From Candidatus Bathyarchaeia archaeon (GTDB taxonomy: Archaea > Thermoproteota > Bathyarchaeia > 40CM-2-53-6): a stretch of 64,000 nucleotides of DNA. Below are positions 1 to 64,000 of the stretch, one piece after another. Position numbers and translations under genes: made by a program. The stretch is from the NCBI GenBank assembly GCA_035935655.1, contig DASYWW010000046.1:154709-218708 (forward strand), written 5' to 3'. Numbering within the stretch: the first letter of the stretch is position 1; every line of letters begins with the position of its first letter. The notes below the pieces were generated by a model. That model saw only the letters and a list, made by a program, of their open reading frames with translations, had not been told where the DNA came from and did no database searches.

Positions 1-483
1 GGCGCATTCCAACCGAACGGAGTCCAGACTGGCATCGGAATTATCTACGACAGCGGAGCGGGCGGACCCACCGCAACGGGCACCATAGACTCCAGCAACG
101 TATACGCCTATCAGAAGGGGGGAATCGAAGCCAATCACAATAGCAACGTAACTACGACTAACAACATCGTCACGGGACTTGGACGTGTAGACTTCATTGC
201 CCAGAACGGCATCGAGTATGCGAGAGACGCGATCGGAGTAATTCGCGGAAACACCGTATCCGCCAACTTCTACACAGGACAAACAGGAATACTAGCGAAC
301 GGCTCACCATGTGGAGGGGCCAACCCACCATGCCCACCGGGACGCCAGTATGTCTCGTGCGGAATACTACTGGTCCTAATCGACCCCAATCAGATTCAGA
401 GAGGACAAAACGACCTCAACGCTAAGGCTCCAAACGACAACCAGAGAAACTTCGCCGTCGTCACCGACGCCATAACTGACTAG
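1..483 (+). CDS. C-terminal part of a parallel beta-helix repeat protein (5' end outside window)
   Basis: The frame starting at base 1 is open for 160 codons and ends with TAG at 481-483; the start lies outside the window. The translation is rich in Asn, Gly, Thr and Val, with short strand-turn repeats such as SNVYAYQKGGIEA, NIVTGLG and GNTVSANFYTGQTGILA. This is typical of right-handed beta-helix (NosD/pectate-lyase-like) proteins, which are usually secreted. Two Cys pairs occur near the end (PCGGANPPCPPG and YVSCG). There is no C-terminal membrane anchor, unlike the other surface proteins here. The fold is inferred from the pattern and the substrate is unknown. Confidence 0.6.
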   Translation, partial: GAFQPNGVQTGIGIIYDSGAGGPTATGTIDSSNVYAYQKGGIEANHNSNVTTTNNIVTGLGRVDFIAQNGIEYARDAIGVIRGNTVSANFYTGQTGILANGSPCGGANPPCPPGRQYVSCGILLVLIDPNQIQRGQNDLNAKAPNDNQRNFAVVTDAITD

Positions 484-500
484 TCTGGCTGAAAAACAAA

Positions 501-533
501 AAGGGCTAGCTAAGCCCTTCTCCTCCCTTTTCT
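501..533 (+). terminator. Probable transcription terminator after the beta-helix gene
   Basis: A 7-bp inverted repeat, AAGGGCT (501-507) and AGCCCTT (513-519) with a 5-nt loop, begins 17 bases after the stop codon. It is followed by a pyrimidine-rich tract ending in TTTTC. The position and T-rich tail fit termination. Archaeal termination depends mainly on the T tract, so the hairpin is only supporting evidence. Confidence 0.4.
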
Positions 534-728
534 ACGCTCCAAGACACGGACAGGTTCATCTTCAACTTAGGCAAAGCTAGACTGCATATTATCGAGACAA
601 CGCCATTTAGTGAAGCGCTAAGCCCCGTCCTTAATCTGACATCGGTAACATATCGCTCATGAGGAGGGAGCACCCTGGGGGGCGGTATTCCATGACCCGA
701 TCGTGAAGCGTCATTGACTCCAAGATCT

Positions 729-1136
729 ATGGACACTCTCGGTCTCCTGATTATAGCGCTTGGCGCACTCTTCGTCGCGTTAGGAGGGGCGTACTTCTAT
801 CAGCTTTTTCAAACAATTTCGGTGGCGGGAACGACTGGGACAGCCGCTGATCTTACGCGACTCAGCAACAGCATGTTGGCCATGCCTATCCTCATTACGC
901 TAACGATCTTCGGGCTCGGGATGCTCACTGTGGGAGGGAGCTTCATGGCAAGCGCACACATTACCGACCAGTTGTTGGCCGGAAATCGTGTCGGTCAGAA
1001 CGTTGCTACGCAGACATCATCTGACATGAGACCTACAAGGATGTGTATCAAGTGCGGTACTCTGCTCTACCAAAACTCTGCCTTCTGCCCGAGTTGCGGC
1101 AACCCCGTTGCGACAGTTCCCAAGACCTCCTCTTAG
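729..1136 (+). CDS. Membrane protein with C-terminal zinc ribbon
   Basis: About 135 residues. There are two hydrophobic segments near the N-terminus (roughly residues 4-24 and 50-75), followed by a hydrophilic stretch. The C-terminus is a four-Cys zinc ribbon, CIKCG and then CPSCG, separated by 13 residues. Such small membrane-anchored ribbons are common in archaea and have no established role. The ATG at 729 is preferred because it directly precedes the hydrophobic segment; a TTG five codons upstream (714) is the alternative. It stands alone, 165 bases before the next gene. The structure is clear but the function is unknown. Confidence 0.65.
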   Translation: MDTLGLLIIALGALFVALGGAYFYQLFQTISVAGTTGTAADLTRLSNSMLAMPILITLTIFGLGMLTVGGSFMASAHITDQLLAGNRVGQNVATQTSSDMRPTRMCIKCGTLLYQNSAFCPSCGNPVATVPKTSS

Positions 1137-1164
1137 GATCGGGGCGAGATAGAGAACTGTTCTT

Positions 1165-1183
1165 CATGAGTTGAGAACTCATG
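1165..1183. other. Perfect 8-bp inverted repeat downstream of the zinc-ribbon gene
   Basis: CATGAGTT (1165-1172) and AACTCATG (1176-1183) flank a 3-nt GAG loop. The repeat lies 28 bases after the stop at 1136 and no T tract follows. It could be a 3' hairpin or an operator for the following gene; the sequence does not decide. Confidence 0.35.
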
Positions 1184-1301
1184 CTCCTGTCCACTTGTGT
1201 ACATCGCGCTTAAGTGTCCTGTACCCCTGTTTCTTGTCTGTTAGGGGAGGTAGAGGAGCTTCCGAAGACATCTCGTCTCCAGAACGATCGTTCTCACACA
1301 G

Positions 1302-2216
1302 TTGACGCTCATGGTCGTCGGGACTGTTAGTTTCACTAGACCAGTTCTGGCAACGAGCCCTGACTTCACCATGTTCGCTAACCCAGGCAAGGTCAGCATA
1401 CCGTTAGGATACTGGGCTGAGACAATGCTCACCTTTACGAGCTTGAACGGTTTTACAGGCACAATCCACCTTGCAACTGTGGTTGGACCTGACACGGGGC
1501 TTGTTGGAGCGGGCTTCTCGACGGGGATGACGCTGAGCCCTGATAGCAGTTTGAGCACGGACCTCCAACTAACTCCCGGAAGCACCACGGGCGACTACAC
1601 CCTGATCGTCAATGCAACGATTGGTTCCGTGACGCACTCCCTCCCGATACCGATCACAGTGTCACCGATCTCAGGTCCAGACTTTGTCACAAGAACCTGG
1701 GGATCATACTCCACCCTTCAATCATGGAACATCGCAATACCGGAACAGATCGTCAGCATTGGCGGCTTCAACGGCCAGGTGCACATGTCAGCCACAATCG
1801 CGCCGAACGTTCCTAACGCTCCCGCGATATCTTTTCGGCCAAGCAGCATCAATCTCATAGCAGATACCACGGTGAGCTACTACACCGTTGTCTCGACAGT
1901 CAGAACAACCCCGGTCGGCAATTACATTGTGGCAATCTCTGCAACGAGCGGGACAATATCTCATGTTTACCAGGCGGTCATAATGGTTGGAGACTACCGA
2001 CCACAGCCCGAAGAGCCTTCACCAGGCAACAACACCACGACAAATGACAATCATTCCTCGCCCGGATCAACCACGAACAGCTTCACGGCTCTCGACAAGG
2101 CATCCTCCGCATTATCCTCGTTAAGGTCTCTGTGGTGGCTGCAAGTGATAATCGGACTCTCAATTGTGACCGTGATGGTTTCTCGAAAGAGAAAACTCTC
2201 AGGGAGCAATGACTAA
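1302..2216 (+). CDS. Secreted, membrane-anchored protein with two Ig-like domains
   Basis: 304 residues: an N-terminal hydrophobic signal ending near PVLA, then two related beta-rich modules of about 95 residues. Each module starts with PDF and ends with a GNY/GDY...TSG/TIG...H strand pattern. A Thr/Asn/Ser/Pro-rich linker follows, then one membrane segment (LWWLQVIIGLSIVTVMV) with a basic RKRK tail. This is an extracellular protein anchored at its C-terminus. Related modules occur in the giant protein at 29125. TTG at 1302 is the first start after the stop at 1251. The signal peptide then lacks the usual basic residues, although arginines sit just upstream in frame (RRHLVSR), so the true start may differ. 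Confidence 0.65.
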   Translation: MTLMVVGTVSFTRPVLATSPDFTMFANPGKVSIPLGYWAETMLTFTSLNGFTGTIHLATVVGPDTGLVGAGFSTGMTLSPDSSLSTDLQLTPGSTTGDYTLIVNATIGSVTHSLPIPITVSPISGPDFVTRTWGSYSTLQSWNIAIPEQIVSIGGFNGQVHMSATIAPNVPNAPAISFRPSSINLIADTTVSYYTVVSTVRTTPVGNYIVAISATSGTISHVYQAVIMVGDYRPQPEEPSPGNNTTTNDNHSSPGSTTNSFTALDKASSALSSLRSLWWLQVIIGLSIVTVMVSRKRKLSGSND

Positions 2217-2294
2217 GAGAACATCAGGAACCGCGCTTCAGACCCTCATTCTACTGTCTTTCGATTATCGATAGCATATTCTTTTCTCCGAGAT

Positions 2295-3017
2295 ATGGCA
2301 GAGACTCTTGTTGACAGCTGCTTGATCGTGGGGCAAGACCGATCGAGCCTCTTGGATAATCCTGTATGGAGCGCCCTCTCTACGACTCACAGGTCGTTCG
2401 CAGAAGGAGATAGGCTAGCCAAACGTTACCCAGTTGATGTCGCGCCGTTTGCCGCGACACGCGATCAAACCTCAGAGTCATATCAGTCCCTTGCACAATT
2501 GCTCGGTCCCGGAGAAACCGCCGCATTCCCTCTATCCACTATGCCTGATCTTCCCTCTGGCTGGACCGTTGTTTTCAAGGTGAATTCTGCACAGATGGTA
2601 TGGAATGGCTCAGTGCCCTCGCCTGTCAAACATAGCATCGAGGAGCTGAGCATTTCGCAGGTTGATGAGATGCTCTCGCTAGTCGAGCTGACCAAGCCCG
2701 GCCCATTCTTCAAACGAACACCCGAACTAGGATCATACCTCGGAATCCGCGAAGCAGGCCAACTAGTAGCAATGGCAGGGGAACGACTCCGACCTCTCGG
2801 ACATACCGAGATCAGCGCTGTCTGCACCCACCCCGAATACCGGGGTCGTGGATACGCCAGTTCACTTGTTTCTGCGCTCATCCAAAAGATCACAGCAAGA
2901 GGTGAGATTCCTTTTCTTCATGTCCGCACCGAGAATGCTGGAGCAATACGTGTCTATGAGAAGCTAGGCTTCAAAACCAGGCGAGTCATAGAAATCACAG
3001 TTGTGAAAAAAGACTAG
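2295..3017 (+). CDS. GNAT-family N-acetyltransferase (FR47-like)
   Basis: 240 residues. The C-terminal half is a GNAT domain: motif A has CTHPEYRGRGYASSL around residues 177-191, with the RGRGYA acetyl-CoA pyrophosphate loop, and motif B has ENAGAIRVYEKLGF near 213-226. The N-terminal half is the variable substrate-recognition region seen in FR47-type acetyltransferases. The product should transfer acetyl from acetyl-CoA to an amine; the substrate cannot be read from the sequence. The gene starts with ATG and stands alone. Family assignment is firm. Confidence 0.85.
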   Translation: MAETLVDSCLIVGQDRSSLLDNPVWSALSTTHRSFAEGDRLAKRYPVDVAPFAATRDQTSESYQSLAQLLGPGETAAFPLSTMPDLPSGWTVVFKVNSAQMVWNGSVPSPVKHSIEELSISQVDEMLSLVELTKPGPFFKRTPELGSYLGIREAGQLVAMAGERLRPLGHTEISAVCTHPEYRGRGYASSLVSALIQKITARGEIPFLHVRTENAGAIRVYEKLGFKTRRVIEITVVKKD

Positions 3018-3221
3018 TCGGCTATTACCAGAGACGAAGCAAAATCGTATTCCAGAACATTTGGAGTCCATCGAACCTTCGCAATGTCTCCCGGAGACAG
3101 GTAATTCGATAGTACTATGGAGACCGTCCCCCGGTTTCGATTCGCTTAACCTTCTTCCACTATACGTTGGTTATCCGGCGAGACGGATAGTAAAAGAGGA
3201 GAAACGGCCACGCGCTACATA

Positions 3222-3431
3222 TTGACCGTTGACTTCGAAGAAGACAATGATATCGACAGTTTCATCCGGTTTGTCCAGTACCACAGCAAGCGCCTGAAGT
3301 GTCCCAGCAAGGACGTGTTCATCCGGCTCGCTCACGAATGGGAAAAACAGCTGGTGAGCCACCCTGAGCCAAACAACGGCATTGGAATCAAGAAAGAGAA
3401 GAAAAAAACGCTCAAAGAACCATCCGAGTAA
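3222..3431 (+). CDS. Short ORF upstream of the intein gene, possibly its frameshifted N-terminal part
   Basis: 69 codons from TTG at 3222. The translation is helical and charged, with DIDSFIRFVQYHSKRLKCP and FIRLAHEWEKQL, and no family is recognised. It overlaps the following ORF by 50 bases in a different frame. The overlap contains a run of seven A (3401-3407), and both frames are lysine/arginine-rich there. It is either a separate small gene or the N-terminus of the next gene, separated by a one-base insertion or programmed slippage. Confidence 0.45.
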   Translation: MTVDFEEDNDIDSFIRFVQYHSKRLKCPSKDVFIRLAHEWEKQLVSHPEPNNGIGIKKEKKKTLKEPSE

Positions 3432-4725
3432 GTTCAAGATCCGGGTACGATACAAGTACCACTACTACCGCTGGATCAACACCCAAGACTACGGCAGCTT
3501 CAAAGACATCTACGAAAAATACAAAGACAAAGGGTACTCCTTCTGGTGCGTGCCAAAGGGAGACTCAGTGTTCACTAACCCCGGATTAGAATCGATGGGC
3601 GAGCACCTAGACTCGATAGTATCGGCGAATGGAAACTATGAGCTTCCATCTCGATACTTTGAGAGAGACTATGCCGGCGATCTTGTTGTCGTAAAGCCAT
3701 TCCTTCTTCCGGAAACGAGGTTGACTCCGGAACATCCTGTCTTAGCCTGCGAGTCAAATCCGCAAAAATCGAAGTGGTACGATCGTCAATCGAGACCATC
3801 GCTCAAGAAGACTTGGAAGTCCGCCGGAGAGCTAACAGAGAATGATTGGGTCTTCTTCCCACGATTCAGAGGGAATCGAGAAGGCGATCCTGAGCTCCTC
3901 TATCTTCTAGGGCTGTACATGGCTGAAGGATACCCCACTGGCAACCAGGTATACTTCGCACTCGGACGCACAGAACGGCAACTTGCCGAACACATCCTTC
4001 GGATGGCAGAAAAACACTGGAACGTCAAAGGCACGATCAACCGTCACAGAACCGGTCTTCTCGTACGCTTTTCCAAACCATCTTTTGCGGATTTCATGAG
4101 GAAAGAGTTTGGCAGCAGAGCGGTCAGGAAGAAGATCCCATCGTGGATTCTTGAACAAAAAGATCCTCAACCCTTCCTCGAAGGATGGCTAAAAGGAGAC
4201 GGGTTCAAACGTGGAAACACGTGGAGACTCACAACGTCATCCAAGACGGCCGCGTACCAAGCGCTGCTCATGGGTTCTCGGCTCGGCATTCTGCCGGCCA
4301 TTTACGAGGATGACAGAAAGGAGCGAGGGATGATCCAAGGGCGAAAGGTCAACGCGAAGCCCTCATACGAGATTCGATTCCATCAAGACGGCAGCAAGTA
4401 TTCAAACAAGGAAAGTCACGTTGTAAAGACGGATAACGGATTCTGGGTCAAGATAAACAAGATCGAGCGAGAGAAATTCTCGGGCAAAGTCTGTAACATG
4501 GAGACGCCGTCAAACACCTACCTTCTGTCCTTCATCGTACACAATTGCGCGGATCTACCACCGGAATATTCCAGCCAGGACGGAACATGGACAGGCTACA
4601 GGCTAGACGGAGACAAGACTCATACAGAATCTACACTGAAGAGGTATGGGCGCCACAAGGCGTGGATCGACAGCAGCTACAAGTTCGAAGGAAAGCCAGT
4701 AATCCTCGTCTATAATGCAGCCTGA
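3382..4725 (+). CDS. Protein of unknown function interrupted by an intein
   Basis: 447 residues as encoded. Removing residues 56-388 (the intein) leaves a host of about 114 residues. The N-extein is very basic and then aromatic (RVRYKYHYYRWIN, YGSFKDIYEKYKDKGYSFW); the C-extein starts CADLPPEYSSQDGTW and ends PVILVYNAA. I do not recognise the host family. Inteins usually sit at conserved active sites of essential or mobile-element enzymes, so the junction FW/CADL is probably functional. TTG at 3382 is the only start in this frame, and it lies inside the preceding ORF, which may be the real N-terminus (see the A7 run at 3401-3407). Confidence 0.55.
   Translation: MESRKRRKKRSKNHPSKFKIRVRYKYHYYRWINTQDYGSFKDIYEKYKDKGYSFWCVPKGDSVFTNPGLESMGEHLDSIVSANGNYELPSRYFERDYAGDLVVVKPFLLPETRLTPEHPVLACESNPQKSKWYDRQSRPSLKKTWKSAGELTENDWVFFPRFRGNREGDPELLYLLGLYMAEGYPTGNQVYFALGRTERQLAEHILRMAEKHWNVKGTINRHRTGLLVRFSKPSFADFMRKEFGSRAVRKKIPSWILEQKDPQPFLEGWLKGDGFKRGNTWRLTTSSKTAAYQALLMGSRLGILPAIYEDDRKERGMIQGRKVNAKPSYEIRFHQDGSKYSNKESHVVKTDNGFWVKINKIEREKFSGKVCNMETPSNTYLLSFIVHNCADLPPEYSSQDGTWTGYRLDGDKTHTESTLKRYGRHKAWIDSSYKFEGKPVILVYNAA
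3547..4545 (+). mobile_element. Intein with LAGLIDADG homing endonuclease (333 residues)
   Basis: The splicing blocks are all visible. Block A is CVPKGDSVFT at the first residue, block B is LTPEHPVLA (TxxH), block F is VCNMETPSNTYLLS, and block G is FIVHN followed by Cys+1. The first Cys, block B His, penultimate His, terminal Asn and downstream Cys nucleophile are all intact, so splicing should be possible. Two LAGLIDADG motifs are present, LLYLLGLYMAEGY and FLEGWLKGDGF. Each retains its acidic metal ligand (E and D), so the endonuclease may still be active. The size is normal for a full intein. Confidence 0.88.
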
Positions 4726-4865
4726 TAAGCCAGCGAATAATTTCTGATTTTCTCAGGTCTGTTTTTCAGAATCGTAAAATGTCTATTCGTCACTGCACGT
4801 GACTGTCAATTGTAACCACGTGAAGTGAGCGACCCTTAAGAACCGGAATTAGATCTTAGCTCGGC

Positions 4866-6188
4866 ATGGAGACGACGGTCGAGAGAGAGACGCTCTGGCA
4901 GAATTCCGATTTCCTGAAGCTCTGGACCTCTGAGACCATCTCCCAGTTTGGCAGCCAGTTCACCGGGCTAGCCCTTCCTCTAACAGCCATCATCATTCTG
5001 GGCGCAAAGTCCGTAGAGGTCGGAGTACTCAACTTCGCGGGCTCCGTTCCGTGGCTGCTCTTCGGGCTGATAGCAGGGGTCTGGATCGACCGGCATCGCA
5101 AACAGCGCATTATGGTCACATCCAACATTCTCCGGGGCACAATACTTGCTCTGATTCCAGTCACCGCCGCCTTAGGAATCATAACCAAACTTGGCCTTCC
5201 ATTTCTCTACGCGATCAGTTTCTGCGTCGGGTTCCTACAGGTCTTCTTCGACATCACATACCAATCATACCTGCCCTCTCTCGTACGCAGGGACCAGCTG
5301 GTCGAAGGAAATCGCAACCTACAAGCGAGCGCCTCCACCGCCCAGGTTGCGGGACCTACGATAGCGGGAATTGTCATCAGTATAATCACCGCGCCCATCG
5401 CTATTGCCGTTGACGCTGCCTCGTTCTTCGCGTCCGCACTTTCGCTAGGACGGATAGGTCATGAAGAGGTGATCGACACTGAAATCGTGAGGCCTTCGGT
5501 ACTCGCTGATATCCGAGAAGGGCTCCATGTGGTTTTCGGCAACAGAATGCTTCGGATGATCGCAGGTTGTACAGGAACTTCCAATTTCTTCGGAACCGCG
5601 CTGGGCACGCTCTTTCTGCTCTACCTCATCGAGCCTAGCCCCGCTGGACTTGGAGTTTCTGAGAATCTGGCGGGAGTCACTGCCGGAATTATCTTCAGCG
5701 TGGCAAGCGTAGGCGCTCTTGTCGGCGTGGCGGTCTCTACTCGGGTGGCTAAGAGTATTGGAGTTGGACCCGCCATACTCGTGAGCATCCTCATTGCTGG
5801 ACTTGGCGCCATTCCTTACTACCTGTCTGGCTCTCTTACCGCCTCTCCCCTCCTTACCATAGGAGGATTTGGGGTCAACTGGAGCATGCTAGCCATCATG
5901 GGAGGTCAGTTCGTCAGCTTCATCGGGACTATCGTATACAACGTCAACCAGGTCAGCTTGAGACAGGCAATCGTTCCACTTCGTCTCCAAGGACGGATGA
6001 ACGCGACAATGCGGTTCTTGGTCTGGGGAACAATACCTCTAGGGGCGATTGCTGGTGGACTACTGGGAGAATTTCTGGGACTACGGACCGCGATTGGGAT
6101 AGCCATACTCGGGGGCTCGTTGGCGTTTCTCTGGGTTCTATTTTCCCCTGTCCGTTCGCTCAAGACAATACCTCAGCACACGGAATAG
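4866..6188 (+). CDS. MFS efflux transporter (MFS_3 / EntS-like)
   Basis: 440 residues with about 12 hydrophobic segments. The start LWQNSDFLKLWTSETISQFG is characteristic of the MFS_3 (enterobactin/macrolide exporter-like) group. The MFS motif A loop between helices 2 and 3 is GVWIDRHRKQRIMV. The gene probably exports a small molecule by proton antiport; the substrate is unknown. It starts with ATG about 25-30 bases downstream of a weak TATA-like CCTTAAGAAC (4833-4842), suggesting a nearly leaderless mRNA. It stands alone. Confidence 0.85.
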   Translation: METTVERETLWQNSDFLKLWTSETISQFGSQFTGLALPLTAIIILGAKSVEVGVLNFAGSVPWLLFGLIAGVWIDRHRKQRIMVTSNILRGTILALIPVTAALGIITKLGLPFLYAISFCVGFLQVFFDITYQSYLPSLVRRDQLVEGNRNLQASASTAQVAGPTIAGIVISIITAPIAIAVDAASFFASALSLGRIGHEEVIDTEIVRPSVLADIREGLHVVFGNRMLRMIAGCTGTSNFFGTALGTLFLLYLIEPSPAGLGVSENLAGVTAGIIFSVASVGALVGVAVSTRVAKSIGVGPAILVSILIAGLGAIPYYLSGSLTASPLLTIGGFGVNWSMLAIMGGQFVSFIGTIVYNVNQVSLRQAIVPLRLQGRMNATMRFLVWGTIPLGAIAGGLLGEFLGLRTAIGIAILGGSLAFLWVLFSPVRSLKTIPQHTE

Positions 6189-6265
6189 AGAAACGGCCTC
6201 TTCGGATCGTCCAAGCTGAGAGTCCTCCGATTCCCTTATACTTACGCCATCCTAGATGATCGGGA

Positions 6266-8062
6266 GTGCTTCTGAAACAGTTTCTCGCCCTCTCGCTCAT
6301 CCCTCTGTTGCTCATCTCATCGTCAGCACACGCTACACCCCAGCAGGTCCCCTACCTGTTCGAGAGGCTCTGGGGAGGCTCACAGCAAGACTTTGCGACC
6401 AGCATCACGCCCGTGGGTCAAGGGAATTTTCTAGTTTCAGGTCAGACAGAGATCTTCGGAAATAACCGCACGTTCATCCTGAAGATCGATTCAGGAGGAA
6501 ATCTCGTCTGGCAACGAACCTGGAGCGGCCCTGGATTTGCTTGGCCTGGAAACCTGGCTGCTGACTACGCAGGAAACGCGTACGTGGCTGGGTACACGGC
6601 TTTCCTAGATAATTCGAACCATGTTTTTCTTGTGAAGATAGATGGGAACGGCAACCTCGTTTGGCAAGAACTGCTCGACGGTCTTCTCGATGGCCGCGTG
6701 GCCGTAGATCCCCTTGGAAACGCCCTTGTAACAGGGTACACATTCGGCTCGGTTGTCCTCTTGAAGATCGACCCTTCAGGGCCGATCATATGGCAGAGAT
6801 CCTGGCGAGAGATGGACGTCCGAGCCTATGCGGTTGCGACAGACCATGGAGGAAATGCGCTGGTAACTGGAAGGATCAACGACACAGGGTCTGGTAACCA
6901 GGGCGCTCTAGTGCTCAAGTTTGACCCGTCCGGGAAACTTGTCTGGCAGAGAGTGTGGGGCGTCAACGGTGATACCGGGCAAGGAATATCCTCTGATCTT
7001 CTCGGCAATGTCTACGTAACCGGCTACCATAACACTCCCTTGGGAGCCGCTAACCAGGATGCGTTCATCCTGAAAATTTCTCCATCCGGTGATCTCGTGT
7101 GGCAGAGGACTTGGAGTGGGGGCAGATCCAACTTTCCCGCGAATGTTGGAGCCCAATTCCTCGGATATGGGGTCGTTACGAACTCTTCCGGGAACGTCTT
7201 CGCGACCGGCTCAGCTACCGTAGCGTTCTCAAGCATACCATCGGACACGTGTGCTTGCATGTTCATTCTAGAACTTGATTCAACCGGGGCGATCGTGTCT
7301 CAGAAGATATGGGGAGGCCATGGAAATGCTGGCGGCCGGGCAATAGCTCTGAATCCATCCGGAGGAGTTGTGATAAGCGGCATCGTGGATCATGGCCTCC
7401 ACTACACCATCGGGACATCAAATTTCCCCATAGGAACACCGACATTCGGGTTCGGCGTGCCGATGGGTCTAGTAAGCAACGCCACCTACACTCTCGTCCC
7501 CGTTCAGGGAAGCCTTTCCACCCCCGCTGGAACTCAGAATTATGCGGGAGGTAACGATGCTTTCTTCCTATTCCTTCCGGCCGGGAATCCCCAGCTGGTC
7601 GTCTACGAGGGTTTCCAAGAGATTGCGATACCTGGAGGTCAAAGAAATGTTTTCTCGCTATCGATAGAAGCGGGCAACGATCTTGTTTACAACGCCTCCG
7701 TCACGATCTCCTCCAGCGATCCATCGTTGGTCCCTTTGACGAATGAGTTCACAAATTCCGAAAGTTATGGGACCCCTCACCAGTTTGACGCGTTTCACTC
7801 AGAAACGCTTTCGATCACGGTTAATGCCTCCGAGCCTGGATTCACGAGTGTTCTAGACCAAAGACAGTTCGGAGTAGGTCCTTCTCCCCCTTTTCTAACA
7901 CAGTTCCTAATCCCACTTCTCCTTGAAGCCACTGCCCTCTTTACCGCCATAGCCGCCCTGGCCATTTGCATACTACTCCTACTTAGGGGTAGACGCATTG
8001 GATCCGAAAGCGAATCCTTTCCGGTCCAGCATAGGAAGTTCCAACAGTGGACTAATCGTTGA
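6266..8062 (+). CDS. Surface beta-propeller protein (SBBP-like repeats), C-terminal anchor
   Basis: 598 residues starting at GTG. An N-terminal signal peptide (LALSLIPLLLISSSAHA) is followed by about six repeats of 50-60 residues. Each repeat has the blade signature FILKID-GG-LVWQRTW, ending with G-N-YVAGY or a variant. This is the SBBP-type propeller pattern. A beta-sandwich-like region follows, and a membrane segment near residues 555-580 ends in LLLRGRR. The protein is probably displayed outside the cell; ligand or partner unknown. Its 3' end lies 8 bases from the convergent aldo/keto reductase gene. Confidence 0.75.
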   Translation: MLLKQFLALSLIPLLLISSSAHATPQQVPYLFERLWGGSQQDFATSITPVGQGNFLVSGQTEIFGNNRTFILKIDSGGNLVWQRTWSGPGFAWPGNLAADYAGNAYVAGYTAFLDNSNHVFLVKIDGNGNLVWQELLDGLLDGRVAVDPLGNALVTGYTFGSVVLLKIDPSGPIIWQRSWREMDVRAYAVATDHGGNALVTGRINDTGSGNQGALVLKFDPSGKLVWQRVWGVNGDTGQGISSDLLGNVYVTGYHNTPLGAANQDAFILKISPSGDLVWQRTWSGGRSNFPANVGAQFLGYGVVTNSSGNVFATGSATVAFSSIPSDTCACMFILELDSTGAIVSQKIWGGHGNAGGRAIALNPSGGVVISGIVDHGLHYTIGTSNFPIGTPTFGFGVPMGLVSNATYTLVPVQGSLSTPAGTQNYAGGNDAFFLFLPAGNPQLVVYEGFQEIAIPGGQRNVFSLSIEAGNDLVYNASVTISSSDPSLVPLTNEFTNSESYGTPHQFDAFHSETLSITVNASEPGFTSVLDQRQFGVGPSPPFLTQFLIPLLLEATALFTAIAALAICILLLLRGRRIGSESESFPVQHRKFQQWTNR

Positions 8063-8070
8063 AGCTCCGA

Positions 8071-8904
8071 TTAAGAGAACGCGACATTCAGTCTAGTTTG
8101 CTCTTCGCTGGGGAGTTTCCAGTCCGCGACATTTGCGTTTTCTCGTACGTGGCCATTGTCGGATGCCTTCGGTATCGCTACGACATTATCATGCTGTAAG
8201 ACCCAGGCTAGGGCGACTTGGTTTCGGGATCGACTATGCCTCGTTGCGATTTCATCGAGGACTTTGAATGCTGGGCCCTTTCCCCTCGGAATCTTTCCTT
8301 GACCCAGCGGGCTGTACGCGATGACGGTCACGCTTTCCTTTTGACAATGATCGAGGAGTCCGCTTTCAGGGCTTCTGTCGACTAGGCTGTATTCGATCTG
8401 GTTGGAAACTATCTTCTCATGCGAGAGAGACTCTTGCGCCTCCCTCAACTGTTCAATGGAGAAATTGCTTACTCCGATAAACCGGATTAGACCATCGTTC
8501 ACGAGCTTCTCCATTGCCCGCATTGTCTCGGCGATGGGAATCTTCGGGTTCGGCCAGTGCAGCTGGTAGAGGTCCATCTGTTTTCGGTTTAGCCTCTTCA
8601 AGCTCATCCGGGCAGAATATAGAACGTCATCGTATGCGAAGTGGCGTGGAGAAACCTTGGAGGCGAGGAAGACCTGTTCGCGGCGTCCCTCGAGCGCTTG
8701 AGCCACAACCTCCTCGCTGTGGCCCGCACCATACATCTCCGCAGTATCGATGAGATTCATTCCAAGTTGAAGTCCGAGCCTGATAGCTTCAACCGAGGCC
8801 TTGTCTGTGGCAGAGTTGGGACCCATCTCTCCGCCCATTCCCCAGGTCCCTTGCCCGACAATCGGAATAGACTCGCCTGTCTTACCGAGGAGTCTATACA
8901 GCAA
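8071..8904 (-). CDS. Aldo/keto reductase
   Basis: 277 residues, normal for the family. The catalytic tetrad is visible: Asp53 and Tyr58 in LIDTAEMYG, Lys83 in LASKVSP, and His116 in YQLHWPNP. The NADP(H)-binding end contains AIPKAS followed by N. It should be a cytosolic NADPH-dependent carbonyl reductase of the Tas/YajO-like type; the substrate is unknown. It starts with TTG (MLYRLLGKTGESIPIVGQG), as expected for the first beta strand. It converges on the propeller gene and is not in an operon. A second, distinct copy lies at 23220-24191. Confidence 0.87.
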   Translation of the reverse strand: MLYRLLGKTGESIPIVGQGTWGMGGEMGPNSATDKASVEAIRLGLQLGMNLIDTAEMYGAGHSEEVVAQALEGRREQVFLASKVSPRHFAYDDVLYSARMSLKRLNRKQMDLYQLHWPNPKIPIAETMRAMEKLVNDGLIRFIGVSNFSIEQLREAQESLSHEKIVSNQIEYSLVDRSPESGLLDHCQKESVTVIAYSPLGQGKIPRGKGPAFKVLDEIATRHSRSRNQVALAWVLQHDNVVAIPKASDNGHVRENANVADWKLPSEEQTRLNVAFS

Positions 8905-9344
8905 TCAACAAACGACCTTGACCAGGATAATAGGTTCAGAGTTTAAACTCGCGTAAGAATATCGGCAGAAGGACATCATTATGTGTCACGAAAATGCTCC
9001 CCCTTGAACTCTGGAGATGCCTAACTCTCCCAAATAATATCCAGCCATACCCAAAAATCGCCCATTTTCAGCCCTGATTTGCGATCTGAAGCATCCCTCA
9101 TGTCTCGTCTAGAAATCATTCGTGAATCGCTGAATAGAGCAGGTTAACTCACTAGCCATCCAAGCTAGTATCCCGCCATGATCAGCCTGTCTCGCCCATT
9201 ATCCCTTCCAGACAGGAGATCCTCTAGGAAAAAGGGAGGGTATTAACGAGAGGGTCTCAAGACTCAAGAGCGGTTCCCCCGAAACCGGACTTACCCAGGT
9301 CGCTTAGCAGGCATTCTACATTCATCTTCTACTCGTCTGTTCCC
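8905..9344. other. Gene-poor stretch of 440 bases
   Basis: I see no ORF with family-like sequence, no tRNA cloverleaf and no repeat array. Only short ORFs under 30 codons occur. Possible structure is limited to a weak hairpin around CGGTT-CCCCCG-AAACCG near 9270. This stretch may hold the promoter of the reductase. Confidence 0.4.
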
Positions 9345-10274
9345 TTAACGGTGCGCGTTTCTCCAAGTCTCCTCGATCCTGCTTGCACCGTTCGCGACAA
9401 GTTCCTCTCGCATCTCATGGGCGAGCTTTAGGCCGTCAGCCGTGAGCCCTGTCCTCTGAGCGAACACTCTTTCTTTTCCGTCAACTGAGAGAATGCACGC
9501 TCTTATCTGAATTCGGTCTCCCCTTGCCTCCGCCAGCCCCGCCACGGGAACTTTGCTGGTCTCCTCAAGACTCCGTACGAGTTCTCTTTCCGCGTTTATC
9601 TCAGCCCTGGTCGCCGGATCCTCTATGCTCATTAGTGTCTCGATAACTTTCAGATTGTCCCGGCGTGCAACAATCGCCAATGCTCCCTGACCAGGTGCCG
9701 GAATGAAATCGTCGATTGACAATCGTTCTGAAATTCTCTCAGCCATACCTAGCCTTGCTAGCCCAGCCTCAGCGAGTATGACCGCATCGAACTCGCCCCT
9801 GTCCATTCTCTCAATTCTTGTCTCGACGTTTCCGAACAGTGGCTCAGGCTTCACATCAGGCCTAGCTCGTCTAAGCTGGGCAACTCTGATCGGACTACTC
9901 GTTCCAATCCTCGATCCCTTTGGCAGATCCTTCAACTGCATGTCCGTATCGCTAACGAGCACCTCAGCTGGCGATCCTCTCTCCGGAACACACGCGATTA
10001 CAAGTCGAGTATTCCTGTAGCTGACAGGGACGTCCTTCATGTTGTGGACTGCGAAGTCGATTCTCCCCTCCGAGACCGCTTCGTCAACCTCCCTGTCGAA
10101 CGATCCCTTCAGTTCTAGAAAGAACAACGACCTCCTCGAATCCCTGTCACTAGAACTCTCAATGATCTTCCGATCGATCTTCAAACCTGGATTCTTTTGC
10201 CTAATCCGATCAACTACATGATCGGTCTGAGTCAGAGATAGCCTGCTGTTCCGGACTCCGACCTTGAGAAATAT
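9345..10274 (-). CDS. hemC: HemC-like protein (hydroxymethylbilane synthase homologue) lacking the cofactor Cys
   Basis: The fold and order match porphobilinogen deaminase: an N-terminal KVGVRNSRLSLTQTD, the catalytic HNMKDVPV, IGTSS, LFGNVETR, LAEAGLARLG and FIPAPGQGALA. However, the position that binds the dipyrromethane cofactor (LEGGCQVP in the family) reads LEETSKVP, so Cys is Ser. In TSSLRRQ the first Arg is Ile (TSSPIRV), and LRGNVGTR reads LFGNVETR. These residues bind cofactor and substrate, so ordinary activity is doubtful. The first standard start (TTG 10184) would delete the conserved N-terminus. The extended frame reaches 10274 (ATA, rest of codons continuous to a TGA at about 10300), giving the usual length of about 309 residues. 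No other haem genes are nearby. Confidence 0.7.
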   Translation of the reverse strand: MFLKVGVRNSRLSLTQTDHVVDRIRQKNPGLKIDRKIIESSSDRDSRRSLFFLELKGSFDREVDEAVSEGRIDFAVHNMKDVPVSYRNTRLVIACVPERGSPAEVLVSDTDMQLKDLPKGSRIGTSSPIRVAQLRRARPDVKPEPLFGNVETRIERMDRGEFDAVILAEAGLARLGMAERISERLSIDDFIPAPGQGALAIVARRDNLKVIETLMSIEDPATRAEINAERELVRSLEETSKVPVAGLAEARGDRIQIRACILSVDGKERVFAQRTGLTADGLKLAHEMREELVANGASRIEETWRNAHR

Positions 10275-10386
10275 CCTCGAGTCACCGTGGCAATAGTTTC
10301 ACGATAGCGATCGACCGCGCAGCGCCCAGATGACTCAGCAAGAAGATTTCATGCGATAATAAGACTTCACGACATACCCCATATCG

Positions 10387-10677
10387 TCAGAAGACAGACG
10401 AAGGCAGGTCCGAACCTGGAGCCTTGTCAGTCTTATGCGTTCCCGTCAACGTTTTTACCACGTCCTCTAGCCTCGGATGGGTCTTTTGGAGTCGTATCTC
10501 GTCCTCTTCGAAACCCATCTCAGCCATGCCATGATCGCTTAGGAACTTCGCCGCCCAGGACACAGCGTTTCCCGGAATCCTCAACTGTTTGGATATCTCG
10601 TCCAGCTTGTGCCAGGCCCCATCCACAATATGCATCCAGACGTACCAGAGTAGCATCGGTCGGGGTCCGCCAGGCAA
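10387..10677 (-). CDS. Small winged-helix-like DNA-binding protein
   Basis: 96 residues. The central part, HKLDEISKQLRIPGNAVSWAA followed by KFLSDHGMAEMGFEEDEIRL, has the helix-turn-helix plus wing layout of short archaeal regulators. The C-terminal 30 residues are polar and probably disordered. The start is TTG at 10677; an internal ATG at PM-LLWYVW is possible. The target is unknown. It lies between the HemC-like gene and a divergent membrane protein. Assignment rests on pattern only. Confidence 0.5.
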   Translation of the reverse strand: MPGGPRPMLLWYVWMHIVDGAWHKLDEISKQLRIPGNAVSWAAKFLSDHGMAEMGFEEDEIRLQKTHPRLEDVVKTLTGTHKTDKAPGSDLPSSVF

Positions 10678-10802
10678 TGTCTTAGAGGCTCCGGAATGAC
10701 AACCTCCTCCCGTATCCTACTAACCCTAGTGTAACTGTGCGAATTTTCATGCAGTAACATGCAAGTGAACCATTACCAACTCAACCAGAATCTCAACCGT
10801 TC

Positions 10803-11339
10803 ATGGGCCCGAGAGGAAAAGTTCTCACCTCGCTCCTCCTGATCATCATAATCATTGTTGCCGTCTGGCAGTTCACAAGCCCCGCACTCATACCGTCAGT
10901 CGGCACGAAATACCTCTCCTCAACACAATACGCCAACCGCGGAGGCTGGGTGCAACTCGAAGTTTCCGGCTACGGCAAAGTCTTCCTGATCGTCTCCATC
11001 GCCAATCTGACCTATCCTCGAACCACGCTCCCGACCTCATACTCGATAATCGTCAGCAAGGCGAACGAAACTGCTCTTCCCTCGTACATGCGCGGTTTCA
11101 CCGTGAAGCTCACCTCTCTCAAAATCCAAGACAACTACGACGGTTCCACCTCAAGCTGGGCGCCAACGGGCAATTTTCCAGACGCTGTCCAAGCTACGAC
11201 CCTCTTCAACTTCAAAACCTCAGCCAACCATCAGCTCAGATTCATGATAAGCTATCAGCTCTACGAAATTCTCACCATTGGATCACTCGTAGATCATTCC
11301 TCAACACAATCATACAACATAACCCAGAATGTCGTCTGA
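10803..11339 (+). CDS. Membrane-anchored extracellular protein of unknown function
   Basis: 178 residues: one N-terminal membrane segment (VLTSLLLIIIIIVAVWQF) after a basic MGPRGK, then a beta-rich Ser/Thr-rich domain (GGWVQLEVSGYGKVFLIVS, FMISYQLYEIL) with several N-x-S/T sites. The orientation suggests the C-terminal domain lies outside the cell. No family is recognised. The gene starts with ATG and is followed 62 bases later by an O-methyltransferase with its own TATA box. Confidence 0.6.
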   Translation: MGPRGKVLTSLLLIIIIIVAVWQFTSPALIPSVGTKYLSSTQYANRGGWVQLEVSGYGKVFLIVSIANLTYPRTTLPTSYSIIVSKANETALPSYMRGFTVKLTSLKIQDNYDGSTSSWAPTGNFPDAVQATTLFNFKTSANHQLRFMISYQLYEILTIGSLVDHSSTQSYNITQNVV

Positions 11340-11362
11340 GCAGTATTCCAATTTCTAAAGGA

Positions 11363-11370
11363 TTATTTAT
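11363..11370 (+). promoter_or_regulatory. TATA box of the O-methyltransferase gene
   Basis: TTATTTAT, preceded by a purine-rich AAAGGA resembling a BRE. It lies about 32-39 bases before the TTG start at 11402, so the leader would be only about 10 bases. Confidence 0.5.
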
Positions 11371-11401
11371 CCCGCCGCGAGGCTCGTCTCCGATCCGAGT
11401 T

Positions 11402-12031
11402 TTGGCCATAACATACGACTATATCGACGATTACCTGTACCGCATCGCCCAACCAAGAGATCTCCTTCTTCAGAAGATGGAGGAGGAAGCAGAGTCAGGA
11501 GCAGTCCCTATCATCGGACCCTTGGTCGGCCGGCTCCTCTACAACCTCGCTCGCAGCAGCCAGAGCAAGAAAGTCCTCGAAATAGGAACAGCCATCGGCT
11601 ACTCAGGAATATGGCTCGGACGAGCAGTCGCACCACTCAACGGATCCGTCACAACCATCGACAAAGATCCCGAACGTGTCAAGATAGCTGAGAAGAACAT
11701 TGCCGAGGCCAAGCTCCAGAAATTCATCAAGGTCCTCAAAGGAGACGCTCTACAGATTCTACCGACTCTCAAAGATGAATATGATCTGGTCTTCCTTGAT
11801 TCTGACAAGGACATCTACTTGGACGCGTTCAAGTTGAGCGTGATAAGGCTCCGGAGAGGCGGATTATTCGTCGCTGACAACACATTGTGGGGTGGCGACG
11901 TTGCTAAAGGTGGCAAGTCAGAGCTGACCCAGACGATGATCAAGTTCAACAAGGAAGTATCCCGCTACCCAGGACTGTCGACAGTAATCGTTCCACTCCG
12001 CGACGGTGTCCTGGTCGGTTTGAAAGAGTAG
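11402..12031 (+). CDS. SAM-dependent O-methyltransferase (catechol-OMT-like)
   Basis: 209 residues, the usual size of the O-methyltransferase_3 family. The SAM site is KVLEIGTAIGYSGIWLGRA (motif I), with VTTIDKDPERVKIAEKN (acidic ribose-binding Asp) and YDLVFLDSDKDIYL, whose Asp binds metal. ADNTLWGG is the usual loop carrying further metal ligands. It probably methylates a hydroxyl group on a small molecule in a metal-dependent way; the substrate is unknown. It starts with TTG (MAITYDYIDDYLY), which matches family N-termini, and is nearly leaderless. Confidence 0.85.
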   Translation: MAITYDYIDDYLYRIAQPRDLLLQKMEEEAESGAVPIIGPLVGRLLYNLARSSQSKKVLEIGTAIGYSGIWLGRAVAPLNGSVTTIDKDPERVKIAEKNIAEAKLQKFIKVLKGDALQILPTLKDEYDLVFLDSDKDIYLDAFKLSVIRLRRGGLFVADNTLWGGDVAKGGKSELTQTMIKFNKEVSRYPGLSTVIVPLRDGVLVGLKE

Positions 12032-12099
12032 ATGTTTCAGAAACCATTGCACTCTAATGTGCATATACGCCGGGAAGTTTTTCCTAGTTACACTACAAG

Positions 12100-12107
12100 T
12101 TTATACG
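12100..12107 (+). promoter_or_regulatory. TATA box upstream of nrdJ
   Basis: TTTATACG in an otherwise GC-richer stretch, about 115 bases before the nrdJ ATG. A start of transcription near 12130 gives an unusually long leader (about 85 bases) for this window. That leader contains a 22-codon ORF at 12141-12209 and a purine-rich ribosome-binding site (AGAGGAG, 12195-12201). Confidence 0.45.
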
Positions 12108-12140
12108 ATTCTGTACAAATCTCTTTAATTAGCGGCCACG

Positions 12141-12209
12141 ATGGTGGTAAGCTACTCCTGCAGTTCTCGCTCCGAAACACGGGGAAGAAGAAGTAGAGGA
12201 GTTAGGTAA
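12141..12209 (+). CDS. Possible 22-codon upstream ORF in the nrdJ leader
   Basis: ATG at 12141 runs to TAA at 12207-12209 and encodes MVVSYSCSSRSETRGRRSRG followed by VR. It ends 5 bases before the nrdJ ATG, and the nrdJ ribosome-binding site lies inside it. The predicted transcription start (about 12130) is just ahead of its ATG. Translation of this ORF could couple to nrdJ. It may also be a chance ORF. Confidence 0.25.
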   Translation: MVVSYSCSSRSETRGRRSRGVR

Positions 12210-12214
12210 GAACA

Positions 12215-14974
12215 ATGGAAATCCAACAAATACCGAAGGTTCCCCAAGGGGAATTCCGATATCAAAGGTCCTATACAAAGCCAGGAGTCCACCCATACGA
12301 CGCTGTAAAATGGGAGATCAGGGACGCAGTCATAACAGACCACAAAGGACAGGTGATCTTCGAGCAAAAGGGCGTCGAAGTTCCCTCATTCTGGTCCCAG
12401 ACCGCCACAAACATTGTCGCCTCGAAATATTTCCGAGGCAGACTCGGAACCCCTGGCAGAGAAAGTAGCGTCAAACAACTCATAGGCCGTGTCGCGGGAA
12501 CAATCGCCCGCTGGGGCCGAAAAGGAAACTACTTCCTAGACGAAGAGGAAGCCGATAATTTCGAGTCAGAACTCACACACATCCTCCTCCACCAGATGGC
12601 TGCCTTCAACAGCCCCGTATGGTTCAACGTAGGAGTCGAAGACCGTCCGCAATGCTCTGCATGCTTCATCAATTCTGTTCAGGACGATATGCGATCGATA
12701 ATGCAGCTCGCCCAGACAGAAGGCATGCTATTCAAGTACGGATCCGGAACAGGATCAAACCTCTCATCCCTCCGATCATCAAAAGAACACCTGTCAACAG
12801 GTGGAAAGGCAAGTGGCCCCGTCTCATTCATGAAGGGCTTTGACGCGTTCGCAGGCGTCATAAAATCCGGTGGACGAACCCGTCGAGCCGCAAAGATGGT
12901 CATTCTCAACGTCGACCATCCCGACATTGAGGAATTCATCTGGTCTAAGGCGAAAGAGGAGAAGAAGGCTTGGGCTCTAATCGACGCTGGCTACGACGGC
13001 GCCGTTGACGGAGAAGCTTACAGCTCTATCTTCTTCCAGAATGCCAACCACAGTGTTCGTGTCACAGACGAGTTCATGCACGCGGTGACGGAGGACAAGG
13101 AGTGGAAGACCCGATACATCACAAATCACCAGGTAGCGGATGTCTACAAGGCACGGAACCTGATGAGAGAAATGGCCGAGGCCGCTTACATCTGCGGCGA
13201 CCCTGGAATCCAGTATGACACGATAGTCAACAAGTGGCACCCATGTCCGAACACGGCTCGGATCAACGCGTCCAACCCGTGCTCTGAATACATGTTTCTC
13301 GACGACTCCGCATGCAACCTCGCCTCACTGAACCTCATGAAGTTCAGAACCCTGGATGGAGAGTTCGATGTCGAATCTTTCGAACATGCAACCGATGTCG
13401 TGATCAGCGCCCAGGAGATTCTCGTCAGCAACGCAGGCTACCCTACCCAAGCCATAGAGAAGAATAGTCACGACTTTCGTCCGCTGGGACTTGGCTACGC
13501 AAACCTTGGCGCTCTGCTCATGGCGCGAGGCCTACCTTATGATAGCGACGAAGGCCGAAACTACGCCGCCGCCATATCTGCCCTGATGTCCGGCAGAGCA
13601 TACGCAACATCCGCCCGGATCGCCAAGAGGTTAGGTCCGTTCAAGGGATACACTGTAAACGAGAAGCCCTTCCTCAACGTTATCGACATGCACCGGGCCC
13701 ACGCATACAAGATTCCTTCCGAAGGAGTCTCAGAAGAGCTCTTGAAAGCAGCAATGAAGTCCTGGGATGACGCTCTCTCGTTAGGCGAGAGATTCGGATT
13801 CAAGAACGCCCAGATATCTGTCATCGCACCGACCGGAACGATCGCGTTCATGATGGACTGCGATACCACCGGCATCGAGCCCGACATCGCCCTGATCAAA
13901 TACAAATGGCTCGTCGGAGGCGGCGTAATCAAGATCGTCAACAACACCGTCCCCGAAGCGCTAACAAAACTCGGCTATTCCAAGACCGAGGCCACTGAGA
14001 TTCTCAAATATCTCGAAGACCACGATACCATCGAAGGCGCTCGAGGTCTCAAGCAAGAACACCTAGCCATTTTCGACTGCGCGTTCAAACCTGCGAAAGG
14101 AACGAGAAGCATACACTACATGGGTCATGTCAAGATGATGGCCGCCGTCCAACCCTTCATTTCCGGCGCCATATCCAAGACCGTGAACATGCCTGGCAAT
14201 GTCTCCGTGGACGAAATAGTCGAGACCTACATCACCGCTTGGAAGATGGGATTGAAAGCCATCGCCATATACCGTGATGGCTCGAAGAGAACCCAGCCGC
14301 TAACCACAACCATCCAGGATAAGAGCAAAGCAGCCGAGAAGACGAAGGAGCAGGTGGTCTTCAAACCATTCCGACGTCGTCTCCCAGAAGAAAGAGAAGC
14401 GATAATCCACAAGTTCTCTATCGCGCAGAACGAAGGCTATCTGATGGTGGGACTATACGACGACAACACGCCCGGTGAAATATTCGTGGTCATGTCGAAA
14501 GAAGGCAGCACGATCTCCGGACTAATGGACGCGTTCTCAACCTCCATCTCCCTAGCCCTGCAATACGGCGTCCCACTGAAAGTTCTTGTGAACAAGTTCA
14601 CACACACACGATTCGAACCTGCCGGCATAACCACCAACCAGGATATCCGATTCGCAAAGTCCGTAGTCGACTACATCTTCAGATGGCTAGGCTTGAAATT
14701 CCTTCCAAAAGAAGAACAGGACGCTCTCGGACTCGCCAAGACAACGCTTGAGAACGGAACCCAGGTCAAACTTGTTGAGCCCGTTGGTGCAAAGGCAGCG
14801 GCCCCGGCAGCCGCAGAGATGAAACCTCTCGAGCCTCCCGAATTTGCTACTCCTCTCGCGAGCTTCGATAACCAGTCTGACGCGCCTGCGTGTGAGAACT
14901 GTGGGATGATAATGGTCCGAGCAGGATCCTGTTACAAGTGCAACAACTGCGGCAACACAAGCGGTTGCGGCTAG
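12215..14974 (+). CDS. nrdJ: Adenosylcobalamin-dependent (class II) ribonucleoside-diphosphate reductase
   Basis: 919 residues, typical of NrdJ. It makes deoxyribonucleotides using a B12-derived thiyl radical, without oxygen. Visible motifs: CSACFIN (first redox Cys) near residue 147, the effector and substrate region GSGTGSNLSSLR, NPCSEYMFLDDSACNLASLN carrying the active-site Cys, Glu and partner Cys, and the phosphate-binding APTGTIAFMMDCDTTGIEP. A TSCPD-like domain follows around 720-830. The C-terminus ends in a zinc-ribbon-like Cys cluster (CENCGMI, CYKCNNCGNTSGCG), whose cysteines reduce the active site. Starts at ATG with a strong purine-rich site. Convergent with the NfeD-type gene, 9 bases apart. 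Confidence 0.93.
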   Translation: MEIQQIPKVPQGEFRYQRSYTKPGVHPYDAVKWEIRDAVITDHKGQVIFEQKGVEVPSFWSQTATNIVASKYFRGRLGTPGRESSVKQLIGRVAGTIARWGRKGNYFLDEEEADNFESELTHILLHQMAAFNSPVWFNVGVEDRPQCSACFINSVQDDMRSIMQLAQTEGMLFKYGSGTGSNLSSLRSSKEHLSTGGKASGPVSFMKGFDAFAGVIKSGGRTRRAAKMVILNVDHPDIEEFIWSKAKEEKKAWALIDAGYDGAVDGEAYSSIFFQNANHSVRVTDEFMHAVTEDKEWKTRYITNHQVADVYKARNLMREMAEAAYICGDPGIQYDTIVNKWHPCPNTARINASNPCSEYMFLDDSACNLASLNLMKFRTLDGEFDVESFEHATDVVISAQEILVSNAGYPTQAIEKNSHDFRPLGLGYANLGALLMARGLPYDSDEGRNYAAAISALMSGRAYATSARIAKRLGPFKGYTVNEKPFLNVIDMHRAHAYKIPSEGVSEELLKAAMKSWDDALSLGERFGFKNAQISVIAPTGTIAFMMDCDTTGIEPDIALIKYKWLVGGGVIKIVNNTVPEALTKLGYSKTEATEILKYLEDHDTIEGARGLKQEHLAIFDCAFKPAKGTRSIHYMGHVKMMAAVQPFISGAISKTVNMPGNVSVDEIVETYITAWKMGLKAIAIYRDGSKRTQPLTTTIQDKSKAAEKTKEQVVFKPFRRRLPEEREAIIHKFSIAQNEGYLMVGLYDDNTPGEIFVVMSKEGSTISGLMDAFSTSISLALQYGVPLKVLVNKFTHTRFEPAGITTNQDIRFAKSVVDYIFRWLGLKFLPKEEQDALGLAKTTLENGTQVKLVEPVGAKAAAPAAAEMKPLEPPEFATPLASFDNQSDAPACENCGMIMVRAGSCYKCNNCGNTSGCG

Positions 14975-14983
14975 AAACCTATT

Positions 14984-15289
14984 CTACGCTTTCTCGACCA
15001 TTAGCGTAAACCCGTCAGTTTCCTTAACTCTCACTTGAGTCCCTTTTTGTATTGTCCCCTGCGACGTTTTGGCTGAGTATTCTTCGCTGTTCACGAGCAC
15101 TGTGCCAGTAGATTCTGAAATGTCGGACGTGGCGCGACCAGTTGATCCCACCAGTCTCTTGAGAGTTTCTTGAGTTAGGTTAGAGGGCGGCTTTGTCTGG
15201 CCCGAAAACGCGTAGAACAGGAACCAGATGACGAGGCCTCCGGCAATTACAGCGATGATTCCGTACAGCACTACATCGATGGCGCTCAT
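14984..15289 (-). CDS. NfeD-like membrane protein (OB-fold domain)
   Basis: 101 residues. One N-terminal membrane helix (VVLYGIIAVIAGGLVIWFLFYAF) is followed by an NfeD C-terminal OB-type domain: LVGSTGRATSDIS, GTVLVNSEEYSAKT, IQKGTQVRVKETDGFTLMVEK. NfeD proteins work with stomatin/SPFH proteins or membrane proteases in membrane quality control, but no such partner is adjacent here. The size matches the short NfeD form. The ATG start is clear. Confidence 0.8.
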   Translation of the reverse strand: MSAIDVVLYGIIAVIAGGLVIWFLFYAFSGQTKPPSNLTQETLKRLVGSTGRATSDISESTGTVLVNSEEYSAKTSQGTIQKGTQVRVKETDGFTLMVEKA

Positions 15290-15363
15290 GCGACATTCCG
15301 CGTCAACACAATAACCAAGCCGAGGTTAAGTTTTGCTGCTTGAAATGGTCCGCAGAGTTGAAC

Positions 15364-16209
15364 TTAACGAAAGGATGGCAATATGTTCGTGGCGAAATCC
15401 TCCATTGACTCGATGTAGTTCTCTCTACGAAAGGGAACAACCATGTAGTCCCAGCCTTGCTCCTCTGCTTGTTCGCACATTTTCAAGTAATGTTTCGCGT
15501 CATATTCTGCGCTAGCCAGTGGAAGATTTCCTGCGACACCGGCAAACGATATTTCCTTGTCTCGACCATGACGCTTGGCCTCATCGTTCACAAGTTTCTT
15601 TGCCTCCCCAAAGGTGAATTGTGAAAAAGGTGGGATCAGGCAGATGTCAGCGTATCGCCCTGCCATGAGCAGCATTTTTTTACCAACGCCTCCGAAGAAG
15701 AGTGGAGGGCCCGGTTTCTGTTGTGGCTTAGGCTCGAGGATTGCGCCTTTTGACCTGTAGTATTTTCCTTGAAAGTCGACCTTGTCCTCGGTCCAGAGTT
15801 TGAGTATCAGTCTTACCGCCTCGTCCGTCTTCTCGACTCGAAGTCGGGAACTGGACCATTGACTGTATCCATCGAACTCGGTTTGTGAGGAGCCGGCTCC
15901 GACTCCGAGAATCGCCCTGCCCCCTGAGAGGTTGTCTAGGGTTGAAACCATCTTTGCAAGGATCGATGGCGGGCGCAGCGTGATTGGCGTGACGAGTGTT
16001 CCGAGACGAATCGTCTCAGTTCTGGGAGCAATATGTGTTAGAGCGAGCCATGTGTCAAGGGTAGAGTCGCCTCCGAAGTTGCGTCCTCCCATGTAGTGGT
16101 CAGGCATGACAAAACCCCAGAACCCAAGTATCTCAGACTCAGACGCAGCGACATCAATCAATTTCCAGTCTGCGGGGGAATTTCCGGTTCCTGCAAGAAT
16201 GAATTCCAA
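15364..16209 (-). CDS. LLM-class (luciferase-like, probably F420-dependent) oxidoreductase
   Basis: 281 residues with the luciferase-like TIM barrel. Family landmarks are GFWGFVMPDHYMGG, RLGTLVTPITLRPPSILAKM, LDNLSGGRAILGVGAGS, and KPGPPLFFGGVGKKMLLMAGRYADI. In archaea this group normally uses coenzyme F420 for hydride transfer; the substrate is unknown. The start is TTG, placing the first beta strand (MEFILAGTGN) at the N-terminus. Cofactor choice is inferred from the family. Confidence 0.85.
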   Translation of the reverse strand: MEFILAGTGNSPADWKLIDVAASESEILGFWGFVMPDHYMGGRNFGGDSTLDTWLALTHIAPRTETIRLGTLVTPITLRPPSILAKMVSTLDNLSGGRAILGVGAGSSQTEFDGYSQWSSSRLRVEKTDEAVRLILKLWTEDKVDFQGKYYRSKGAILEPKPQQKPGPPLFFGGVGKKMLLMAGRYADICLIPPFSQFTFGEAKKLVNDEAKRHGRDKEISFAGVAGNLPLASAEYDAKHYLKMCEQAEEQGWDYMVVPFRRENYIESMEDFATNILPSFR

Positions 16210-16298
16210 CTCTTCTCATCGAAGTCTTCTGTCTGCGATGGTAAAAAGGGCAGAGCATCTCCGATAATCACTTGATGTGACTACGAGATGTGAACGGA

Positions 16299-16306
16299 CA
16301 TTATAA
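16299..16306 (+). promoter_or_regulatory. TATA box upstream of the polymer-forming protein gene
   Basis: ATTATAAG in a GC-richer stretch, about 145 bases before the ATG at 16449. The leader between them holds a 29-codon ORF (16346-16435, MKCYTRKNPENIETTVTWIN...) preceded by an AGAGG site. It may be a leader peptide or chance. Confidence 0.35.
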
Positions 16307-16448
16307 GCGCGGACAGCACTGTTCCCTTTCAGAGGCGAAAAACTCATGAAATGTTACACGCGCAAGAACCCTGAGAATATAGAGACAACCGTAACTTGGA
16401 TCAACAGGAACCCGTTGAGGCTGACACTCCGCTAGGGGGAATAGTCCA

Positions 16449-17678
16449 ATGGGCGATGTTACTGTACCCCGAAATGCTACCGTAAAGCTGGCAAAGGTCG
16501 ATGGCCAACTTCACCTCCTTGATAGAGCTAGGGTACAGGCGGAAGGAGAATCGCCCATTGAGGTCTCAGGCGAAGTCGTCTGTGATGGAGATGCGGAGTT
16601 CGAAGGCAGTCTCGCCTGTTCCAGACTAACCGTCGACCACGGCAGGGTCGAGATAACTGGTGACCTAAAGTCGACGGGCGACATAGAAGTGGAGCATGGA
16701 GAGCTGCGAGTCCAAGGTTCTCTCGAAGCCGGTTCGGTAGAGGTTGATGCTCGTTTATTCGTTGGAAAGTCTGCGGCAGCTCACGACTTCGAGGTTGGAG
16801 GAATGCTGGACGTCGGAGGCTCAATCAACGCGTCCAAGGTCGATGTCGGAGGCTCATTCAGAGTTGAAGGCGATGCAAATGTCGAGGATATTGACGTCGG
16901 TGGCCGGATCGAGGTCACCGGAAAAATTCAGTGCATGAGGCTAGACGCCGGCGGAAGTGCGGAGGTAGGCGGTGGCGAAATTTCTCGATTAATAGATGTC
17001 GGAGGCTCGTTCCGATCCTCCAAACCTTTGAAATTCGACAAGATTGACGTCGGAGGAACAGTGGTCTTAGACCAAGGAGGAGAGGGGAGAACTATCGACG
17101 TCGGAGGAAGATTCGAAAGCAAAGGAGACTTGACCTTCGAATCGATAGATGTTGGGGGAATGGTTGACATTAATGGAAATGGAGAAGGAGAGGAAGTGGA
17201 CATCGGAGGCATGCTACAAGTTTCTGGCAACCTCCACTTGAAGCGGGATCTGGAGATGGGCGGGACAGCACGAATTGGAGGAAGCCTACGACTCGCCTCG
17301 TTAGAAGTAGGCGGCATGATAGAAGCAGATCTGATAGTCGCTGAGGACGAAGTAGAAGTTGGAGGACGCCTGCGGACAACAAAAGGAACCAAGGCGAAGA
17401 CAATACAACTCGGTCAAAGGTCAGAAGTAGTAGGGGTCCTTGTTGGCGGCCGCGTAAAGATTGGAGATAACGCCCGGGTTGAAGACATCTATGCCCACAC
17501 TTTGGAGATGGGCGAGAGGGTCCGAGCTCGAAACGTCTACGCTAAGGCCGCCCGATTCGAGTCTCGCTGTCGAGTAAGTGGCGAGGTAAAGTACAGTGAT
17601 GAGATCGAGTCAGAGTCTGACGTAGAGTTCGCGCAGCCTCCTGTGAAGACGGGCGATTTGCCAAAGCCACCTCTCTGA
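16449..17678 (+). CDS. Repetitive polymer-forming (bactofilin-like) protein
   Basis: 409 residues, almost entirely short repeats of 16-21 residues centred on (I/V/L)DVGG: LDVGGSI, VDVGGSF, IDVGGRI, LDAGGSA, IDVGGSF, IDVGGTV, IDVGGRF, IDVGGMV, VDIGGML, LEMGGTA, LEVGGMI and VEVGGRL. The pattern of alternating Val/Ile and Gly predicts a beta-helix, as in bactofilins, which self-assemble into filaments. There is no signal peptide or membrane segment, so it should act in the cytoplasm. The last 30 residues are polar and proline-rich. The repeats are also visible in DNA (GACGTCGGAGG). It is followed after 11 bases by a winged-helix gene, probably in one operon. Confidence 0.75.
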   Translation: MGDVTVPRNATVKLAKVDGQLHLLDRARVQAEGESPIEVSGEVVCDGDAEFEGSLACSRLTVDHGRVEITGDLKSTGDIEVEHGELRVQGSLEAGSVEVDARLFVGKSAAAHDFEVGGMLDVGGSINASKVDVGGSFRVEGDANVEDIDVGGRIEVTGKIQCMRLDAGGSAEVGGGEISRLIDVGGSFRSSKPLKFDKIDVGGTVVLDQGGEGRTIDVGGRFESKGDLTFESIDVGGMVDINGNGEGEEVDIGGMLQVSGNLHLKRDLEMGGTARIGGSLRLASLEVGGMIEADLIVAEDEVEVGGRLRTTKGTKAKTIQLGQRSEVVGVLVGGRVKIGDNARVEDIYAHTLEMGERVRARNVYAKAARFESRCRVSGEVKYSDEIESESDVEFAQPPVKTGDLPKPPL

Positions 17679-17689
17679 GTTGGCTGGGC

Positions 17690-17986
17690 GTGGCGAAACG
17701 GTCTCGTGTCGACATTTATTCTGAGATACTAGAAGCTCTGAAGAGGAGAGGGCCGACGAAGATCACGCGAGTCTCATACGCGGTGGGGCTTCCGGTGGAC
17801 AGGATCAAGAGATTTCTCACGGATCTCTCCTCCTATGGATTGGTTAGAATAATCACCAGTGAGGATACGTCGTATTCGATAACGCATCGCGGGCTCGAGT
17901 TTCTCGAGGCATATTGGAAGCTCGCGAGCTTCCTCAAATTCCTGGGAGAGAAAACGACGCTTGAGAGGGATTCTGGAGAACCCTAA
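17690..17986 (+). CDS. Winged-helix DNA-binding protein
   Basis: 98 residues from GTG. The layout RVDIYSEILEALKRRGPTKI, TRVSYAVGLPVDRIKRFLTDL, SSYGLVRIITSEDTSYSIT and HRGLEFLEAYWKLASFL matches the short archaeal winged-helix family (HTH_45-like), including the characteristic TxxGxxFLExY helix at the end. It probably dimerises and regulates transcription. Its 11-base spacing from the polymer-forming gene suggests cotranscription. Its 3' end overlaps the convergent zincin-like gene by 4 bases. Confidence 0.8.
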   Translation: MAKRSRVDIYSEILEALKRRGPTKITRVSYAVGLPVDRIKRFLTDLSSYGLVRIITSEDTSYSITHRGLEFLEAYWKLASFLKFLGEKTTLERDSGEP

Positions 17987-18501
17987 GCGACGTAGCTCTT
18001 GTATTCTTTTTCGAATTCTCTGACGATCTCGAATTTCGGCAATCTTCTAGACCTCGACTCCCCATGATGCTGGAAGGTTATCTCCGGAAACATGACCGCC
18101 GGGCCGTCAACAGCAAGTCTCGTGGCCGGGTGATCTGGTCCCAGTATTCTAGCGCAGATCTGGCGCGTAAGGCGTCGAACATCTCCTTCATCGGCGTAGC
18201 CAAGGGTGTGCAGATATTCGTGGAGTAAGGTGTAGAAGACGTAGGCGTTGATGTAGCGTCTGTCTTTAGCAAGTCGAGTTATCTGGTCTAGAAGGCTTCT
18301 GTTCATGACGATGAAGTTGGACCCCATTTGATGGAATGCTCCGATGTAATCGGGCAGATCAGCGAGTCCCAGCATTAGTCCGGTGCGTCGCCGGCCAATA
18401 CTGGTCTTTACGGATCTCTTGACGAGTTGGAATACTTCTGAAAAGTTGAAGCTTCGATCAAGGCTCTCCGACACATCCATGTTGTTTTGGGGTGATTCCA
18501 T
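17983..18501 (-). CDS. Zincin-like metalloprotease of unknown specificity
   Basis: 172 residues. The central motif is YTLLHEYLHTLGYADE, an HExxH zinc site with downstream Gly and Asp/Glu. It is preceded by the helix YINAYVFYTLL and by a strand FIVMNRSLLDQI, as expected for a compact zincin. There is no signal peptide, so it is cytoplasmic. A short archaeal family with this layout exists, but I cannot name a substrate. The ATG start at 18501 is followed by a second possible ATG (residue 8). Confidence 0.65.
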   Translation of the reverse strand: MESPQNNMDVSESLDRSFNFSEVFQLVKRSVKTSIGRRRTGLMLGLADLPDYIGAFHQMGSNFIVMNRSLLDQITRLAKDRRYINAYVFYTLLHEYLHTLGYADEGDVRRLTRQICARILGPDHPATRLAVDGPAVMFPEITFQHHGESRSRRLPKFEIVREFEKEYKSYVA

Positions 18502-18563
18502 TCGAGAATTTTCTTCCTAAGCACGTCGTCCAACGTGCTCTAGATTGATTTTGGTCTCAGCGC

Positions 18564-18570
18564 TATATAA
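18564..18570 (+). promoter_or_regulatory. TATA box of the UbiE-like methyltransferase gene
   Basis: TATATAA, 39-45 bases before the CTG at 18609. The predicted transcription start near 18592 puts the proposed upstream start inside the transcript and leaves TTG 18699 about 105 bases away. Confidence 0.5.
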
Positions 18571-18608
18571 GGACTGGATTTTCCATCATCCAATCAGAGG
18601 ACGTTTCC

Positions 18609-19331
18609 CTGGGCAATAGTAGAGACGAGTGGAGTAGCGTCGTCCGTGCAATTGAGGACGCGTCGCCGATCTACGAGTCCACTAGCGAGCGGATATCCTT
18701 GTGGCTCGCAGGCCCGTTGCGACGGAGAGGTATCGCGTTTCTCCGCTCGCATCGCAGAGAATGCGTTTTGGATTCTGGCGCAGGCCCTGGGGTCTCCAGC
18801 AGAATGTTGCTGGAGGATGGCTTCGAGAACATTGTAGGCCTGGACCCGTCGATTCGACTGCTCAGATATGCGAGGTCTCGTCTCGGCCATCGGTTCTGTC
18901 CTATCGTTGGAGTTGCTGAAAACCTTCCATTGCAGTCAGGTTCTATTGGAGCTGTGATCACCTGTTTCTCGCTGCGGGATGTAGTAAATTTGGATCGTAG
19001 TCTAGATGAGTTCGCGCGTGTTACTCGGCGCGGGGGTGCTCTCGCTGTCGTTGATATTGGTAAGCCCGACAGCGGATTTTCGAGAGTCTTGATCGGTTTC
19101 TACATTTCACATATAATGCCGGTTCTGGCCCGCTTATCGATCCGCGAGAGGATGGCTGGCAATCCGTTCAAGATGATTATTCCAACTTGGAAGAAGCTGC
19201 AGACCAACAAGCGACTCTCCGATCTTATCGAACAATCATTCGGGCCCTGCGCATTGAAGAGTTTCCTTCTTGGAGGGATGGTTGTCTTCGAGGCTGACAG
19301 ATTCTCGGTCTGGAAGGATGTCGTGCAGTGA
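18609..19331 (+). CDS. UbiE-like SAM-dependent methyltransferase
   Basis: Motif I is CVLDSGAGPGVSSRMLL, with VGLDPSIRLLRYAR, then VAENLPLQSGSIGAVITCFSLRDVVNLDRSLDEFARV and RRGGALAVVDIGKP. This is a Methyltransf_11/UbiE-type enzyme, possibly acting on quinones or polyprenyl compounds. The first standard start is TTG 18699, but the frame upstream encodes DEWSSVVRAIEDASPIYEST, which looks like a genuine family N-terminus. No ATG, GTG or TTG is available there. CTG at 18609 has a GAGG eight bases upstream and lies about 17 bases after the predicted transcription start, so it is offered as the start. The zincin gene is divergent. Confidence 0.75.
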   Translation: MGNSRDEWSSVVRAIEDASPIYESTSERISLWLAGPLRRRGIAFLRSHRRECVLDSGAGPGVSSRMLLEDGFENIVGLDPSIRLLRYARSRLGHRFCPIVGVAENLPLQSGSIGAVITCFSLRDVVNLDRSLDEFARVTRRGGALAVVDIGKPDSGFSRVLIGFYISHIMPVLARLSIRERMAGNPFKMIIPTWKKLQTNKRLSDLIEQSFGPCALKSFLLGGMVVFEADRFSVWKDVVQ

Positions 19332-19477
19332 AACGGAAGCGATGTCGAATAGAATCTACAGGTTTAGTATGTTTTCGCGAAGGGCGAGTGGCGGGAAAAT
19401 CGACCACCGGGGGGGCATAGATTAGTCAGCAGAAAAAGAAAAGCTAAGAGAAAAATAGTTGCGGAAACGAGAACCTG

Positions 19478-20767
19478 CTAGAGGTCTTCTCGATTTAGGA
19501 TCCCATGCATTGCCTTGCTAATGATCCAGACGGACACGTATGACAGAATGAAGACTGTAGCCATCACGGCCCCTATGCCCAAAGCCTCGATCCACAACTG
19601 TTGGAGGGCCGCTGTTCCCCCGCCGAACAATAGTCCGTCAGGAATGGGAAATATTCCGGGCGCGACAGGGTTTCCAGAGGCAATCGCGAAGGTTCTCTGG
19701 GAAAAGAAAGCGATCATCAGGACGCCGAATAACCCGCCGAGCAAGTGTCCTGGGAAGAGGCCGATGGGGTCGGAGAACCACTTGAACCTTGAGAACCATT
19801 TCTCACCGGCAAGGAAGAGAGGTCCGCCGATCAGCCCTAGAATCACCGCGCTACCTGGACTAACGAATCCGGCAAGGGGGGTTATGATGATGAGTCCCAT
19901 GAGAACGCCGTTAGTCGCATAAATTAGATCCGGCATCTTCTTGATCATTCGATACCTGAAGTACATGATCGACAAGAAGGAAGACGCCGCAGCGAGGAAT
20001 GTCGTGAGGACAACAGTCATTGCCGAATTGTTGAATGCCAGAACGCTGCCGGGGTTGAAGCCGAACCATCCAATCCAGAGAAGCAGAATCGAAAGGGTCA
20101 GCCACCCACTATTCAACTTGTACGGTACCTGAACGCTCTCAATGCGTCCCCTCCTCTGTTCCTCACGCCAGATCTGAAGAACGATTCCAAGCCCCGCCGC
20201 TCCCGCAGCCCCATGGACCACTAGTCCACCTGCGAAGTCGGCCATGCCAATTCGAGCAAGCCAGCCTTGGGGATTCCAGATCCACGCTGCCGGGAGATTC
20301 CAAATCAGAATGAAGTAAACAATCGAGTAAGCGAAGAAGGCCTGTAACTTCATCTTACCCAAAACAACGACGCCCACGAGGGCTAGGGTGACAGCGGCAA
20401 AGGCTGTCTCGAAAAGAAAATAGGTCCCAGTGGTCAGACCTTGTCCGGCTGTAGACCACCATGCTCCAGTGAGTAGCTGGTTCGCGTCGGAGGAAAATCC
20501 TCCAAGAAAGAATCCGTTGTAGCTGGGGTTTCCAATTATCCCATTGATCGTTGGGGCGAAACCGGTGTTGAAACCGATGAAGGCCATGAAGAATATGGCG
20601 GAGCCCGTGATCAGCATCGTCTTCAGAAGGCTAACTTCCATCTCAGAGCCCAGCTCCCCCACTTCGAGGAACCCGACCGAGACGGTCATTATGAAAACGA
20701 GGAGTCCGCAGATGATGACCCAGAGATTGTTCGCAAGCACAACTTCTAACGGCAGCGGCAGAGCCAT
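19478..20767 (-). CDS. amt: Ammonium transporter (Amt/Rh family)
   Basis: 429 residues with about 11 membrane segments. The twin pore histidines are intact: His185 in MADFAGGLVVHGAAGAAG and His341 in DPIGLFPGHLLGGLFGVL. FNPGS and the TNGVLMG helix also match Amt. It moves ammonium across the cell membrane for nitrogen assimilation. No PII (glnK) gene is adjacent, unlike the common amt-glnK pair, so regulation is not apparent here. The ATG start leaves a short periplasm-side N-terminus. Confidence 0.93.
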   Translation of the reverse strand: MALPLPLEVVLANNLWVIICGLLVFIMTVSVGFLEVGELGSEMEVSLLKTMLITGSAIFFMAFIGFNTGFAPTINGIIGNPSYNGFFLGGFSSDANQLLTGAWWSTAGQGLTTGTYFLFETAFAAVTLALVGVVVLGKMKLQAFFAYSIVYFILIWNLPAAWIWNPQGWLARIGMADFAGGLVVHGAAGAAGLGIVLQIWREEQRRGRIESVQVPYKLNSGWLTLSILLLWIGWFGFNPGSVLAFNNSAMTVVLTTFLAAASSFLSIMYFRYRMIKKMPDLIYATNGVLMGLIIITPLAGFVSPGSAVILGLIGGPLFLAGEKWFSRFKWFSDPIGLFPGHLLGGLFGVLMIAFFSQRTFAIASGNPVAPGIFPIPDGLLFGGGTAALQQLWIEALGIGAVMATVFILSYVSVWIISKAMHGILNREDL

Positions 20768-20900
20768 CGTCTCGTTATCCCGTGCTCAATCTGGAATCGT
20801 GTTGAGATTTAAGCTGGGCGCATGTTTCTAGCAGTTCGCCCTAAGAGGTAGTGTCCACAATGTCTTACTAGTAAGGAATCCTCTAGTTCAACAGCGTATC

Positions 20901-21488
20901 ATGTCGAGAGAGTCTATTAAAATTCCGTTCAAACACGCACTAGCTTTCATAGCCATTGCGGCATTCTTAGTCAGCTTTTTCGGATCGCGATTATTCGCAA
21001 CAGTCTGCCCCACGTGCGTAGTGGTTGGCAGCGGGATACACTTTCACCATTTCTGGTACGGAATTGGAATGGTCGCGCTCACCGGTTGGCTCGCGATAGT
21101 TGGGAGGAGAACCGAAAGATTGGACCGAGCCTACGCACTCGTATACGGCCTCGGGCTCGGTCTCATCGGAGACGAGGTAGGCCTACTTCTAACATTTGGA
21201 AACTACTATTCCGAGTTGACCTATCAGATTTTCGTTGGAGCCATTGGTCTGATAGTTCTCGGAGCCTTAGCCGTTCGTTTCGGAGAGAGACTGCGAAAAG
21301 ATCTCAAGAGGATAAAGCCTTGGGAGGCCGCCGGTCTTGTCGGGCTCTTTCTTGCAGGGTTCTCAACTCTCTTCTTCGCCTCTGATGAAGAATGGATCGG
21401 GGTACCCTTCGTTCTGGCAGGGATACTAGCAATCATCATCGGTTTCCGTTATCTGCGCGAGAAGATTCCTCTGCACACTGCAAACTAG
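20901..21488 (+). CDS. Integral membrane protein with HxHH motif
   Basis: 195 residues with about five to six hydrophobic segments. The striking part is SGIHFHHFWYGIGMVAL, where histidines lie at the start of the second helix. It is followed by the conserved-looking GLGLGLIGDEVGLLL. These polar residues inside the membrane could bind metal or haem; I cannot name the family. It starts at ATG, divergent from amt, with about 130 bases between them. It is not in an operon. Confidence 0.65.
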   Translation: MSRESIKIPFKHALAFIAIAAFLVSFFGSRLFATVCPTCVVVGSGIHFHHFWYGIGMVALTGWLAIVGRRTERLDRAYALVYGLGLGLIGDEVGLLLTFGNYYSELTYQIFVGAIGLIVLGALAVRFGERLRKDLKRIKPWEAAGLVGLFLAGFSTLFFASDEEWIGVPFVLAGILAIIIGFRYLREKIPLHTAN

Positions 21489-21555
21489 CACATACGGTCA
21501 AGCTGTGCGCGGGCCAGTAACAGACACCTTACAATGACCAAGATACGTCATTATA

Positions 21556-21720
21556 ATGAATTTGCCAACCCAGCTAAACCGTCTCTTCCGGCTTTACGCA
21601 ACCAGAAAGAAGGGTTCGACAGAAAATGTGCGACCGCCGGTTCGGGACAATAGAGACCCTGAGGGCAAGAAACCTAATTCTGCCGGGACTAAGAAATCCA
21701 CTAGGAACTCTCGTCGCTGA
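21556..21720 (+). CDS. Small basic protein, 54 residues, unknown
   Basis: ATG at 21556 to TGA at 21718-21720. A short amphipathic start (MNLPTQLNRLFRLYATRKKG) is followed by a strongly basic, polar tail rich in Lys, Arg, Ser and Asn ending in TRNSRR. An AT-richer TTACAAT lies about 20-27 bases before the ATG, and an A/T-rich stretch follows the stop. There is no recognised family. It could be a nucleic-acid-binding small protein or a chance ORF. Confidence 0.35.
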   Translation: MNLPTQLNRLFRLYATRKKGSTENVRPPVRDNRDPEGKKPNSAGTKKSTRNSRR

Positions 21721-21779
21721 AAAAATTCGTCCGATAAAAAAATGAGGGAAGGGTACCTAGGCCTCCCATGAGGGGGCTT

Positions 21780-21926
21780 CTAGTACCTTCGATGCTTCTG
21801 GTAACAGTCCCTGCAGTAAACTGGTCTACCTTCTGTTGGCTGGAAAGGAACTTCAGTCTCCTTACCGCAGTCAGAACAGACGACTTTGTGCATTGTTCTG
21901 GGACCACCATACGAACCACGACTCAT
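21780..21926 (-). CDS. Small CxxC-CxxC zinc-binding protein (48 residues)
   Basis: Reading the minus strand from ATG (21926-21924) to TAG gives a 48-residue protein with VVCSDCGKETEVPFQPTEGR, then PVYCRDCYQKHRRY. This pattern of two CxxC pairs separated by a VPFxPxxGRPVYC core is a widespread small zinc-finger family in archaea and some bacteria. It is of uncertain function, possibly binding nucleic acid. Complete, with a basic C-terminus; no operon partner. The gene is easily missed because it is under 60 codons. Confidence 0.8.
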   Translation of the reverse strand: MSRGSYGGPRTMHKVVCSDCGKETEVPFQPTEGRPVYCRDCYQKHRRY

Positions 21927-22048
21927 TCGGCCTAGTACACCTCCTATAATCCGCGATACTCTTCCAGCACCTTTACTAGGTTATAGACCTTCGGAAAGCC
22001 TACACCGTAGCCAAATCGTACTCAGGAATGGCATTCGACTGGACTCTT

Positions 22049-22711
22049 CTAGACAGCGCCATGTCTCTTCAGCACCTCGACAACCTCAGCGTGATTCTTC
22101 TCTTTGGCAAAGCCCATCGAGGTCTTTTCGTCCTTCGTCCTTGCATTAGGGTCAGCTCCGTTCTCTAGGAGGAAGTTCACAAGTTCGATGTTCCCATTTA
22201 GGGATGCCTCCATTAGAGGTGAAACCCCGTCTTCGTACCGGTGGTTGACATCGGCGCCTTTCTTCACGAGTATCTTGGAGATTTCCACATGGTTGTTGGA
22301 AATGGCGCCGGTCAAAGCGGTGAAACCGGTTGCATTCCTCGCTGTTGCGTTCACATTCGCGCCCTTCAGAATGAGATACTCTGTAACGTCTTTCTGGCCT
22401 AGGTATGCGGCGAGGGCAACGGGAGTGAACCCGTCAGCAGAGTAGGAGTTGATTAGTGAGGGATCTTGGCCTATCAAAGCTTTGACTTTTGCAAGCTCTC
22501 CCAAGACCGACACTTCAAAAATGTCCAGTTCATGTTTCTTAGAGGCTATTGTGCGTGCGACGTTTTGATGTCCGTAGTAGAGTGCAAGAAGGATGGCCGA
22601 AACTCCATTCTCGGCCTTGCTCTTTGCAAGGGTTGGGTTTGTATTTAGAAGCTGATTGATTTTCGTTACATTGCCTTTCTGGACGGCTTCAAGAAACTCG
22701 TCGGTTTGCAT
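22049..22711 (-). CDS. Ankyrin-repeat protein
   Basis: About 220 residues made of six to seven ankyrin repeats. Clear ones are DGFTPVALAAYLGQKDVTEY, TGFTALTGAISNNHVEISKI, DGVSPLMEASLNGNIELVNF, and capping repeats at each end. There is no signal or membrane segment, so it is cytosolic and probably mediates protein contacts. ATG at 22711 is preferred to the ATG three codons earlier (22720), because the latter lies inside an operator half-site and the promoter fits a leaderless start. It is divergent from MarR and probably under its control. Confidence 0.85.
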   Translation of the reverse strand: MQTDEFLEAVQKGNVTKINQLLNTNPTLAKSKAENGVSAILLALYYGHQNVARTIASKKHELDIFEVSVLGELAKVKALIGQDPSLINSYSADGFTPVALAAYLGQKDVTEYLILKGANVNATARNATGFTALTGAISNNHVEISKILVKKGADVNHRYEDGVSPLMEASLNGNIELVNFLLENGADPNARTKDEKTSMGFAKEKNHAEVVEVLKRHGAV

Positions 22712-22713
22712 AC

Positions 22714-22742
22714 TTAGCATAGCTAATCATTAGGCATGCTAA
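22714..22742. promoter_or_regulatory. Tandem palindromic operators in the ankyrin/MarR divergent promoter
   Basis: Two similar 13-base imperfect palindromes, TTAGCATAGCTAA (22714-22726) and TTAGGCATGCTAA (22730-22742), start 16 bases apart. The second touches an AT-rich core (AATATATATG, 22741-22750) that can serve as TATA box for both directions. They therefore sit where a dimeric regulator would block both promoters. The adjacent MarR protein is the obvious candidate, making this probably autoregulation plus control of the ankyrin gene. Confidence 0.6.
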
Positions 22743-22782
22743 TATATATGCTTGGCGATGCCATAATACTAGTCGTCGTGCT

Positions 22783-23223
22783 TTGACAAAAGAACTCAAC
22801 CTCGAAGAAGTGGGCAGAAGCCTCCATAGCAATGCGATTCATCTGCTACGTCATGTGAGAACTGAAGATTCAGCGATGGGAATCGGACCCGCGCAAGCCT
22901 CCGCTCTGTCAGTTGCTGTCTTTGGCGGGCCGCTCAAATTGAACGAGCTCGCTGAGGCAGAGCAGGTTAAGCCGCCAACTATGAGCCGTATAGTCGAAGC
23001 GCTCGTCAAAGAAGGACTGGTCCGAAGGGAAGCAAACAAGCATGATAGACGGTCTGTCATAATCTCACCGACAGAAAAGGGAACGAAAACCTTGCATGAA
23101 GGAAGAAACCGGCGAGAGAAACGATTGATCAAACTACTGTCCCAACTTGATTCTGACGAGGTCCAATGCCTAGGAAGAGCCTCGAAGATTCTGTCAAAAA
23201 TCCTGATCACAGAACATTCCTAG
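22783..23223 (+). CDS. MarR-family transcriptional regulator
   Basis: 146 residues. Winged-helix core: PLKLNELAEAEQVKPPTMSR, IVEALVKEGLVRREANKHDR, RSVIISPTEKG. The wing Asp-Arg-Arg (HDRRS) is the MarR signature. N- and C-terminal helices would form the dimer. It probably senses a small phenolic or oxidising ligand and represses itself and the ankyrin gene through the operators at 22714-22742. Starts with TTG (MTKELNLEEVG). Its 3' end overlaps the convergent aldo/keto reductase by 4 bases. Confidence 0.88.
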   Translation: MTKELNLEEVGRSLHSNAIHLLRHVRTEDSAMGIGPAQASALSVAVFGGPLKLNELAEAEQVKPPTMSRIVEALVKEGLVRREANKHDRRSVIISPTEKGTKTLHEGRNRREKRLIKLLSQLDSDEVQCLGRASKILSKILITEHS

Positions 23224-24191
23224 CGTCCGAAGACCCTGAGTCTTTCCCAGGGTGCTATTGCATCCTCTATTACACGCATTTCGTCTGGTGTTAATTTCCA
23301 GTTGACTCCCCCTATCATTTCACCAGCTTCATTCTGGCTTCTAACTCCGATTATCGCGCCTGTGAGGGCCGGATGCATTAGTTCCCATGCGACGACAGCG
23401 TTCACCATTGTCCCAGCATGTGCATTGGCGATTTTTCCGAAAGCATCCCTTATCTTTCGAACCATAGCATGATTCTCTGGCTGGGCGTAGAGCTGTCGTC
23501 TTCGAAAGTCCTTCCGGTCCAGCTTGTCAATGTCAAAATTGTCGGCTAGGACGCCCTCAGAGAGGGACCCCCATCCGAGAACTCCGATCTCATGCCCTAG
23601 GCAGAAGGGGAATATCTCTCGCTCCGCCCGTCTCTGCAGAGGGTTGTACTGGTTCTGGCTGGACACTACCGGTCCTACCTTGAGGGCCCTCTCGATCAGA
23701 TCCGTGGAATGATTCGATAATCCTCCGTATCGGACTTTGCCTTCCTCGACTAATCGCTGCATCTCTGTCCATGATTCCTCGATCGGTGTCCGGGGATCTG
23801 GGTCATGGAACTGGTAAAGATCTACATAGTCTGTTTGCAGACGCTGGAGGCTTTCCTTAAGTTCTCTTCTGATGCTTTCGGGCTTGAGGTTGTCCGACCA
23901 TCCTCCTTTGCCATCGGGCAACGTTCCACACTTCGTGAAGATGTGAATTTGGTCGCGTCGTCCCTTGATCGCTTGTCCGACAATTTGCTCTGCTCTTCCC
24001 CAGCCATAGAATGGGGCAGTGTCTATCCAGTTCACGCCGAGGTCAATTGCTGTCTGGATGGTTCTGATTGCTACCTTCTCGTCTTGTGGTCCCCAGTAGA
24101 TTCTCCACTTTGGCGTCGAGCCAATGGGCGCGGTCCCGACTCCAACCTTTGTAATTCTAAGACTGCTCTTTCCCAGACTTCGGGTTTCCAA
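23220..24191 (-). CDS. Aldo/keto reductase (D-threo-aldose/YghZ-like group)
   Basis: 323 residues. The tetrad is visible: Asp and Tyr in WIDTAPFYGWG, Lys in IFTKCG, and His in YQFHDPDP. The C-terminal cofactor end reads AIIGVRSQNE. It is longer than the reductase at 8071 and of a different subgroup, resembling L-glyceraldehyde or aldose dehydrogenases. It is cytosolic and NADP(H)-dependent; substrate unknown. Starts with ATG. Convergent with MarR. Confidence 0.87.
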   Translation of the reverse strand: METRSLGKSSLRITKVGVGTAPIGSTPKWRIYWGPQDEKVAIRTIQTAIDLGVNWIDTAPFYGWGRAEQIVGQAIKGRRDQIHIFTKCGTLPDGKGGWSDNLKPESIRRELKESLQRLQTDYVDLYQFHDPDPRTPIEESWTEMQRLVEEGKVRYGGLSNHSTDLIERALKVGPVVSSQNQYNPLQRRAEREIFPFCLGHEIGVLGWGSLSEGVLADNFDIDKLDRKDFRRRQLYAQPENHAMVRKIRDAFGKIANAHAGTMVNAVVAWELMHPALTGAIIGVRSQNEAGEMIGGVNWKLTPDEMRVIEDAIAPWERLRVFGR

Positions 24192-24346
24192 AATTTACCG
24201 GCCCCATGGTTATTCTCCCATGACCCTTCTGCGTTTTTTAGCGTCACTGGGTATTTCTTTCTCTTGAAGGTCGCAGACAAACAAGTTACTCATGGGGTGG
24301 TTAGAGAGGAGTATAACTAGGCCGTTTTCCCCTATTAGAGTGGCAG

Positions 24347-24538
24347 ATGCGTGACGCGTTGATCTGCAACGAGTGTGAAGAGTCTCAGGACTTTCCAAAG
24401 GATATTGTTGAGCTGGAATCCTCACTGGGCATTCCGCGGGACCAATTGATGGCTGACATGGAGAAAGGGAAACGATGCATTCTGTGCGGATCCATCCTCG
24501 AGCAGGGCGCCTTAGCTCAACCTGTTAAGAGAGACTAA
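24347..24538 (+). CDS. Small zinc-binding protein (63 residues)
   Basis: It has two Cys pairs, CNECEE near the start and CILCGS near the end, that could bind one zinc. Between them is an acidic helical stretch (DIVELESSLGIPRDQLMADM). No family name can be given. ATG start, divergent from the aldo/keto reductase with 155 bases between. Confidence 0.55.
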   Translation: MRDALICNECEESQDFPKDIVELESSLGIPRDQLMADMEKGKRCILCGSILEQGALAQPVKRD

Positions 24539-24939
24539 CTCAGCAATCAACTGGGTTCGAAATCCTTTTCGGATCATTGTATCTCTGCAAGTCCTCCAAC
24601 ATTGCTCCGACAAATATTCTGTTCACTCTTGGAGTACGGTATTTGCCGTAAAACGAATTCTTTTGCCTGTGGATTATGAAATAGTTCGGAAAATGGTAAT
24701 TTGCGGTGATTTTGACTTGAAATGAGGGCTATTTCGCTCTACAAGCTCGGAATACAATAGTTTTATAACTTGACATCGGATTATCACGCTAATAGGTGAA
24801 TTCGGACGTCTAGTAAGCCAAAGAAGAAGAGCAAGAAGTAGAAGTAGGCTTCTTTCTCTCTATCAAATCTAATACCCACGTTTTTTTCGGGTTCTACACG
24901 CTTAACATGTCCAAATCAGTAAATCCCCAACGCTCTCCC
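24539..24939. other. Intergenic stretch with a strong TATA-like box and lysine-codon-rich segment
   Basis: TTTTATAAC near 24752 looks like a promoter on the plus strand. Downstream (about 24800-24850) lies a purine-rich segment whose one open frame reads TSSKPKKKSKK followed by a stop but has no standard start codon. It is then followed by pyrimidine-rich and T7 stretches. This may be a small untranslated RNA or a tiny gene. No tRNA fold was seen. Confidence 0.3.
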
Positions 24940-25728
24940 TCAAACCGTAATCTTTCCCGACTCTATGGAGATCCTGCGAGGCTGAACCATCATCATCGTT
25001 TGGCGCCAGAGTTCTTCAGTGGCGTCGACAAGTTCTGAATTCGTCGACTTCTCGAATCCTGCTACTAGGTCGATGAGTTTTCGAAACCCTCTGGGTTGTT
25101 CTTGGCACTCGAAAAGCTGTTTCCAAAACCAGCTTGTTGTAAGGACGTATTTTCTGTTGTGGTAGAACACGACTCTTGCAGTATCCCACGCCATATAGAA
25201 CGCTCGGGTTCTGAGGTCTCGCTGGTCGCCTTGGAGTCGCGCGTTGCGGACGGCAGCGAGGGACTCTGTCATGGACATGATGGCCCACCGGTATTCCTCA
25301 GTGAAATCTGCGGTGTCGTTTTCCGCGATGGCCTTCTCCAGTTTTTTCAGCCAGTTGTCGCGTTCGAATAATACGATCCGGTTTCGGTATTGGTCTGCCC
25401 CGAGTGGCCAATCCCAGCCTACTCGGGCGGCCTCTTTGAGAAAGTTTGATGCTTGGAAATAATCTATTTCGACTAGTAGACCATCGTAGACATACCGCTT
25501 GTTTTTGACCTCTAGACCATCCGTGGCCACACAGAATATTTCGAGGTCTGAGTAAGGACGGTCTAATCTCTTAGCAGTGGACGCGTAGATGCAGATAGCC
25601 AAGACTGCACCCTTGTAGGTATCAAGGATTTGGGAGGCGATCTTCTTTGCTAGTTCAATCCGTTCTTCGTGAGAAACCTTATGGAGCGGGAACTTTGGGT
25701 AGGAGGATTTCTCTTCTATTTTTCGCAT
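24940..25728 (-). CDS. Kanamycin-nucleotidyltransferase-like protein
   Basis: 262 residues. IYASTAKRLDRPYSDLEIFC aligns with the ANT(4')-type aminoglycoside nucleotidyltransferase motif (IYGSLGR...DGPYSDIEMMC in the classic enzyme). It keeps the Ser and the two acidic metal ligands Asp and Glu, with Gly replaced by Ala. A second acidic strand follows (GLLVEIDYFQ) and a helical C-terminal domain comes after. It should transfer a nucleotide from NTP to a hydroxyl; an aminoglycoside substrate is only one possibility. Its start overlaps the end of the preceding methyltransferase gene by 13 bases, so the two are cotranscribed. Confidence 0.72.
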   Translation of the reverse strand: MRKIEEKSSYPKFPLHKVSHEERIELAKKIASQILDTYKGAVLAICIYASTAKRLDRPYSDLEIFCVATDGLEVKNKRYVYDGLLVEIDYFQASNFLKEAARVGWDWPLGADQYRNRIVLFERDNWLKKLEKAIAENDTADFTEEYRWAIMSMTESLAAVRNARLQGDQRDLRTRAFYMAWDTARVVFYHNRKYVLTTSWFWKQLFECQEQPRGFRKLIDLVAGFEKSTNSELVDATEELWRQTMMMVQPRRISIESGKITV

Positions 25729-26546
25729 TGTACTACGTGCTCGTATGGAAGTTCAATCCCTTTTCGCTTTAGCATCTTATCATGTCGTTTGAGAAATGTT
25801 TCCGTGGCACCCCAGGTTCGAAGCTGTGCAACCGCGGTCTCATATCCGAAGTGGATCGTAGTTCCGAAATACGTTGTCTTAAACTCGTGAAAGCCGTTTT
25901 TTCGCATTATTGCAAAGAGCTGGTCCGGAGTCCATGATGGCCAGTGTTTGATGAGAAACGCTTGAGGTTCGGCCGCTGGGGAGGATGACCATTCACCGTG
26001 GATCATAAAGCCGCCTGGTCGGAGGATCCGATGAAACTCCCTTAGAGCTTTTTCGAGCTTCGAATCGTATGGTAGGTCACATAGTAACTCGTTCGAAACT
26101 ACAATGTCAACGCTCGAATCTTCGACGTCTTTGATCCTTCTCGCGTCCGATTTGATTGCTTGAACTCGTTTCTCAAATCCTGCAGTTCGAAGCTCCCGAC
26201 CTAGCTCCTTGAACCAGCCCGCGTAGGGTCCCCTGGACGAATCGATGGCGATCATCTTGACTCTTGCTGGAAGCATTCTGAGCAGGGGTATTGTCAGCTG
26301 TCCTTTCCCGCACCCAGCTTCTAAGATCACTTGGAACCGTCGCCGACCGATCTGTTCAACAAAGTGCGAGGCTAGGCGATCGTAGTACCTCGCCCAAGCC
26401 TTCGAAAGGTATGCCGGGACTCTGGCGATAATCCTCTCCGCTGAACGCTCGAAGCCCCTCTTTTCCAGTGATTCGCTCAAGGTTCTGGGACACGGTCTCT
26501 TGTTATTCTGAAGAATCTGCCTGCATATGTTTATCTTAGGACGCAA
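25716..26546 (-). CDS. Class I SAM-dependent methyltransferase
   Basis: 276 residues. Motif I is [20 protein letters not shown], followed by [30 protein letters not shown] and [20 protein letters not shown]. The latter is typical of Methyltransf_11/25 enzymes. Substrate unknown. The 13-base overlap with the nucleotidyltransferase gene suggests both modify the same kind of molecule. It starts with TTG. Only 30 bases separate it from the divergent chaperonin gene, so its first codons overlap the chaperonin promoter. Confidence 0.8.
26529..26538 (+). promoter_or_regulatory. TATA box of the thermosome gene
   Basis: GTTTATCTTA, about 40-48 bases before the ATG at 26577, gives a leader of roughly 17 bases. 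It overlaps the first codons of the divergent methyltransferase. Confidence 0.4.
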
Positions 26547-26576
26547 AACAACCCGGTAAACAGAGTCTGATTAGAT

Positions 26577-28241
26577 ATGTCGGAAACACCCGTTCTAATT
26601 CTGAGAGAGGGCACCTCCCGATCAAGAGGGAGAGACGCCCAGAGAAGCAACATAATGGCTGCTAAGATAGTTGCGGAGATTGTCCGGTCTACCATTGGGC
26701 CCCGAGGGATGGACAAGATGCTGGTCGCGGGTATGGGCGACATCGTGATCACAAACGACGGGGCTACTATTATGAAGGAAATGGATGTGCAGAATCCAGC
26801 CGCTAAGATGATTGTTGAGATCGCCAAGACCCAGGACAGCGAGGTGGGTGACGGAACAACAACAGCAGTTGTTCTTGCAGGCGAGTTACTGGCGGGTGCA
26901 GAGACTCTTCTTGACAAGGATGTTCACCCCAACGCGATTATTGACGGTTACAGGAATGCTGCGGGCAAAGCCCAGGAGATTCTGGAGAAGATTGCAATCG
27001 CTATCAAACCGGATGATGAGGCACGTCTGAAGCAGGTCGCGATGACCTCTCTTAATACCAAAGGTATCTTCGGCTCTCAGAATCGCTTCGCCGAGCTTGC
27101 GGTCGAGGCTGTCATGCAGGTAACTGAGAAGAACAATGGTAAGGTAAAGGCCGACATTGATCTTGTCAAGGTGATGAAGAAACACGGAAAGAGTCTAGAG
27201 GAAAGCGAGCTGGTCAGCGGGATAATTATTGACAAGGAAGTCTCTCACTCACAAATGCCTAAGAGCGTGGCTGGTGCCAAGATAGCGTTGTTGAATGCGA
27301 AGCTGGAGATCGAGAAGACTGAGACAGATGCCAAGATCAACATCAACAAGCCGGAAGAAATGTACCAGTTCATACAGGAGGAGGAGAAGCTTCTCCGGGA
27401 CATGGCTGATCAAGTGGCCAAGACTGGAGCAAATGTGCTTTTCACAGAAAAAAGCGTTGACGACGAGGTTCTGTCTCTCCTCTCCAAGAAAGGAATACTT
27501 ACCGTCAAGAACGTCAGTAGCAGCGACATGGAGAAGCTAGCCAAGGCGACAGGCGGCAGTGTAGTCGGAACTACCAGAGACCTCTCCAAGGAGGCTCTCG
27601 GCTATGCTAAGCTAGTTGAGGAGGTAAAGATTGGAGATGACAAGCTCGTCTATGTCCGCGAGGCCAAGAATCCGAAGGCGGTAACCATCATGATACGGGG
27701 TGGGTCTGAGCACGTGGTCGACGAAGCTGAACGCTCGCTCCATGATGCCCTGTCCGTTGTCCGAAATGCGGTTGAAGACGGGAAGATAGTTGCGGGTGGC
27801 GGTTCTCCAGAAATAGAATTGTCTAAGCGTCTACGCGAGTACGCGATCAAGGTCGGAGGTAGAGAGCAGCTCGCTGTCACAGCTTTCGCGGAAGCGCTTG
27901 AATCGATACCCGTTGCGATTGCGCAGAACGCGGGCATCAACCCGATAGACATTCTCGTCGATCTCAAATCCAAACACAACAGCCTGCAGAACATCTGGTT
28001 CGGAGTCAACACCCAGACAGGAAAGGCGGCCGACATGCTAAAGATGGATGTTGTCGAGCCTTTGCGAGTTAAGACGCAAGTAATCAAGTCCGCAGTGGAA
28101 GCGGTAACAATGATTCTCAGAGTTGACGATGTCTTCGCGTCGAAAGGTGGAAGCTCCTCAGGCCCTGGTCCTGGCGGTCCAGGAGGAATGCCTCCTGGCA
28201 TGGGCGGCGGTATGCCTCCCGGCATGATGGGCGGAATGTAA
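26577..28241 (+). CDS. Thermosome subunit (group II chaperonin)
   Basis: 554 residues with the usual archaeal features. These are [20 protein letters not shown] at the N-terminus, [10 protein letters not shown], the nucleotide site [10 protein letters not shown], the catalytic [15 protein letters not shown], and [16 protein letters not shown] plus [10 protein letters not shown] in the equatorial domain. The C-terminal tail is Gly/Met/Pro-rich and ends PPGMMGGM, as in other chaperonins, and projects into the folding chamber. It forms double rings that fold proteins with ATP. Only one subunit gene is in the window. The ATG start is certain. Confidence 0.97.
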
Positions 28242-28260
28242 CAAACAAGACGTCTGGCAT

Positions 28261-28291
28261 CCACACCCCGGTGTACTAGCGGCTAGTGTGG
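28261..28291. other. Alternative hairpins downstream of the thermosome gene
   Basis: Three inverted repeats lie within 31 bases, 20 bases after the chaperonin stop. ACACC (28263-28267) pairs with GGTGT (28270-28274), and ACTAG (28275-28279) with CTAGT (28283-28287). CCACAC (28261-28266) and GTGTGG (28286-28291) can form a longer stem that excludes the others. It may be a two-way terminator between convergent transcripts; a T-rich stretch follows near 28336. Confidence 0.35.
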
Positions 28292-28329
28292 ACGCCTGTG
28301 AGTGTTGGATGTCCGACTGGTGAGTCTTT

Positions 28330-28407
28330 CTAGCGATTTTTGCCCTTTTTCGGGCCTTCTCTGCCAGCCATTTTCTTCTTTTTCTTTTGCCAATCCGGAC
28401 GAGTCAT
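28330..28407 (-). CDS. Lysine-rich micro-ORF (25 residues)
   Basis: The minus-strand ATG (28407-28405) to TAG encodes MTRPDWQKKKKKMAGREGPK followed by KGKNR, which is 40% lysine. CATATA (28435-28440) lies about 31 bases upstream on the minus strand, so the ATG would be at or next to the transcription start, as for leaderless archaeal mRNAs. It follows the 28448-29071 gene on the same strand but has its own box. It could be a tiny nucleic-acid-binding protein or chance; lysine-rich runs are easy to get in purine-rich DNA. Confidence 0.4.
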   Translation of the reverse strand: MTRPDWQKKKKKMAGREGPKKGKNR

Positions 28408-28447
28408 GAATCGTCAACTGGTGCTATTTTTCGGCATATACGCTTTC

Positions 28448-29071
28448 TCAGGTGCATGCTGCCATCGCGTTATTGATCGCGAGGTCTTCTTGGAAGCTGA
28501 AGAGTGAAAGTCTGTAGTCTGCTTTAATGGCGAAGCCTGGTGGGGGGGCTGTAATGTTGGCTATCCCAATGAAAATCGAGACTTGGGGACGTGACGAAGC
28601 TCGTCGCGGGATGGTAAATGACGCGTCGCCGTTTGCATTGTAGTAGTTTTGAGATGCATCGGAAGCACTGACAAACCAGTGGGCGTTGACATCCGTGGAG
28701 GAAGGATTCTTGATTCCGAAGGTCGCGATGAAGTGTGAGAACGGGTGGTCGGGTGAGGGTGGGTGGTAGACGCGAACTGTGGTTTCGCAGTAGACACTAA
28801 GACCATTTATCGCATTTTGGCTATCCGAAAACGCCAACCCGTAAGCTGTGGATGTGAAGACGGACGCCACGGCGATTACGATCACAAAGATCAGTAGCTT
28901 TCTTCGCCATTTCTTTGTCCCGCCGTTCGCTTTTCCCTGTGTCTTGCCTGCGGCTTTGGCTCTATTATTGCGCAATGATAGTTTCAACCTCTGGGTCAAG
29001 GTCCGAAAAAACGTTTGCGGAGGAGCATTCTTTGTATACTTTTCTATATCATGGGATCGTTTGCTCTGCAT
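28448..29071 (-). CDS. Single-pass membrane protein with extracellular beta-rich domain
   Basis: 207 residues: a very basic N-terminal cytoplasmic part (about 55 residues, including GTKKWRRK), one membrane helix (LLIFVIVIAVASVFTSTAYGLAF written in two parts, LLIFVIVIAVASVF and TSTAYGLAF), then a domain of about 125 residues with two Cys and alternating strands (VRVYHPPSP, FIATFGIKNPSSTDVNAHWF). This resembles archaeal proteins with a cytoplasmic basic tail and an external sandwich domain. No family is recognised. It diverges from the giant surface protein, whose start is 54 bases away, so they share a promoter region. Confidence 0.6.
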   Translation of the reverse strand: MQSKRSHDIEKYTKNAPPQTFFRTLTQRLKLSLRNNRAKAAGKTQGKANGGTKKWRRKLLIFVIVIAVASVFTSTAYGLAFSDSQNAINGLSVYCETTVRVYHPPSPDHPFSHFIATFGIKNPSSTDVNAHWFVSASDASQNYYNANGDASFTIPRRASSRPQVSIFIGIANITAPPPGFAIKADYRLSLFSFQEDLAINNAMAACT

Positions 29072-29124
29072 TGAACGTCTGTAACTTATTATGTAGGGCT
29101 AGCTTACTTCCGCGATAGTTCACG

Positions 29125-32100
29125 TTGGTAAACAGGTTACCTCTGGGGCTAGTTGCACTCATCTGCATGATCGCCCTCTCAGCTACTGGCACTACCGTTC
29201 CCGTTTCACACGCCGCGACCGCGACATCATTCACTTTCTCTGTTGGAGGAGATCATGGCGCTTCGCTGACAGCAGGCGACACGGCGGCCAGTTTGAGTCG
29301 GCTGGCAGCCTCTGGCTCGGATTTCTATCTAGCGATAGGAGATCTGAGCTACGATGGCGCGATAGATGGTACGAATTGGTGCAGCCAGTTCAAGGGTTCA
29401 TACAACAATGTCGAAGTTCTCGCCGGGAACCACGACACAGGGGAAGAAAATAGTACCGCTCAAGCTACGAGAAGCTATGAGAGGTACGTCAATGGGTGCC
29501 CCTACACTCTCACTCCTTCACCTTTGAGCTGTGGTCCCGTCCTACTCAACTGCTATGGGAAAGAGTACTACTTCGACTATCCCGCTGTCAACCCCATTGC
29601 CCGATTCATAATGATCTCTCCGGTTGTCTACAACGTTACTGGAGTCTGCACTCCACTAACCACTATCAGGTGCAACGCTTCTTGGCCGGGCACCACCTGC
29701 ACTGATACGTTTGGATGCTGGGGTTACAACTTCGGCGATCCCCACTACAGCTGGGTGTCAAGCACGATCGACTCTGCTCGGGCATCAAGCACCATCAAAT
29801 GGATCCTTGTTGGCATGCACAAGGTCTGCATTAGCGCGGGAGATCAAACCTGTAACATTGGTCCCGATCTGTTGAACCTGATGATTTCCAAAAAAGTGGA
29901 TCTCATTTTGGAAGGTCATGATCACTCATACCAGCGAAGCAAGCAGCTTGCTTTCAACACTAGCACCTGCACTAAGATTACAACTAGCAATAGCTATGCG
30001 ACGTACAATCCGAACTGTATTGTCAACGACGGGTCTGCTGGAGTCTATACTCCTGGAGCTGGCACCGTGGTTGTCATTCAAGGAACCTTCGGAGCTCCCT
30101 TCAACACGGTGAACGACACGTCCTTAGGTGGTTGTAGCCCCTGCGCGGCGGAAGCTCCGTATTTTACAAAGCTAATGGGGACAAACACGCCCGGCAACGG
30201 GCATGGTTTCATGCAATACACGGTATCCGCTAGTCGGATAGACGCGAAAAGCTCGTTTTCAGGATCATTCCAAGATAGCTTCACCATAGGACAGGCGTTC
30301 ACTATGTCGTCCAGTCCCACGTCGCTCGTACTTCAGGTGGGAGCATCCAGCTCATCGACTATTACCGTTACCAGCCAAGCTGGCTTCACTGGCATAGTAA
30401 GCCTTGGCTTGACCGCGTCAGGGTGTGCGTGTGCAAGTCCTATGATAACGCCGGGTAGTGTTGATCTTACCGCTCAGAACCCGACGGCTACGGCGTCACT
30501 TCAAGTCACTGGGCTGTCTCCCGGAGGTAACGTAACGCTCACAGTGACGGGGACATCTGGCACGCTTTCATTTTCTGCCCAAGTTGCGGTTAGCGTTCAA
30601 GACTTTAGCATCTCTGCTTCCAAGCCTGCTCTTACGCTCAATTTCAACGCCTCAGACACGTCTACGATCAACCTGGCCAGTCTGAACAATTTTGCTGGGA
30701 CCATAACCCTCTCTCCCACAAGTTCGCCGTCGGGACTCACGTTCTCAATTAGCCCGTCAAGCATTCCCATTGCCTCAAAGAGTTCGGGATCTGCGACCCT
30801 CTCTGTGACTGGGTCGGCTCCGGGTAACTATACTGTAGCAGTTGGCGCAACAAGTGGACCCACGTCTCACGCGACGATAGTCAAAGTCCGGGTCCTAGGA
30901 GACTTTACCATGAGCACTACCAAGACCGCGTTGACGCTGAGCCCTGGAACGATTGATAGCTCGATTATCATAACACTGATAGGCTCTGGAAAGTATTCAG
31001 GGACCGTCAATCTAGCCGCTTCTGTGACTCCCTCTGGTCCCACAGCAACACCTGGATCTTCGAGTCTCAAACTGAAGGCCACACCGACAAACGATGGAAC
31101 GAACTCGACGGTTCTCACAGTTAACGCTGGAATGATTTCCGGGACTTACAGCATCAACATAACCGCAACGAGCGGGTTGCTATTCCACTCCACAATTGTA
31201 ACCTTGACCGTGACTAAAGCCAACCCTACAATTGGGACTACTCTCTCAGCATCATCGATTTCCGCAGGTGGCTCAGTGAGCGATTCAGCGGTTCTAACCG
31301 GTGCTACAACCACGGCGGGGGGCACTGTCACCTACAGTGTGTTCTCAGGAGCTATCTGCTCCGGCACACCAGTCTTTGCTCAAGCTGTACCAGTCACAAA
31401 TGGCATAGTTCCCAGCTCAAGGGCTGTTCAATTTAATGTCACAGGGTCTTACGTTTGGCAGGCCACGTACACCGGCGATCCGAACAATAATCCTCCACAA
31501 CCCACTACGTGCGGCTCGGAGGCTCTGACAGTCAAACAGACGGCGACAACTGTCGGGACTAACCTTTCGGCTTTATCGATCGTTCCTGGTGGAGTAGTTT
31601 CAGATTCTGCTACGCTGACGGGGTTCTTTGGCGGCTTCAGCACGGGTGGCACGGCCACTTACAGCGTGTTTGCTGGGACTGGATGCACTGGGACACTCGT
31701 TTTCACCCAGACGGTGAGTGTAAACTCAGTGAGTGGAGCGATTCCCAACTCAAGGAATGTGCAGTTCAATGCTACTGGTACTTTCCAGTGGCTGGTTATT
31801 TACAGTGGGGATTCTAACAATGGTCTTTCGACGAGCCTTTGCGGCTCGGAATCCCTCTCTATTGGGAAGGCCACGCCATCGATCACCACCTCACTCTCGC
31901 CCAATTCTGTAGTCGTTGGGAACTCCGCCAGTGACACTGCAACGGTGACAGGCGGGACCGCGCCAACAGGAACCGTGACCTTCAATGTATACTTGGGCAG
32001 TGCCTGTTCCGGCACGGCCGTTGCGACGAAGACTGTTCCATTAGCTTCAGGGTCCGCAGGCCCTGTCAGTGTAGTCTTCAACAGCACTGGTACTTTCAAC

Positions 32101-35100
32101 TGGCAAGCCGTCTACAGTGGAGACGCAAGCAATGGTGTAGCTACAAGTGTTTGTGGAACCGAGACCCTGACTGTTGCATTGGCTTCTCCTGCGATTGCTG
32201 AGACCGTCTCTGCAACAACAATCATTGTCGGGAATTCGGCAAATGCCAACGCGACACTATCGGGAGGCTTCAACCCAACTGGAACAGTTACCCTCGGTAT
32301 TTTCTCCGGAACTGGCTGCCCAGGGTCGCCTGTGAAAAGTAAGACGTTTACCCTGGTATCCAGTTCCGTAGGTCCATTCTCCGTTATCTTCAATTCTACT
32401 GGAACCTTCAATTGGCAAGCTGCCTACAGTGGCGACGCCAATAACAATCCCAATGCCAGTTCTTGCCAGTCTCTGATCGTGAACAAAACAACTCCAGCTA
32501 TCGCGACGACACTATCGCAGTCCAGCCTCACTGTCGGAGGCTCGGTGTCTGACTCGGCAAGCATATCTAACGGATTCCAGGCAAGTGGTACTGTTACCTA
32601 CAAGTTCTTCGCGGGAAGCTCATGCACGGGAACTGGGACCCAGGTAGGGTCACCCGTCACCGTCACAAGCGGCGTTGTCCCCAATTCCAATTCACAACCC
32701 TTCAACGCAGCTGGCCTCTACAGCTGGAACGCCGCTTACAGTGGCGATGCAAACAACAGTCTTGCTACTAGTCCTTGCGAGCCTCTTACAATAAGCAAAA
32801 CCAATCCTACAATCGCTACCGTTCTCTCGCAGAACCCAATAACCGTAGGTAACTCAGCTACAGATTCTGCAACTCTAACTAACTTTTTCCAAGCCGGAGG
32901 GACAGTAACCTACAGTTTCTTCTCTGGCTCTGCATGTGGTGGAACTGCAACCGTCGTTGGATCTCCGGTTGCCGTATCGAATGGAATCGTCCCGAATTCT
33001 GCATCTCAGACTTTCAACGCCGCGGGACCATACAGCTGGAATGCAGCATACAGCGGTGATACCAACAACAATGTTGTCACTAGCGTTTGTGAACCTCTAA
33101 CTGTTAACCCGAAGGGAGTAACCATCGCCACAACCCTGTCCTCGACGACAATTACCGTGGGAAGCTCAGTGTTCGACTCCGCCACGATAACAGGTGCTAC
33201 AACCACCGCGGGCGGAACAGTCACATACAATCTCTTTACAGGCGGAACATGTTCCGGGTCCGCTTCCCCTGTCTCGACGGTGACCGTGACAAATGGAGTA
33301 GTTCCCAATTCTTCTCCTCAGACCTTCAGTTCTATTGGAATGTACAGCTGGAACGCGATCTATAGCGGCGATCCAAACAACTCAGGAGCTCCGAGTCCAT
33401 GCGAACCCCTGTCAGTAAGCAAGACAAGTCCAACGATTACCACTTCGCTGTCCTCTAACTCGATTATTGTTGGTCAGCCTGTCACCGAGTCCGCAACTCT
33501 CACAGGTGGCTTCCAAGCCGGAGGATCAGTAAGCTACCTAGAGTTCTCATCGAGTACCTGCTCAGGCAGCAGCACTGTCGCGTCCACCGTGACCGTGACG
33601 AGCAATGTTATCCCAAGTTCATCCCCGATCAATCCTGTTCCTTCGGGAACCTACGGATTCGAGGCATCCTATTCCGGAGACGCCAACAACAACCCGATAG
33701 TCAGCTCTTGCTCATCTCTGACAGTCAACAAGGCCAGTCCAACAATCACGACAAGTCTCTCGCAGACAACAATCCCTGTTGGATCCTCGGTCACTGATTC
33801 GGTCACTATGACTGGTGGCTACCAACCAAGTGGGACTGTAGCCTACTCATACTTTACGGGAAGTTCATGCACCGGCACTGCCACCAGTGTCGGTTCACCG
33901 GTTACAGTCACGAATGGCGTCGTACCTGGCTCTTCGTCTCAGGGATTCAACAGCGCCGGCTCCTATGGCTGGAACGCCGCGTATAGTGGCGATGCCAACA
34001 ACAACCCAATTACAAGTGCCTGCGAGCCTCTGACAGTCAGCAAGGCCGGCCCTACACTCACTACGGCTCTTTCTGCGAATCCCATTACGGTAGGTGGCTC
34101 AGTGTCCGATTTCGCCACCATGAACGGGGGCTTCCAAGCAGGCGGGTCCGCAACCTACTTCCTCTTTTCCACGGCCGACTGCACCGGTTCCAAAATCCAG
34201 GTTTCCATTGTCACCGTGAGCAACGGAGTCATACCCAACTCTGTTTCTCAAACCTTCAACTCAGCCGGTCTGGCTAGTTGGAACCTTGGCTATAGTGGGG
34301 ACTCCAACAACAACCCAACGACCAGTCCCTGTGAGCTTCTTACCGTGAGCAAAGCGAGTCCAACCATCAGCACAACCCTCTCGCTGAGCGTCATAACAGT
34401 TGGCGGCTCAGTCTCAGATTCGGCGACGATGACTAACGGTTTCCAGGCGAGTGGGACTGTCACGTACAGTTTCTTCTCCGGTTCAACATGTGCAGGACCC
34501 GCAACCATCGTCGGATCTCCTGTAACGGTGGCGGGTGGAATCGTCCCGAACTCTGCATCTCAGACTTTCAACGCCGCGGGACCATACAGCTGGAATGGAG
34601 TATACACCGGTGATGCCAACAATAACGCAGCCACGAGTACATGCGAGCCTCTGACCGTCAATCCAAAAGGTGTGGCAATCACGACTAACCTTTCCTCGAC
34701 AACCATAGTCGTGGGAAACTCAGCATCAGACTCCGCCGTATTGACCGGTGCCACTACCAATGCCGGCGGAACGGTCACCTACAATCTCTTCTTGAATGGC
34801 ATATGCTCCGGGACTTCTTCCATTATCTCGCAAGTCACGGTAGCGAGTTCAACTGTCCCGAATTCTAGGACGGTCATATTCAATAGTACGACCGCGTTCA
34901 GCTGGAACGCGGGCTACAGTGGAGACGCTAACAATGCCCCAGCAACAAGTCTCTGCGAACCGCTCACTATCCAAAAAGCTTCGCCAACACTCTCCACAAC
35001 TGTTTCCGCTCCATCCGGAACGGTAGGTAGTGCTTTCCACGACTCCTCAACAATGACCGGATCGTACAACGCTGGGGGAACTGTCTCCTATAGCATTTTC

Positions 35101-38100
35101 AGCAACAATGCTTGTTCTGGAAACGCTACTCCGGTTGGGAATCCAGTAATCGTTGCCGGGGGAACAGCGCCTGATTCCGTCTCAGTAACTCCGTCTCCAG
35201 CAGGACCCTACTCGTTCCAGGCCTCTTACAGCGGCGACGCGAATAACAACGCTGTGTCGAGTGGTTGTGAACCCTTCTCGGTCACCAAGGCTAGTCCCAC
35301 TATTTCCACCGCGCTTGCAACCAATCCGATTGCGGTTGGCGGATCCACTTCCGACTCTGCCACTGTCACTGGCGGTTTCAGCCCCAGCGGAACAGTTACT
35401 TACAGTTACTTCCAAGGCTCCGTCTGTGCTGGTCCCGGCACAACCGTCGGTCTTCCTGTTACCATGACCAGTGGTCTAGTACCTAGTTCTCCCTCTCAGA
35501 CTTTTAGTTCTGCGGGACCATACAGTTGGAACGCAGTCTACAATGGCGATTCAAACAACAATGCTGTTGCAAGTGCATGCGAGCTTCTAACGGTCAATAA
35601 GGCTAGCCCCGTTATCAGTACAACACTCTCCACGAATCCAATAACTGTCGGTGGCTCAGTCTCCGATTCAGCTACTATGACGGGGGGTTTCCAGGCTGGA
35701 GGGACTGTTACTTACAACTGGTTCACTGGCAATACATGTAGCGGTGCAGCGAATGTTGTTTCGACCGTGGCCCTGGTTGGTGGCGGCATACCAAGTTCTG
35801 CAGCTCGAGCGTTCAATTCGGCAGGACCCTACAGTTGGAACGCGGTCTATGGTGGAGATGCGAACAACAACCTGGCCACCAGCCCCTGCGAACCTCTCAC
35901 GGTCAACCCCACGACCGGAATCACGGTCTCCACAACGCTATCCTCTTCAAGTATCACAGTAGGCGGGTCCGTATCCGATTCTGCAACACTCACCGGCGTC
36001 ACGTCTGGAGCTGGAGGAACCGTAACCTACAACTCGTTCCAGACAGCAACATGTACCGGAACACCTGGAGCAGTGTCAACAACTACCGTTACAAACGGGG
36101 TAGTTCCTGGATCAGCATCAAAGACCTACAGCTCTGCTGGCTCGTTTAGCTGGAATGCCATTTACAGTGGTGACGCAAACAATGGAGGTGCCACGAGTCT
36201 TTGCGAGCCTCTCAATGTGAACCAAGCCGTTCCAAGCATAACAACTACCGTCTCTATTGCCAACGTCCCAGTCGGGACTCCTGTTCATGACTCCGCCACC
36301 CTGTCGAACGGGTTTAACGCCGGCGGCTCTGTGACATACACACTGTTCTCCGATACGGGATGTACTGCCTCCGGAGTAGTCATCTCAACAGTCACCGTCA
36401 CCAACGGTGTCGTTCCAGACTCTTCAGCGACAAGCCCAACCCCAGCGGGCGCGTACGGCTTCCAAGCATCCTATGCCGGTGACGCGAACAACAAACCCGC
36501 AATAAGCGTGTGCGAACCGTTCAACGTGCTGAAGGCAAGTCCAGGAATCACAACAACTCTATCGCTAACAACAATCCCTGTCGGATCCTCTGTTTCCGAT
36601 TCCGCCACTATGACTGGCGGTTACCAGCCCAGTGGCACCGTAACCTATGTGTTCTTCATAGGGAGCTCCTGCACGGGGAGTCCCACTACCGTCGGGTCTC
36701 CAGTCGCTGTAACGAATGGGATCGTACCCGGGTCCGCGCCCCAGACCTTCAACAATGCGGGCGGGTACGGCTGGAGCGTTGTCTATAGTGGCGATGCAAA
36801 CAACAACCCCGTTACCGGTTCCTGCGAACCCCTCACTGTCAACAAGGCCAACCCCGCGATCAGTACGGCTCTTTCTGCGAATCCAATAACCGTGGGCGGC
36901 TCGGTATACGATTCCGCTACCATGACGGGCGCATTTCAAGCGGGAGGTTCCGCTACGTACTTCTGGTTTACAACGGGCGACTGTACTGGTTCTTCGGCAA
37001 CGGTTTCCACAGTAACCGTCAACAATGGAGCCATCCCAAGTTCATCTCCTCAGCTTTTCTCCTCCGCAGGCTCCTTCAGCTGGAACGCCCGCTACTTCGG
37101 TGACTCCAATAACAATCCTGCGACTAGTCCATGTGAGCCGCTCACCGTAAACAAGGCAAGTCCAACCATTAGCACAAGTCTCTCTGCGAATCCAGTAACA
37201 GTTGGCAGCTCTGTATCCGACTTCGCAACTATGACCGGGGGTTTCCAGCCCGGCGGCTCTGCGACATACTTCCTGTTTTCGACGGCTGATTGCACGGGTC
37301 TCAAAAGTCAGGTTTCTGTTGTTACCGTGAACAATGGCGTCATACCTAGCTCTATTCCTCAAACTTTCAACACCGCCGGTCTGTATAGCTTGAACGCTGG
37401 GTACAGCGGGGACGCCAACAACAACGCGTCGACCAGTCCTTGCGAGCTTCTTACGGTGAACAAGGCGAGTCCAGCAATAAGCACCAACCTATCACAAACC
37501 ACCATAGTAGTTGGCAACCCGGTCTCAGATTCGGCGACGATAACCAACAGCTTCCTGGCAAGCGGAACGGTCACGTTCAGTTTCTACACAGGCCCAACTT
37601 GTGCCGGAACCGCGACCGTTGTTGGAACTCCAGTCACTGTTACAAATGGAATCGTGCCCAGTTCATCTTCTCAGACGTTTAGCGCTGCTGGAGCATTCAG
37701 TTGGAACGCTGCATATAGTGGCGACGCAAACAACAACCCCGTTACCAGTCCCTGTGAACCTCTTACCGTCAATCCGAAGGGCGTGGCGATTGGAACTTCT
37801 CTGTCGTCAACCGCGATAATCGTTGGGGGTTCAGCATTCGACTCTGCAGTATTGACGGGTGCTACTAGCAATGCTGGTGGAACCGTTACCTACAATCTCT
37901 TCTCTAGCGGAATATGCTCCGCATCCCCTGCATCTATCTCCAAAGTTACTGTAACCAGTTCAACGATTCCGAACTCCAGGTCCGTCATTTTCAACAACAC
38001 CAGTCCAGTCAGCTGGAACGCGGTTTACAGTGGAGACCCTAACAACGCTCCTGCAACAAGTCTCTGCGAACCCCTTACCGTAAACAAAGCTAATCCTACA

Positions 38101-41100
38101 CTCGCTACCACCGTTTCGGTTGCATCTGCAACAATTGGCAGCGCCTTCCACGACTCTGCCACTCTGGCCGGAGCGTACAACGCGGGAGGGACCGTCTCCT
38201 ACAGCGTCTTCAGCAATAATGCGTGCTCGGGCAATAGCACTCCAGTTGGCAATCCAGTAAATGTAGCAGGCGGGGTTGTAGCTGATTCAGCACCTGTAAC
38301 ACCGTCTACAGCCGGACCCTACTCGTTCCAAGCATCGTACAGTGGTGATGCAAACAACAACGGCGCATCGGGCACCTGCGAACCCTTCGCAGTAAACAAG
38401 GCCAGTCCATCAATTACAACAACACTTTCAGCAAACTCGATCCCAGTCGGCGGCTCTGCCTTCGACTCCGCCAGCATTGCAGGTGGTTTCAACCTTGGAG
38501 GAACAGTAACCTACTCCTATTTCCAGAATTCAAACTGTGTCGCTCCCAGCACAATTGTAGGTTCACCCGTGACCATTACAAATGGCGTTGTGCCTAGCTC
38601 TCCCTCCCAGACCTTTAGTCCTGCGGGACAGTACAGTTGGAACGCGGTCTACAACGGTGACCCGAATAACAACGGGAACGCGAGCCCTTGCGAACCTCTT
38701 ACTGTCAACAAGGCTAACCCGACCATCACTACAGCTCTTTCTCAGAATCCGATAACGGTCGGTGGATTAGTTTTTGATTCTGCCACCATAGCCTCTGGCT
38801 TCCAGGCAGGAGGCTCCGTTACTTACAACTGGTTCACTGGTGTTGCCTGCAATGGGGCGCTGACAGTATTACCATCTGTGACAGTGGTAAGTGGCCAGGT
38901 GCCGAACTCGGTGTCCCAAGTTTTCAACTCCGCAGGACCCTACAGCTGGAGCGCTATCTATTCCGGCGATACTAGCAATAATGGCGCCACAAGTGCTTGT
39001 GAGCCTCTCACTGTCAACCCCACTTCGGGAGTCGTAATTTTCACTGTTCTTTCCTCATCGAGTATCACCGTCGGTGGATCGGTGACAGATTCTGCCACGC
39101 TGACAGGAGTCACGTCTGGAGCAGGAGGAACTGTCACTTACAACTGGTTCCAGACCGCATCATGCGCCGGACCGTCTGGAATTGTGTCAATTGTCACTGT
39201 CGTCAACGGTAACGTTCCGGGCTCGGCGTCCAAGGCCTTCAACACAGCTGGATCGTTCAGCTGGAACGCTCTTTACAGTGGCGACTCTAACAACTCCGTG
39301 GCCTCTAGCAACTGCGAACCCTTGACAGTGAGCAAGACAAGCCCATCGATTTTCACCTCGCTATCAACTAACCTGATTACTGTCGGTCAGTCTATCACTC
39401 AATCAGCGGGACTGACAGGTAGCTTCCAGGCAGGCGGCTCAGTAACCTACCTTGAATTCTCAACAGGTACCTGTTCAGGGACCGGTGTTATGGTGTCCTC
39501 GGTCACGGTTACCAACAACGTGATTCCAAGTTCGCCTCAAATTACTCCCGTTCCCTCAGGAACCTATGGCTTCGAAGCCTCGTATTCCGGCGATACCAAC
39601 AACAATCCGATAACCAGCTCTTGCTCACCTCTAACAGTCAACAAGGCCAGTCCAACGATTACGACTAGCCTATCGTCGAATGTCGTTGCCATCGGGTCCC
39701 CGGTTTATGATTCAGCTTCCATAACCGGCGGATTCCAGGTTAGTGGCACGGTCACCTACATTTTCTACACGGGCAATTCTTGCTCTGGCGTTCAAACCGC
39801 AACCTCAACAGTCACAGTAACCAGTAATGGTATTCCCTCATCGTCTCCTGCGACCCCGGACTCGCTAGGTTCCTGGTCATGGAAGGCGGCGTACTCTGGC
39901 GACGCTAACAACCTCGGTTCCAGTAATTGCGCGGGTTTGGTTGTCACCAAGACCACTCCCACGATCGCGTCCAATCTTGCATTCCCAACGATCAGCGCCG
40001 GTGATTCTATCCATGACTCTTCTACCATGTCCGGTGGTTTCCTGGCCGGAGGGACAGTCACATACAGTTTCTACACCGGCTCGACCTGCAGTGGATCGGG
40101 AACTGTCGTCGGATCTCCAGTCGCTGTCACAAACGGAATTGTTCCAGACTCTGCATCTCAGAGCTTCGCCACTGCTGGCACGTACGGCTGGAACGCGGTC
40201 TACAGCGGAGATTCAAACAACAATCAGGCCACCAGTCCCTGCGAGCTTCTAACAGTCGTCCAGGCAGTGTCGAGTCTAACCCTGCCACAAGTAGGAGCAA
40301 TTACCGTTGGAAACTCCTTGTCTTTGTCCGCTACACTTCTGGGGACCACCGGCAATGCCGGTGGAACTGTCACATACAATCTCTACACTACCGCGAACTG
40401 CCAGGGGACAGCTATTCCGGTCCAGACTGTACCCGTAACAAGTGGATCAGCTCAACCGTCTAGGGCTTACCAGTTCACCTCCGCGGGATCTTTCGGTTGG
40501 AACGCCGTGTACAGCGGCGACCCGAACAACGGTCATGCTACCAGCTCATGTGGGCCGCTTTTGGTCAACAAGGCGACTCCGACCGTTTCAACGACGCTTT
40601 CAGCCAACGTGATTACGAAGGGTGACGTGGTATCCGGCTCTGCAACATTAACTGGTGGATTCGCAGCAGGAGGAACACTAACCTACAACCAATTCTCCTC
40701 CTCAGATTGCACTGGAAATCCCACCATTGTGGCCACTGTCACTGTGAACAACAGTGTTGTACCTTCTTCGTCTTCGCAAACTTTCGCAACCGACGGAAAA
40801 TTCAGCTGGAATGTCACCTATAGTGGAGACAATAATAATACTCCAGCCAAGGGGTCATGTAGAGTGCTGACCGTGACTGCTCCACCACTTCTTTCGGTCC
40901 CCGGTCCCATGTCAGTCAATTCTGGCTCCCCTATTCGTTTCACAGTCAACGCGACTGACCCCTCCTGGAACAACATCACAATCACAGCATCGGGACTTCC
41001 TTCCGGATCCACCTTCCCAGGCGCTCAATCTCTCACTGGGAAAGCGTCAGCACTTTTCTCCTGGACGCCCTCCGATTCTCAAGCTTCAGCCGATTACAAA

Positions 41101-41283
41101 GTGACCTTCACAGTCGATGATGGGCACGGGGGCAAGACGAATTCCCCGGTCACGATTCACGTAAATGGGATTAACAGGTCGAGCTCTCTAAATAACGCTA
41201 TTCCGTACTTCGTTATCGCCCTTGTAGCGGGAACAGCCATAGTGCTCGCGGCCCCCCTTCTTCTCAGGCGATTTCGAAAATAA
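29125..41283 (+). CDS. Giant surface protein: metallophosphatase plus Ig-like repeat array, C-terminal anchor
   Basis: 4052 residues from TTG. Residues 1-32 are a signal peptide. Residues about 35-385 are a calcineurin-like phosphatase of the purple-acid-phosphatase type, with GDLSYDG, GNHDTG, VGMH and EGHDHSYQRS supplying the metal ligands. Three Ig-like (NEW3-type) domains follow to about residue 695. Thirty-one repeats of 102-110 residues come next. Then an Ig/cadherin-like domain (GLPSGSTFPGAQ, FSWTPSDSQASADYKVTFTV) precedes a membrane helix (YFVIALVAGTAIVLAAPLLL) and RRFRK. The array would form a long stalk holding the phosphatase away from the cell. N-terminal cysteines are numerous, suggesting disulfides. 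Adhesion or phosphate scavenging is possible; neither is shown. Confidence 0.85.
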   Translation: MVNRLPLGLVALICMIALSATGTTVPVSHAATATSFTFSVGGDHGASLTAGDTAASLSRLAASGSDFYLAIGDLSYDGAIDGTNWCSQFKGSYNNVEVLAGNHDTGEENSTAQATRSYERYVNGCPYTLTPSPLSCGPVLLNCYGKEYYFDYPAVNPIARFIMISPVVYNVTGVCTPLTTIRCNASWPGTTCTDTFGCWGYNFGDPHYSWVSSTIDSARASSTIKWILVGMHKVCISAGDQTCNIGPDLLNLMISKKVDLILEGHDHSYQRSKQLAFNTSTCTKITTSNSYATYNPNCIVNDGSAGVYTPGAGTVVVIQGTFGAPFNTVNDTSLGGCSPCAAEAPYFTKLMGTNTPGNGHGFMQYTVSASRIDAKSSFSGSFQDSFTIGQAFTMSSSPTSLVLQVGASSSSTITVTSQAGFTGIVSLGLTASGCACASPMITPGSVDLTAQNPTATASLQVTGLSPGGNVTLTVTGTSGTLSFSAQVAVSVQDFSISASKPALTLNFNASDTSTINLASLNNFAGTITLSPTSSPSGLTFSISPSSIPIASKSSGSATLSVTGSAPGNYTVAVGATSGPTSHATIVKVRVLGDFTMSTTKTALTLSPGTIDSSIIITLIGSGKYSGTVNLAASVTPSGPTATPGSSSLKLKATPTNDGTNSTVLTVNAGMISGTYSINITATSGLLFHSTIVTLTVTKANPTIGTTLSASSISAGGSVSDSAVLTGATTTAGGTVTYSVFSGAICSGTPVFAQAVPVTNGIVPSSRAVQFNVTGSYVWQATYTGDPNNNPPQPTTCGSEALTVKQTATTVGTNLSALSIVPGGVVSDSATLTGFFGGFSTGGTATYSVFAGTGCTGTLVFTQTVSVNSVSGAIPNSRNVQFNATGTFQWLVIYSGDSNNGLSTSLCGSESLSIGKATPSITTSLSPNSVVVGNSASDTATVTGGTAPTGTVTFNVYLGSACSGTAVATKTVPLASGSAGPVSVVFNSTGTFNWQAVYSGDASNGVATSVCGTETLTVALASPAIAETVSATTIIVGNSANANATLSGGFNPTGTVTLGIFSGTGCPGSPVKSKTFTLVSSSVGPFSVIFNSTGTFNWQAAYSGDANNNPNASSCQSLIVNKTTPAIATTLSQSSLTVGGSVSDSASISNGFQASGTVTYKFFAGSSCTGTGTQVGSPVTVTSGVVPNSNSQPFNAAGLYSWNAAYSGDANNSLATSPCEPLTISKTNPTIATVLSQNPITVGNSATDSATLTNFFQAGGTVTYSFFSGSACGGTATVVGSPVAVSNGIVPNSASQTFNAAGPYSWNAAYSGDTNNNVVTSVCEPLTVNPKGVTIATTLSSTTITVGSSVFDSATITGATTTAGGTVTYNLFTGGTCSGSASPVSTVTVTNGVVPNSSPQTFSSIGMYSWNAIYSGDPNNSGAPSPCEPLSVSKTSPTITTSLSSNSIIVGQPVTESATLTGGFQAGGSVSYLEFSSSTCSGSSTVASTVTVTSNVIPSSSPINPVPSGTYGFEASYSGDANNNPIVSSCSSLTVNKASPTITTSLSQTTIPVGSSVTDSVTMTGGYQPSGTVAYSYFTGSSCTGTATSVGSPVTVTNGVVPGSSSQGFNSAGSYGWNAAYSGDANNNPITSACEPLTVSKAGPTLTTALSANPITVGGSVSDFATMNGGFQAGGSATYFLFSTADCTGSKIQVSIVTVSNGVIPNSVSQTFNSAGLASWNLGYSGDSNNNPTTSPCELLTVSKASPTISTTLSLSVITVGGSVSDSATMTNGFQASGTVTYSFFSGSTCAGPATIVGSPVTVAGGIVPNSASQTFNAAGPYSWNGVYTGDANNNAATSTCEPLTVNPKGVAITTNLSSTTIVVGNSASDSAVLTGATTNAGGTVTYNLFLNGICSGTSSIISQVTVASSTVPNSRTVIFNSTTAFSWNAGYSGDANNAPATSLCEPLTIQKASPTLSTTVSAPSGTVGSAFHDSSTMTGSYNAGGTVSYSIFSNNACSGNATPVGNPVIVAGGTAPDSVSVTPSPAGPYSFQASYSGDANNNAVSSGCEPFSVTKASPTISTALATNPIAVGGSTSDSATVTGGFSPSGTVTYSYFQGSVCAGPGTTVGLPVTMTSGLVPSSPSQTFSSAGPYSWNAVYNGDSNNNAVASACELLTVNKASPVISTTLSTNPITVGGSVSDSATMTGGFQAGGTVTYNWFTGNTCSGAANVVSTVALVGGGIPSSAARAFNSAGPYSWNAVYGGDANNNLATSPCEPLTVNPTTGITVSTTLSSSSITVGGSVSDSATLTGVTSGAGGTVTYNSFQTATCTGTPGAVSTTTVTNGVVPGSASKTYSSAGSFSWNAIYSGDANNGGATSLCEPLNVNQAVPSITTTVSIANVPVGTPVHDSATLSNGFNAGGSVTYTLFSDTGCTASGVVISTVTVTNGVVPDSSATSPTPAGAYGFQASYAGDANNKPAISVCEPFNVLKASPGITTTLSLTTIPVGSSVSDSATMTGGYQPSGTVTYVFFIGSSCTGSPTTVGSPVAVTNGIVPGSAPQTFNNAGGYGWSVVYSGDANNNPVTGSCEPLTVNKANPAISTALSANPITVGGSVYDSATMTGAFQAGGSATYFWFTTGDCTGSSATVSTVTVNNGAIPSSSPQLFSSAGSFSWNARYFGDSNNNPATSPCEPLTVNKASPTISTSLSANPVTVGSSVSDFATMTGGFQPGGSATYFLFSTADCTGLKSQVSVVTVNNGVIPSSIPQTFNTAGLYSLNAGYSGDANNNASTSPCELLTVNKASPAISTNLSQTTIVVGNPVSDSATITNSFLASGTVTFSFYTGPTCAGTATVVGTPVTVTNGIVPSSSSQTFSAAGAFSWNAAYSGDANNNPVTSPCEPLTVNPKGVAIGTSLSSTAIIVGGSAFDSAVLTGATSNAGGTVTYNLFSSGICSASPASISKVTVTSSTIPNSRSVIFNNTSPVSWNAVYSGDPNNAPATSLCEPLTVNKANPTLATTVSVASATIGSAFHDSATLAGAYNAGGTVSYSVFSNNACSGNSTPVGNPVNVAGGVVADSAPVTPSTAGPYSFQASYSGDANNNGASGTCEPFAVNKASPSITTTLSANSIPVGGSAFDSASIAGGFNLGGTVTYSYFQNSNCVAPSTIVGSPVTITNGVVPSSPSQTFSPAGQYSWNAVYNGDPNNNGNASPCEPLTVNKANPTITTALSQNPITVGGLVFDSATIASGFQAGGSVTYNWFTGVACNGALTVLPSVTVVSGQVPNSVSQVFNSAGPYSWSAIYSGDTSNNGATSACEPLTVNPTSGVVIFTVLSSSSITVGGSVTDSATLTGVTSGAGGTVTYNWFQTASCAGPSGIVSIVTVVNGNVPGSASKAFNTAGSFSWNALYSGDSNNSVASSNCEPLTVSKTSPSIFTSLSTNLITVGQSITQSAGLTGSFQAGGSVTYLEFSTGTCSGTGVMVSSVTVTNNVIPSSPQITPVPSGTYGFEASYSGDTNNNPITSSCSPLTVNKASPTITTSLSSNVVAIGSPVYDSASITGGFQVSGTVTYIFYTGNSCSGVQTATSTVTVTSNGIPSSSPATPDSLGSWSWKAAYSGDANNLGSSNCAGLVVTKTTPTIASNLAFPTISAGDSIHDSSTMSGGFLAGGTVTYSFYTGSTCSGSGTVVGSPVAVTNGIVPDSASQSFATAGTYGWNAVYSGDSNNNQATSPCELLTVVQAVSSLTLPQVGAITVGNSLSLSATLLGTTGNAGGTVTYNLYTTANCQGTAIPVQTVPVTSGSAQPSRAYQFTSAGSFGWNAVYSGDPNNGHATSSCGPLLVNKATPTVSTTLSANVITKGDVVSGSATLTGGFAAGGTLTYNQFSSSDCTGNPTIVATVTVNNSVVPSSSSQTFATDGKFSWNVTYSGDNNNTPAKGSCRVLTVTAPPLLSVPGPMSVNSGSPIRFTVNATDPSWNNITITASGLPSGSTFPGAQSLTGKASALFSWTPSDSQASADYKVTFTVDDGHGGKTNSPVTIHVNGINRSSSLNNAIPYFVIALVAGTAIVLAAPLLLRRFRK
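31210..40880 (+). repeat. Array of 31 tandem Ig-like repeats (about 310 bp each) inside the giant gene
   Basis: Each unit starts (N/S)KASPTI-TTLS, continues ITVGGSVSDSATMTGGFQAG, GTVTYSFFSGS-C-G, VTVTNGIVPNS, and ends YSWNAAYSGDANNN-ATSPCE followed by PLTV. Two cysteines occupy fixed places in nearly every unit. Domains 10-16 match domains 20-26 in order, ten domains apart (about 3.11 kb), showing duplication of a large block. NPKG-type units recur as numbers 7, 12 and 22, and NPT(T/S)G units as 16 and 26. Confidence 0.85.
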
Positions 41284-41368
41284 TCTAGGCAAGCTTTGTC
41301 TCGTTCTTGTAGCGATGCTTTGACAGCAAGAAACGGAGTCAAACTACTTATTTTCTCACGCTAATCAC

Positions 41369-42502
41369 ATGCTCATGCTAACGCTCGATCAGTGTCGTCC
41401 AGAATTGCAGAGCGGCAATGGAAGCCTAGAAAACGCTCTGAGTAATGATGCGAAATGGGCTGCAGTGTTATCCAGAAACGCCAGCTACGATGGAGCATTT
41501 GTATTCGGAGTCCGCACGACCGGAATCTACTGTAGACCATCATGCCCAGCCAAACGGCCGAAAAGAGAGAATGCAGTATTCTTCGCGGGTCCTGTTGAGG
41601 CGGAACGGTCTGGTTTTCGAGCCTGTCGTCGCTGCAATCCTAAAGACGCGGCGCGTTTGTCCGGAGACAGATGGGTCTACGAGGTCTGCGCTTTTATCGA
41701 CGCGAACCTTGGCAAGAGACTAACCCTCTCAACCCTTGCCGCCCAGGCAAAGCTGAGCCCATTCTACTTCCAACGGACCTTCAAGAAAGTCTTGGGAGTT
41801 TCGCCTCGTCAGTATGTTGAGGCGCGTCGTCTCGCTAAGATGAAGCGTTTTCTGAGAGATGGAGATACGGTAAACAACTCGCTCTACAACGCAGGCTTCT
41901 CTTCCCGAAGCCGAGTCTACGAAAAAATTGCGAGTGGTCTCGGCGTGAACCCTGGAGCCATTCGCCAAGGAGGGAGAGGGTTGCGGATCCAGTACACCAT
42001 CGTTGCCTCACCCATAGGACGGTTGTTGATTGGAGCAACCGAGCGGGGAGTATGTGCCGTTTGCATGGGAGACTCAGACAGAACAGTCGAGATGGTACTC
42101 GCTGAAGACTATCCCGCAGCAAGTCTTCATCGCAACGATAAGGGAATGAAGGAATGGGCCGGCGCATTCTTGAGGTATCTCGCCGGCCGATCTTCTTCTC
42201 TAAGACTTCCTCTAGACGTGACAGGCACAGCGTTTCAATGGAAGGTCTGGAAGAAAATCCAGTCCATCCCATATGGTAAGACCGCCACTTACAGCGGGAT
42301 TGCAGATGCGTTAGGAGCTCCTCAGGCTTCTCGTGCCGTAGCTCGAGCATGTGCCACAAACCCTGTCGCGCTAGTGATTCCCTGTCATCGCGTGATCGGC
42401 AAAGATGGAGGATTGCATGGCTATCGCTGGGGCAACGAGAGAAAGCTCGCCCTTCTCGATCTAGAAGGGAAAGCGTCGGAAAGCAAGCAAACCGATTCTT
42501 GA
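41369..42502 (+). CDS. ada: Ada: methylphosphotriester/O6-methylguanine-DNA methyltransferase with AraC domain
   Basis: 377 residues with the full bacterial Ada layout. The N-terminal zinc domain has GVRTTGIYCRPSCPAKRP and FRACRRCNP (Cys55, 59, 86, 89), where one Cys accepts methyl from phosphotriesters. An AraC-type helix-turn-helix follows (TLSTLAAQAKLSPFYFQRTF, GVSPRQYVEARRL). The C-terminal methyltransferase carries the acceptor PCHRVI at Cys339, plus IPYGKTATYSGIA and HGYRWG. It repairs alkylated DNA and, when methylated, activates alkylation-response genes. AraC domains are bacterial, so this gene was probably acquired by transfer. ATG at 41369 is used. Confidence 0.92.
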   Translation: MLMLTLDQCRPELQSGNGSLENALSNDAKWAAVLSRNASYDGAFVFGVRTTGIYCRPSCPAKRPKRENAVFFAGPVEAERSGFRACRRCNPKDAARLSGDRWVYEVCAFIDANLGKRLTLSTLAAQAKLSPFYFQRTFKKVLGVSPRQYVEARRLAKMKRFLRDGDTVNNSLYNAGFSSRSRVYEKIASGLGVNPGAIRQGGRGLRIQYTIVASPIGRLLIGATERGVCAVCMGDSDRTVEMVLAEDYPAASLHRNDKGMKEWAGAFLRYLAGRSSSLRLPLDVTGTAFQWKVWKKIQSIPYGKTATYSGIADALGAPQASRAVARACATNPVALVIPCHRVIGKDGGLHGYRWGNERKLALLDLEGKASESKQTDS

Positions 42503-42582
42503 GCGGAATCCTAAAAGGCTCAGAACCTCATCAGCAACCTAACGGGGAAAGGCGGTTCGGCCTGGCCAATTCAGACGTCAAT

Positions 42583-43431
42583 ATGGCGGGTAAGATTTGC
42601 CTCGTTACAGGCGGGAATTCTGGGATAGGCAGGGCCACGGCTCTGGGATTGGCTAGGATGGGAGCGACCGTCGTAATTGTTTCTCGGAATAAGGAAAAGG
42701 GTGAGACCGCAGTGGCTGATATCATTGCGAAAAGTGGAAACCGGAACGTCGAAATGATACAGGCTGACATGTCATCCCAGGACTCAATCCACAATTTAGC
42801 TGACGAATTCAAGGCCCGACACGAGAAGCTCGACCTCCTGATCAACAATGCTGGAGTCTACTTGACCAAACGCACCACGACGATTGATGGTCTCGAATCG
42901 ACTTTCGCGGTTAACTATCTCGGACCCTTTCTATTGACTGATCTTCTACTTGGCGTCCTGAAGGCGAGTGCTCCTTCCCGTATTGTTAATGTGACATCCG
43001 ATGCTCACAATGGCGCGAATATCCACTTCGACGATCTCCAAGGTGAAAAGAGATTCTCAGGATGGCAAACGTACGGTCAGTTAAAATTGGCTATGATTCT
43101 CTTCACGCATGAGTTGGCAAAGAAACTTGAAGGCACCGGTGTTACGGTGAACAGCGCGCATCCCGGCGTTGTTCGTACCAACTTTGCAAAGAACAATGGC
43201 GGGCTTGTCATGTTAGGTTTCAGATTTCTCGGGATTTTTTTCATAAGCCCCGAAACATCTGCCAAGAGAATCCTCTACGTCGCAACGTCTCCAGCCTTGG
43301 ATGGCGTGACGGGCAAATACTTCACCAAGATGCATGAGGCAAAATCTTCTCAAGAATCCTACGATGATGACTCGGCCAAACGATTGTGGCTAGTGAGCGA
43401 GCAGCTTGCTAAGTTGTCTCCCCGAGCCTAA
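42583..43431 (+). CDS. Short-chain dehydrogenase/reductase (retinol-dehydrogenase-like)
   Basis: About 282 residues. The cofactor site is VTGGNSGIGRATALGLARMG, with SRN favouring NADP(H), NNAGVY in strand 4, and the catalytic Ser in NVTSDAH and YGQLK (Tyr and Lys). The C-terminal HPGVVRTNFAK is typical of the retinol-dehydrogenase/WWOX-like subgroup. It reduces or oxidises a hydrophobic alcohol or ketone; substrate unknown. The ATG at 42583 is chosen because the frame upstream overlaps ada and is not protein-like. It lies 80 bases after ada on the same strand. Confidence 0.87.
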   Translation: MAGKICLVTGGNSGIGRATALGLARMGATVVIVSRNKEKGETAVADIIAKSGNRNVEMIQADMSSQDSIHNLADEFKARHEKLDLLINNAGVYLTKRTTTIDGLESTFAVNYLGPFLLTDLLLGVLKASAPSRIVNVTSDAHNGANIHFDDLQGEKRFSGWQTYGQLKLAMILFTHELAKKLEGTGVTVNSAHPGVVRTNFAKNNGGLVMLGFRFLGIFFISPETSAKRILYVATSPALDGVTGKYFTKMHEAKSSQESYDDDSAKRLWLVSEQLAKLSPRA

Positions 43432-43497
43432 TTCCGTGCGGCCTATGCTGGCTCTCTTCCAAGAGCGGGGTGGCTTCAGGAGCCTGTAATAGATGGT

Positions 43498-44331
43498 TCA
43501 GGGATTGACTGGTTCTGTTCTATTTGGCCCGATCTTCTTCGAGACAATGAAGAGTCGGACGGATAAGCCGACGCTCTTTGAGAGGATACGGTCTGTTGTC
43601 TTGACAAATCCTCTTGCGATTCGATTCCTTATGTCATCGTAACTAGGTTCCCTTCCGCCGAAGACCTTGATTGTCTTGAAACCGTATTTCTCGAGAAGCT
43701 CCTTGAGTGCCCTTAATGTTACCGTGTGGACGTATTTCGTTGGCGTCTGTCTCGGGTAGAAATTTGGCATTCCGACCGTGTATTTCATAGACACCCCAAT
43801 GTTCGGGGGCTGGTAACCCAGCCCGAGACTCACTCTGTTAACCCACCATCCTAGATTTGGCACAGAGAGGGCGAAGATTCCGCCAAGCCGCAGGACCCTG
43901 TTGGTTTCGCTAAGCAGACTATCGTAAGACTTGAAGTAGTTCAGGAGTCCAAAGCTGGTAGCTAGGTCTGCTGTCTGAGCCGGAAACGGTAGCGGATCCT
44001 TCTCTAGGTCCAATTGGTATGCTATGATTCCTCTGCTTCTGGCAACTTCTAGCCGTTTCTCATCCTCATCTACACCCAGCGCTTCCTGGAATCCGAGTGT
44101 TTCCTTCAGTGACTTGGCGATGAAGCCGTATCCGACTCCGAGATCGATTAATCGCTCTCGTCCTGCGAGTTGTTTGTCTATGACTGATATTAGCCTCAGG
44201 GCGAGATTCCTATCATGTTTGAAAATGAAGAGAGAAGCGCTAGATTCGATATCTTGCTCGGATGCGCCCTCGGGAAATATGGGAGGGCGATCCAACGTCA
44301 CGGGATTTTCGCTGGCAAGGAATAATTTCAT
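43498..44331 (-). CDS. Class I SAM-dependent methyltransferase
   Basis: 277 residues. The SAM site is LIDLGVGYGFIAKSLKETLG, with GVDEDEKRLEVARSRG, LPFPAQTADLATSFGLLNYF and LSETNRVLRLGGIFALSVPN. The C-terminal part (TLRALKELLEKYGFKTIKVFG) is typical of Methyltransf_11 enzymes acting on lipids or sugars. The substrate is unknown. Starts with ATG and stands alone. Confidence 0.78.
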   Translation of the reverse strand: MKLFLASENPVTLDRPPIFPEGASEQDIESSASLFIFKHDRNLALRLISVIDKQLAGRERLIDLGVGYGFIAKSLKETLGFQEALGVDEDEKRLEVARSRGIIAYQLDLEKDPLPFPAQTADLATSFGLLNYFKSYDSLLSETNRVLRLGGIFALSVPNLGWWVNRVSLGLGYQPPNIGVSMKYTVGMPNFYPRQTPTKYVHTVTLRALKELLEKYGFKTIKVFGGREPSYDDIRNRIARGFVKTTDRILSKSVGLSVRLFIVSKKIGPNRTEPVNP

Positions 44332-44393
44332 GTTCTCAGGACACTCGTTTCCGGCCTAGATATTCGCGGCAGCCGGTGTCCATAACAACTTCG

Positions 44394-44654
44394 TTAGTAG
44401 AGCAAGGCCCGAGAAGCGACCCCGTCTTTGATATCGGATATCAACGTTGCTGGGTACTCAGCCTTGATACTGAGCTCTCTGCCAGACCATGTTGCGCGGA
44501 GGCCTGTCTTTCTGAGCTGTCTCTCGTCTTCCTGTCTCATGAATTCGAGCCCAACGAACTCTACGTCTGTCAGTTCGAAGGGTCCGACTGAGGGCACTCG
44601 CATTTCCCTCTGTAGTGTTTGAGGGGTTTGTGCGCGGAGGATATTAGGTATCAT
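44394..44654 (-). CDS. Hypothetical protein, 86 residues
   Basis: ATG-started. The translation is protein-like, with a two-strand start (GPFELTDVEFVGLEF), a charged helix (MRQEDERQLRKTG) and LRATWSGRELSIKAEYPA. No motif or family is recognised. An opposite-strand ORF over the same bases is Ser/Cys-rich and less convincing. It sits downstream of the three-helix membrane protein on the same strand. Confidence 0.4.
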   Translation of the reverse strand: MIPNILRAQTPQTLQREMRVPSVGPFELTDVEFVGLEFMRQEDERQLRKTGLRATWSGRELSIKAEYPATLISDIKDGVASRALLY

Positions 44655-44725
44655 GGTACAATTGTCAAAGCCTCGCGGTTTCTGGTTGCGCTCTCGGATT
44701 TTTTGAAAAACAGGTTCGAATTGGT

Positions 44726-45049
44726 TCAGGCGCTTTCTTTTCCAGGGTCTTTTCTTGGTCTAACTACGATCGCGACGAAGAAGAGGGCCAGCGCTGCGAA
44801 ATCAATGAGTGGCCGCATAAAGTCAAGCAGCGTGGATGTTGGCAAGAGGATCTCTAGGACAGTTTTTGCGAAAAATAGTAGAAAGGCTGTTGCTACAATT
44901 AGTAGCGCGGGCTGCTTTCTCTTAGACCAAGCGTAGAGCGAGATTGTGAAAAGCACCCATGCGAAAACGCCTCTCCCCAATTCGAGTACTTCGGTCGGGT
45001 CAGTGGATGACCCGGTTGAAGAAAGTATTGGCGGTTGGAAGACTATCAT
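44726..45049 (-). CDS. Three-helix membrane protein
   Basis: 107 residues with three hydrophobic segments (GVFAWVLFTISLYAW, ALLIVATAFLLFFAKTVLEI, LIDFAALALFFVAIVV), basic residues between the first two, and a basic tail (VRPRKDPGK). It follows the double winged-helix gene on the same strand after 50 bases. Archaeal genomes often pair such a regulator with a three-helix protein, which may act as membrane sensor. Function unknown. Confidence 0.6.
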   Translation of the reverse strand: MIVFQPPILSSTGSSTDPTEVLELGRGVFAWVLFTISLYAWSKRKQPALLIVATAFLLFFAKTVLEILLPTSTLLDFMRPLIDFAALALFFVAIVVRPRKDPGKESA

Positions 45050-45099
45050 CAGCTACAGTCTGCTCGGGTCATGATTTCTCCGCTACCGTGCTCCGAGGG

Positions 45100-45642
45100 T
45101 TATGTAATGAGGTCGGCCAACCTCTCAGCCCACTTATCCCAGATTCTTGGATGATAGCTCTTGAGAAGTGCAATAATCATCCCCGGGTCTCCCTTTACCT
45201 TGTAGAACACGAACGCGCCTTCTTTTCGGGCCTCCACGAAGCCCGCCTGGGATAGTCTCTTCATATGCCAATTAGTTGAGCTCGGCGAGATTCTGGCGAA
45301 CTGGGAGAGCTCCTTCTGAGTCGCCCACGGGTTCTCCAGAAGATAGAGTATCAGGTCTCTCTCTGTCTCTTGGAAGAGGATGTTCACGATGGCGCGTTCT
45401 TCGATTCTAGGGCCTTGGTCCGCATAGTAGCGTTTGTAGAGTCCATGGCGAGCCGACACAATGATACGTTCTCTTTCTAGTCTGTACAGATGGTACTGAA
45501 TGACACCCATCGCGAGGTTGAGTTCTCGTTTGATCTTTCTGAGGTGGGTGCCGGGGTTCGCTTTGATGAACTGCAGTATGCGGACCCTTTTGGAGTCCTC
45601 AATCTGTACTACCTCGGCAGCTTGCGCCTTGGCACGCTCCAC
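45100..45642 (-). CDS. Transcriptional regulator with two winged-helix domains
   Basis: 180 residues. The first winged helix is RVRILQFIKANPGTHLRKIK with ELNLAMGVIQYHLYRLERER, and the second is RDLILYLLENPWATQKELSQ with ARISPSSTNWHMKRLSQAGF. The wing ends in FVFYKVKG. Tandem ArsR-like domains of this kind are typical of archaeal regulators. Starts with GTG. It is probably cotranscribed with the three-helix membrane gene downstream, which it may control or sense through. Confidence 0.8.
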   Translation of the reverse strand: MERAKAQAAEVVQIEDSKRVRILQFIKANPGTHLRKIKRELNLAMGVIQYHLYRLERERIIVSARHGLYKRYYADQGPRIEERAIVNILFQETERDLILYLLENPWATQKELSQFARISPSSTNWHMKRLSQAGFVEARKEGAFVFYKVKGDPGMIIALLKSYHPRIWDKWAERLADLIT

Positions 45643-45789
45643 GTATACAGCGAATGGGTTGAGTGAAAAATGTTTGGGATGCGCTCTAAGCGGGATGCTT
45701 CCTAGGACGGTTACCGAATAAGGAAAGGAGTGCCGGGTATCTAGTGATCGAACAAGAAAAAAGGGAATTGGGAAGGCCAGGGTATGCTA

Positions 45790-46191
45790 TTACATTCCGC
45801 CTGTGGACTGAAATAGGGCGAAGACGTTTCCGTCCGGGTCTTTCAGAACTGCGAAGTATCCAATTGTTGGGATTTCTTGTTTTGGTGTGACCACTTGGGC
45901 GCCTAGGCTCGTGGCTTTGGCCGCGGATTCGTCTACAGATTTGACTGAGATGTAGTTGAGGAATTGCTCGGTTGGGGCGTTGCGCTTGAAGAGTCCGCCC
46001 ATTGTCTCGTTTGCCGGGGCGTCTTTGTGGGCTATTAGCCAGTAGTCTTGTTCTCCCCATTTGGAGAATTTCCAGTCGAACAGTTGCTCGTAGAACTTAC
46101 TTATCGTGCCGGGGTCGCTGGCGGGTATTTCGAAATGAACTAGGGTGTGGAGTTTTGGTTGAGGCCGAGTTGTGGTTGTTGCTGCTTCCAT
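45790..46191 (-). CDS. Glyoxalase/VOC-family protein
   Basis: About 133 residues. HFEIPASDPGTISKFYEQLF near the start and IGYFAVLKDPDGNVFALFQS near the end are the standard VOC strands and loops, giving two beta-alpha-beta-beta-beta modules. The His and Glu positions (VHFEIP) may bind metal. VOC proteins include glyoxalases and dioxygenases; the reaction cannot be told here. ATG at 46191 (MEAATTT) is preferred to the ATG at 46242, since the intervening residues are not conserved in type. Confidence 0.82.
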   Translation of the reverse strand: MEAATTTTRPQPKLHTLVHFEIPASDPGTISKFYEQLFDWKFSKWGEQDYWLIAHKDAPANETMGGLFKRNAPTEQFLNYISVKSVDESAAKATSLGAQVVTPKQEIPTIGYFAVLKDPDGNVFALFQSTGGM

Positions 46192-46410
46192 ATTTGCTCG
46201 ACTGGCGAGAGAGGTGATGCTTCTCTTAAACATGCCCTCCATGGGGCTAGATTATACGAAGAAGGCGATGTCCGCCTTCCTATTCTTTGTACGTTCAGTT
46301 TTCCGATTGCTGAGTGACGAACCAACAACAGCAGATCTCGAGCTGACAAAGGGGACAGGTTGTCGGGGCGCTTGAGAGTCGACACTCTTGGGGGCTACAG
46401 TTGCAGTCAG

Positions 46411-46426
46411 CGCAACGAATGTTGCG
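46411..46426. other. Hairpin in the VOC/TfoX intergenic region
   Basis: CGCAAC (46411-46416) and GTTGCG (46421-46426) with a GAAT loop; the stem extends by a wobble and an A-T pair. It lies just beyond the 3' end of the TfoX-like gene (ends 46485 on the minus strand), so it may help terminate that transcript. Confidence 0.3.
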
Positions 46427-46484
46427 TTGAGGGTTCAGGCTTCTTATCACGCTAGTCCTCGTCTTCATAGCTTGGAGGGATAGA

Positions 46485-46838
46485 TTATTTCTTTGCTTTT
46501 TTCGGTGGCAGCTTGCTGGTAGAATCTAACGATCGGGACAACCACAGACGAATGGTCGCTGGCTCATTCATCCAGGGCTTGGGGATGACTACATACTCCT
46601 TCATCGGTTTTCCTCTCATAGGCTCAAGGTATGCGGCTCCCTTCTGTTCGAGAAGTTCTTGACGGTCTTCCTCTGATAGTCTGACGAATATGTCGTTTCC
46701 AAACAGTCCCGCGAACATGTTTCCGTTTACAAACGAGGAAATGTTCCCGAATATCGGCCGAATCGTGACACGAGCATCTTCTGGCAAGAGGGATCTGAAA
46801 AACTCCTTGGACTTTTCGTCAGCACGTGGGATAATCAC
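46485..46838 (-). CDS. TfoX N-terminal domain protein
   Basis: 117 residues. KSKEFFRSLLPEDARVTIRP, IFGNISSFVNGNMFAGLFGN and DIFVRLSEEDRQELLEQKG with YLEPMRGKPMKEYVVIP form the TfoX_N fold. Stand-alone TfoX_N proteins are common and of unknown role; the competence function belongs to longer gamma-proteobacterial proteins. Lys/Pro-rich C-terminal tail. Starts with ATG (MIIPRADEKS). It is 26 bases downstream of bcp on the same strand, possibly cotranscribed. Confidence 0.82.
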   Translation of the reverse strand: MIIPRADEKSKEFFRSLLPEDARVTIRPIFGNISSFVNGNMFAGLFGNDIFVRLSEEDRQELLEQKGAAYLEPMRGKPMKEYVVIPKPWMNEPATIRLWLSRSLDSTSKLPPKKAKK

Positions 46839-46863
46839 ATGAAAGCCTCGAAATCATAAACTG

Positions 46864-47316
46864 CTATTCGATCGATTTCAATATGTTCAGCGCCTCTCCA
46901 ACGTGCGCTGTCGCGCGGGTCTGAGACGAGAAGATATGTCTGATGATTCCTTTCTTATCGATTACAAAGCTTACGCGGCCAGCAAACAGACCGAGTGTTT
47001 TCTTGACCCCGTAGGCCTTCCTCACCGAACCGTCCACATCACTAAGCAAGATGAAAGGCAGATGATGATGCTGAGCGAAATCTCGATGAGAGTTTTGGCT
47101 GTCGGAGCTTATGCCAATCACTTCCGCACCCAGATCCTTGAATGCTTCGTAGGAGTCTCGGAAGCTGCAAGCCTCGGCCGTACAGCCGCTCGTGAAGTCT
47201 TTCGGATAGAAATAGACGACCATGTTCTTCTCTCCGAGAAAATCCGTCAAAGAAACGTAACTACCATTGCTGGTAGGTAGGCGGAAATTTGGTGCGCTAT
47301 CACCAACAGCGAGCAA
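46864..47316 (-). CDS. bcp: Thioredoxin-dependent peroxiredoxin (BCP/PrxQ)
   Basis: 150 residues. The peroxidatic Cys lies in PKDFTSGCTAEACSFRDSYE, with the second Cys five residues later as in atypical two-Cys PrxQ. VVYFYPKD, ISSDS and SFVIDKKGIIRHIF complete the thioredoxin fold. It reduces peroxides in the cytosol. Starts with ATG (MLAVGDSAPNFRL). The TfoX-like gene follows closely. Confidence 0.93.
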   Translation of the reverse strand: MLAVGDSAPNFRLPTSNGSYVSLTDFLGEKNMVVYFYPKDFTSGCTAEACSFRDSYEAFKDLGAEVIGISSDSQNSHRDFAQHHHLPFILLSDVDGSVRKAYGVKKTLGLFAGRVSFVIDKKGIIRHIFSSQTRATAHVGEALNILKSIE

Positions 47317-47403
47317 ATTCCAAACTTCCTACACAATGTGTGGGATTGAAGAAGAAGAGGTTTTCGTTGAATATGTCTAGGAAAGAGCTAAGCGCACTTC
47401 GCA

Positions 47404-48063
47404 ATGGCAATCGTCTCAGAGAAATTGGGCATTTCAGGGATAGCACAAGCGGGCCTGACGAAAACCCGTATTGAGGCACTGACAGACGGGATATTTGCCA
47501 CAGTGATGACGGTTCTAGTTTTAGGACTCAATCTTCCTTTGGCGGGTCTGTCCGAGTCGGGAGTTGAGGGTGAGATCGTGAATCTCTTTCCACATATTCT
47601 CGCGTACGTTTTCAGTTTTGTCGTTTTGGGCGTGTATTGGATAGGCCATCACAATCAGTTTCATTACGTCAAACGGACTGACCGGGTTTTCTTGTGGGTC
47701 AACATTCTCTTCCTTCTAACCATCGGTTTCGTGCCCTTTTCGACATCGTTACTCGGGCTGTACCCTTTCTCGCCTACTGCGGTCCGAATCTATGGCGTAA
47801 ATCTCACGGCAACGGGGCTGGCGCTCTATGCTGTATGGTGGTATGCGACCAGCCAGCATCGTCTAGTCGAGAAAGATCTCGACTCTCACATCGTAGGTCT
47901 AGCTCAAAGGCGAACTCTGATTGGGCCAGTGGTCTCTATTGTTGGAATTGGCTTCTCCTTTCTTGACACTCGAATAAGTCTAGTACTCTACCTGCTTCTC
48001 ATTCCGTTCTTTATCCGACCAAGCCACATCGACATTCATTTCAGAGGAGGCTCCCACGACTAG
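47404..48063 (+). CDS. TMEM175-family membrane protein (DUF1211)
   Basis: 219 residues, about six helices. The signature TRIEALTDGIFATVMTVLVLGL is the first half of the TMEM175 repeat (family consensus R-FSDGVFAI--T-L-L). VLGVYWIGHHNQFHYVKRTD and NILFLLTIGFVPFST are the matching later helices. Bacterial and archaeal members form potassium-selective channels. Here Phe-Ser of the FSDG filter motif reads Leu-Thr, so conduction is uncertain. Starts with ATG (MAIVSEKL). Confidence 0.8.
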   Translation: MAIVSEKLGISGIAQAGLTKTRIEALTDGIFATVMTVLVLGLNLPLAGLSESGVEGEIVNLFPHILAYVFSFVVLGVYWIGHHNQFHYVKRTDRVFLWVNILFLLTIGFVPFSTSLLGLYPFSPTAVRIYGVNLTATGLALYAVWWYATSQHRLVEKDLDSHIVGLAQRRTLIGPVVSIVGIGFSFLDTRISLVLYLLLIPFFIRPSHIDIHFRGGSHD

Positions 48064-48084
48064 CCTGGGACTAGTTCCTCTACT

Positions 48085-48495
48085 TCACAATCTCAAGCTG
48101 TCGCATGAGGCCAAGCCATCTTCCTCGATCCATTCCTCAACAGCTTTACCATGGCTGAAGCGTATGATGCTGATTCCCGAGATCTTGAACTTCCTACCCG
48201 TTGCTGGAATGCCCATCAGGTCGCCTCCATGGGTGCCTTGTATGGCAAAACGAGTGACTACTCGTTCATCCTCCTGCATCTGATCTTCGATAGTGATGTG
48301 CAAGTCTGGAAAGGCCAATCGAAATACCTCCAGGGTATTTTTGAAACTCTCCATACCGTGGACCTCGCTGGTCGGGAGTAGAGGGTCATGCAAGATCATA
48401 TCTGTAGTTAGGATCTCGTCCAGCTTGTCGAATCTTGTTTCGTTGATTATCTCTTCATAGAATCGTCGGACCAGCATTTTCTCATTGGAGATCAT
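48085..48495 (-). CDS. SnoaL-like (NTF2-fold) protein
   Basis: 136 residues. KMLVRRFYEEIINETRFDKL, DEILTTDMILHDPLLP, FPDLHITIEDQMQEDERVVT, GTHGGDLMGIPATGRKF and IIRFSHGKAVEEWIEEDG are all typical of the SnoaL/ester cyclase family, a cone-shaped fold. It may be an isomerase, hydratase or non-enzymatic; function unknown. Starts with ATG and stands alone, convergent with the TMEM175-like gene. Confidence 0.85.
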   Translation of the reverse strand: MISNEKMLVRRFYEEIINETRFDKLDEILTTDMILHDPLLPTSEVHGMESFKNTLEVFRLAFPDLHITIEDQMQEDERVVTRFAIQGTHGGDLMGIPATGRKFKISGISIIRFSHGKAVEEWIEEDGLASCDSLRL

Positions 48496-48640
48496 CTCGA
48501 TCGAGTAAAGGAATATCGTGCGGCTTATTGAGTCGTTCAGACAAGATGAGAAGGACGGTTTGGTTCTGCGTGTTATGTGGTAATGTCCTTAAAGCACGAT
48601 TTCAATTCCCGCGAATGTAAACTCTTGGGAAATGAAGTGA

Positions 48641-49354
48641 TTGGCTAGCCGTGACGTTCCTTCCATGGTTGAAGCCCAAGCTGTCTGGAAGGTCTACCAG
48701 ACAGGTTCGTTGAAGGTTGAGGCTCTTCGGGGTCTTGACCTTAAGGTTCGAAAGGGCGAAATGGTTGCTGTAATGGGTCCCTCGGGCTGTGGTAAGACCA
48801 CACTTCTCAACTGCCTCTCGGGACTCGACGACATCACCAAGGGCAAAGTCTCTATCGAGGGCGTTGACCTTGCGACTATGTCTGATGATCAAAAGTCAGG
48901 GTTTAGGGCTCGAAGGATGGGGTTCATCTTTCAAGCGTACAATCTTCTCCCTGTGCTAAACGCTCAGGAGAATGTCGAGCTTCCGTTGCTCCTCGCCGGG
49001 GTTTCAGAGTCCAATGCTCACAGAGAGGCCTCGAGTGCCTTGAAAATGGTTGGGCTAGAAGAGTGGCGGCTTCACAAGCCTAGCGAGCTTAGCGGTGGGC
49101 AACAGCAACGCGTAACCATTGCTCGTGCGCTAGTTAACAAGCCTGCGATAGTGTGGGGAGATGAGCCAACGGGGAATTTGGACTCGGAAAATTCCGCTGA
49201 GGTCGTCAAATTGTTGAGGAGTTTGAACCGGGACTATGGACTGACCTTCGTGATAGTTACACACGATCCTCAAATCGCCAAGGAGACTGACAGAATAGTC
49301 TCAATGAGGAACGGGCAGATAGAGAAAGAAACTGCAACTGGAACAACGTCCTGA
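48641..49354 (+). CDS. ABC transporter ATP-binding protein (LolD/MacB type)
   Basis: 237 residues from TTG; an ATG at 48665 ([14 protein letters not shown]) is equally likely and fits the family better. Walker A is GPSGCGKTT, the Q-loop is [13 protein letters not shown], the signature is [15 protein letters not shown], Walker B is [12 protein letters not shown], and the switch is VTHD. It powers the permease encoded next (62 bases downstream). Such pairs extrude lipids, peptides or drugs or act mechanically on cell-surface proteins. Confidence 0.93.
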
Positions 49355-49415
49355 AGATAGAGGCGGTCAGCCGACGACAGAATCTAGGGTCCATGGGAGA
49401 GGCTTCCTCCACGCC

Positions 49416-52400
49416 CTGATTATCTTCCTCTCGATAATCGCCCTCGGAGAGCTGTACGCCCTATCTCTGAACTACCAAAACAACTTCTTCCTCCGCCAGT
49501 TTGTCTCCGAGAACCAGACCCGGCTTCTAGTCCAGACTACTGGACTTTTGGTCTTGGGAGTTGGCGCCTCTTTCCTGTTCTATCTGTTCTCTCGGGCCAA
49601 GTCCACTAGCAGAGCGGGACGATATTCGAGGAGGGTGCTCTCCTTCTCTCCATTTATCGCCGGACTGGCTGCATTGCTCCTATGGTTCGCCGGTCTCAGT
49701 AGCGTTGTCGGCGGCTCGACGATTAACCTTGAGATCTACATCGTAGTCGTGCTTGTGCTGATCTCCGTGGGCATGATGCTTCGGGATCGGCTTACGTTCA
49801 GAATGGCACTGCGAAATTTTGTCCGTCGAAAAACCAGCATGGCGATAGTCATTCTCGGACTAATGATCGGGACAGCAATGATCTCGGGCTCACTTGTAAC
49901 CCAGGACACTTTCACGGAGTTGTTTACGCGAGGAGCGTACTACGGGTATGGTTTCGCGGACGAGGTCATTTACGCCTTTAACATCACTGGCGCTGGATAT
50001 CAATATTTTCCAGCAAGCATCTCTCAGAGTCTCTCTTCTCAACTAGCTAGTAATGCCCAAGCCAGCCAATTCCTCATAGGATCTACTCCGGAGATTCTCG
50101 ACACGGTCGGCCTAAGTGACTTGAACTCAGGAAACGTCCAATCTCCAGCGACGCTAATCGGCACTTTCTCTAACGCATCACAGAATCTCGGCGACTTCCA
50201 TTCATCCAGTGGATCCGTTATCTCTTCCACTTTCCGGGATACTGAAGCTGTTATCAACGATAAGACTGCGCGAGACCTGAACGCGACTATCGGCGACTCA
50301 ATCGCAGTATACTCTGGTCTTCGAGCAACCCTCAAGCTCGTTGGAATCGCCGTGTCTGATGCTAGAGGCTCTTTTTCTGGAAACGACAATATTTTTGTCA
50401 CAATGAATGTCGCCCAACAACTCACTAACCATCCCGGATCCGTCAACTACATAGCAATCACGAACACGGGTGGACTAAGAGACTCAATTCAACACAGCCA
50501 AGTCGTCGGTCTCGCTGCAAATCAGACCTTGAACTCGATCACCAATCCTCCCGCCGCCTACAAATGCAAGACAGACCCCTCACAGCCCGCTGGTCCCACT
50601 GCAACACTCTGCGCTTATTCCGAGAAACAAGCTGCCGTAAACAGCGCTACAACTAGCGCCCAAAGCCTGAGCAGTTTCCTGATAGTCTTGAGTACTTTCG
50701 TAATAGTTGCAGGTATTGTCCTCATTGTGAACATCTTCGTCATGTTGGCTGAAGAGCGCAAGTCGGAGATGGGAATGTCTCGCGCCGTCGGTATGAGAAG
50801 GGGACAGCTGACCAAGATGTTTCTCTTTGAGGGAAGTCTCTACTCGGCCGGTGCCGCCTTCGTCGGGGTTTTCGTCGGGATAGCGATAGCCTATGTCATA
50901 GTCTACGTTTTCGCGATCATTATCGCAAGATTCTTCCCGGTCAACCTTTCACAAGTACTTGCGAGTTTCACCTTTACTCCCGGAAGCCTTTTCACGGCTT
51001 TCACTGAAGGACTAGTCATCACCTACGTGACAATCCTCTTTACTTCGTGGCGAGTTAGCAAGCTGAATATCATACGAGCGATTCGTAATATTCCTGAACC
51101 ACCGCGTGGAGTGAGGACGTACACAGTCCTTTCGATCGCGGGAATCGTCGCGATTATCATTGGGGCGTTTGTTTTCGAGGCATCTTACGCAGCCAAGTCC
51201 GCCGCGGAGGCTCTGGTCGGCCCCAGCATCGTAATTTTCGGAGCAGGGCTCATTCTCTCACGGTTCTTGCGCAATCGCTACGCGTTCACAATTACCGGCA
51301 TCGCGTTGCTCATCCAGTGGGGTGTACCCAGTCTATCCTGGAACAACCCCCTGATTCAAAAGTACAATTTCGGCGTTGAGATCTACTTCGCTGGAGGAAT
51401 CCTCATGGTCCTTGGAGGAGTCCTACTAGTCATGTACAACACAGATGTAGCCTTGAAGATCTTGCACGGCTTCTATCGCCGGAGAAAGACTTTGATTCCG
51501 ATATTCAGAACTGCTCTCGCTTACCCAGAGAACAAGAGGTTCAGAACAGCAGCCACTGTCGCGATGTTCTCTCTGGTACTGTTCACAGTGGCCGCCATCG
51601 CCTCTCTCACTGCAGAACAGAATGCCGCCCTGGACACCCTAGTAAAGACGGACTCTGGGGGATACGATATCATCACTGAATCCAGTGTTCCAATCCCGAA
51701 CTTTGCCTCGATGGTTCGGAACAACACGGCTCTCCAGAACAAAGTCGCCGCGGTAATTGATTTCAACAATACGATTCTTCTCTCCGCGAACGATACCACT
51801 TCCGGTCAGCACTTCACTTATCCCGTTCTCCTCGGGGCGGACCAGAATGCTTCAACTGCGACGAACTTCTACCTGACTAACACGTTCCAAGTGGTGAATA
51901 TGACGGCTCAGTACAAGACTCCTAGCGAGGTATGGAGGGCGGTCATGACCAACTCCTCAAACGTCGTGTGGTCATCTGGCGCGGTGAGCAACCGCGGGCC
52001 TCCGACTTCGATACCGACCCCTAATGTCGGAGACGTGCTCGTTCTTACTGGTAGTCTGGGTCCCGGGACGATTCCGGTCCAGAAGAGCGTCACTGTCGTC
52101 GCGCTAGTCAACGGCGTATTCCTCAACGGAATCGTGGGAACGAAAACACTGCTGATGAATCCGTTTAAGATCGGTACGGGTGGTCTCTCCTTCATCAAGG
52201 TCGCAAACGGTGCAGACCCTACTAGCGTAGCTGGTCTATTACGAAAGGAATTCTTGAATTTGAAATTGCAGACCGTTGTCATTCCCGTTGTCTTGAGCGC
52301 TTTTCTTCAGATTGGACAATCCTTTGAAGGCTTGCTTGAGGGATTCCTTGGGCTGGGACTTGTGGTTGGTATCGCGGGCTTGGGAATAATATCCATACGG

Positions 52401-52715
52401 TCGGTTGCGGAGAGGAGGCAGGAGATCGGCATACTTCGCGCTCTGGGCTTCAGAAGGAGAATGGTTCTCGCTGTCTTCGTATTAGAGAACAGCTACATTT
52501 CACTTCTAGGAATACTGATCGGAATTCTCTTGGGAATTGATGTGGGCTACGCTTTCGCCGCGAGTCCGAACTCAGGCCTTACCTTTGTTGTTCCCTGGCA
52601 ACAAATCTTGGAGATTGTCGGCCTAGCCTACGCGCTCTCTATGCTGGCAACGATCGGCTCAGCTCGGAGGGCCGCGAGAATACCTCCTGCTGAGGCTATT
52701 CGCTACTCAGAGTAG
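49416..52715 (+). CDS. MacB/FtsX-type ABC transporter permease
   Basis: About 1099 residues as annotated. Two FtsX domains are visible. The first ends in FLIVLSTFVIVAGIVLIVNI with RKSEMGMSRAVGMRRGQL, and the second in GIAGLGIISIRSVAERRQEIGILRALGFRR. Large extracellular loops carry beta-rich domains (residues about 160-400 and 750-960). The first standard start is TTG 49548, yet codons upstream encode a full membrane helix (FLHALIIFLSIIALGELYAL) and part of a second. No ATG, GTG or TTG is available after the stop of the ATPase; CTG 49416 (or CTC 49407) follows GGGAGAGG and is proposed. Cotranscribed with the ATPase. Confidence 0.85.
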   Translation: MIIFLSIIALGELYALSLNYQNNFFLRQFVSENQTRLLVQTTGLLVLGVGASFLFYLFSRAKSTSRAGRYSRRVLSFSPFIAGLAALLLWFAGLSSVVGGSTINLEIYIVVVLVLISVGMMLRDRLTFRMALRNFVRRKTSMAIVILGLMIGTAMISGSLVTQDTFTELFTRGAYYGYGFADEVIYAFNITGAGYQYFPASISQSLSSQLASNAQASQFLIGSTPEILDTVGLSDLNSGNVQSPATLIGTFSNASQNLGDFHSSSGSVISSTFRDTEAVINDKTARDLNATIGDSIAVYSGLRATLKLVGIAVSDARGSFSGNDNIFVTMNVAQQLTNHPGSVNYIAITNTGGLRDSIQHSQVVGLAANQTLNSITNPPAAYKCKTDPSQPAGPTATLCAYSEKQAAVNSATTSAQSLSSFLIVLSTFVIVAGIVLIVNIFVMLAEERKSEMGMSRAVGMRRGQLTKMFLFEGSLYSAGAAFVGVFVGIAIAYVIVYVFAIIIARFFPVNLSQVLASFTFTPGSLFTAFTEGLVITYVTILFTSWRVSKLNIIRAIRNIPEPPRGVRTYTVLSIAGIVAIIIGAFVFEASYAAKSAAEALVGPSIVIFGAGLILSRFLRNRYAFTITGIALLIQWGVPSLSWNNPLIQKYNFGVEIYFAGGILMVLGGVLLVMYNTDVALKILHGFYRRRKTLIPIFRTALAYPENKRFRTAATVAMFSLVLFTVAAIASLTAEQNAALDTLVKTDSGGYDIITESSVPIPNFASMVRNNTALQNKVAAVIDFNNTILLSANDTTSGQHFTYPVLLGADQNASTATNFYLTNTFQVVNMTAQYKTPSEVWRAVMTNSSNVVWSSGAVSNRGPPTSIPTPNVGDVLVLTGSLGPGTIPVQKSVTVVALVNGVFLNGIVGTKTLLMNPFKIGTGGLSFIKVANGADPTSVAGLLRKEFLNLKLQTVVIPVVLSAFLQIGQSFEGLLEGFLGLGLVVGIAGLGIISIRSVAERRQEIGILRALGFRRRMVLAVFVLENSYISLLGILIGILLGIDVGYAFAASPNSGLTFVVPWQQILEIVGLAYALSMLATIGSARRAARIPPAEAIRYSE

Positions 52716-52723
52716 TTTCGGTT

Positions 52724-53863
52724 CTACTTTCCCCTAGTCCTCTTCGTCGTCTCACTGGCAGCTTCTTTCAATAATCTGTTGGTGCTCTCGGTGCTCCCTC
52801 CGAGCCTTAGAGTTTGTTCGTGTTGATCGGATAGTCGTTTTGTCGCCTCGATAAGGTCAGTCCGTCTTGTTTGCTCCGCATTTGCGGACAATTGGTTCAT
52901 CGTCTTGGTTGCTTCTTTCAGCTGTCCAGCCGCAAGGTGCTGGTAGTATTCCTCCAGTCCTTGGTAGTATGTGAATTCTGAGACGAGGTTGTTGTTGATG
53001 CCTTCTGAGAACTGTTCGTCGTTTTTCGCGAGTTTGACCTCAACTGGGGCGCCGATATTTTTCTTTTTGTCGTCGATCGAGTCAGAGTAGGAGATTTGGA
53101 TGTTGAGGAGTCGTCCGTTGAACCCGGCGGGAATCTGGACTCGGCCCCAGATCTTTGCAACTGTTTCTATCGCGTTGATAGCAACGGGTGGTCCTTTGTA
53201 ATTGAGAATCTTGACATCGGGAGTTCCAAAGTCGACGGTAATGTTTCTGGCACCGACTTCGTTCACTGCGCTCTCCTGCATGAGGCTGGGGAGCTTGAGT
53301 TTCTGGGCGTCCGTGATGTTGTGGAGCATTCCGCCCGATGCGTCTGCGAGAGCTTTCAGTATTGACTGGTTGTAGTCTGCGCCGATTCCGAATTCGATCA
53401 TCTGGAATCCGGTCGGCATCTTCAGCTTCGAGTATTGCTCGGGTTTGGTAACGTCAGTGGGTTCGCCGTCCGTGAGGAGTACAATCCATCCTGGGAGACG
53501 GCTCTTTTGTGCTATTTCGAACGCTGATTGCAGCGCTGCGTACAGAGCAGTCAATCCTGACGCTCTAATCTTGGGAAGAACCTCAGAGAGTTTGGTTTCA
53601 GGGTATGCTTGGACCGTGCTGGAGAAAAGGACGACCGAAACTACGTTTCCTGAGGGGATGCTCTTCACGTATTCCTGTGCGCCGTTCTTTGCCAGCTCGA
53701 TTTTCTGGCCGTCCATCGATTTGCTGGTGTCGAGTACTATTATGTGGTGGAATCCCTTCGCTTCTGTCCGTCTCTCGGCAACCAGTGTAATCTTGAATAT
53801 TGCATCAATCTTGGAGTCGAACGAGTATGAGTGGCTGAGTTCCGTTCTTGCCGACAGTGTCAT
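52724..53863 (-). CDS. von Willebrand factor A domain protein
   Basis: 379 residues. The vWA fold runs from about residue 35 to 200. The metal site (MIDAS) is complete, with LDTSKSMDG (DxSxS), SGLTALYAAL for the Thr, and LLTDGEPTD for the second Asp. A beta-sandwich follows (VTVDFGTP..., KIWGRVQIPAGF) and the last 90 residues are charged helices, probably coiled coil. No signal peptide, so it is cytosolic. Its ATG overlaps the stop of the phosphatase gene (ATGA), the last gene of a three-gene operon. It probably binds phosphorylated or metal-bridged partners in the kinase/phosphatase system. Confidence 0.87.
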   Translation of the reverse strand: MTLSARTELSHSYSFDSKIDAIFKITLVAERRTEAKGFHHIIVLDTSKSMDGQKIELAKNGAQEYVKSIPSGNVVSVVLFSSTVQAYPETKLSEVLPKIRASGLTALYAALQSAFEIAQKSRLPGWIVLLTDGEPTDVTKPEQYSKLKMPTGFQMIEFGIGADYNQSILKALADASGGMLHNITDAQKLKLPSLMQESAVNEVGARNITVDFGTPDVKILNYKGPPVAINAIETVAKIWGRVQIPAGFNGRLLNIQISYSDSIDDKKKNIGAPVEVKLAKNDEQFSEGINNNLVSEFTYYQGLEEYYQHLAAGQLKEATKTMNQLSANAEQTRRTDLIEATKRLSDQHEQTLRLGGSTESTNRLLKEAASETTKRTRGK

Positions 53864-54645
53864 AGTCTGACCTGCTCCATCTTGTCCCCATCGAGAACCA
53901 ATACGCCTGCTGACCCTCCATGGTATTTGCTGGAAAATATCGTGATAACCTTGCCATTAAGGTCCTCTCTGAATCCGTCAACGACCTCATGACCTCGAAT
54001 GATTCCTTTCAACGAGTTGTTAGCCAGAAATTTTTCCGTCACATCGCTTCCGTAGTAGTATGCTCCATCCCCTCGTACGCTCGGTATGAAGCCCTCTATC
54101 ATGTCCCTAGGGTCGTTCCAGAGTAATTGGAAGGCAGTAGGGTCGTCAGGGTTCAGGTCGGGGAATGGTAGATCTGCGATCTGAGACACGGTGTCAAGAG
54201 TTGTGGCTATTCCACCGTGAAGACAGAGATAGTTGTTCACGACTACGGCGTATGGCATGGCTTGGAAGAACTCTTTGAAACCATCATAGCTGGCCTCTCC
54301 TAACTTCTCTGTAACCTCTTCAAGAAAGCCGTAGTAGGGGTTCGTCAAGGGACTCTCATGATTTCCCCGCAACATGATGACCTTGCCCGGGTCCTCGAGA
54401 AACTTTGAGGCGATAAGTCCCAGGTTTTCGACACCGGTCTCTCCCCTGTCAACATAGTCGCCCAGGAAGACGACCAGGTCAGCATCGCCGTAGAACTTGT
54501 CGAATACGGTTTGTGTAACATCGATTGCTGTATGCGTGTCTCCGACGAAGATGACTCTGTTTACATCTCTGGGCTCAAGGAGTGGTTTTCCCATCTTCTC
54601 CTTCGCCTCGTTGATGAGCTGGGGAGTGTCCAGGGCTTCAATCAT
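53860..54645 (-). CDS. PPP-family serine/threonine protein phosphatase
   Basis: 261 residues. The metal-binding signatures are GDTHTAID (GDxH-type), VVFLGDYVDRGETG, and MLRGNHESP, with further His in LHGGI and RGHEVVDG. These are PP1/PP2A-like motifs, and the length matches archaeal PPP enzymes. It removes phosphate from Ser/Thr, the opposite of the kinase encoded at 55485. The stop overlaps the vWA gene and the start overlaps the FHA gene, both as ATGA, so translation is coupled. Confidence 0.92.
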   Translation of the reverse strand: MIEALDTPQLINEAKEKMGKPLLEPRDVNRVIFVGDTHTAIDVTQTVFDKFYGDADLVVFLGDYVDRGETGVENLGLIASKFLEDPGKVIMLRGNHESPLTNPYYGFLEEVTEKLGEASYDGFKEFFQAMPYAVVVNNYLCLHGGIATTLDTVSQIADLPFPDLNPDDPTAFQLLWNDPRDMIEGFIPSVRGDGAYYYGSDVTEKFLANNSLKGIIRGHEVVDGFREDLNGKVITIFSSKYHGGSAGVLVLDGDKMEQVRL

Positions 54646-55385
54646 TCACTGGTGAGCCTCACGATAGTGCCGGTACCGAACTTTACTATGCTGTTCGGTT
54701 TAACCTCGACGCTATCATGGACTTGCTGGAAGTCCTTTCCGTTGTAGAGGTATGTGCCGTTCTTGCTGTTCAGATCCTTCAGCATTAGTTTGGACCCATC
54801 TATGGTGAGTTCTGCATGTTTTCTTGAGACTTCTTGGTCAGGGATGACGACTACGTTCTCTGGGCTTCGTCCGATGCTGACAACGGGGAAGTCATCGAAC
54901 TCGATTGGCACCTTTGACTTGATTAGGGACTGTGCGGGAGTGTTCACGAAAACCATGTAGTATCGTCCCTGACCGACTCTCGGCGTGGCGGTCGATTGGG
55001 TAAAGGAGGCGAAGGGGGTAGGGGTTGGCTGGAAGGGGGTGATTTCAGGTTCTGGTAGCGGCGGCTCTGAATTTTTCTCACTCGTATCGAAGGAAAATAT
55101 TGGCGGTTCTGGCGGTGTTTCTTCCACATCAGTCTTCTCTGCTTCTGGGGCTTCCAATGGTTCCGGTTCTTCGGGTTCTTCTGGTCCTCGTTCTTCTAAT
55201 GATTCTGCTGCTTTTGGTGTCGCTGTGTCTCCAGCTCTAGCTCCGCCGCATGATATGCATGATTGTTTAGAGTCCGGATTGTCGGCCCCGCAAGCTGAAC
55301 ACGTCCAGATTAGAGTCTCCACAGACTCCGCATCGAGATCAGGATCTTTTTGCTTCGCCTTACGTTTGATAGATGGACGCTTCAT
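54642..55385 (-). CDS. FHA-domain protein with zinc ribbon
   Basis: 247 residues from ATG at 55385. A basic start (MKRPSIKRKAKQKD) is followed by a four-Cys ribbon (CSACGADNPDSKQSCISCGG). Next comes an acidic/proline-rich linker of about 90 residues. The FHA domain (about 165-247) has VVSIGRSPENVVVIPDQEVS, RKHAELTIDG, and LKDLNSKNGTYLYNG. The Arg, Ser and Asn that bind phosphothreonine are all there. It probably recognises kinase products. First gene of the operon, divergent from the kinase: the two starts are 99 bases apart. Confidence 0.9.
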   Translation of the reverse strand: MKRPSIKRKAKQKDPDLDAESVETLIWTCSACGADNPDSKQSCISCGGARAGDTATPKAAESLEERGPEEPEEPEPLEAPEAEKTDVEETPPEPPIFSFDTSEKNSEPPLPEPEITPFQPTPTPFASFTQSTATPRVGQGRYYMVFVNTPAQSLIKSKVPIEFDDFPVVSIGRSPENVVVIPDQEVSRKHAELTIDGSKLMLKDLNSKNGTYLYNGKDFQQVHDSVEVKPNSIVKFGTGTIVRLTSE

Positions 55386-55484
55386 GGTTGCACTCTTCGG
55401 TTTTAGCGCGTTGCGGGCATGTAATTGCGCTGGAACGAAAACCGACCAGGGTCGGTCACACCGTTGATTACTAGGAATTCGAGT

Positions 55485-57695
55485 ATGGGCAGGTTCCACT
55501 CTCAGGAAGGCGCATGCTCCGGATTGCCGCAGTTGAAGAAAGCCCGCGGCCTTCCCTTCACGCGGGACTCCTTCGGACCGTTCTTCACTGTGGCGCTTTC
55601 TGTGCCAATCGCTTTGCTCTTCGGGCTTGGAATACAGGGCGATCCCTCAGCATACATCATTGGACTAGTCAGCCTCGGAGTTCTGACCTCTCTAGATCTG
55701 CGAGGTGGTATTCCAAGGGTTGGCGTCGGATTTGCTGTTTCGTTTCTCGCCTCTCTCTACGTCATGGGACATTCAGTCGCTGGACAGGGTTTTTCTCCGT
55801 TATCGTTTGGTGATTTGTCCCTGCTCCTCGTCGCTCTTCCTCCCTCGGTCGCAGTGCTCGTAGCCGGTCTTCTCTTCTCCCGAGCAACCCCTTACAAGAT
55901 GATCAAGGCAAATGTCGTCGCGTCCGTAGCGCTTGCGGTTGGGCTCGGCTTAGGGTCGGCTCTAAAGGCCGGTTCAGCCTTGTCGGTAGACTCCCTCACC
56001 ATAGTAGTCTTCATTGCGCTTGGTGTAGCCGCGAACATTGCCCAGATGATTCTCTTTCACTTTCTCGACAAGCTATGGCGGACCAAGAATCTCTCGATGT
56101 CAATGATGCCGACAGCATTCTTCACCTTCAATCTACTAGCTGTCCTTGGATTTGTTGCTTCTCGAGATCTTAGCCAGCTGTACCCGTTCGTCTCGTCTTT
56201 GGGATTCTTGCCTGCGTTCGCATTGGTCGGAGTCGGCTCGACTAACCTTGCACAGAGAATCTCAACAGGACAGAGCCTCAGACCAACAGTTTCCATAACG
56301 GGAGCACCGATCGTTCGACAGGGCAAAGAACAGACAATCAAGATCGCAACCCAATTCAGTGGACACGCGATGAAAATGGCTAAGATCATAGCAACAATCA
56401 CACGGCCTGGAGGAAAGACCGAATCTCTGAAGGTATCACCGGCCTCTCCGGGCGAGTACAGCATCCACTACCGACCAGGAAGCTCAGGCAACTACGCTGT
56501 CCACATCTCGGCTACAAGCAAGGAACGACAGACCGTAAACGAATCGTTCTCTTTCGATGTCCAATCGCCCCAATCAATTCCTCCTCCCCCGAAGCTATCG
56601 AATCCACCTCCTCAGAGTCATCCAGCGCCTCCGCCTCCAGTAATGCCCGCCCCCGTCCAGCTCCCACGTCCTGCGATACCCTTTTTCAAAGGCAGTCTAC
56701 CAAGGTTGGATAATTGGGACCCAAGGGTTTGGGTCGGCCAGGAAGTTCATAGTTACAAGATAACGGAGCACCTCGCGACGGGCCTCACCGGTTACGTCTT
56801 TCGTGCTAGCTTCGGACAGGCGGGGACCGAAATGGCGATAAAGATTCCCATCCTAAGAACCGGAGCCGGCGCAGCTGCCCTCGAAGAGACCATGTCGGAG
56901 GCAACGCGGCTCCTAGAATTGTCAGAGCAATCGAAATACGTTGTCCAGCTGAGAGGAATCTTAGTTGATCGGCTCAATATTCAGGAGATCGTGAAGGGTG
57001 ACACTCAATTGTATCTGCGAAGTCCTCCCGCGATAGTGATGGAGCTGATGAAGGGTGGTGCCGCCAAGGGAATTCTTGAGGATGCTTCGTATGATTCGCT
57101 TTACTATTCGGAGAAATGGGGCGGTATAGTCATGCTCATCGGTTACATGATTGCTACTGGGCTAGAGACGATTCACAGTGCCGGTTTCGTCCATCTTGAT
57201 GTCAAGCCGCAGAACATTCTGTTCAACCTCAAACCCCCGTCCACCGGACAGGAGATGAAAGATCGGATGAAGTCTGGGGCTCTTGTCCCGAAGTTAGCAG
57301 ACCTCGGTTCCGCCGTCCGTATCGGAGGCAAAGTGGGCCAGTTCACATCGGAATACGCTCCAGCCGAACAGGTTTTGGGGGATAGCGCCGCTTCTTCCAT
57401 GGACATCTACGCTCTGGGAGCGACACTCTACAATATGCTTACGAAGACCCCTGTTAATTCGAAGAAGCTCATCGAGTTGATGAACGCAACGACGACTAAT
57501 CCAGGATCTAGCAGAACTGCAAGCGATCTGAGGTTGGCTTGGAACTCATTCAGCCCCGATTTCGATAGGGTTGCCAAGCTCGCGCCAACCGTCCCCGTCC
57601 TCAAGAAAATGTTAGACAAGGACCCCCGCAAGAGACCGTCTGCCCAGGCCGCAGCGACCTTGCTCCAAGACCTGGGAGATAAGGCGTTATCATAG
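55485..57695 (+). CDS. Membrane serine/threonine protein kinase
   Basis: 736 residues. About seven to eight helices fill residues 25-260. They are followed by an Ig-like domain (SITGAPIVRQGKEQTIKIAT, SPGEYSIHYRPGSSGNYAVH) and a proline-rich linker (PPPPKLSNPPPQSHPAPPPP). The kinase domain runs from about 420 to 735. It has the ATP loop ATGLTGYVFRA, the VAIK-like Lys in EMAIKIP, the catalytic loop HLDVKPQNILF, DLG in place of DFG (KLADLGSAV) and an APAEQ segment. It phosphorylates Ser/Thr. HLD replaces HRD, as in some active kinases. The ATG at 55485 is preferred over an upstream frame overlapping the FHA gene. Confidence 0.9.
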   Translation: MGRFHSQEGACSGLPQLKKARGLPFTRDSFGPFFTVALSVPIALLFGLGIQGDPSAYIIGLVSLGVLTSLDLRGGIPRVGVGFAVSFLASLYVMGHSVAGQGFSPLSFGDLSLLLVALPPSVAVLVAGLLFSRATPYKMIKANVVASVALAVGLGLGSALKAGSALSVDSLTIVVFIALGVAANIAQMILFHFLDKLWRTKNLSMSMMPTAFFTFNLLAVLGFVASRDLSQLYPFVSSLGFLPAFALVGVGSTNLAQRISTGQSLRPTVSITGAPIVRQGKEQTIKIATQFSGHAMKMAKIIATITRPGGKTESLKVSPASPGEYSIHYRPGSSGNYAVHISATSKERQTVNESFSFDVQSPQSIPPPPKLSNPPPQSHPAPPPPVMPAPVQLPRPAIPFFKGSLPRLDNWDPRVWVGQEVHSYKITEHLATGLTGYVFRASFGQAGTEMAIKIPILRTGAGAAALEETMSEATRLLELSEQSKYVVQLRGILVDRLNIQEIVKGDTQLYLRSPPAIVMELMKGGAAKGILEDASYDSLYYSEKWGGIVMLIGYMIATGLETIHSAGFVHLDVKPQNILFNLKPPSTGQEMKDRMKSGALVPKLADLGSAVRIGGKVGQFTSEYAPAEQVLGDSAASSMDIYALGATLYNMLTKTPVNSKKLIELMNATTTNPGSSRTASDLRLAWNSFSPDFDRVAKLAPTVPVLKKMLDKDPRKRPSAQAAATLLQDLGDKALS

Positions 57696-57820
57696 ACGAT
57701 CAAACGGCCGACGGAGAAATACCGGAATATTGGGGCGAGCTCGCCACGTATGAACGACGATTGCCTCAGAAACTGAAATTAGGCCTGAGTTCAGCCTAGA
57801 CTAATGGGTCTGTTCTCACC

Positions 57821-58744
57821 TCATGAATCTTGGTAGACGGCGGCACGATGAGTTTCAGGCATGAACGCATACACCTTGCCAAGATCTAGATTGAACGCAA
57901 TCGTGTGGGTTCCACTCTCAGTCGCAACTGTTTGAATCACCTGCATAGATTTCGTGTCGAAGACTTCGATTACCCCAGGATCACCAATAGTCACGTAGAG
58001 ATGTTCGAGATCTGGGTTGAAGAATATGACATCAGGGGTTCCCGCTAGCTTCGATGACTTTGACACTTTTTTTGATTCCAGGTCGATCTGGTAGAGGCGA
58101 CCTTCGTCGCAGGCGCAAAACAGACGTCTCCCGCGTCGGTCCAGGTCTAGCCCGTGTGGCCCTTTAGCTGGAATCAGATATGACCCTGCTAGCCCGTCTG
58201 GGTCCTCGGCGTCAATTATTGCGATCTCGCCCGGGTCAGCGATGTTCACGTAGAACTTTTCCCCATCGGGATCGAAGACGGCCCATCTTGTTCGTCCAGG
58301 AACTGTCACGTCCGCTATCATCATCCTTTGAGCCACATCGACGATTGACACCGTCACGGGGTCTTGGCTGTCCGGCTTTGGAACATTGGCAGCTAGTAAA
58401 TTGTTCCTCAAGGGGTCGAAGGCAAGTCCATTGGGCCTGCCGCCGACCTTGATCTTTTCTAAACTCCGATCTTTTCCGTGGTTGAAGACGCCGACTCTAT
58501 TTTCGCCGCGGTTAGACGTGAATACTTTGTCCTTCTCGTTGGAGACCAGAGCCCCCGCAACGCCCACCAAGTTTGGGATCGATCTGAGGTACTTGTCTTG
58601 GCGGCAGTCGATCACGTCTAAGCTGTCATTCGAAGTGTGAGCTACATAGAGGATTGAGGATTTGAGGTGGACCGCTCCGTGGTCGAAGCCCCCTTTTCCT
58701 TGATTTTGAGGGAGTTCAATGTATCCTAGGTGTCGGAGGGTGAT
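57821..58744 (-). CDS. YncE-like beta-propeller protein
   Basis: Repeated blades such as VGGRPNGLAFDPLRNNLLAA, VPGRTRWAVFDPDGEKFYVN, AKGPHGLDLDRRGRRLFCAC and AGTPDVIFFNPDLEHLYVTI show a seven-bladed YVTN/YncE-type propeller. The first standard start, GTG 58615, lies mid-blade. The frame upstream encodes GYIELPQNQGKGGFDHGAVH and SSILYVAHTSNDSLDV, typical family sequence, back to the TAG that ends the ChrB-like gene in the same frame. ATC (58744) or CTC (58738) are candidate starts; there is no ATG, GTG or TTG. Cotranscribed with the ChrB-like gene. Confidence 0.8.
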   Translation of the reverse strand: MTLRHLGYIELPQNQGKGGFDHGAVHLKSSILYVAHTSNDSLDVIDCRQDKYLRSIPNLVGVAGALVSNEKDKVFTSNRGENRVGVFNHGKDRSLEKIKVGGRPNGLAFDPLRNNLLAANVPKPDSQDPVTVSIVDVAQRMMIADVTVPGRTRWAVFDPDGEKFYVNIADPGEIAIIDAEDPDGLAGSYLIPAKGPHGLDLDRRGRRLFCACDEGRLYQIDLESKKVSKSSKLAGTPDVIFFNPDLEHLYVTIGDPGVIEVFDTKSMQVIQTVATESGTHTIAFNLDLGKVYAFMPETHRAAVYQDS

Positions 58745-58753
58745 GCTTGGACC

Positions 58754-59233
58754 CTACCGTGCGGGCTGGGAGACATTGTACTCGAGGTTCTGCGTTCCTT
58801 CAACCTTGAGCTGGCAGAACTTGTAGAGTGCGTCGTAGGTCGGGAATTGAAGTCTCATGTTGTCAAAGTCGTCCTTTGCAAGGTTTCGGAAACCGTGGGC
58901 TATGGCCTCAAGACCGGCTGATTCAGGCGGGGCATCTGGAATCTTCGCGTCGGCTCCTCTCACGATCTTTGCTAGTTCAAGCAACGCCGGGTCTGTTAGT
59001 TTGTACTTCTTGATTATGTGGTCGAAGCTGACTCGTTCTTGGCTGTTTTCTTTGTAGTGTGTCAATTCTACACCTTTGGCGTCGTAGGGTATCGCGCCAG
59101 TTTCCTTTACGACTTGTGGAATGTTTTCCGGCGGGACAAAGAGGAACTCCGGATTGTTGTCCACGAACTTCTTGATCAACCAAGGACAGGCTATTCTGTC
59201 CACCTTTGCTTTTTCTCGGGTTACCCATTTCAT
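58754..59233 (-). CDS. ChrB C-terminal-domain protein (chromate-resistance family)
   Basis: 159 residues from ATG 59233. The start KWVTREKAKVDRIACPWLIK and KFVDNNPEFLFVPPENIP are the recognised ChrB C-terminal/chromate-resistance-exported-protein motif. THYKENSQERVSFDHIIKKY and HGFRNLAKDDFDNM follow. In bacteria this domain accompanies chromate or other oxyanion efflux. A GTG four codons earlier is possible. A 28-bp palindrome lies 16 bases upstream of the ATG. Confidence 0.85.
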   Translation of the reverse strand: MKWVTREKAKVDRIACPWLIKKFVDNNPEFLFVPPENIPQVVKETGAIPYDAKGVELTHYKENSQERVSFDHIIKKYKLTDPALLELAKIVRGADAKIPDAPPESAGLEAIAHGFRNLAKDDFDNMRLQFPTYDALYKFCQLKVEGTQNLEYNVSQPAR

Positions 59234-59248
59234 ACAATTTTGCACCTA

Positions 59249-59276
59249 TAGATATTCTACATAGATAGAACATCTA
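59249..59276. promoter_or_regulatory. 28-bp palindrome (probable PadR operator) in the chrB/padR divergent promoter
   Basis: TAGATATTCTA (59249-59259) and TAGAACATCTA (59266-59276) are inverted with a 6-bp spacer; the arms match at 10 of 11 positions. It covers the expected ChrB-side promoter. It also abuts CATATAAG (59279-59286), the probable TATA box of the PadR gene. A dimeric PadR would block both directions. Confidence 0.65.
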
Positions 59277-59346
59277 CACATATAAGGCTAACTCACCGAT
59301 TGTCTGATCGAGGATTCGATCGCTGTCAAGACTCATGCCCCATGGA

Positions 59347-59907
59347 ATGAAGATAGGCGCAGTCTCGCTCTGGCTGCTCCTCCTGCTCTCGGAAAAACCG
59401 ATGTATGGCTACGAGATCATCCGAGAACTGGAGAAGAGGTTCTCAGGCTATTGGAAACCGAAGGCTGGAACCATCTATCCTGCACTCGAGAAACTTGAGA
59501 AAAACCACCTGCTGACAAGCCGAGTTGAGTTTCGAGAAGAAGCTCCCGACCGGAAACACTACGCGCTTACAGACACGGGCCTCGGTGAACTTACAAGCAC
59601 TATGGCCTATTGGACGAGAATGACAGAGATACTCGAAACCTACCGGGAAACGCACCAGTCGATATTCCGTCACAAAACCGAGCTCCGAAAAAACCAGCTC
59701 TCAGAGTTTTTCATGAAGTTCTCCGAATCCCTTCGCGGCAAATCAATTGATATCAAGAAATTGTTTCCCGAGTCAGAAACCGTGGCGCGGATTTCCCCAA
59801 CTGACCCAGTTCGGTTGAAGTTTCTGTACGCCAAGGAGAATCATAAGTTCGAGATTCATATGGAGCTTGAATGGTTGCCCCGCCAGAAACAGACTCCCGC
59901 TTGTTAG
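59347..59907 (+). CDS. PadR-family transcriptional regulator
   Basis: About 186 residues. The PadR signature is complete: SLWLLLLLSEKPMYGYEIIR, FSGYWKPKAGTIYPALEKLE, LLTSRVEFREEAPDRKHYAL and TDTGLGEL form the winged helix. A long C-terminal dimerisation region follows. It probably represses the ChrB-like/YncE-like pair and its own gene through the palindrome at 59249-59276. ATG at 59347 (MKIGAVSLW) fits the family; an ATG four codons earlier (59335) is the alternative. The MFS transporter follows 66 bases later on the same strand. Confidence 0.9.
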   Translation: MKIGAVSLWLLLLLSEKPMYGYEIIRELEKRFSGYWKPKAGTIYPALEKLEKNHLLTSRVEFREEAPDRKHYALTDTGLGELTSTMAYWTRMTEILETYRETHQSIFRHKTELRKNQLSEFFMKFSESLRGKSIDIKKLFPESETVARISPTDPVRLKFLYAKENHKFEIHMELEWLPRQKQTPAC

Positions 59908-59973
59908 AGAAAACACTCGAATTCTAGGATCTAGAACAGCAAACAAGGGGCGAGCTGACTGCCTTTCGACTGG

Positions 59974-61161
59974 ATGACCAAAGACGGAAAAGTTGTCCTT
60001 GTCGAGAAAGCGGTCCGCACAGTCCCATACGGTTTCCTCGGGGTCTTGTTTTCCGTCTACTTGAGCCAGTTGGGCCTCGGCGCATTTCTCATAGGTGCAG
60101 TTCTGGCGTTGACTGTTGCCTCGAGTGCGATCTACACTCTCGTCGCGAGTGTATTCGCTGATCGCCTTGGTCGCAAACGGACATTGATCTTCTTCGCCCT
60201 TACTGACGCACTGGCTGGCGCTCTTCTCTTCTCGTCTGATTCATTGTGGGCTCCCGTAGCTGCCGGGATCATCGGCAACATGACTGTAGGCGCGGGAGAG
60301 GTTGGCCCATTCCTGACCTTGGAGCAGGCGATTCTTCCAGGAGCCTCTGATCGCAAGCGGAGAACCTTGGGGTTTAGCGTCTACAATCTCGTGGGGTACG
60401 TTTCATCTTCTGCCGGAGCACTTCTGGTCGGCTTACCTCAATACATCGGGCCTGGCATCGAAGGATACCGTCCCCTGTTCCTAGTCTATCTCGCGTCAGG
60501 ATTGCTGGGAGCATATCTCTACTCTAGACTCTCGCTAGGGATAGAGAAGGAGAAGACTCTCTCCCCGAGTATCAGGGTCCTGTCCGAGCCTTCTAAGCGA
60601 ATCGTCAGGAGACTGTCCGCGCTGTTCGCGTTGGACTCGTTTGGTGGAGGTTTCATAGGGATAAGCATCCTCTCGTATTATTTCTACGAGAAATATTCCT
60701 TCCAGCTCAGCTCGCTTGGGTTGCTATTCGCTGGGACACAGATCGTAACAGCAATCTCGTTCTTGGTCGCTGAACGTATCGCTCGCCAGATTGGCCTGAT
60801 CAAGACGATGGTCTACACTCATATTCCCTCGAATCTCTTGCTAACGATCATTCCGTTTGTCTCTTCAACGCCAATCGCCATTGTCTTGCTTCTCTCTCGG
60901 CAATCCCTCTCTCAGATGGACGTGCCTACTCGTCAATCATATGTGATGAGCGTGGTGCCGGAGACTGACCGCACCCCCGCCGCCGGGTTCACTAATGTCT
61001 CCCGAAGTGTTGCTCAGACTTTTAGCCCCTCAATCGCTGGCTACGCAATTGCCACACTGTGGCTAGGATCTCCTTTCGTTATCGCTGGTGGACTAAAACT
61101 CGTCTATGACCTGTCCCTTTACAAGATCTTCCACAAGATGAAACCGCCCGAGGAAGCTTAG
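59974..61161 (+). CDS. MFS transporter
   Basis: 395 residues with about 12 helices. The MFS loop between helices 2 and 3 is FADRLGRKRTLIFF, and PTRQSYVMSVVPETDRTPAA is a helix 10-11 element of sugar/drug-type MFS proteins. Chromosomal neighbours (PadR, ChrB-like) suggest export of an oxyanion or toxic compound. The ATG start (MTKDGKVVLVEKAV) is preceded by a purine-rich GGGGCGAG. Its 3' end precedes the MscS-type gene by 51 bases. Confidence 0.88.
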   Translation: MTKDGKVVLVEKAVRTVPYGFLGVLFSVYLSQLGLGAFLIGAVLALTVASSAIYTLVASVFADRLGRKRTLIFFALTDALAGALLFSSDSLWAPVAAGIIGNMTVGAGEVGPFLTLEQAILPGASDRKRRTLGFSVYNLVGYVSSSAGALLVGLPQYIGPGIEGYRPLFLVYLASGLLGAYLYSRLSLGIEKEKTLSPSIRVLSEPSKRIVRRLSALFALDSFGGGFIGISILSYYFYEKYSFQLSSLGLLFAGTQIVTAISFLVAERIARQIGLIKTMVYTHIPSNLLLTIIPFVSSTPIAIVLLLSRQSLSQMDVPTRQSYVMSVVPETDRTPAAGFTNVSRSVAQTFSPSIAGYAIATLWLGSPFVIAGGLKLVYDLSLYKIFHKMKPPEEA

Positions 61162-61212
61162 GCCAAAGTTTTCCAACCACGCGCGGGCAATTGTCTCAGG
61201 AAGGAACGGGAG

Positions 61213-61713
61213 TTGTCGGATCTTTTTGCGCTTCTAGTACAAATCGTCACTGTCATTGCCCTCTGGGCGATCATCGGCGAACTGTTTCGTCGAGGGCTCA
61301 TCGCTCTCGCCAAAAGGGCGGGTGCTTCTAGGCAGCTCGTCAGAAACATTCGAGATGGCATCAGGATAGCCTGGATTGTTGTCGCTGTCGCAGCCGTTCT
61401 CATCGTCACAGGGGTCGCCTCTGAGTTTCAGGCTCTGACTCTCACAGGACTGGCAGGGCTGGCAATTTCCTTGGCTCTTCAGACGACTCTTTCCAATATT
61501 ATTGCAGGCGTTCTTCTCTTCTCGGACAAGACTCTTCGATTGAACGATGTCATCTCTTACAGCGGGATAAAGGGTACAGTTGTCAGAGTGGGTCTGAGGT
61601 CAACTCTGATTAGAACTCAGGAGGGGAACATTGCGATAATTGGGAACAGTACTTTGATGAGTGGACCTTTCATCAATTATTCTGCCGAAGAACGTCTCGT
61701 TGGGAAGCCCTGA
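61213..61713 (+). CDS. Short MscS-family mechanosensitive channel
   Basis: 166 residues. Two outer helices are followed by the pore helix GLAGLAISLALQTTLSNIIAG. The beta domain is LFSDKTLRLNDVISYSGIKG followed by TVVRVGLRSTLIRTQEGN, where PNS of the family reads GNS. The protein ends shortly after FINYSAEERLVGKP, without the alpha-beta C-terminal domain of full MscS. It is a minimal or C-terminally truncated channel releasing solutes on osmotic shock. Starts with TTG. Confidence 0.82.
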   Translation: MSDLFALLVQIVTVIALWAIIGELFRRGLIALAKRAGASRQLVRNIRDGIRIAWIVVAVAAVLIVTGVASEFQALTLTGLAGLAISLALQTTLSNIIAGVLLFSDKTLRLNDVISYSGIKGTVVRVGLRSTLIRTQEGNIAIIGNSTLMSGPFINYSAEERLVGKP

Positions 61714-61775
61714 TGCGACTTCCCGGAAAGAGACAAGTTGACGGTCACGGAGGTCTCCTCGCTTCTTGCGTCCGA

Positions 61776-62030
61776 TCAGTCGCCTTCTCCACGGGACAGA
61801 GAGGCGAGAACAGCACGCACCAGGTCTCTCGCAGATTGAGGCGTCAGTTCTATCGCGATCCTTGAATTCGGCCCCGCCGTCTCGCTAAGGATGTCAATGA
61901 TGACTGCCCGTTCAGCTTGGGCGTGATCGGGATGGTCGTAGGAGACGCTGGCTTGGTCTACCGTGAACCAGCCGTTTGAACCCTTACCGCTGCCTGATAT
62001 TCTTGTATTCTCAACGATTCCCGTGCACAT
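61776..62030 (-). CDS. DUF6295-like small protein
   Basis: 84 residues from ATG 62030, preceded by GGAGGAAG. The opening MCTGIVENTRISGSGKGSNG with WFTVDQASVSYDHPDHAQAE and RIAIELTPQSARDLVRAVL matches, from memory, the small DUF6295 family of actinobacteria and others. Function unknown. It begins 35 bases after the stop of the dienelactone hydrolase gene on the same strand, so it is probably cotranscribed. Confidence 0.75.
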   Translation of the reverse strand: MCTGIVENTRISGSGKGSNGWFTVDQASVSYDHPDHAQAERAVIIDILSETAGPNSRIAIELTPQSARDLVRAVLASLSRGEGD

Positions 62031-62064
62031 GGTTTTCACATCTTCCTCCTTGGCAGATTGTCGG

Positions 62065-62862
62065 TCAAAGTTTTTCTGGCGTTCCAAGGTACCTTTCGAA
62101 GAATGTCCACACCTTGTTCCAGCCGTCGACAGCCTGTTCTTGCCTGTATCCAGGCCGCTCGTAATAGAAGAAACCATGCCCTGCCTTCGGATACATGTGA
62201 AACTCGTATGTCTTCCCATACTTCTTCAATTCCTGTTCGTGTTGAGCAACTTGTTCGGGAGTTGGAAACTGATCCTCCTCCCCAAAGAGTCCTAGAAGAG
62301 GACAGGACAAATCCTTCGTATAGTCTATCGGTGCCACCGGATACTTTGGTGTGAGTTCTTGCTTGGACATGACGACTCGTCCGCCCCAGCAATCTACTGC
62401 TGCATCGAAGCCCTTTGTTCTGCAAGCCACAAGAACTACTTGTCTTCCGCCAGAGCAGGTGCCAAATGCTCCCACCCTGCCATTGCTTTGAGGCAGAGAT
62501 TTCAGATAACCCAAACCCTCTGCGATGTCGCCCACGACATCATCATCTGGTACTCCTCCCGCTGCTCTTACCTTGGCAGCGATGTCTTCTGGCGTACCAT
62601 GGCCGAACTGGTAGTAGATGTTTGGGCTGATTGCTAGATAGCCGTGGTGGGCGAACTTTCGAGTGATCTCTCGATACCACTCGTCCCATCCAGGTGCGTG
62701 GTGAATCAACACGACTCCGGGGAACGGTCCCGAACCAAGAGGCCTTGCAAAGTAGGCGTTGATAACCGTACCATTGTGTCCGCGAACCATTATGGTCTCT
62801 GCCAACATTCCTTCGTACATGCTTGTTTGATACTTTTGCATCCAGTTCTCACTTCCCCGCAT
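62065..62862 (-). CDS. Dienelactone hydrolase family protein
   Basis: 265 residues. Alpha/beta-hydrolase fold with the DLH triad: Cys nucleophile in GAFGTCSGGRQVV, Asp in LFGEEDQFPTPE, and His in KAGHGFFYYERPGY. VVLIHHAPGWDEWYREITRK forms the oxyanion strand. It hydrolyses ester or lactone bonds in the cytosol; the true substrate is unknown. Several upstream Met allow alternative starts (MYEGMLAET). Followed by the DUF6295-like gene. Confidence 0.9.
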   Translation of the reverse strand: MRGSENWMQKYQTSMYEGMLAETIMVRGHNGTVINAYFARPLGSGPFPGVVLIHHAPGWDEWYREITRKFAHHGYLAISPNIYYQFGHGTPEDIAAKVRAAGGVPDDDVVGDIAEGLGYLKSLPQSNGRVGAFGTCSGGRQVVLVACRTKGFDAAVDCWGGRVVMSKQELTPKYPVAPIDYTKDLSCPLLGLFGEEDQFPTPEQVAQHEQELKKYGKTYEFHMYPKAGHGFFYYERPGYRQEQAVDGWNKVWTFFERYLGTPEKL

Positions 62863-63009
62863 GAAGACGCGTAAGCTTGTTTAGTTTTTCGTCGAGACGC
62901 TAGAGACGACACCGCGACCAACCGCCATGGATTTCTAAGTGAAACCCATGGTCGCCCTGAAGCCTAACAACTATGCGAAGAGTCGAACAAATGGCATTTA
63001 CCGGTGGCC

Positions 63010-63017
63010 CTTAAGTA
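63010..63017 (+). promoter_or_regulatory. TATA box of the M1 aminopeptidase gene
   Basis: CTTAAGTA in a G/C-flanked context, 31-38 bases before the ATG at 63048, giving a leader of under 10 bases. Confidence 0.4.
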
Positions 63018-63047
63018 CCAGATTGCAAAACCCAGCGATCGATTATC

Positions 63048-64000
63048 ATGCAAGTAACGACTCAAGCTAGCAAAGCCGTCCAACAGGTCAAAGAGTACGA
63101 CCTGTTTCTAGATGTCGATTTTGACGATCTGAAATTCTCCGGAACTGTAAGAATCGAAATGAGTTCAACTGGAAACATTAGTCTAGACGCAGTCGATCTG
63201 GAAGTCACAAATGTCAAGGCGAATGGTCAAAGCCTACCGTTCAAACATCATGCAAACATCGTGGATATTCAGACTGGCCAATTCTCTGGAACACTAGAAG
63301 TTGACTACAAGGGAAGAGTCTCTGATAGTCTAACGGGCTTCTACAAGGCTCCGTATGGCGAGAAGTACATTTTGACGACTCATTTCGAAGCGGGACACGC
63401 CCGTAGACTACTGCCTTGCATCGATCATCCCGCCTACAAGGCCCACTTCAAACTAAGCGTCCGCACAAGAAATGATCTCTCTATCATCTCGAACATGCCA
63501 ATTGAATCTGAGAAGAAAGAGGGAAACAAGAAGACGGTTACCTTCCAGAAGACCCCGAAGATGTCAACCTATCTTCTCTACCTCGGAATCGGTAGGTTCG
63601 AGGAGGACAAGAATCGCTATAACAAGACAGAGTTGCTCACAGCCTCTGTCGTCAAGCCTGAAGGCAAGATCAAGACCGGTCTCACCTTCGAGGCAGCGCA
63701 GAAATCCCTGGAATTCTATGAAAGATACTTCGGTATTCCTTATGATCTGCCCAAGCTTCACATGATTGCTGTCCCAGAGTTCGCCTATGGAGCGATGGAG
63801 AACTGGGGCGCGATAACTTTCCGAGAGATCTTGTTGCACGCCGACAAGAACACTAGCACATCGACAAAGAAGAGCATCGCCGAAGTCATTGCGCACGAAA
63901 TTGCTCACATGTGGTTCGGTGATCTCGTCACCATGAAATGGTGGGACGATCTCTGGCTCAACGAGAGCTTCGCTACCTTCATGGCCTACAAGGTAGTTGA
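63048..64000 (+). CDS. M1-family aminopeptidase (tricorn-interacting factor-like), 3' end outside window
   Basis: Open from ATG 63048 to the end of the window (317 codons). The exopeptidase signature is EFAYGAMENWGAITFRE. The zinc site is VIAHEIAHMWFGDLVTMKWW with NESFATFMAY giving the third ligand. The N-terminal beta domain starts EYDLFLDVDFDDLKFSGTVR. In archaea these enzymes trim peptides from the proteasome. The C-terminal helical domain lies beyond the window. It has its own TATA box and looks nearly leaderless. Confidence 0.95.
   Translation, partial: MQVTTQASKAVQQVKEYDLFLDVDFDDLKFSGTVRIEMSSTGNISLDAVDLEVTNVKANGQSLPFKHHANIVDIQTGQFSGTLEVDYKGRVSDSLTGFYKAPYGEKYILTTHFEAGHARRLLPCIDHPAYKAHFKLSVRTRNDLSIISNMPIESEKKEGNKKTVTFQKTPKMSTYLLYLGIGRFEEDKNRYNKTELLTASVVKPEGKIKTGLTFEAAQKSLEFYERYFGIPYDLPKLHMIAVPEFAYGAMENWGAITFREILLHADKNTSTSTKKSIAEVIAHEIAHMWFGDLVTMKWWDDLWLNESFATFMAYKVV

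Follow-up and report, generated by a model that had tools for sequence, protein, structure and literature searches.

The window, by which we mean the whole 64,000-nucleotide stretch of DNA that was analysed, comes from a soil Bathyarchaeota metagenome-assembled genome (MAG; 2.5 Mb, 65 contigs, 95.8% complete). It carries on its minus strand a paralogue of hydroxymethylbilane synthase (HMBS, also known as porphobilinogen deaminase or HemC) in which the cysteine that holds the dipyrromethane cofactor is replaced. We refer to this copy as HemC2 and to the ordinary copy in the same genome as HemC1. The gene and its neighbours are listed here, with the evidence for each in brackets.

8071-8904, minus strand: aldo/keto reductase (AKR), the downstream neighbour; in some species separated from HemC2 by the haem cluster (PF00248, synteny)
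9345-10274, minus strand: HemC2, Cys-less hydroxymethylbilane synthase paralogue, 309 aa when read from an AUA at 10274-10272 (TIGR00212, PF01379, AlphaFold2)
10272-10286, minus strand: candidate initiation region of HemC2, GGTGA at 10286-10282 with the AUA at 10274-10272 (upstream alignment of the HemC1 and HemC2 genes of the genus)
10387-10677, minus strand: small conserved protein without a Pfam match, by eye resembling a winged helix; belongs to the ancestral locus (synteny)
10803-11339, plus strand: conserved membrane-anchored protein with no Pfam match, ancestral flank (synteny)
11402-12031, plus strand: O-methyltransferase, ancestral flank (PF01596, synteny)
12215-14974, plus strand: class II (B12-dependent) ribonucleotide reductase, ancestral flank (PF02867/PF08471, synteny)

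The HemC2 reading frame runs from 10274 to 9345 on the minus strand and ends in TAA (9347-9345). The protein matches TIGR00212 over its whole length with 275 bits, the curated cut-off being 164, and PF01379 with 214 bits. AlphaFold2 predicts the three-domain HMBS fold for it with a pLDDT of 90, the weakly predicted part of the model being the mobile active-site loop, and Foldseek superposes the model on E. coli HMBS (1ah5 and 1pda) with TM-scores of 0.88-0.89; the initial annotation, made from the letters of the window, had supposed that the overall fold remained, and the model agrees with it. Upstream of the gene an in-frame TGA lies at 10301-10299, and no ATG, GTG or TTG occurs between this stop and the AUA. 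In the subclade that bears HemC2, the HemC1 and HemC2 genes have in common the upstream stretch CACGGTGACC, followed closely by an AUA, and an in-frame stop lies nine codons upstream of their starts, mostly with no intervening ATG, GTG or TTG. This common stretch points to duplication of hemC together with its start region. We note that the AUA a few bases past GGTGA is conserved among the HemC1 and HemC2 genes of the subclade, the HemC1 of one genome (G004) having AUC, and that the start position in other members of the genus is ATG or TTG; it is possible, judging from these alignments, that translation of the subclade's HemC1 and HemC2 is naturally initiated at AUA.

The positions of HemC2 that bear on catalysis, all located by alignment and given in E. 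coli HMBS numbering, are as follows.

9546-9569, minus strand: cofactor loop LEETSKVP, with Ser (AGC, 9557-9555) in place of the dipyrromethane cysteine C242 (alignment to E. coli HMBS)
9834-9836, minus strand: Phe codon at R149
9885-9890, minus strand: Ile-Arg of TSSPIR; R131 is lost and R132 kept
10032-10037, minus strand: K83-D84 of MKDVP, including the catalytic Asp, conserved
10041-10043, minus strand: Asn at S81, shared by all HemC2 and by a homologue from genome G020; every other HemC compared has Ser

The LEGGCQVP of E. coli HMBS aligns without gaps to LEETSKVP, which confirms that the cofactor cysteine is gone, as had been read from the window, and Ser stands at this position in all ten HemC2 proteins (motif EETSKVP or EGTSKVP). 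Because the same change is found in all ten species, at the same locus and in independent MAGs, it is neither a chance event nor a sequencing error; that independent MAGs share the locus, and that the window's contig is 230 kb long, also rules out HemC2 being an artefact or mis-binned. A comparison with archaeal and bacterial HemC had been called for, and in it both C242 and R149 are present in 33 of 33 HemC from outside the genus and in ten of ten HemC1 from within it. The cysteine is invariant in every ordinary HemC aligned, and the one exception to retention of both residues among the alignable HemC of other archaea and bacteria is a divergent Longimicrobiales protein. A cysteine in another register, which would have undercut the original claim, was looked for in the ten HemC2 and none takes the place of C242: the sole cysteine common to all of them, that of RACIL in the C-terminal domain, aligns to MVACIF of HemC1, where it is additional to the cofactor cysteine.

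Two arginine differences had also been remarked upon, and these fared differently. At R149, the arginine of chain elongation, the window's HemC2 has Phe and all ten copies have Phe or Trp, so that this difference is specific to HemC2. The Ile at R131 is not, since Leu already stands there in the HemC1 (TSSLLRV) of all ten genus members compared, where the 33 other HemC have Arg, and the difference is thus partly ancestral. In E. coli, R131L and R132L block cofactor binding, and R149H and other substitutions impair activity (PMC3945110). We note that the Leu131 found naturally in HemC1 matches the R131L substitution, with which the E. coli enzyme reportedly no longer binds its cofactor (PMC3945110). 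The claim that the catalytic Asp of MKDVPV is retained was correct. The window's HemC2 keeps R11, Q19, K83, D84, R132, R155, R176, Q198 and R232, and of these R11, K83, D84, R132, R155 and Q198 are invariant in the ten HemC2, while R176 is Lys in two and F62 is Val in three. C242 (C261 in the human enzyme) carries and moves the dipyrromethane cofactor, a movement central to the mechanism of HMBS (PMC8561815), and with this cysteine and R149 missing from every copy, normal HMBS activity of HemC2 would be very unlikely.

Loss of catalytic residues is also what a decaying duplicate would display, and decay was one of three fates first proposed for the gene, beside pseudoenzyme and new-function paralogue. 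The window's copy has the longest terminal branch of the ten (0.23, the others being 0.02-0.09), and dS of HemC2 between species is mostly above that of the flanking genes and of HemC1. Nevertheless, all ten reading frames are intact and free of frameshifts, and omega, estimated with IQ-TREE codon models (MG, F3x4), is 0.107 for the ten HemC2, 0.110 for the four from genomes in which no haem genes were found and 0.118 for a trio that includes the window's copy, as against 0.148 for seven HemC1. Moreover, 36 columns are conserved at 95% or more in ordinary HemC, and all ten HemC2 agree with 24 of them; those altered in every copy are S81, R149, C242 and, conservatively, D106 (D106E). Taken together, omega and the ten intact copies indicate that HemC2 is under purifying selection, and they largely refute a decaying pseudogene, an account that we find hardly credible; the other two proposed fates are supported, the gene being retained in genomes that gave no hemB or hemE match.

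The differences that are fixed between HemC1 and HemC2 number eight (G12N, T51R, P52S, E63D, S81N, L130P, G241T and C242S). Four of them fall on pyrrole-contacting residues, taken from PMC3945110 with C242 added, and seven fall within one residue of such a contact. With all columns as background, P is 0.005 for the four direct contacts and 4e-5 (hypergeometric) for the seven; Fisher tests whose background is the columns that vary in neither group give 0.11 and 0.007. The changes thus concentrate at the cleft and cofactor site, which fits a change of function and not decay.

HemC is usually a single-copy gene. Two HemC occur in only 6 of the 257 genomes of the class searched, all six in the window's genus, and HemC2 is intact, at one syntenic locus, in at least ten species of that genus. 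The relatives are MAGs designated Candidatus Bathyarchaeota or Crenarchaeota (BA_3, 9, 21-25, and 13_1_40CM_3_52_10 / _17), which presumably come from grassland soil. In five genomes (G003, G007, G011, G016 and G018) the order small protein, membrane protein, methyltransferase and ribonucleotide reductase is found with the AKR in front, or in G018 with the AKR itself absent from the locus, and HemC2 is missing. HemC2 is therefore a derived gain that was inserted later into an older locus, and since the neighbours were present before it arrived they need not be its partners; we set them aside as candidates for that role. In a maximum-likelihood tree HemC2 forms one group with the long-branched homologue from G020, a member of another genus of the same family, next to the subclade's HemC1 and within the HemC of the genus, and on this phylogeny HemC2 arose by duplication of the hemC that the genus already had. 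The G020 homologue (L043:3931-4869) is sister to HemC2 in the tree (96/82), shares S81N, lacks R149 and adjoins a ribonucleotide reductase, and neither hemB nor hemE was found in its genome. It differs from HemC2 in having Cys at 242 (SADCNVP), Asp at S13 and Arg at Q19, and its placement is unsure because its branch is very long (1.64).

A second hemC in the window's genome, which the initial annotation had suggested looking for, does exist, and it is the only further HemC there. This HemC1 (contig C40, L044:8409-9341) has the ordinary motifs LEGGCKVP and IRGNV and lies in a cluster with the order hemA-hemB-hemL-hemC-hemD, with hemH, hemE and hemQ alongside, on a different contig from HemC2. 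It belongs to the paralogue group nearest to HemC2, with which it is about 61% identical, and has the same unusual start region of AUA type. However, HemC1 has C242, R149 and S81 and sits in the haem cluster, whereas HemC2 is solitary and adjoins the AKR. In G004, G009 and G013 the AKR is separated from HemC2 by the whole haem cluster; in G000, G012, G014, G015 and G017 it is not. Horizontal spread of the cluster was considered as a cause of its patchy presence and was rejected, dS of the haem genes being similar to that of flanking genes, with no sign of recent transfer.

We find that hemB and hemE are both present in six HemC2 genomes, in which HemC1 coexists with HemC2, and that profile searches of four others (G012, G014, G015 and G017) gave no match to another HemC, to hemB (PF00490) or to hemE (PF01208). 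Since these are profile searches in MAGs that are 80-95% complete (93-95% for G012, G014 and G017, 80% for G015), the absence of haem genes is strong and stops short of proof; assembly gaps are unlikely to explain the four genomes jointly, and might do so for any single one. The four fall into two separate HemC2 groups, G012 with G014 and G015 with G017, and G006, which is close to the latter group, still carries the haem cluster, so that, most simply, the cluster was lost at least twice while HemC2 was retained. HemC2 thus persists in genomes that seem unable to provide porphobilinogen. All four genomes encode full-length COX1 and a haem-O synthase (CtaB), and they appear to need haem with no visible means of making it. 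We note that G018 and other family members likewise have a haem-copper oxidase and haem-O synthase, with hemB, hemC1 and hemE not found, and that all these organisms are apparent haem auxotrophs or have another source of haem. A need for haem does not predict HemC2, COX1 and CtaB occurring in genomes both with and without it. Use of uroporphyrinogen for sirohaem or cobalamin was also considered, but none of the 21 genomes has a uroporphyrinogen methyltransferase (SUMT) above the cut-off, an uninformative result.

These genomes bear on whether HemC2 could be a working HMBS with its cofactor attached through Ser or Thr, or bound non-covalently. Most of the substrate-binding residues are retained and the protein scores above the cut-off of the hemC equivalog family, as such an enzyme would, but no copy retains C242, R149 or S81, and the mechanism centres on movement of a Cys-linked cofactor. 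Where HemC2 is the only HemC, neither the supply of its substrate (HemB) nor a use for its product (HemE) was detected, and in the six other genomes HemC1 is present as well. We regard this account as very improbable.

That HemC2 regulates the haem pathway, say as a subunit that pairs with HemC1 or HemA or as a sensor of porphobilinogen, seems to us a long shot. In G004, G009 and G013 HemC2 immediately precedes hemA-B-L-C-D on the same strand, and dead paralogues that regulate a live enzyme, as those that activate enzymes of trypanosomatids, are known (PMC3663545, PMC5201418). Yet the gap between HemC2 and hemA is about 0.5-0.8 kb in such genomes, and the window's genome has the cluster on a different contig. 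Furthermore, a regulator of this kind would always be found together with its live partner, while the four genomes retain HemC2 with HemC1, HemB and HemE not found, which argues against a role exerted on HemC1 alone. It is nonetheless possible that HemC2 has a role tied to haem synthesis in the six genomes that have both it and the haem cluster.

On the strength of its sequence and predicted fold HemC2 is a member of the HemC superfamily, and by its defining residues and genome context it does not qualify as a hydroxymethylbilane synthase. It resembles the E. coli enzyme (1ah5) in full-length homology, predicted fold, Asp84 and most of the substrate arginines, but has Ser242, Phe or Trp149, Asn81 and Thr241 and occurs where hemB and hemE are not found. 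Having been kept in at least ten species, four of them with no haem-making genes found, HemC2 is probably no longer a haem enzyme but a repurposed protein. It has lost residues essential to HMBS and is maintained under selection, which, given its presumed inactivity, would make it a pseudoenzyme. Our preferred reading, with a probability of roughly 60%, is a protein whose cleft binds an acidic ligand and which performs no deaminase chemistry, since the fold and most of the carboxylate-binding residues are retained. A hemC duplicate would have lost covalent attachment of dipyrromethane (C242S, G241T, R149F/W, S81N) and with it the ability to serve as a normal HMBS, and purifying selection would have retained it for another role. 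The HemC fold being of the type II binding-protein kind, the product might be a soluble two-domain cleft protein in which R11, K83, D84, R132, R155, R176 and Q198 would hold a small carboxylate-rich ligand and porphobilinogen would not be polymerised; the ligand would not be a product of the cell's own porphobilinogen pathway.

The main rival to an acidic-ligand cleft protein is a new catalytic activity, in which the cleft, with Asp84 and its arginines, would catalyse another reaction on an acidic substrate with no dipyrromethane primer. Invariance of D84, K83, R132, R155 and Q198 in the ten HemC2, an omega below that of HemC1 and the concentration of changes in the cleft are all consistent with this, and the retained D84, K83 and R132 would also fit residual catalysis. 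Nevertheless, R176 and F62 vary as described, no partner pathway is visible, and the AKR, methyltransferase and ribonucleotide reductase predate HemC2; we consider a new enzyme unlikely. It is quite unlikely, to our mind, that HemC2 is a neofunctionalised tetrapyrrole handler that binds, senses or delivers scavenged haem or porphyrin acids and so replaces biosynthesis in archaea that have a haem-copper oxidase and haem-O synthase but no haem synthesis.

Text searches of open-access papers turned up no HemC paralogue that lacks the cysteine. Trypanosomatid prozymes of deoxyhypusine synthase and AdoMet decarboxylase (PMC3663545, PMC5201418) are, like HemC2, duplicates of metabolic enzymes that have lost catalytic residues and kept the fold, but they need a live partner, whereas HemC2 persists where a live HemC is not found. 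A conserved Cys-less paralogue that has outlived the haem pathway in several species would mean that evolution can co-opt the HemC fold for another role. As HemC2 passes the TIGR00212 equivalog cut-off, automatic annotation would wrongly report a step of haem synthesis in archaea that lack the pathway, and the HemC2-only genomes that encode a cytochrome oxidase raise the question of where their haem comes from. HemC2 is small and apparently soluble, and so is amenable to testing.

A second HemC homologue with no cofactor cysteine also occurs among the Longimicrobiales (L126, L166-L177), and this distant case suggests that non-enzymes derived from HemC may be commoner than recognised. The Longimicrobiales family is bacterial, is far more divergent than HemC2, has lost the MKD motif as well and is of independent origin. 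We note that its members (L126:3-575; L166-L177) are about 300 aa long, that low-scoring PF01379 matches of this kind occur in 14 of 58 genomes and are the only match in six, and that at several loci the HemC-like gene is followed by adenylyltransferase-, rph- and rdgB-like genes, named by eye.

Lastly, two other features of the window deserve mention. At 3382-4725 lies a gene for a LAGLIDADG (PF14528) protein that has intein-like features and that relatives also carry upstream of the HemC2 locus, and at 29125-41283 lies a giant reading frame of 4052 aa in which a phosphoesterase-like N-terminal part and many repeated Ig-like units were recognised by eye.
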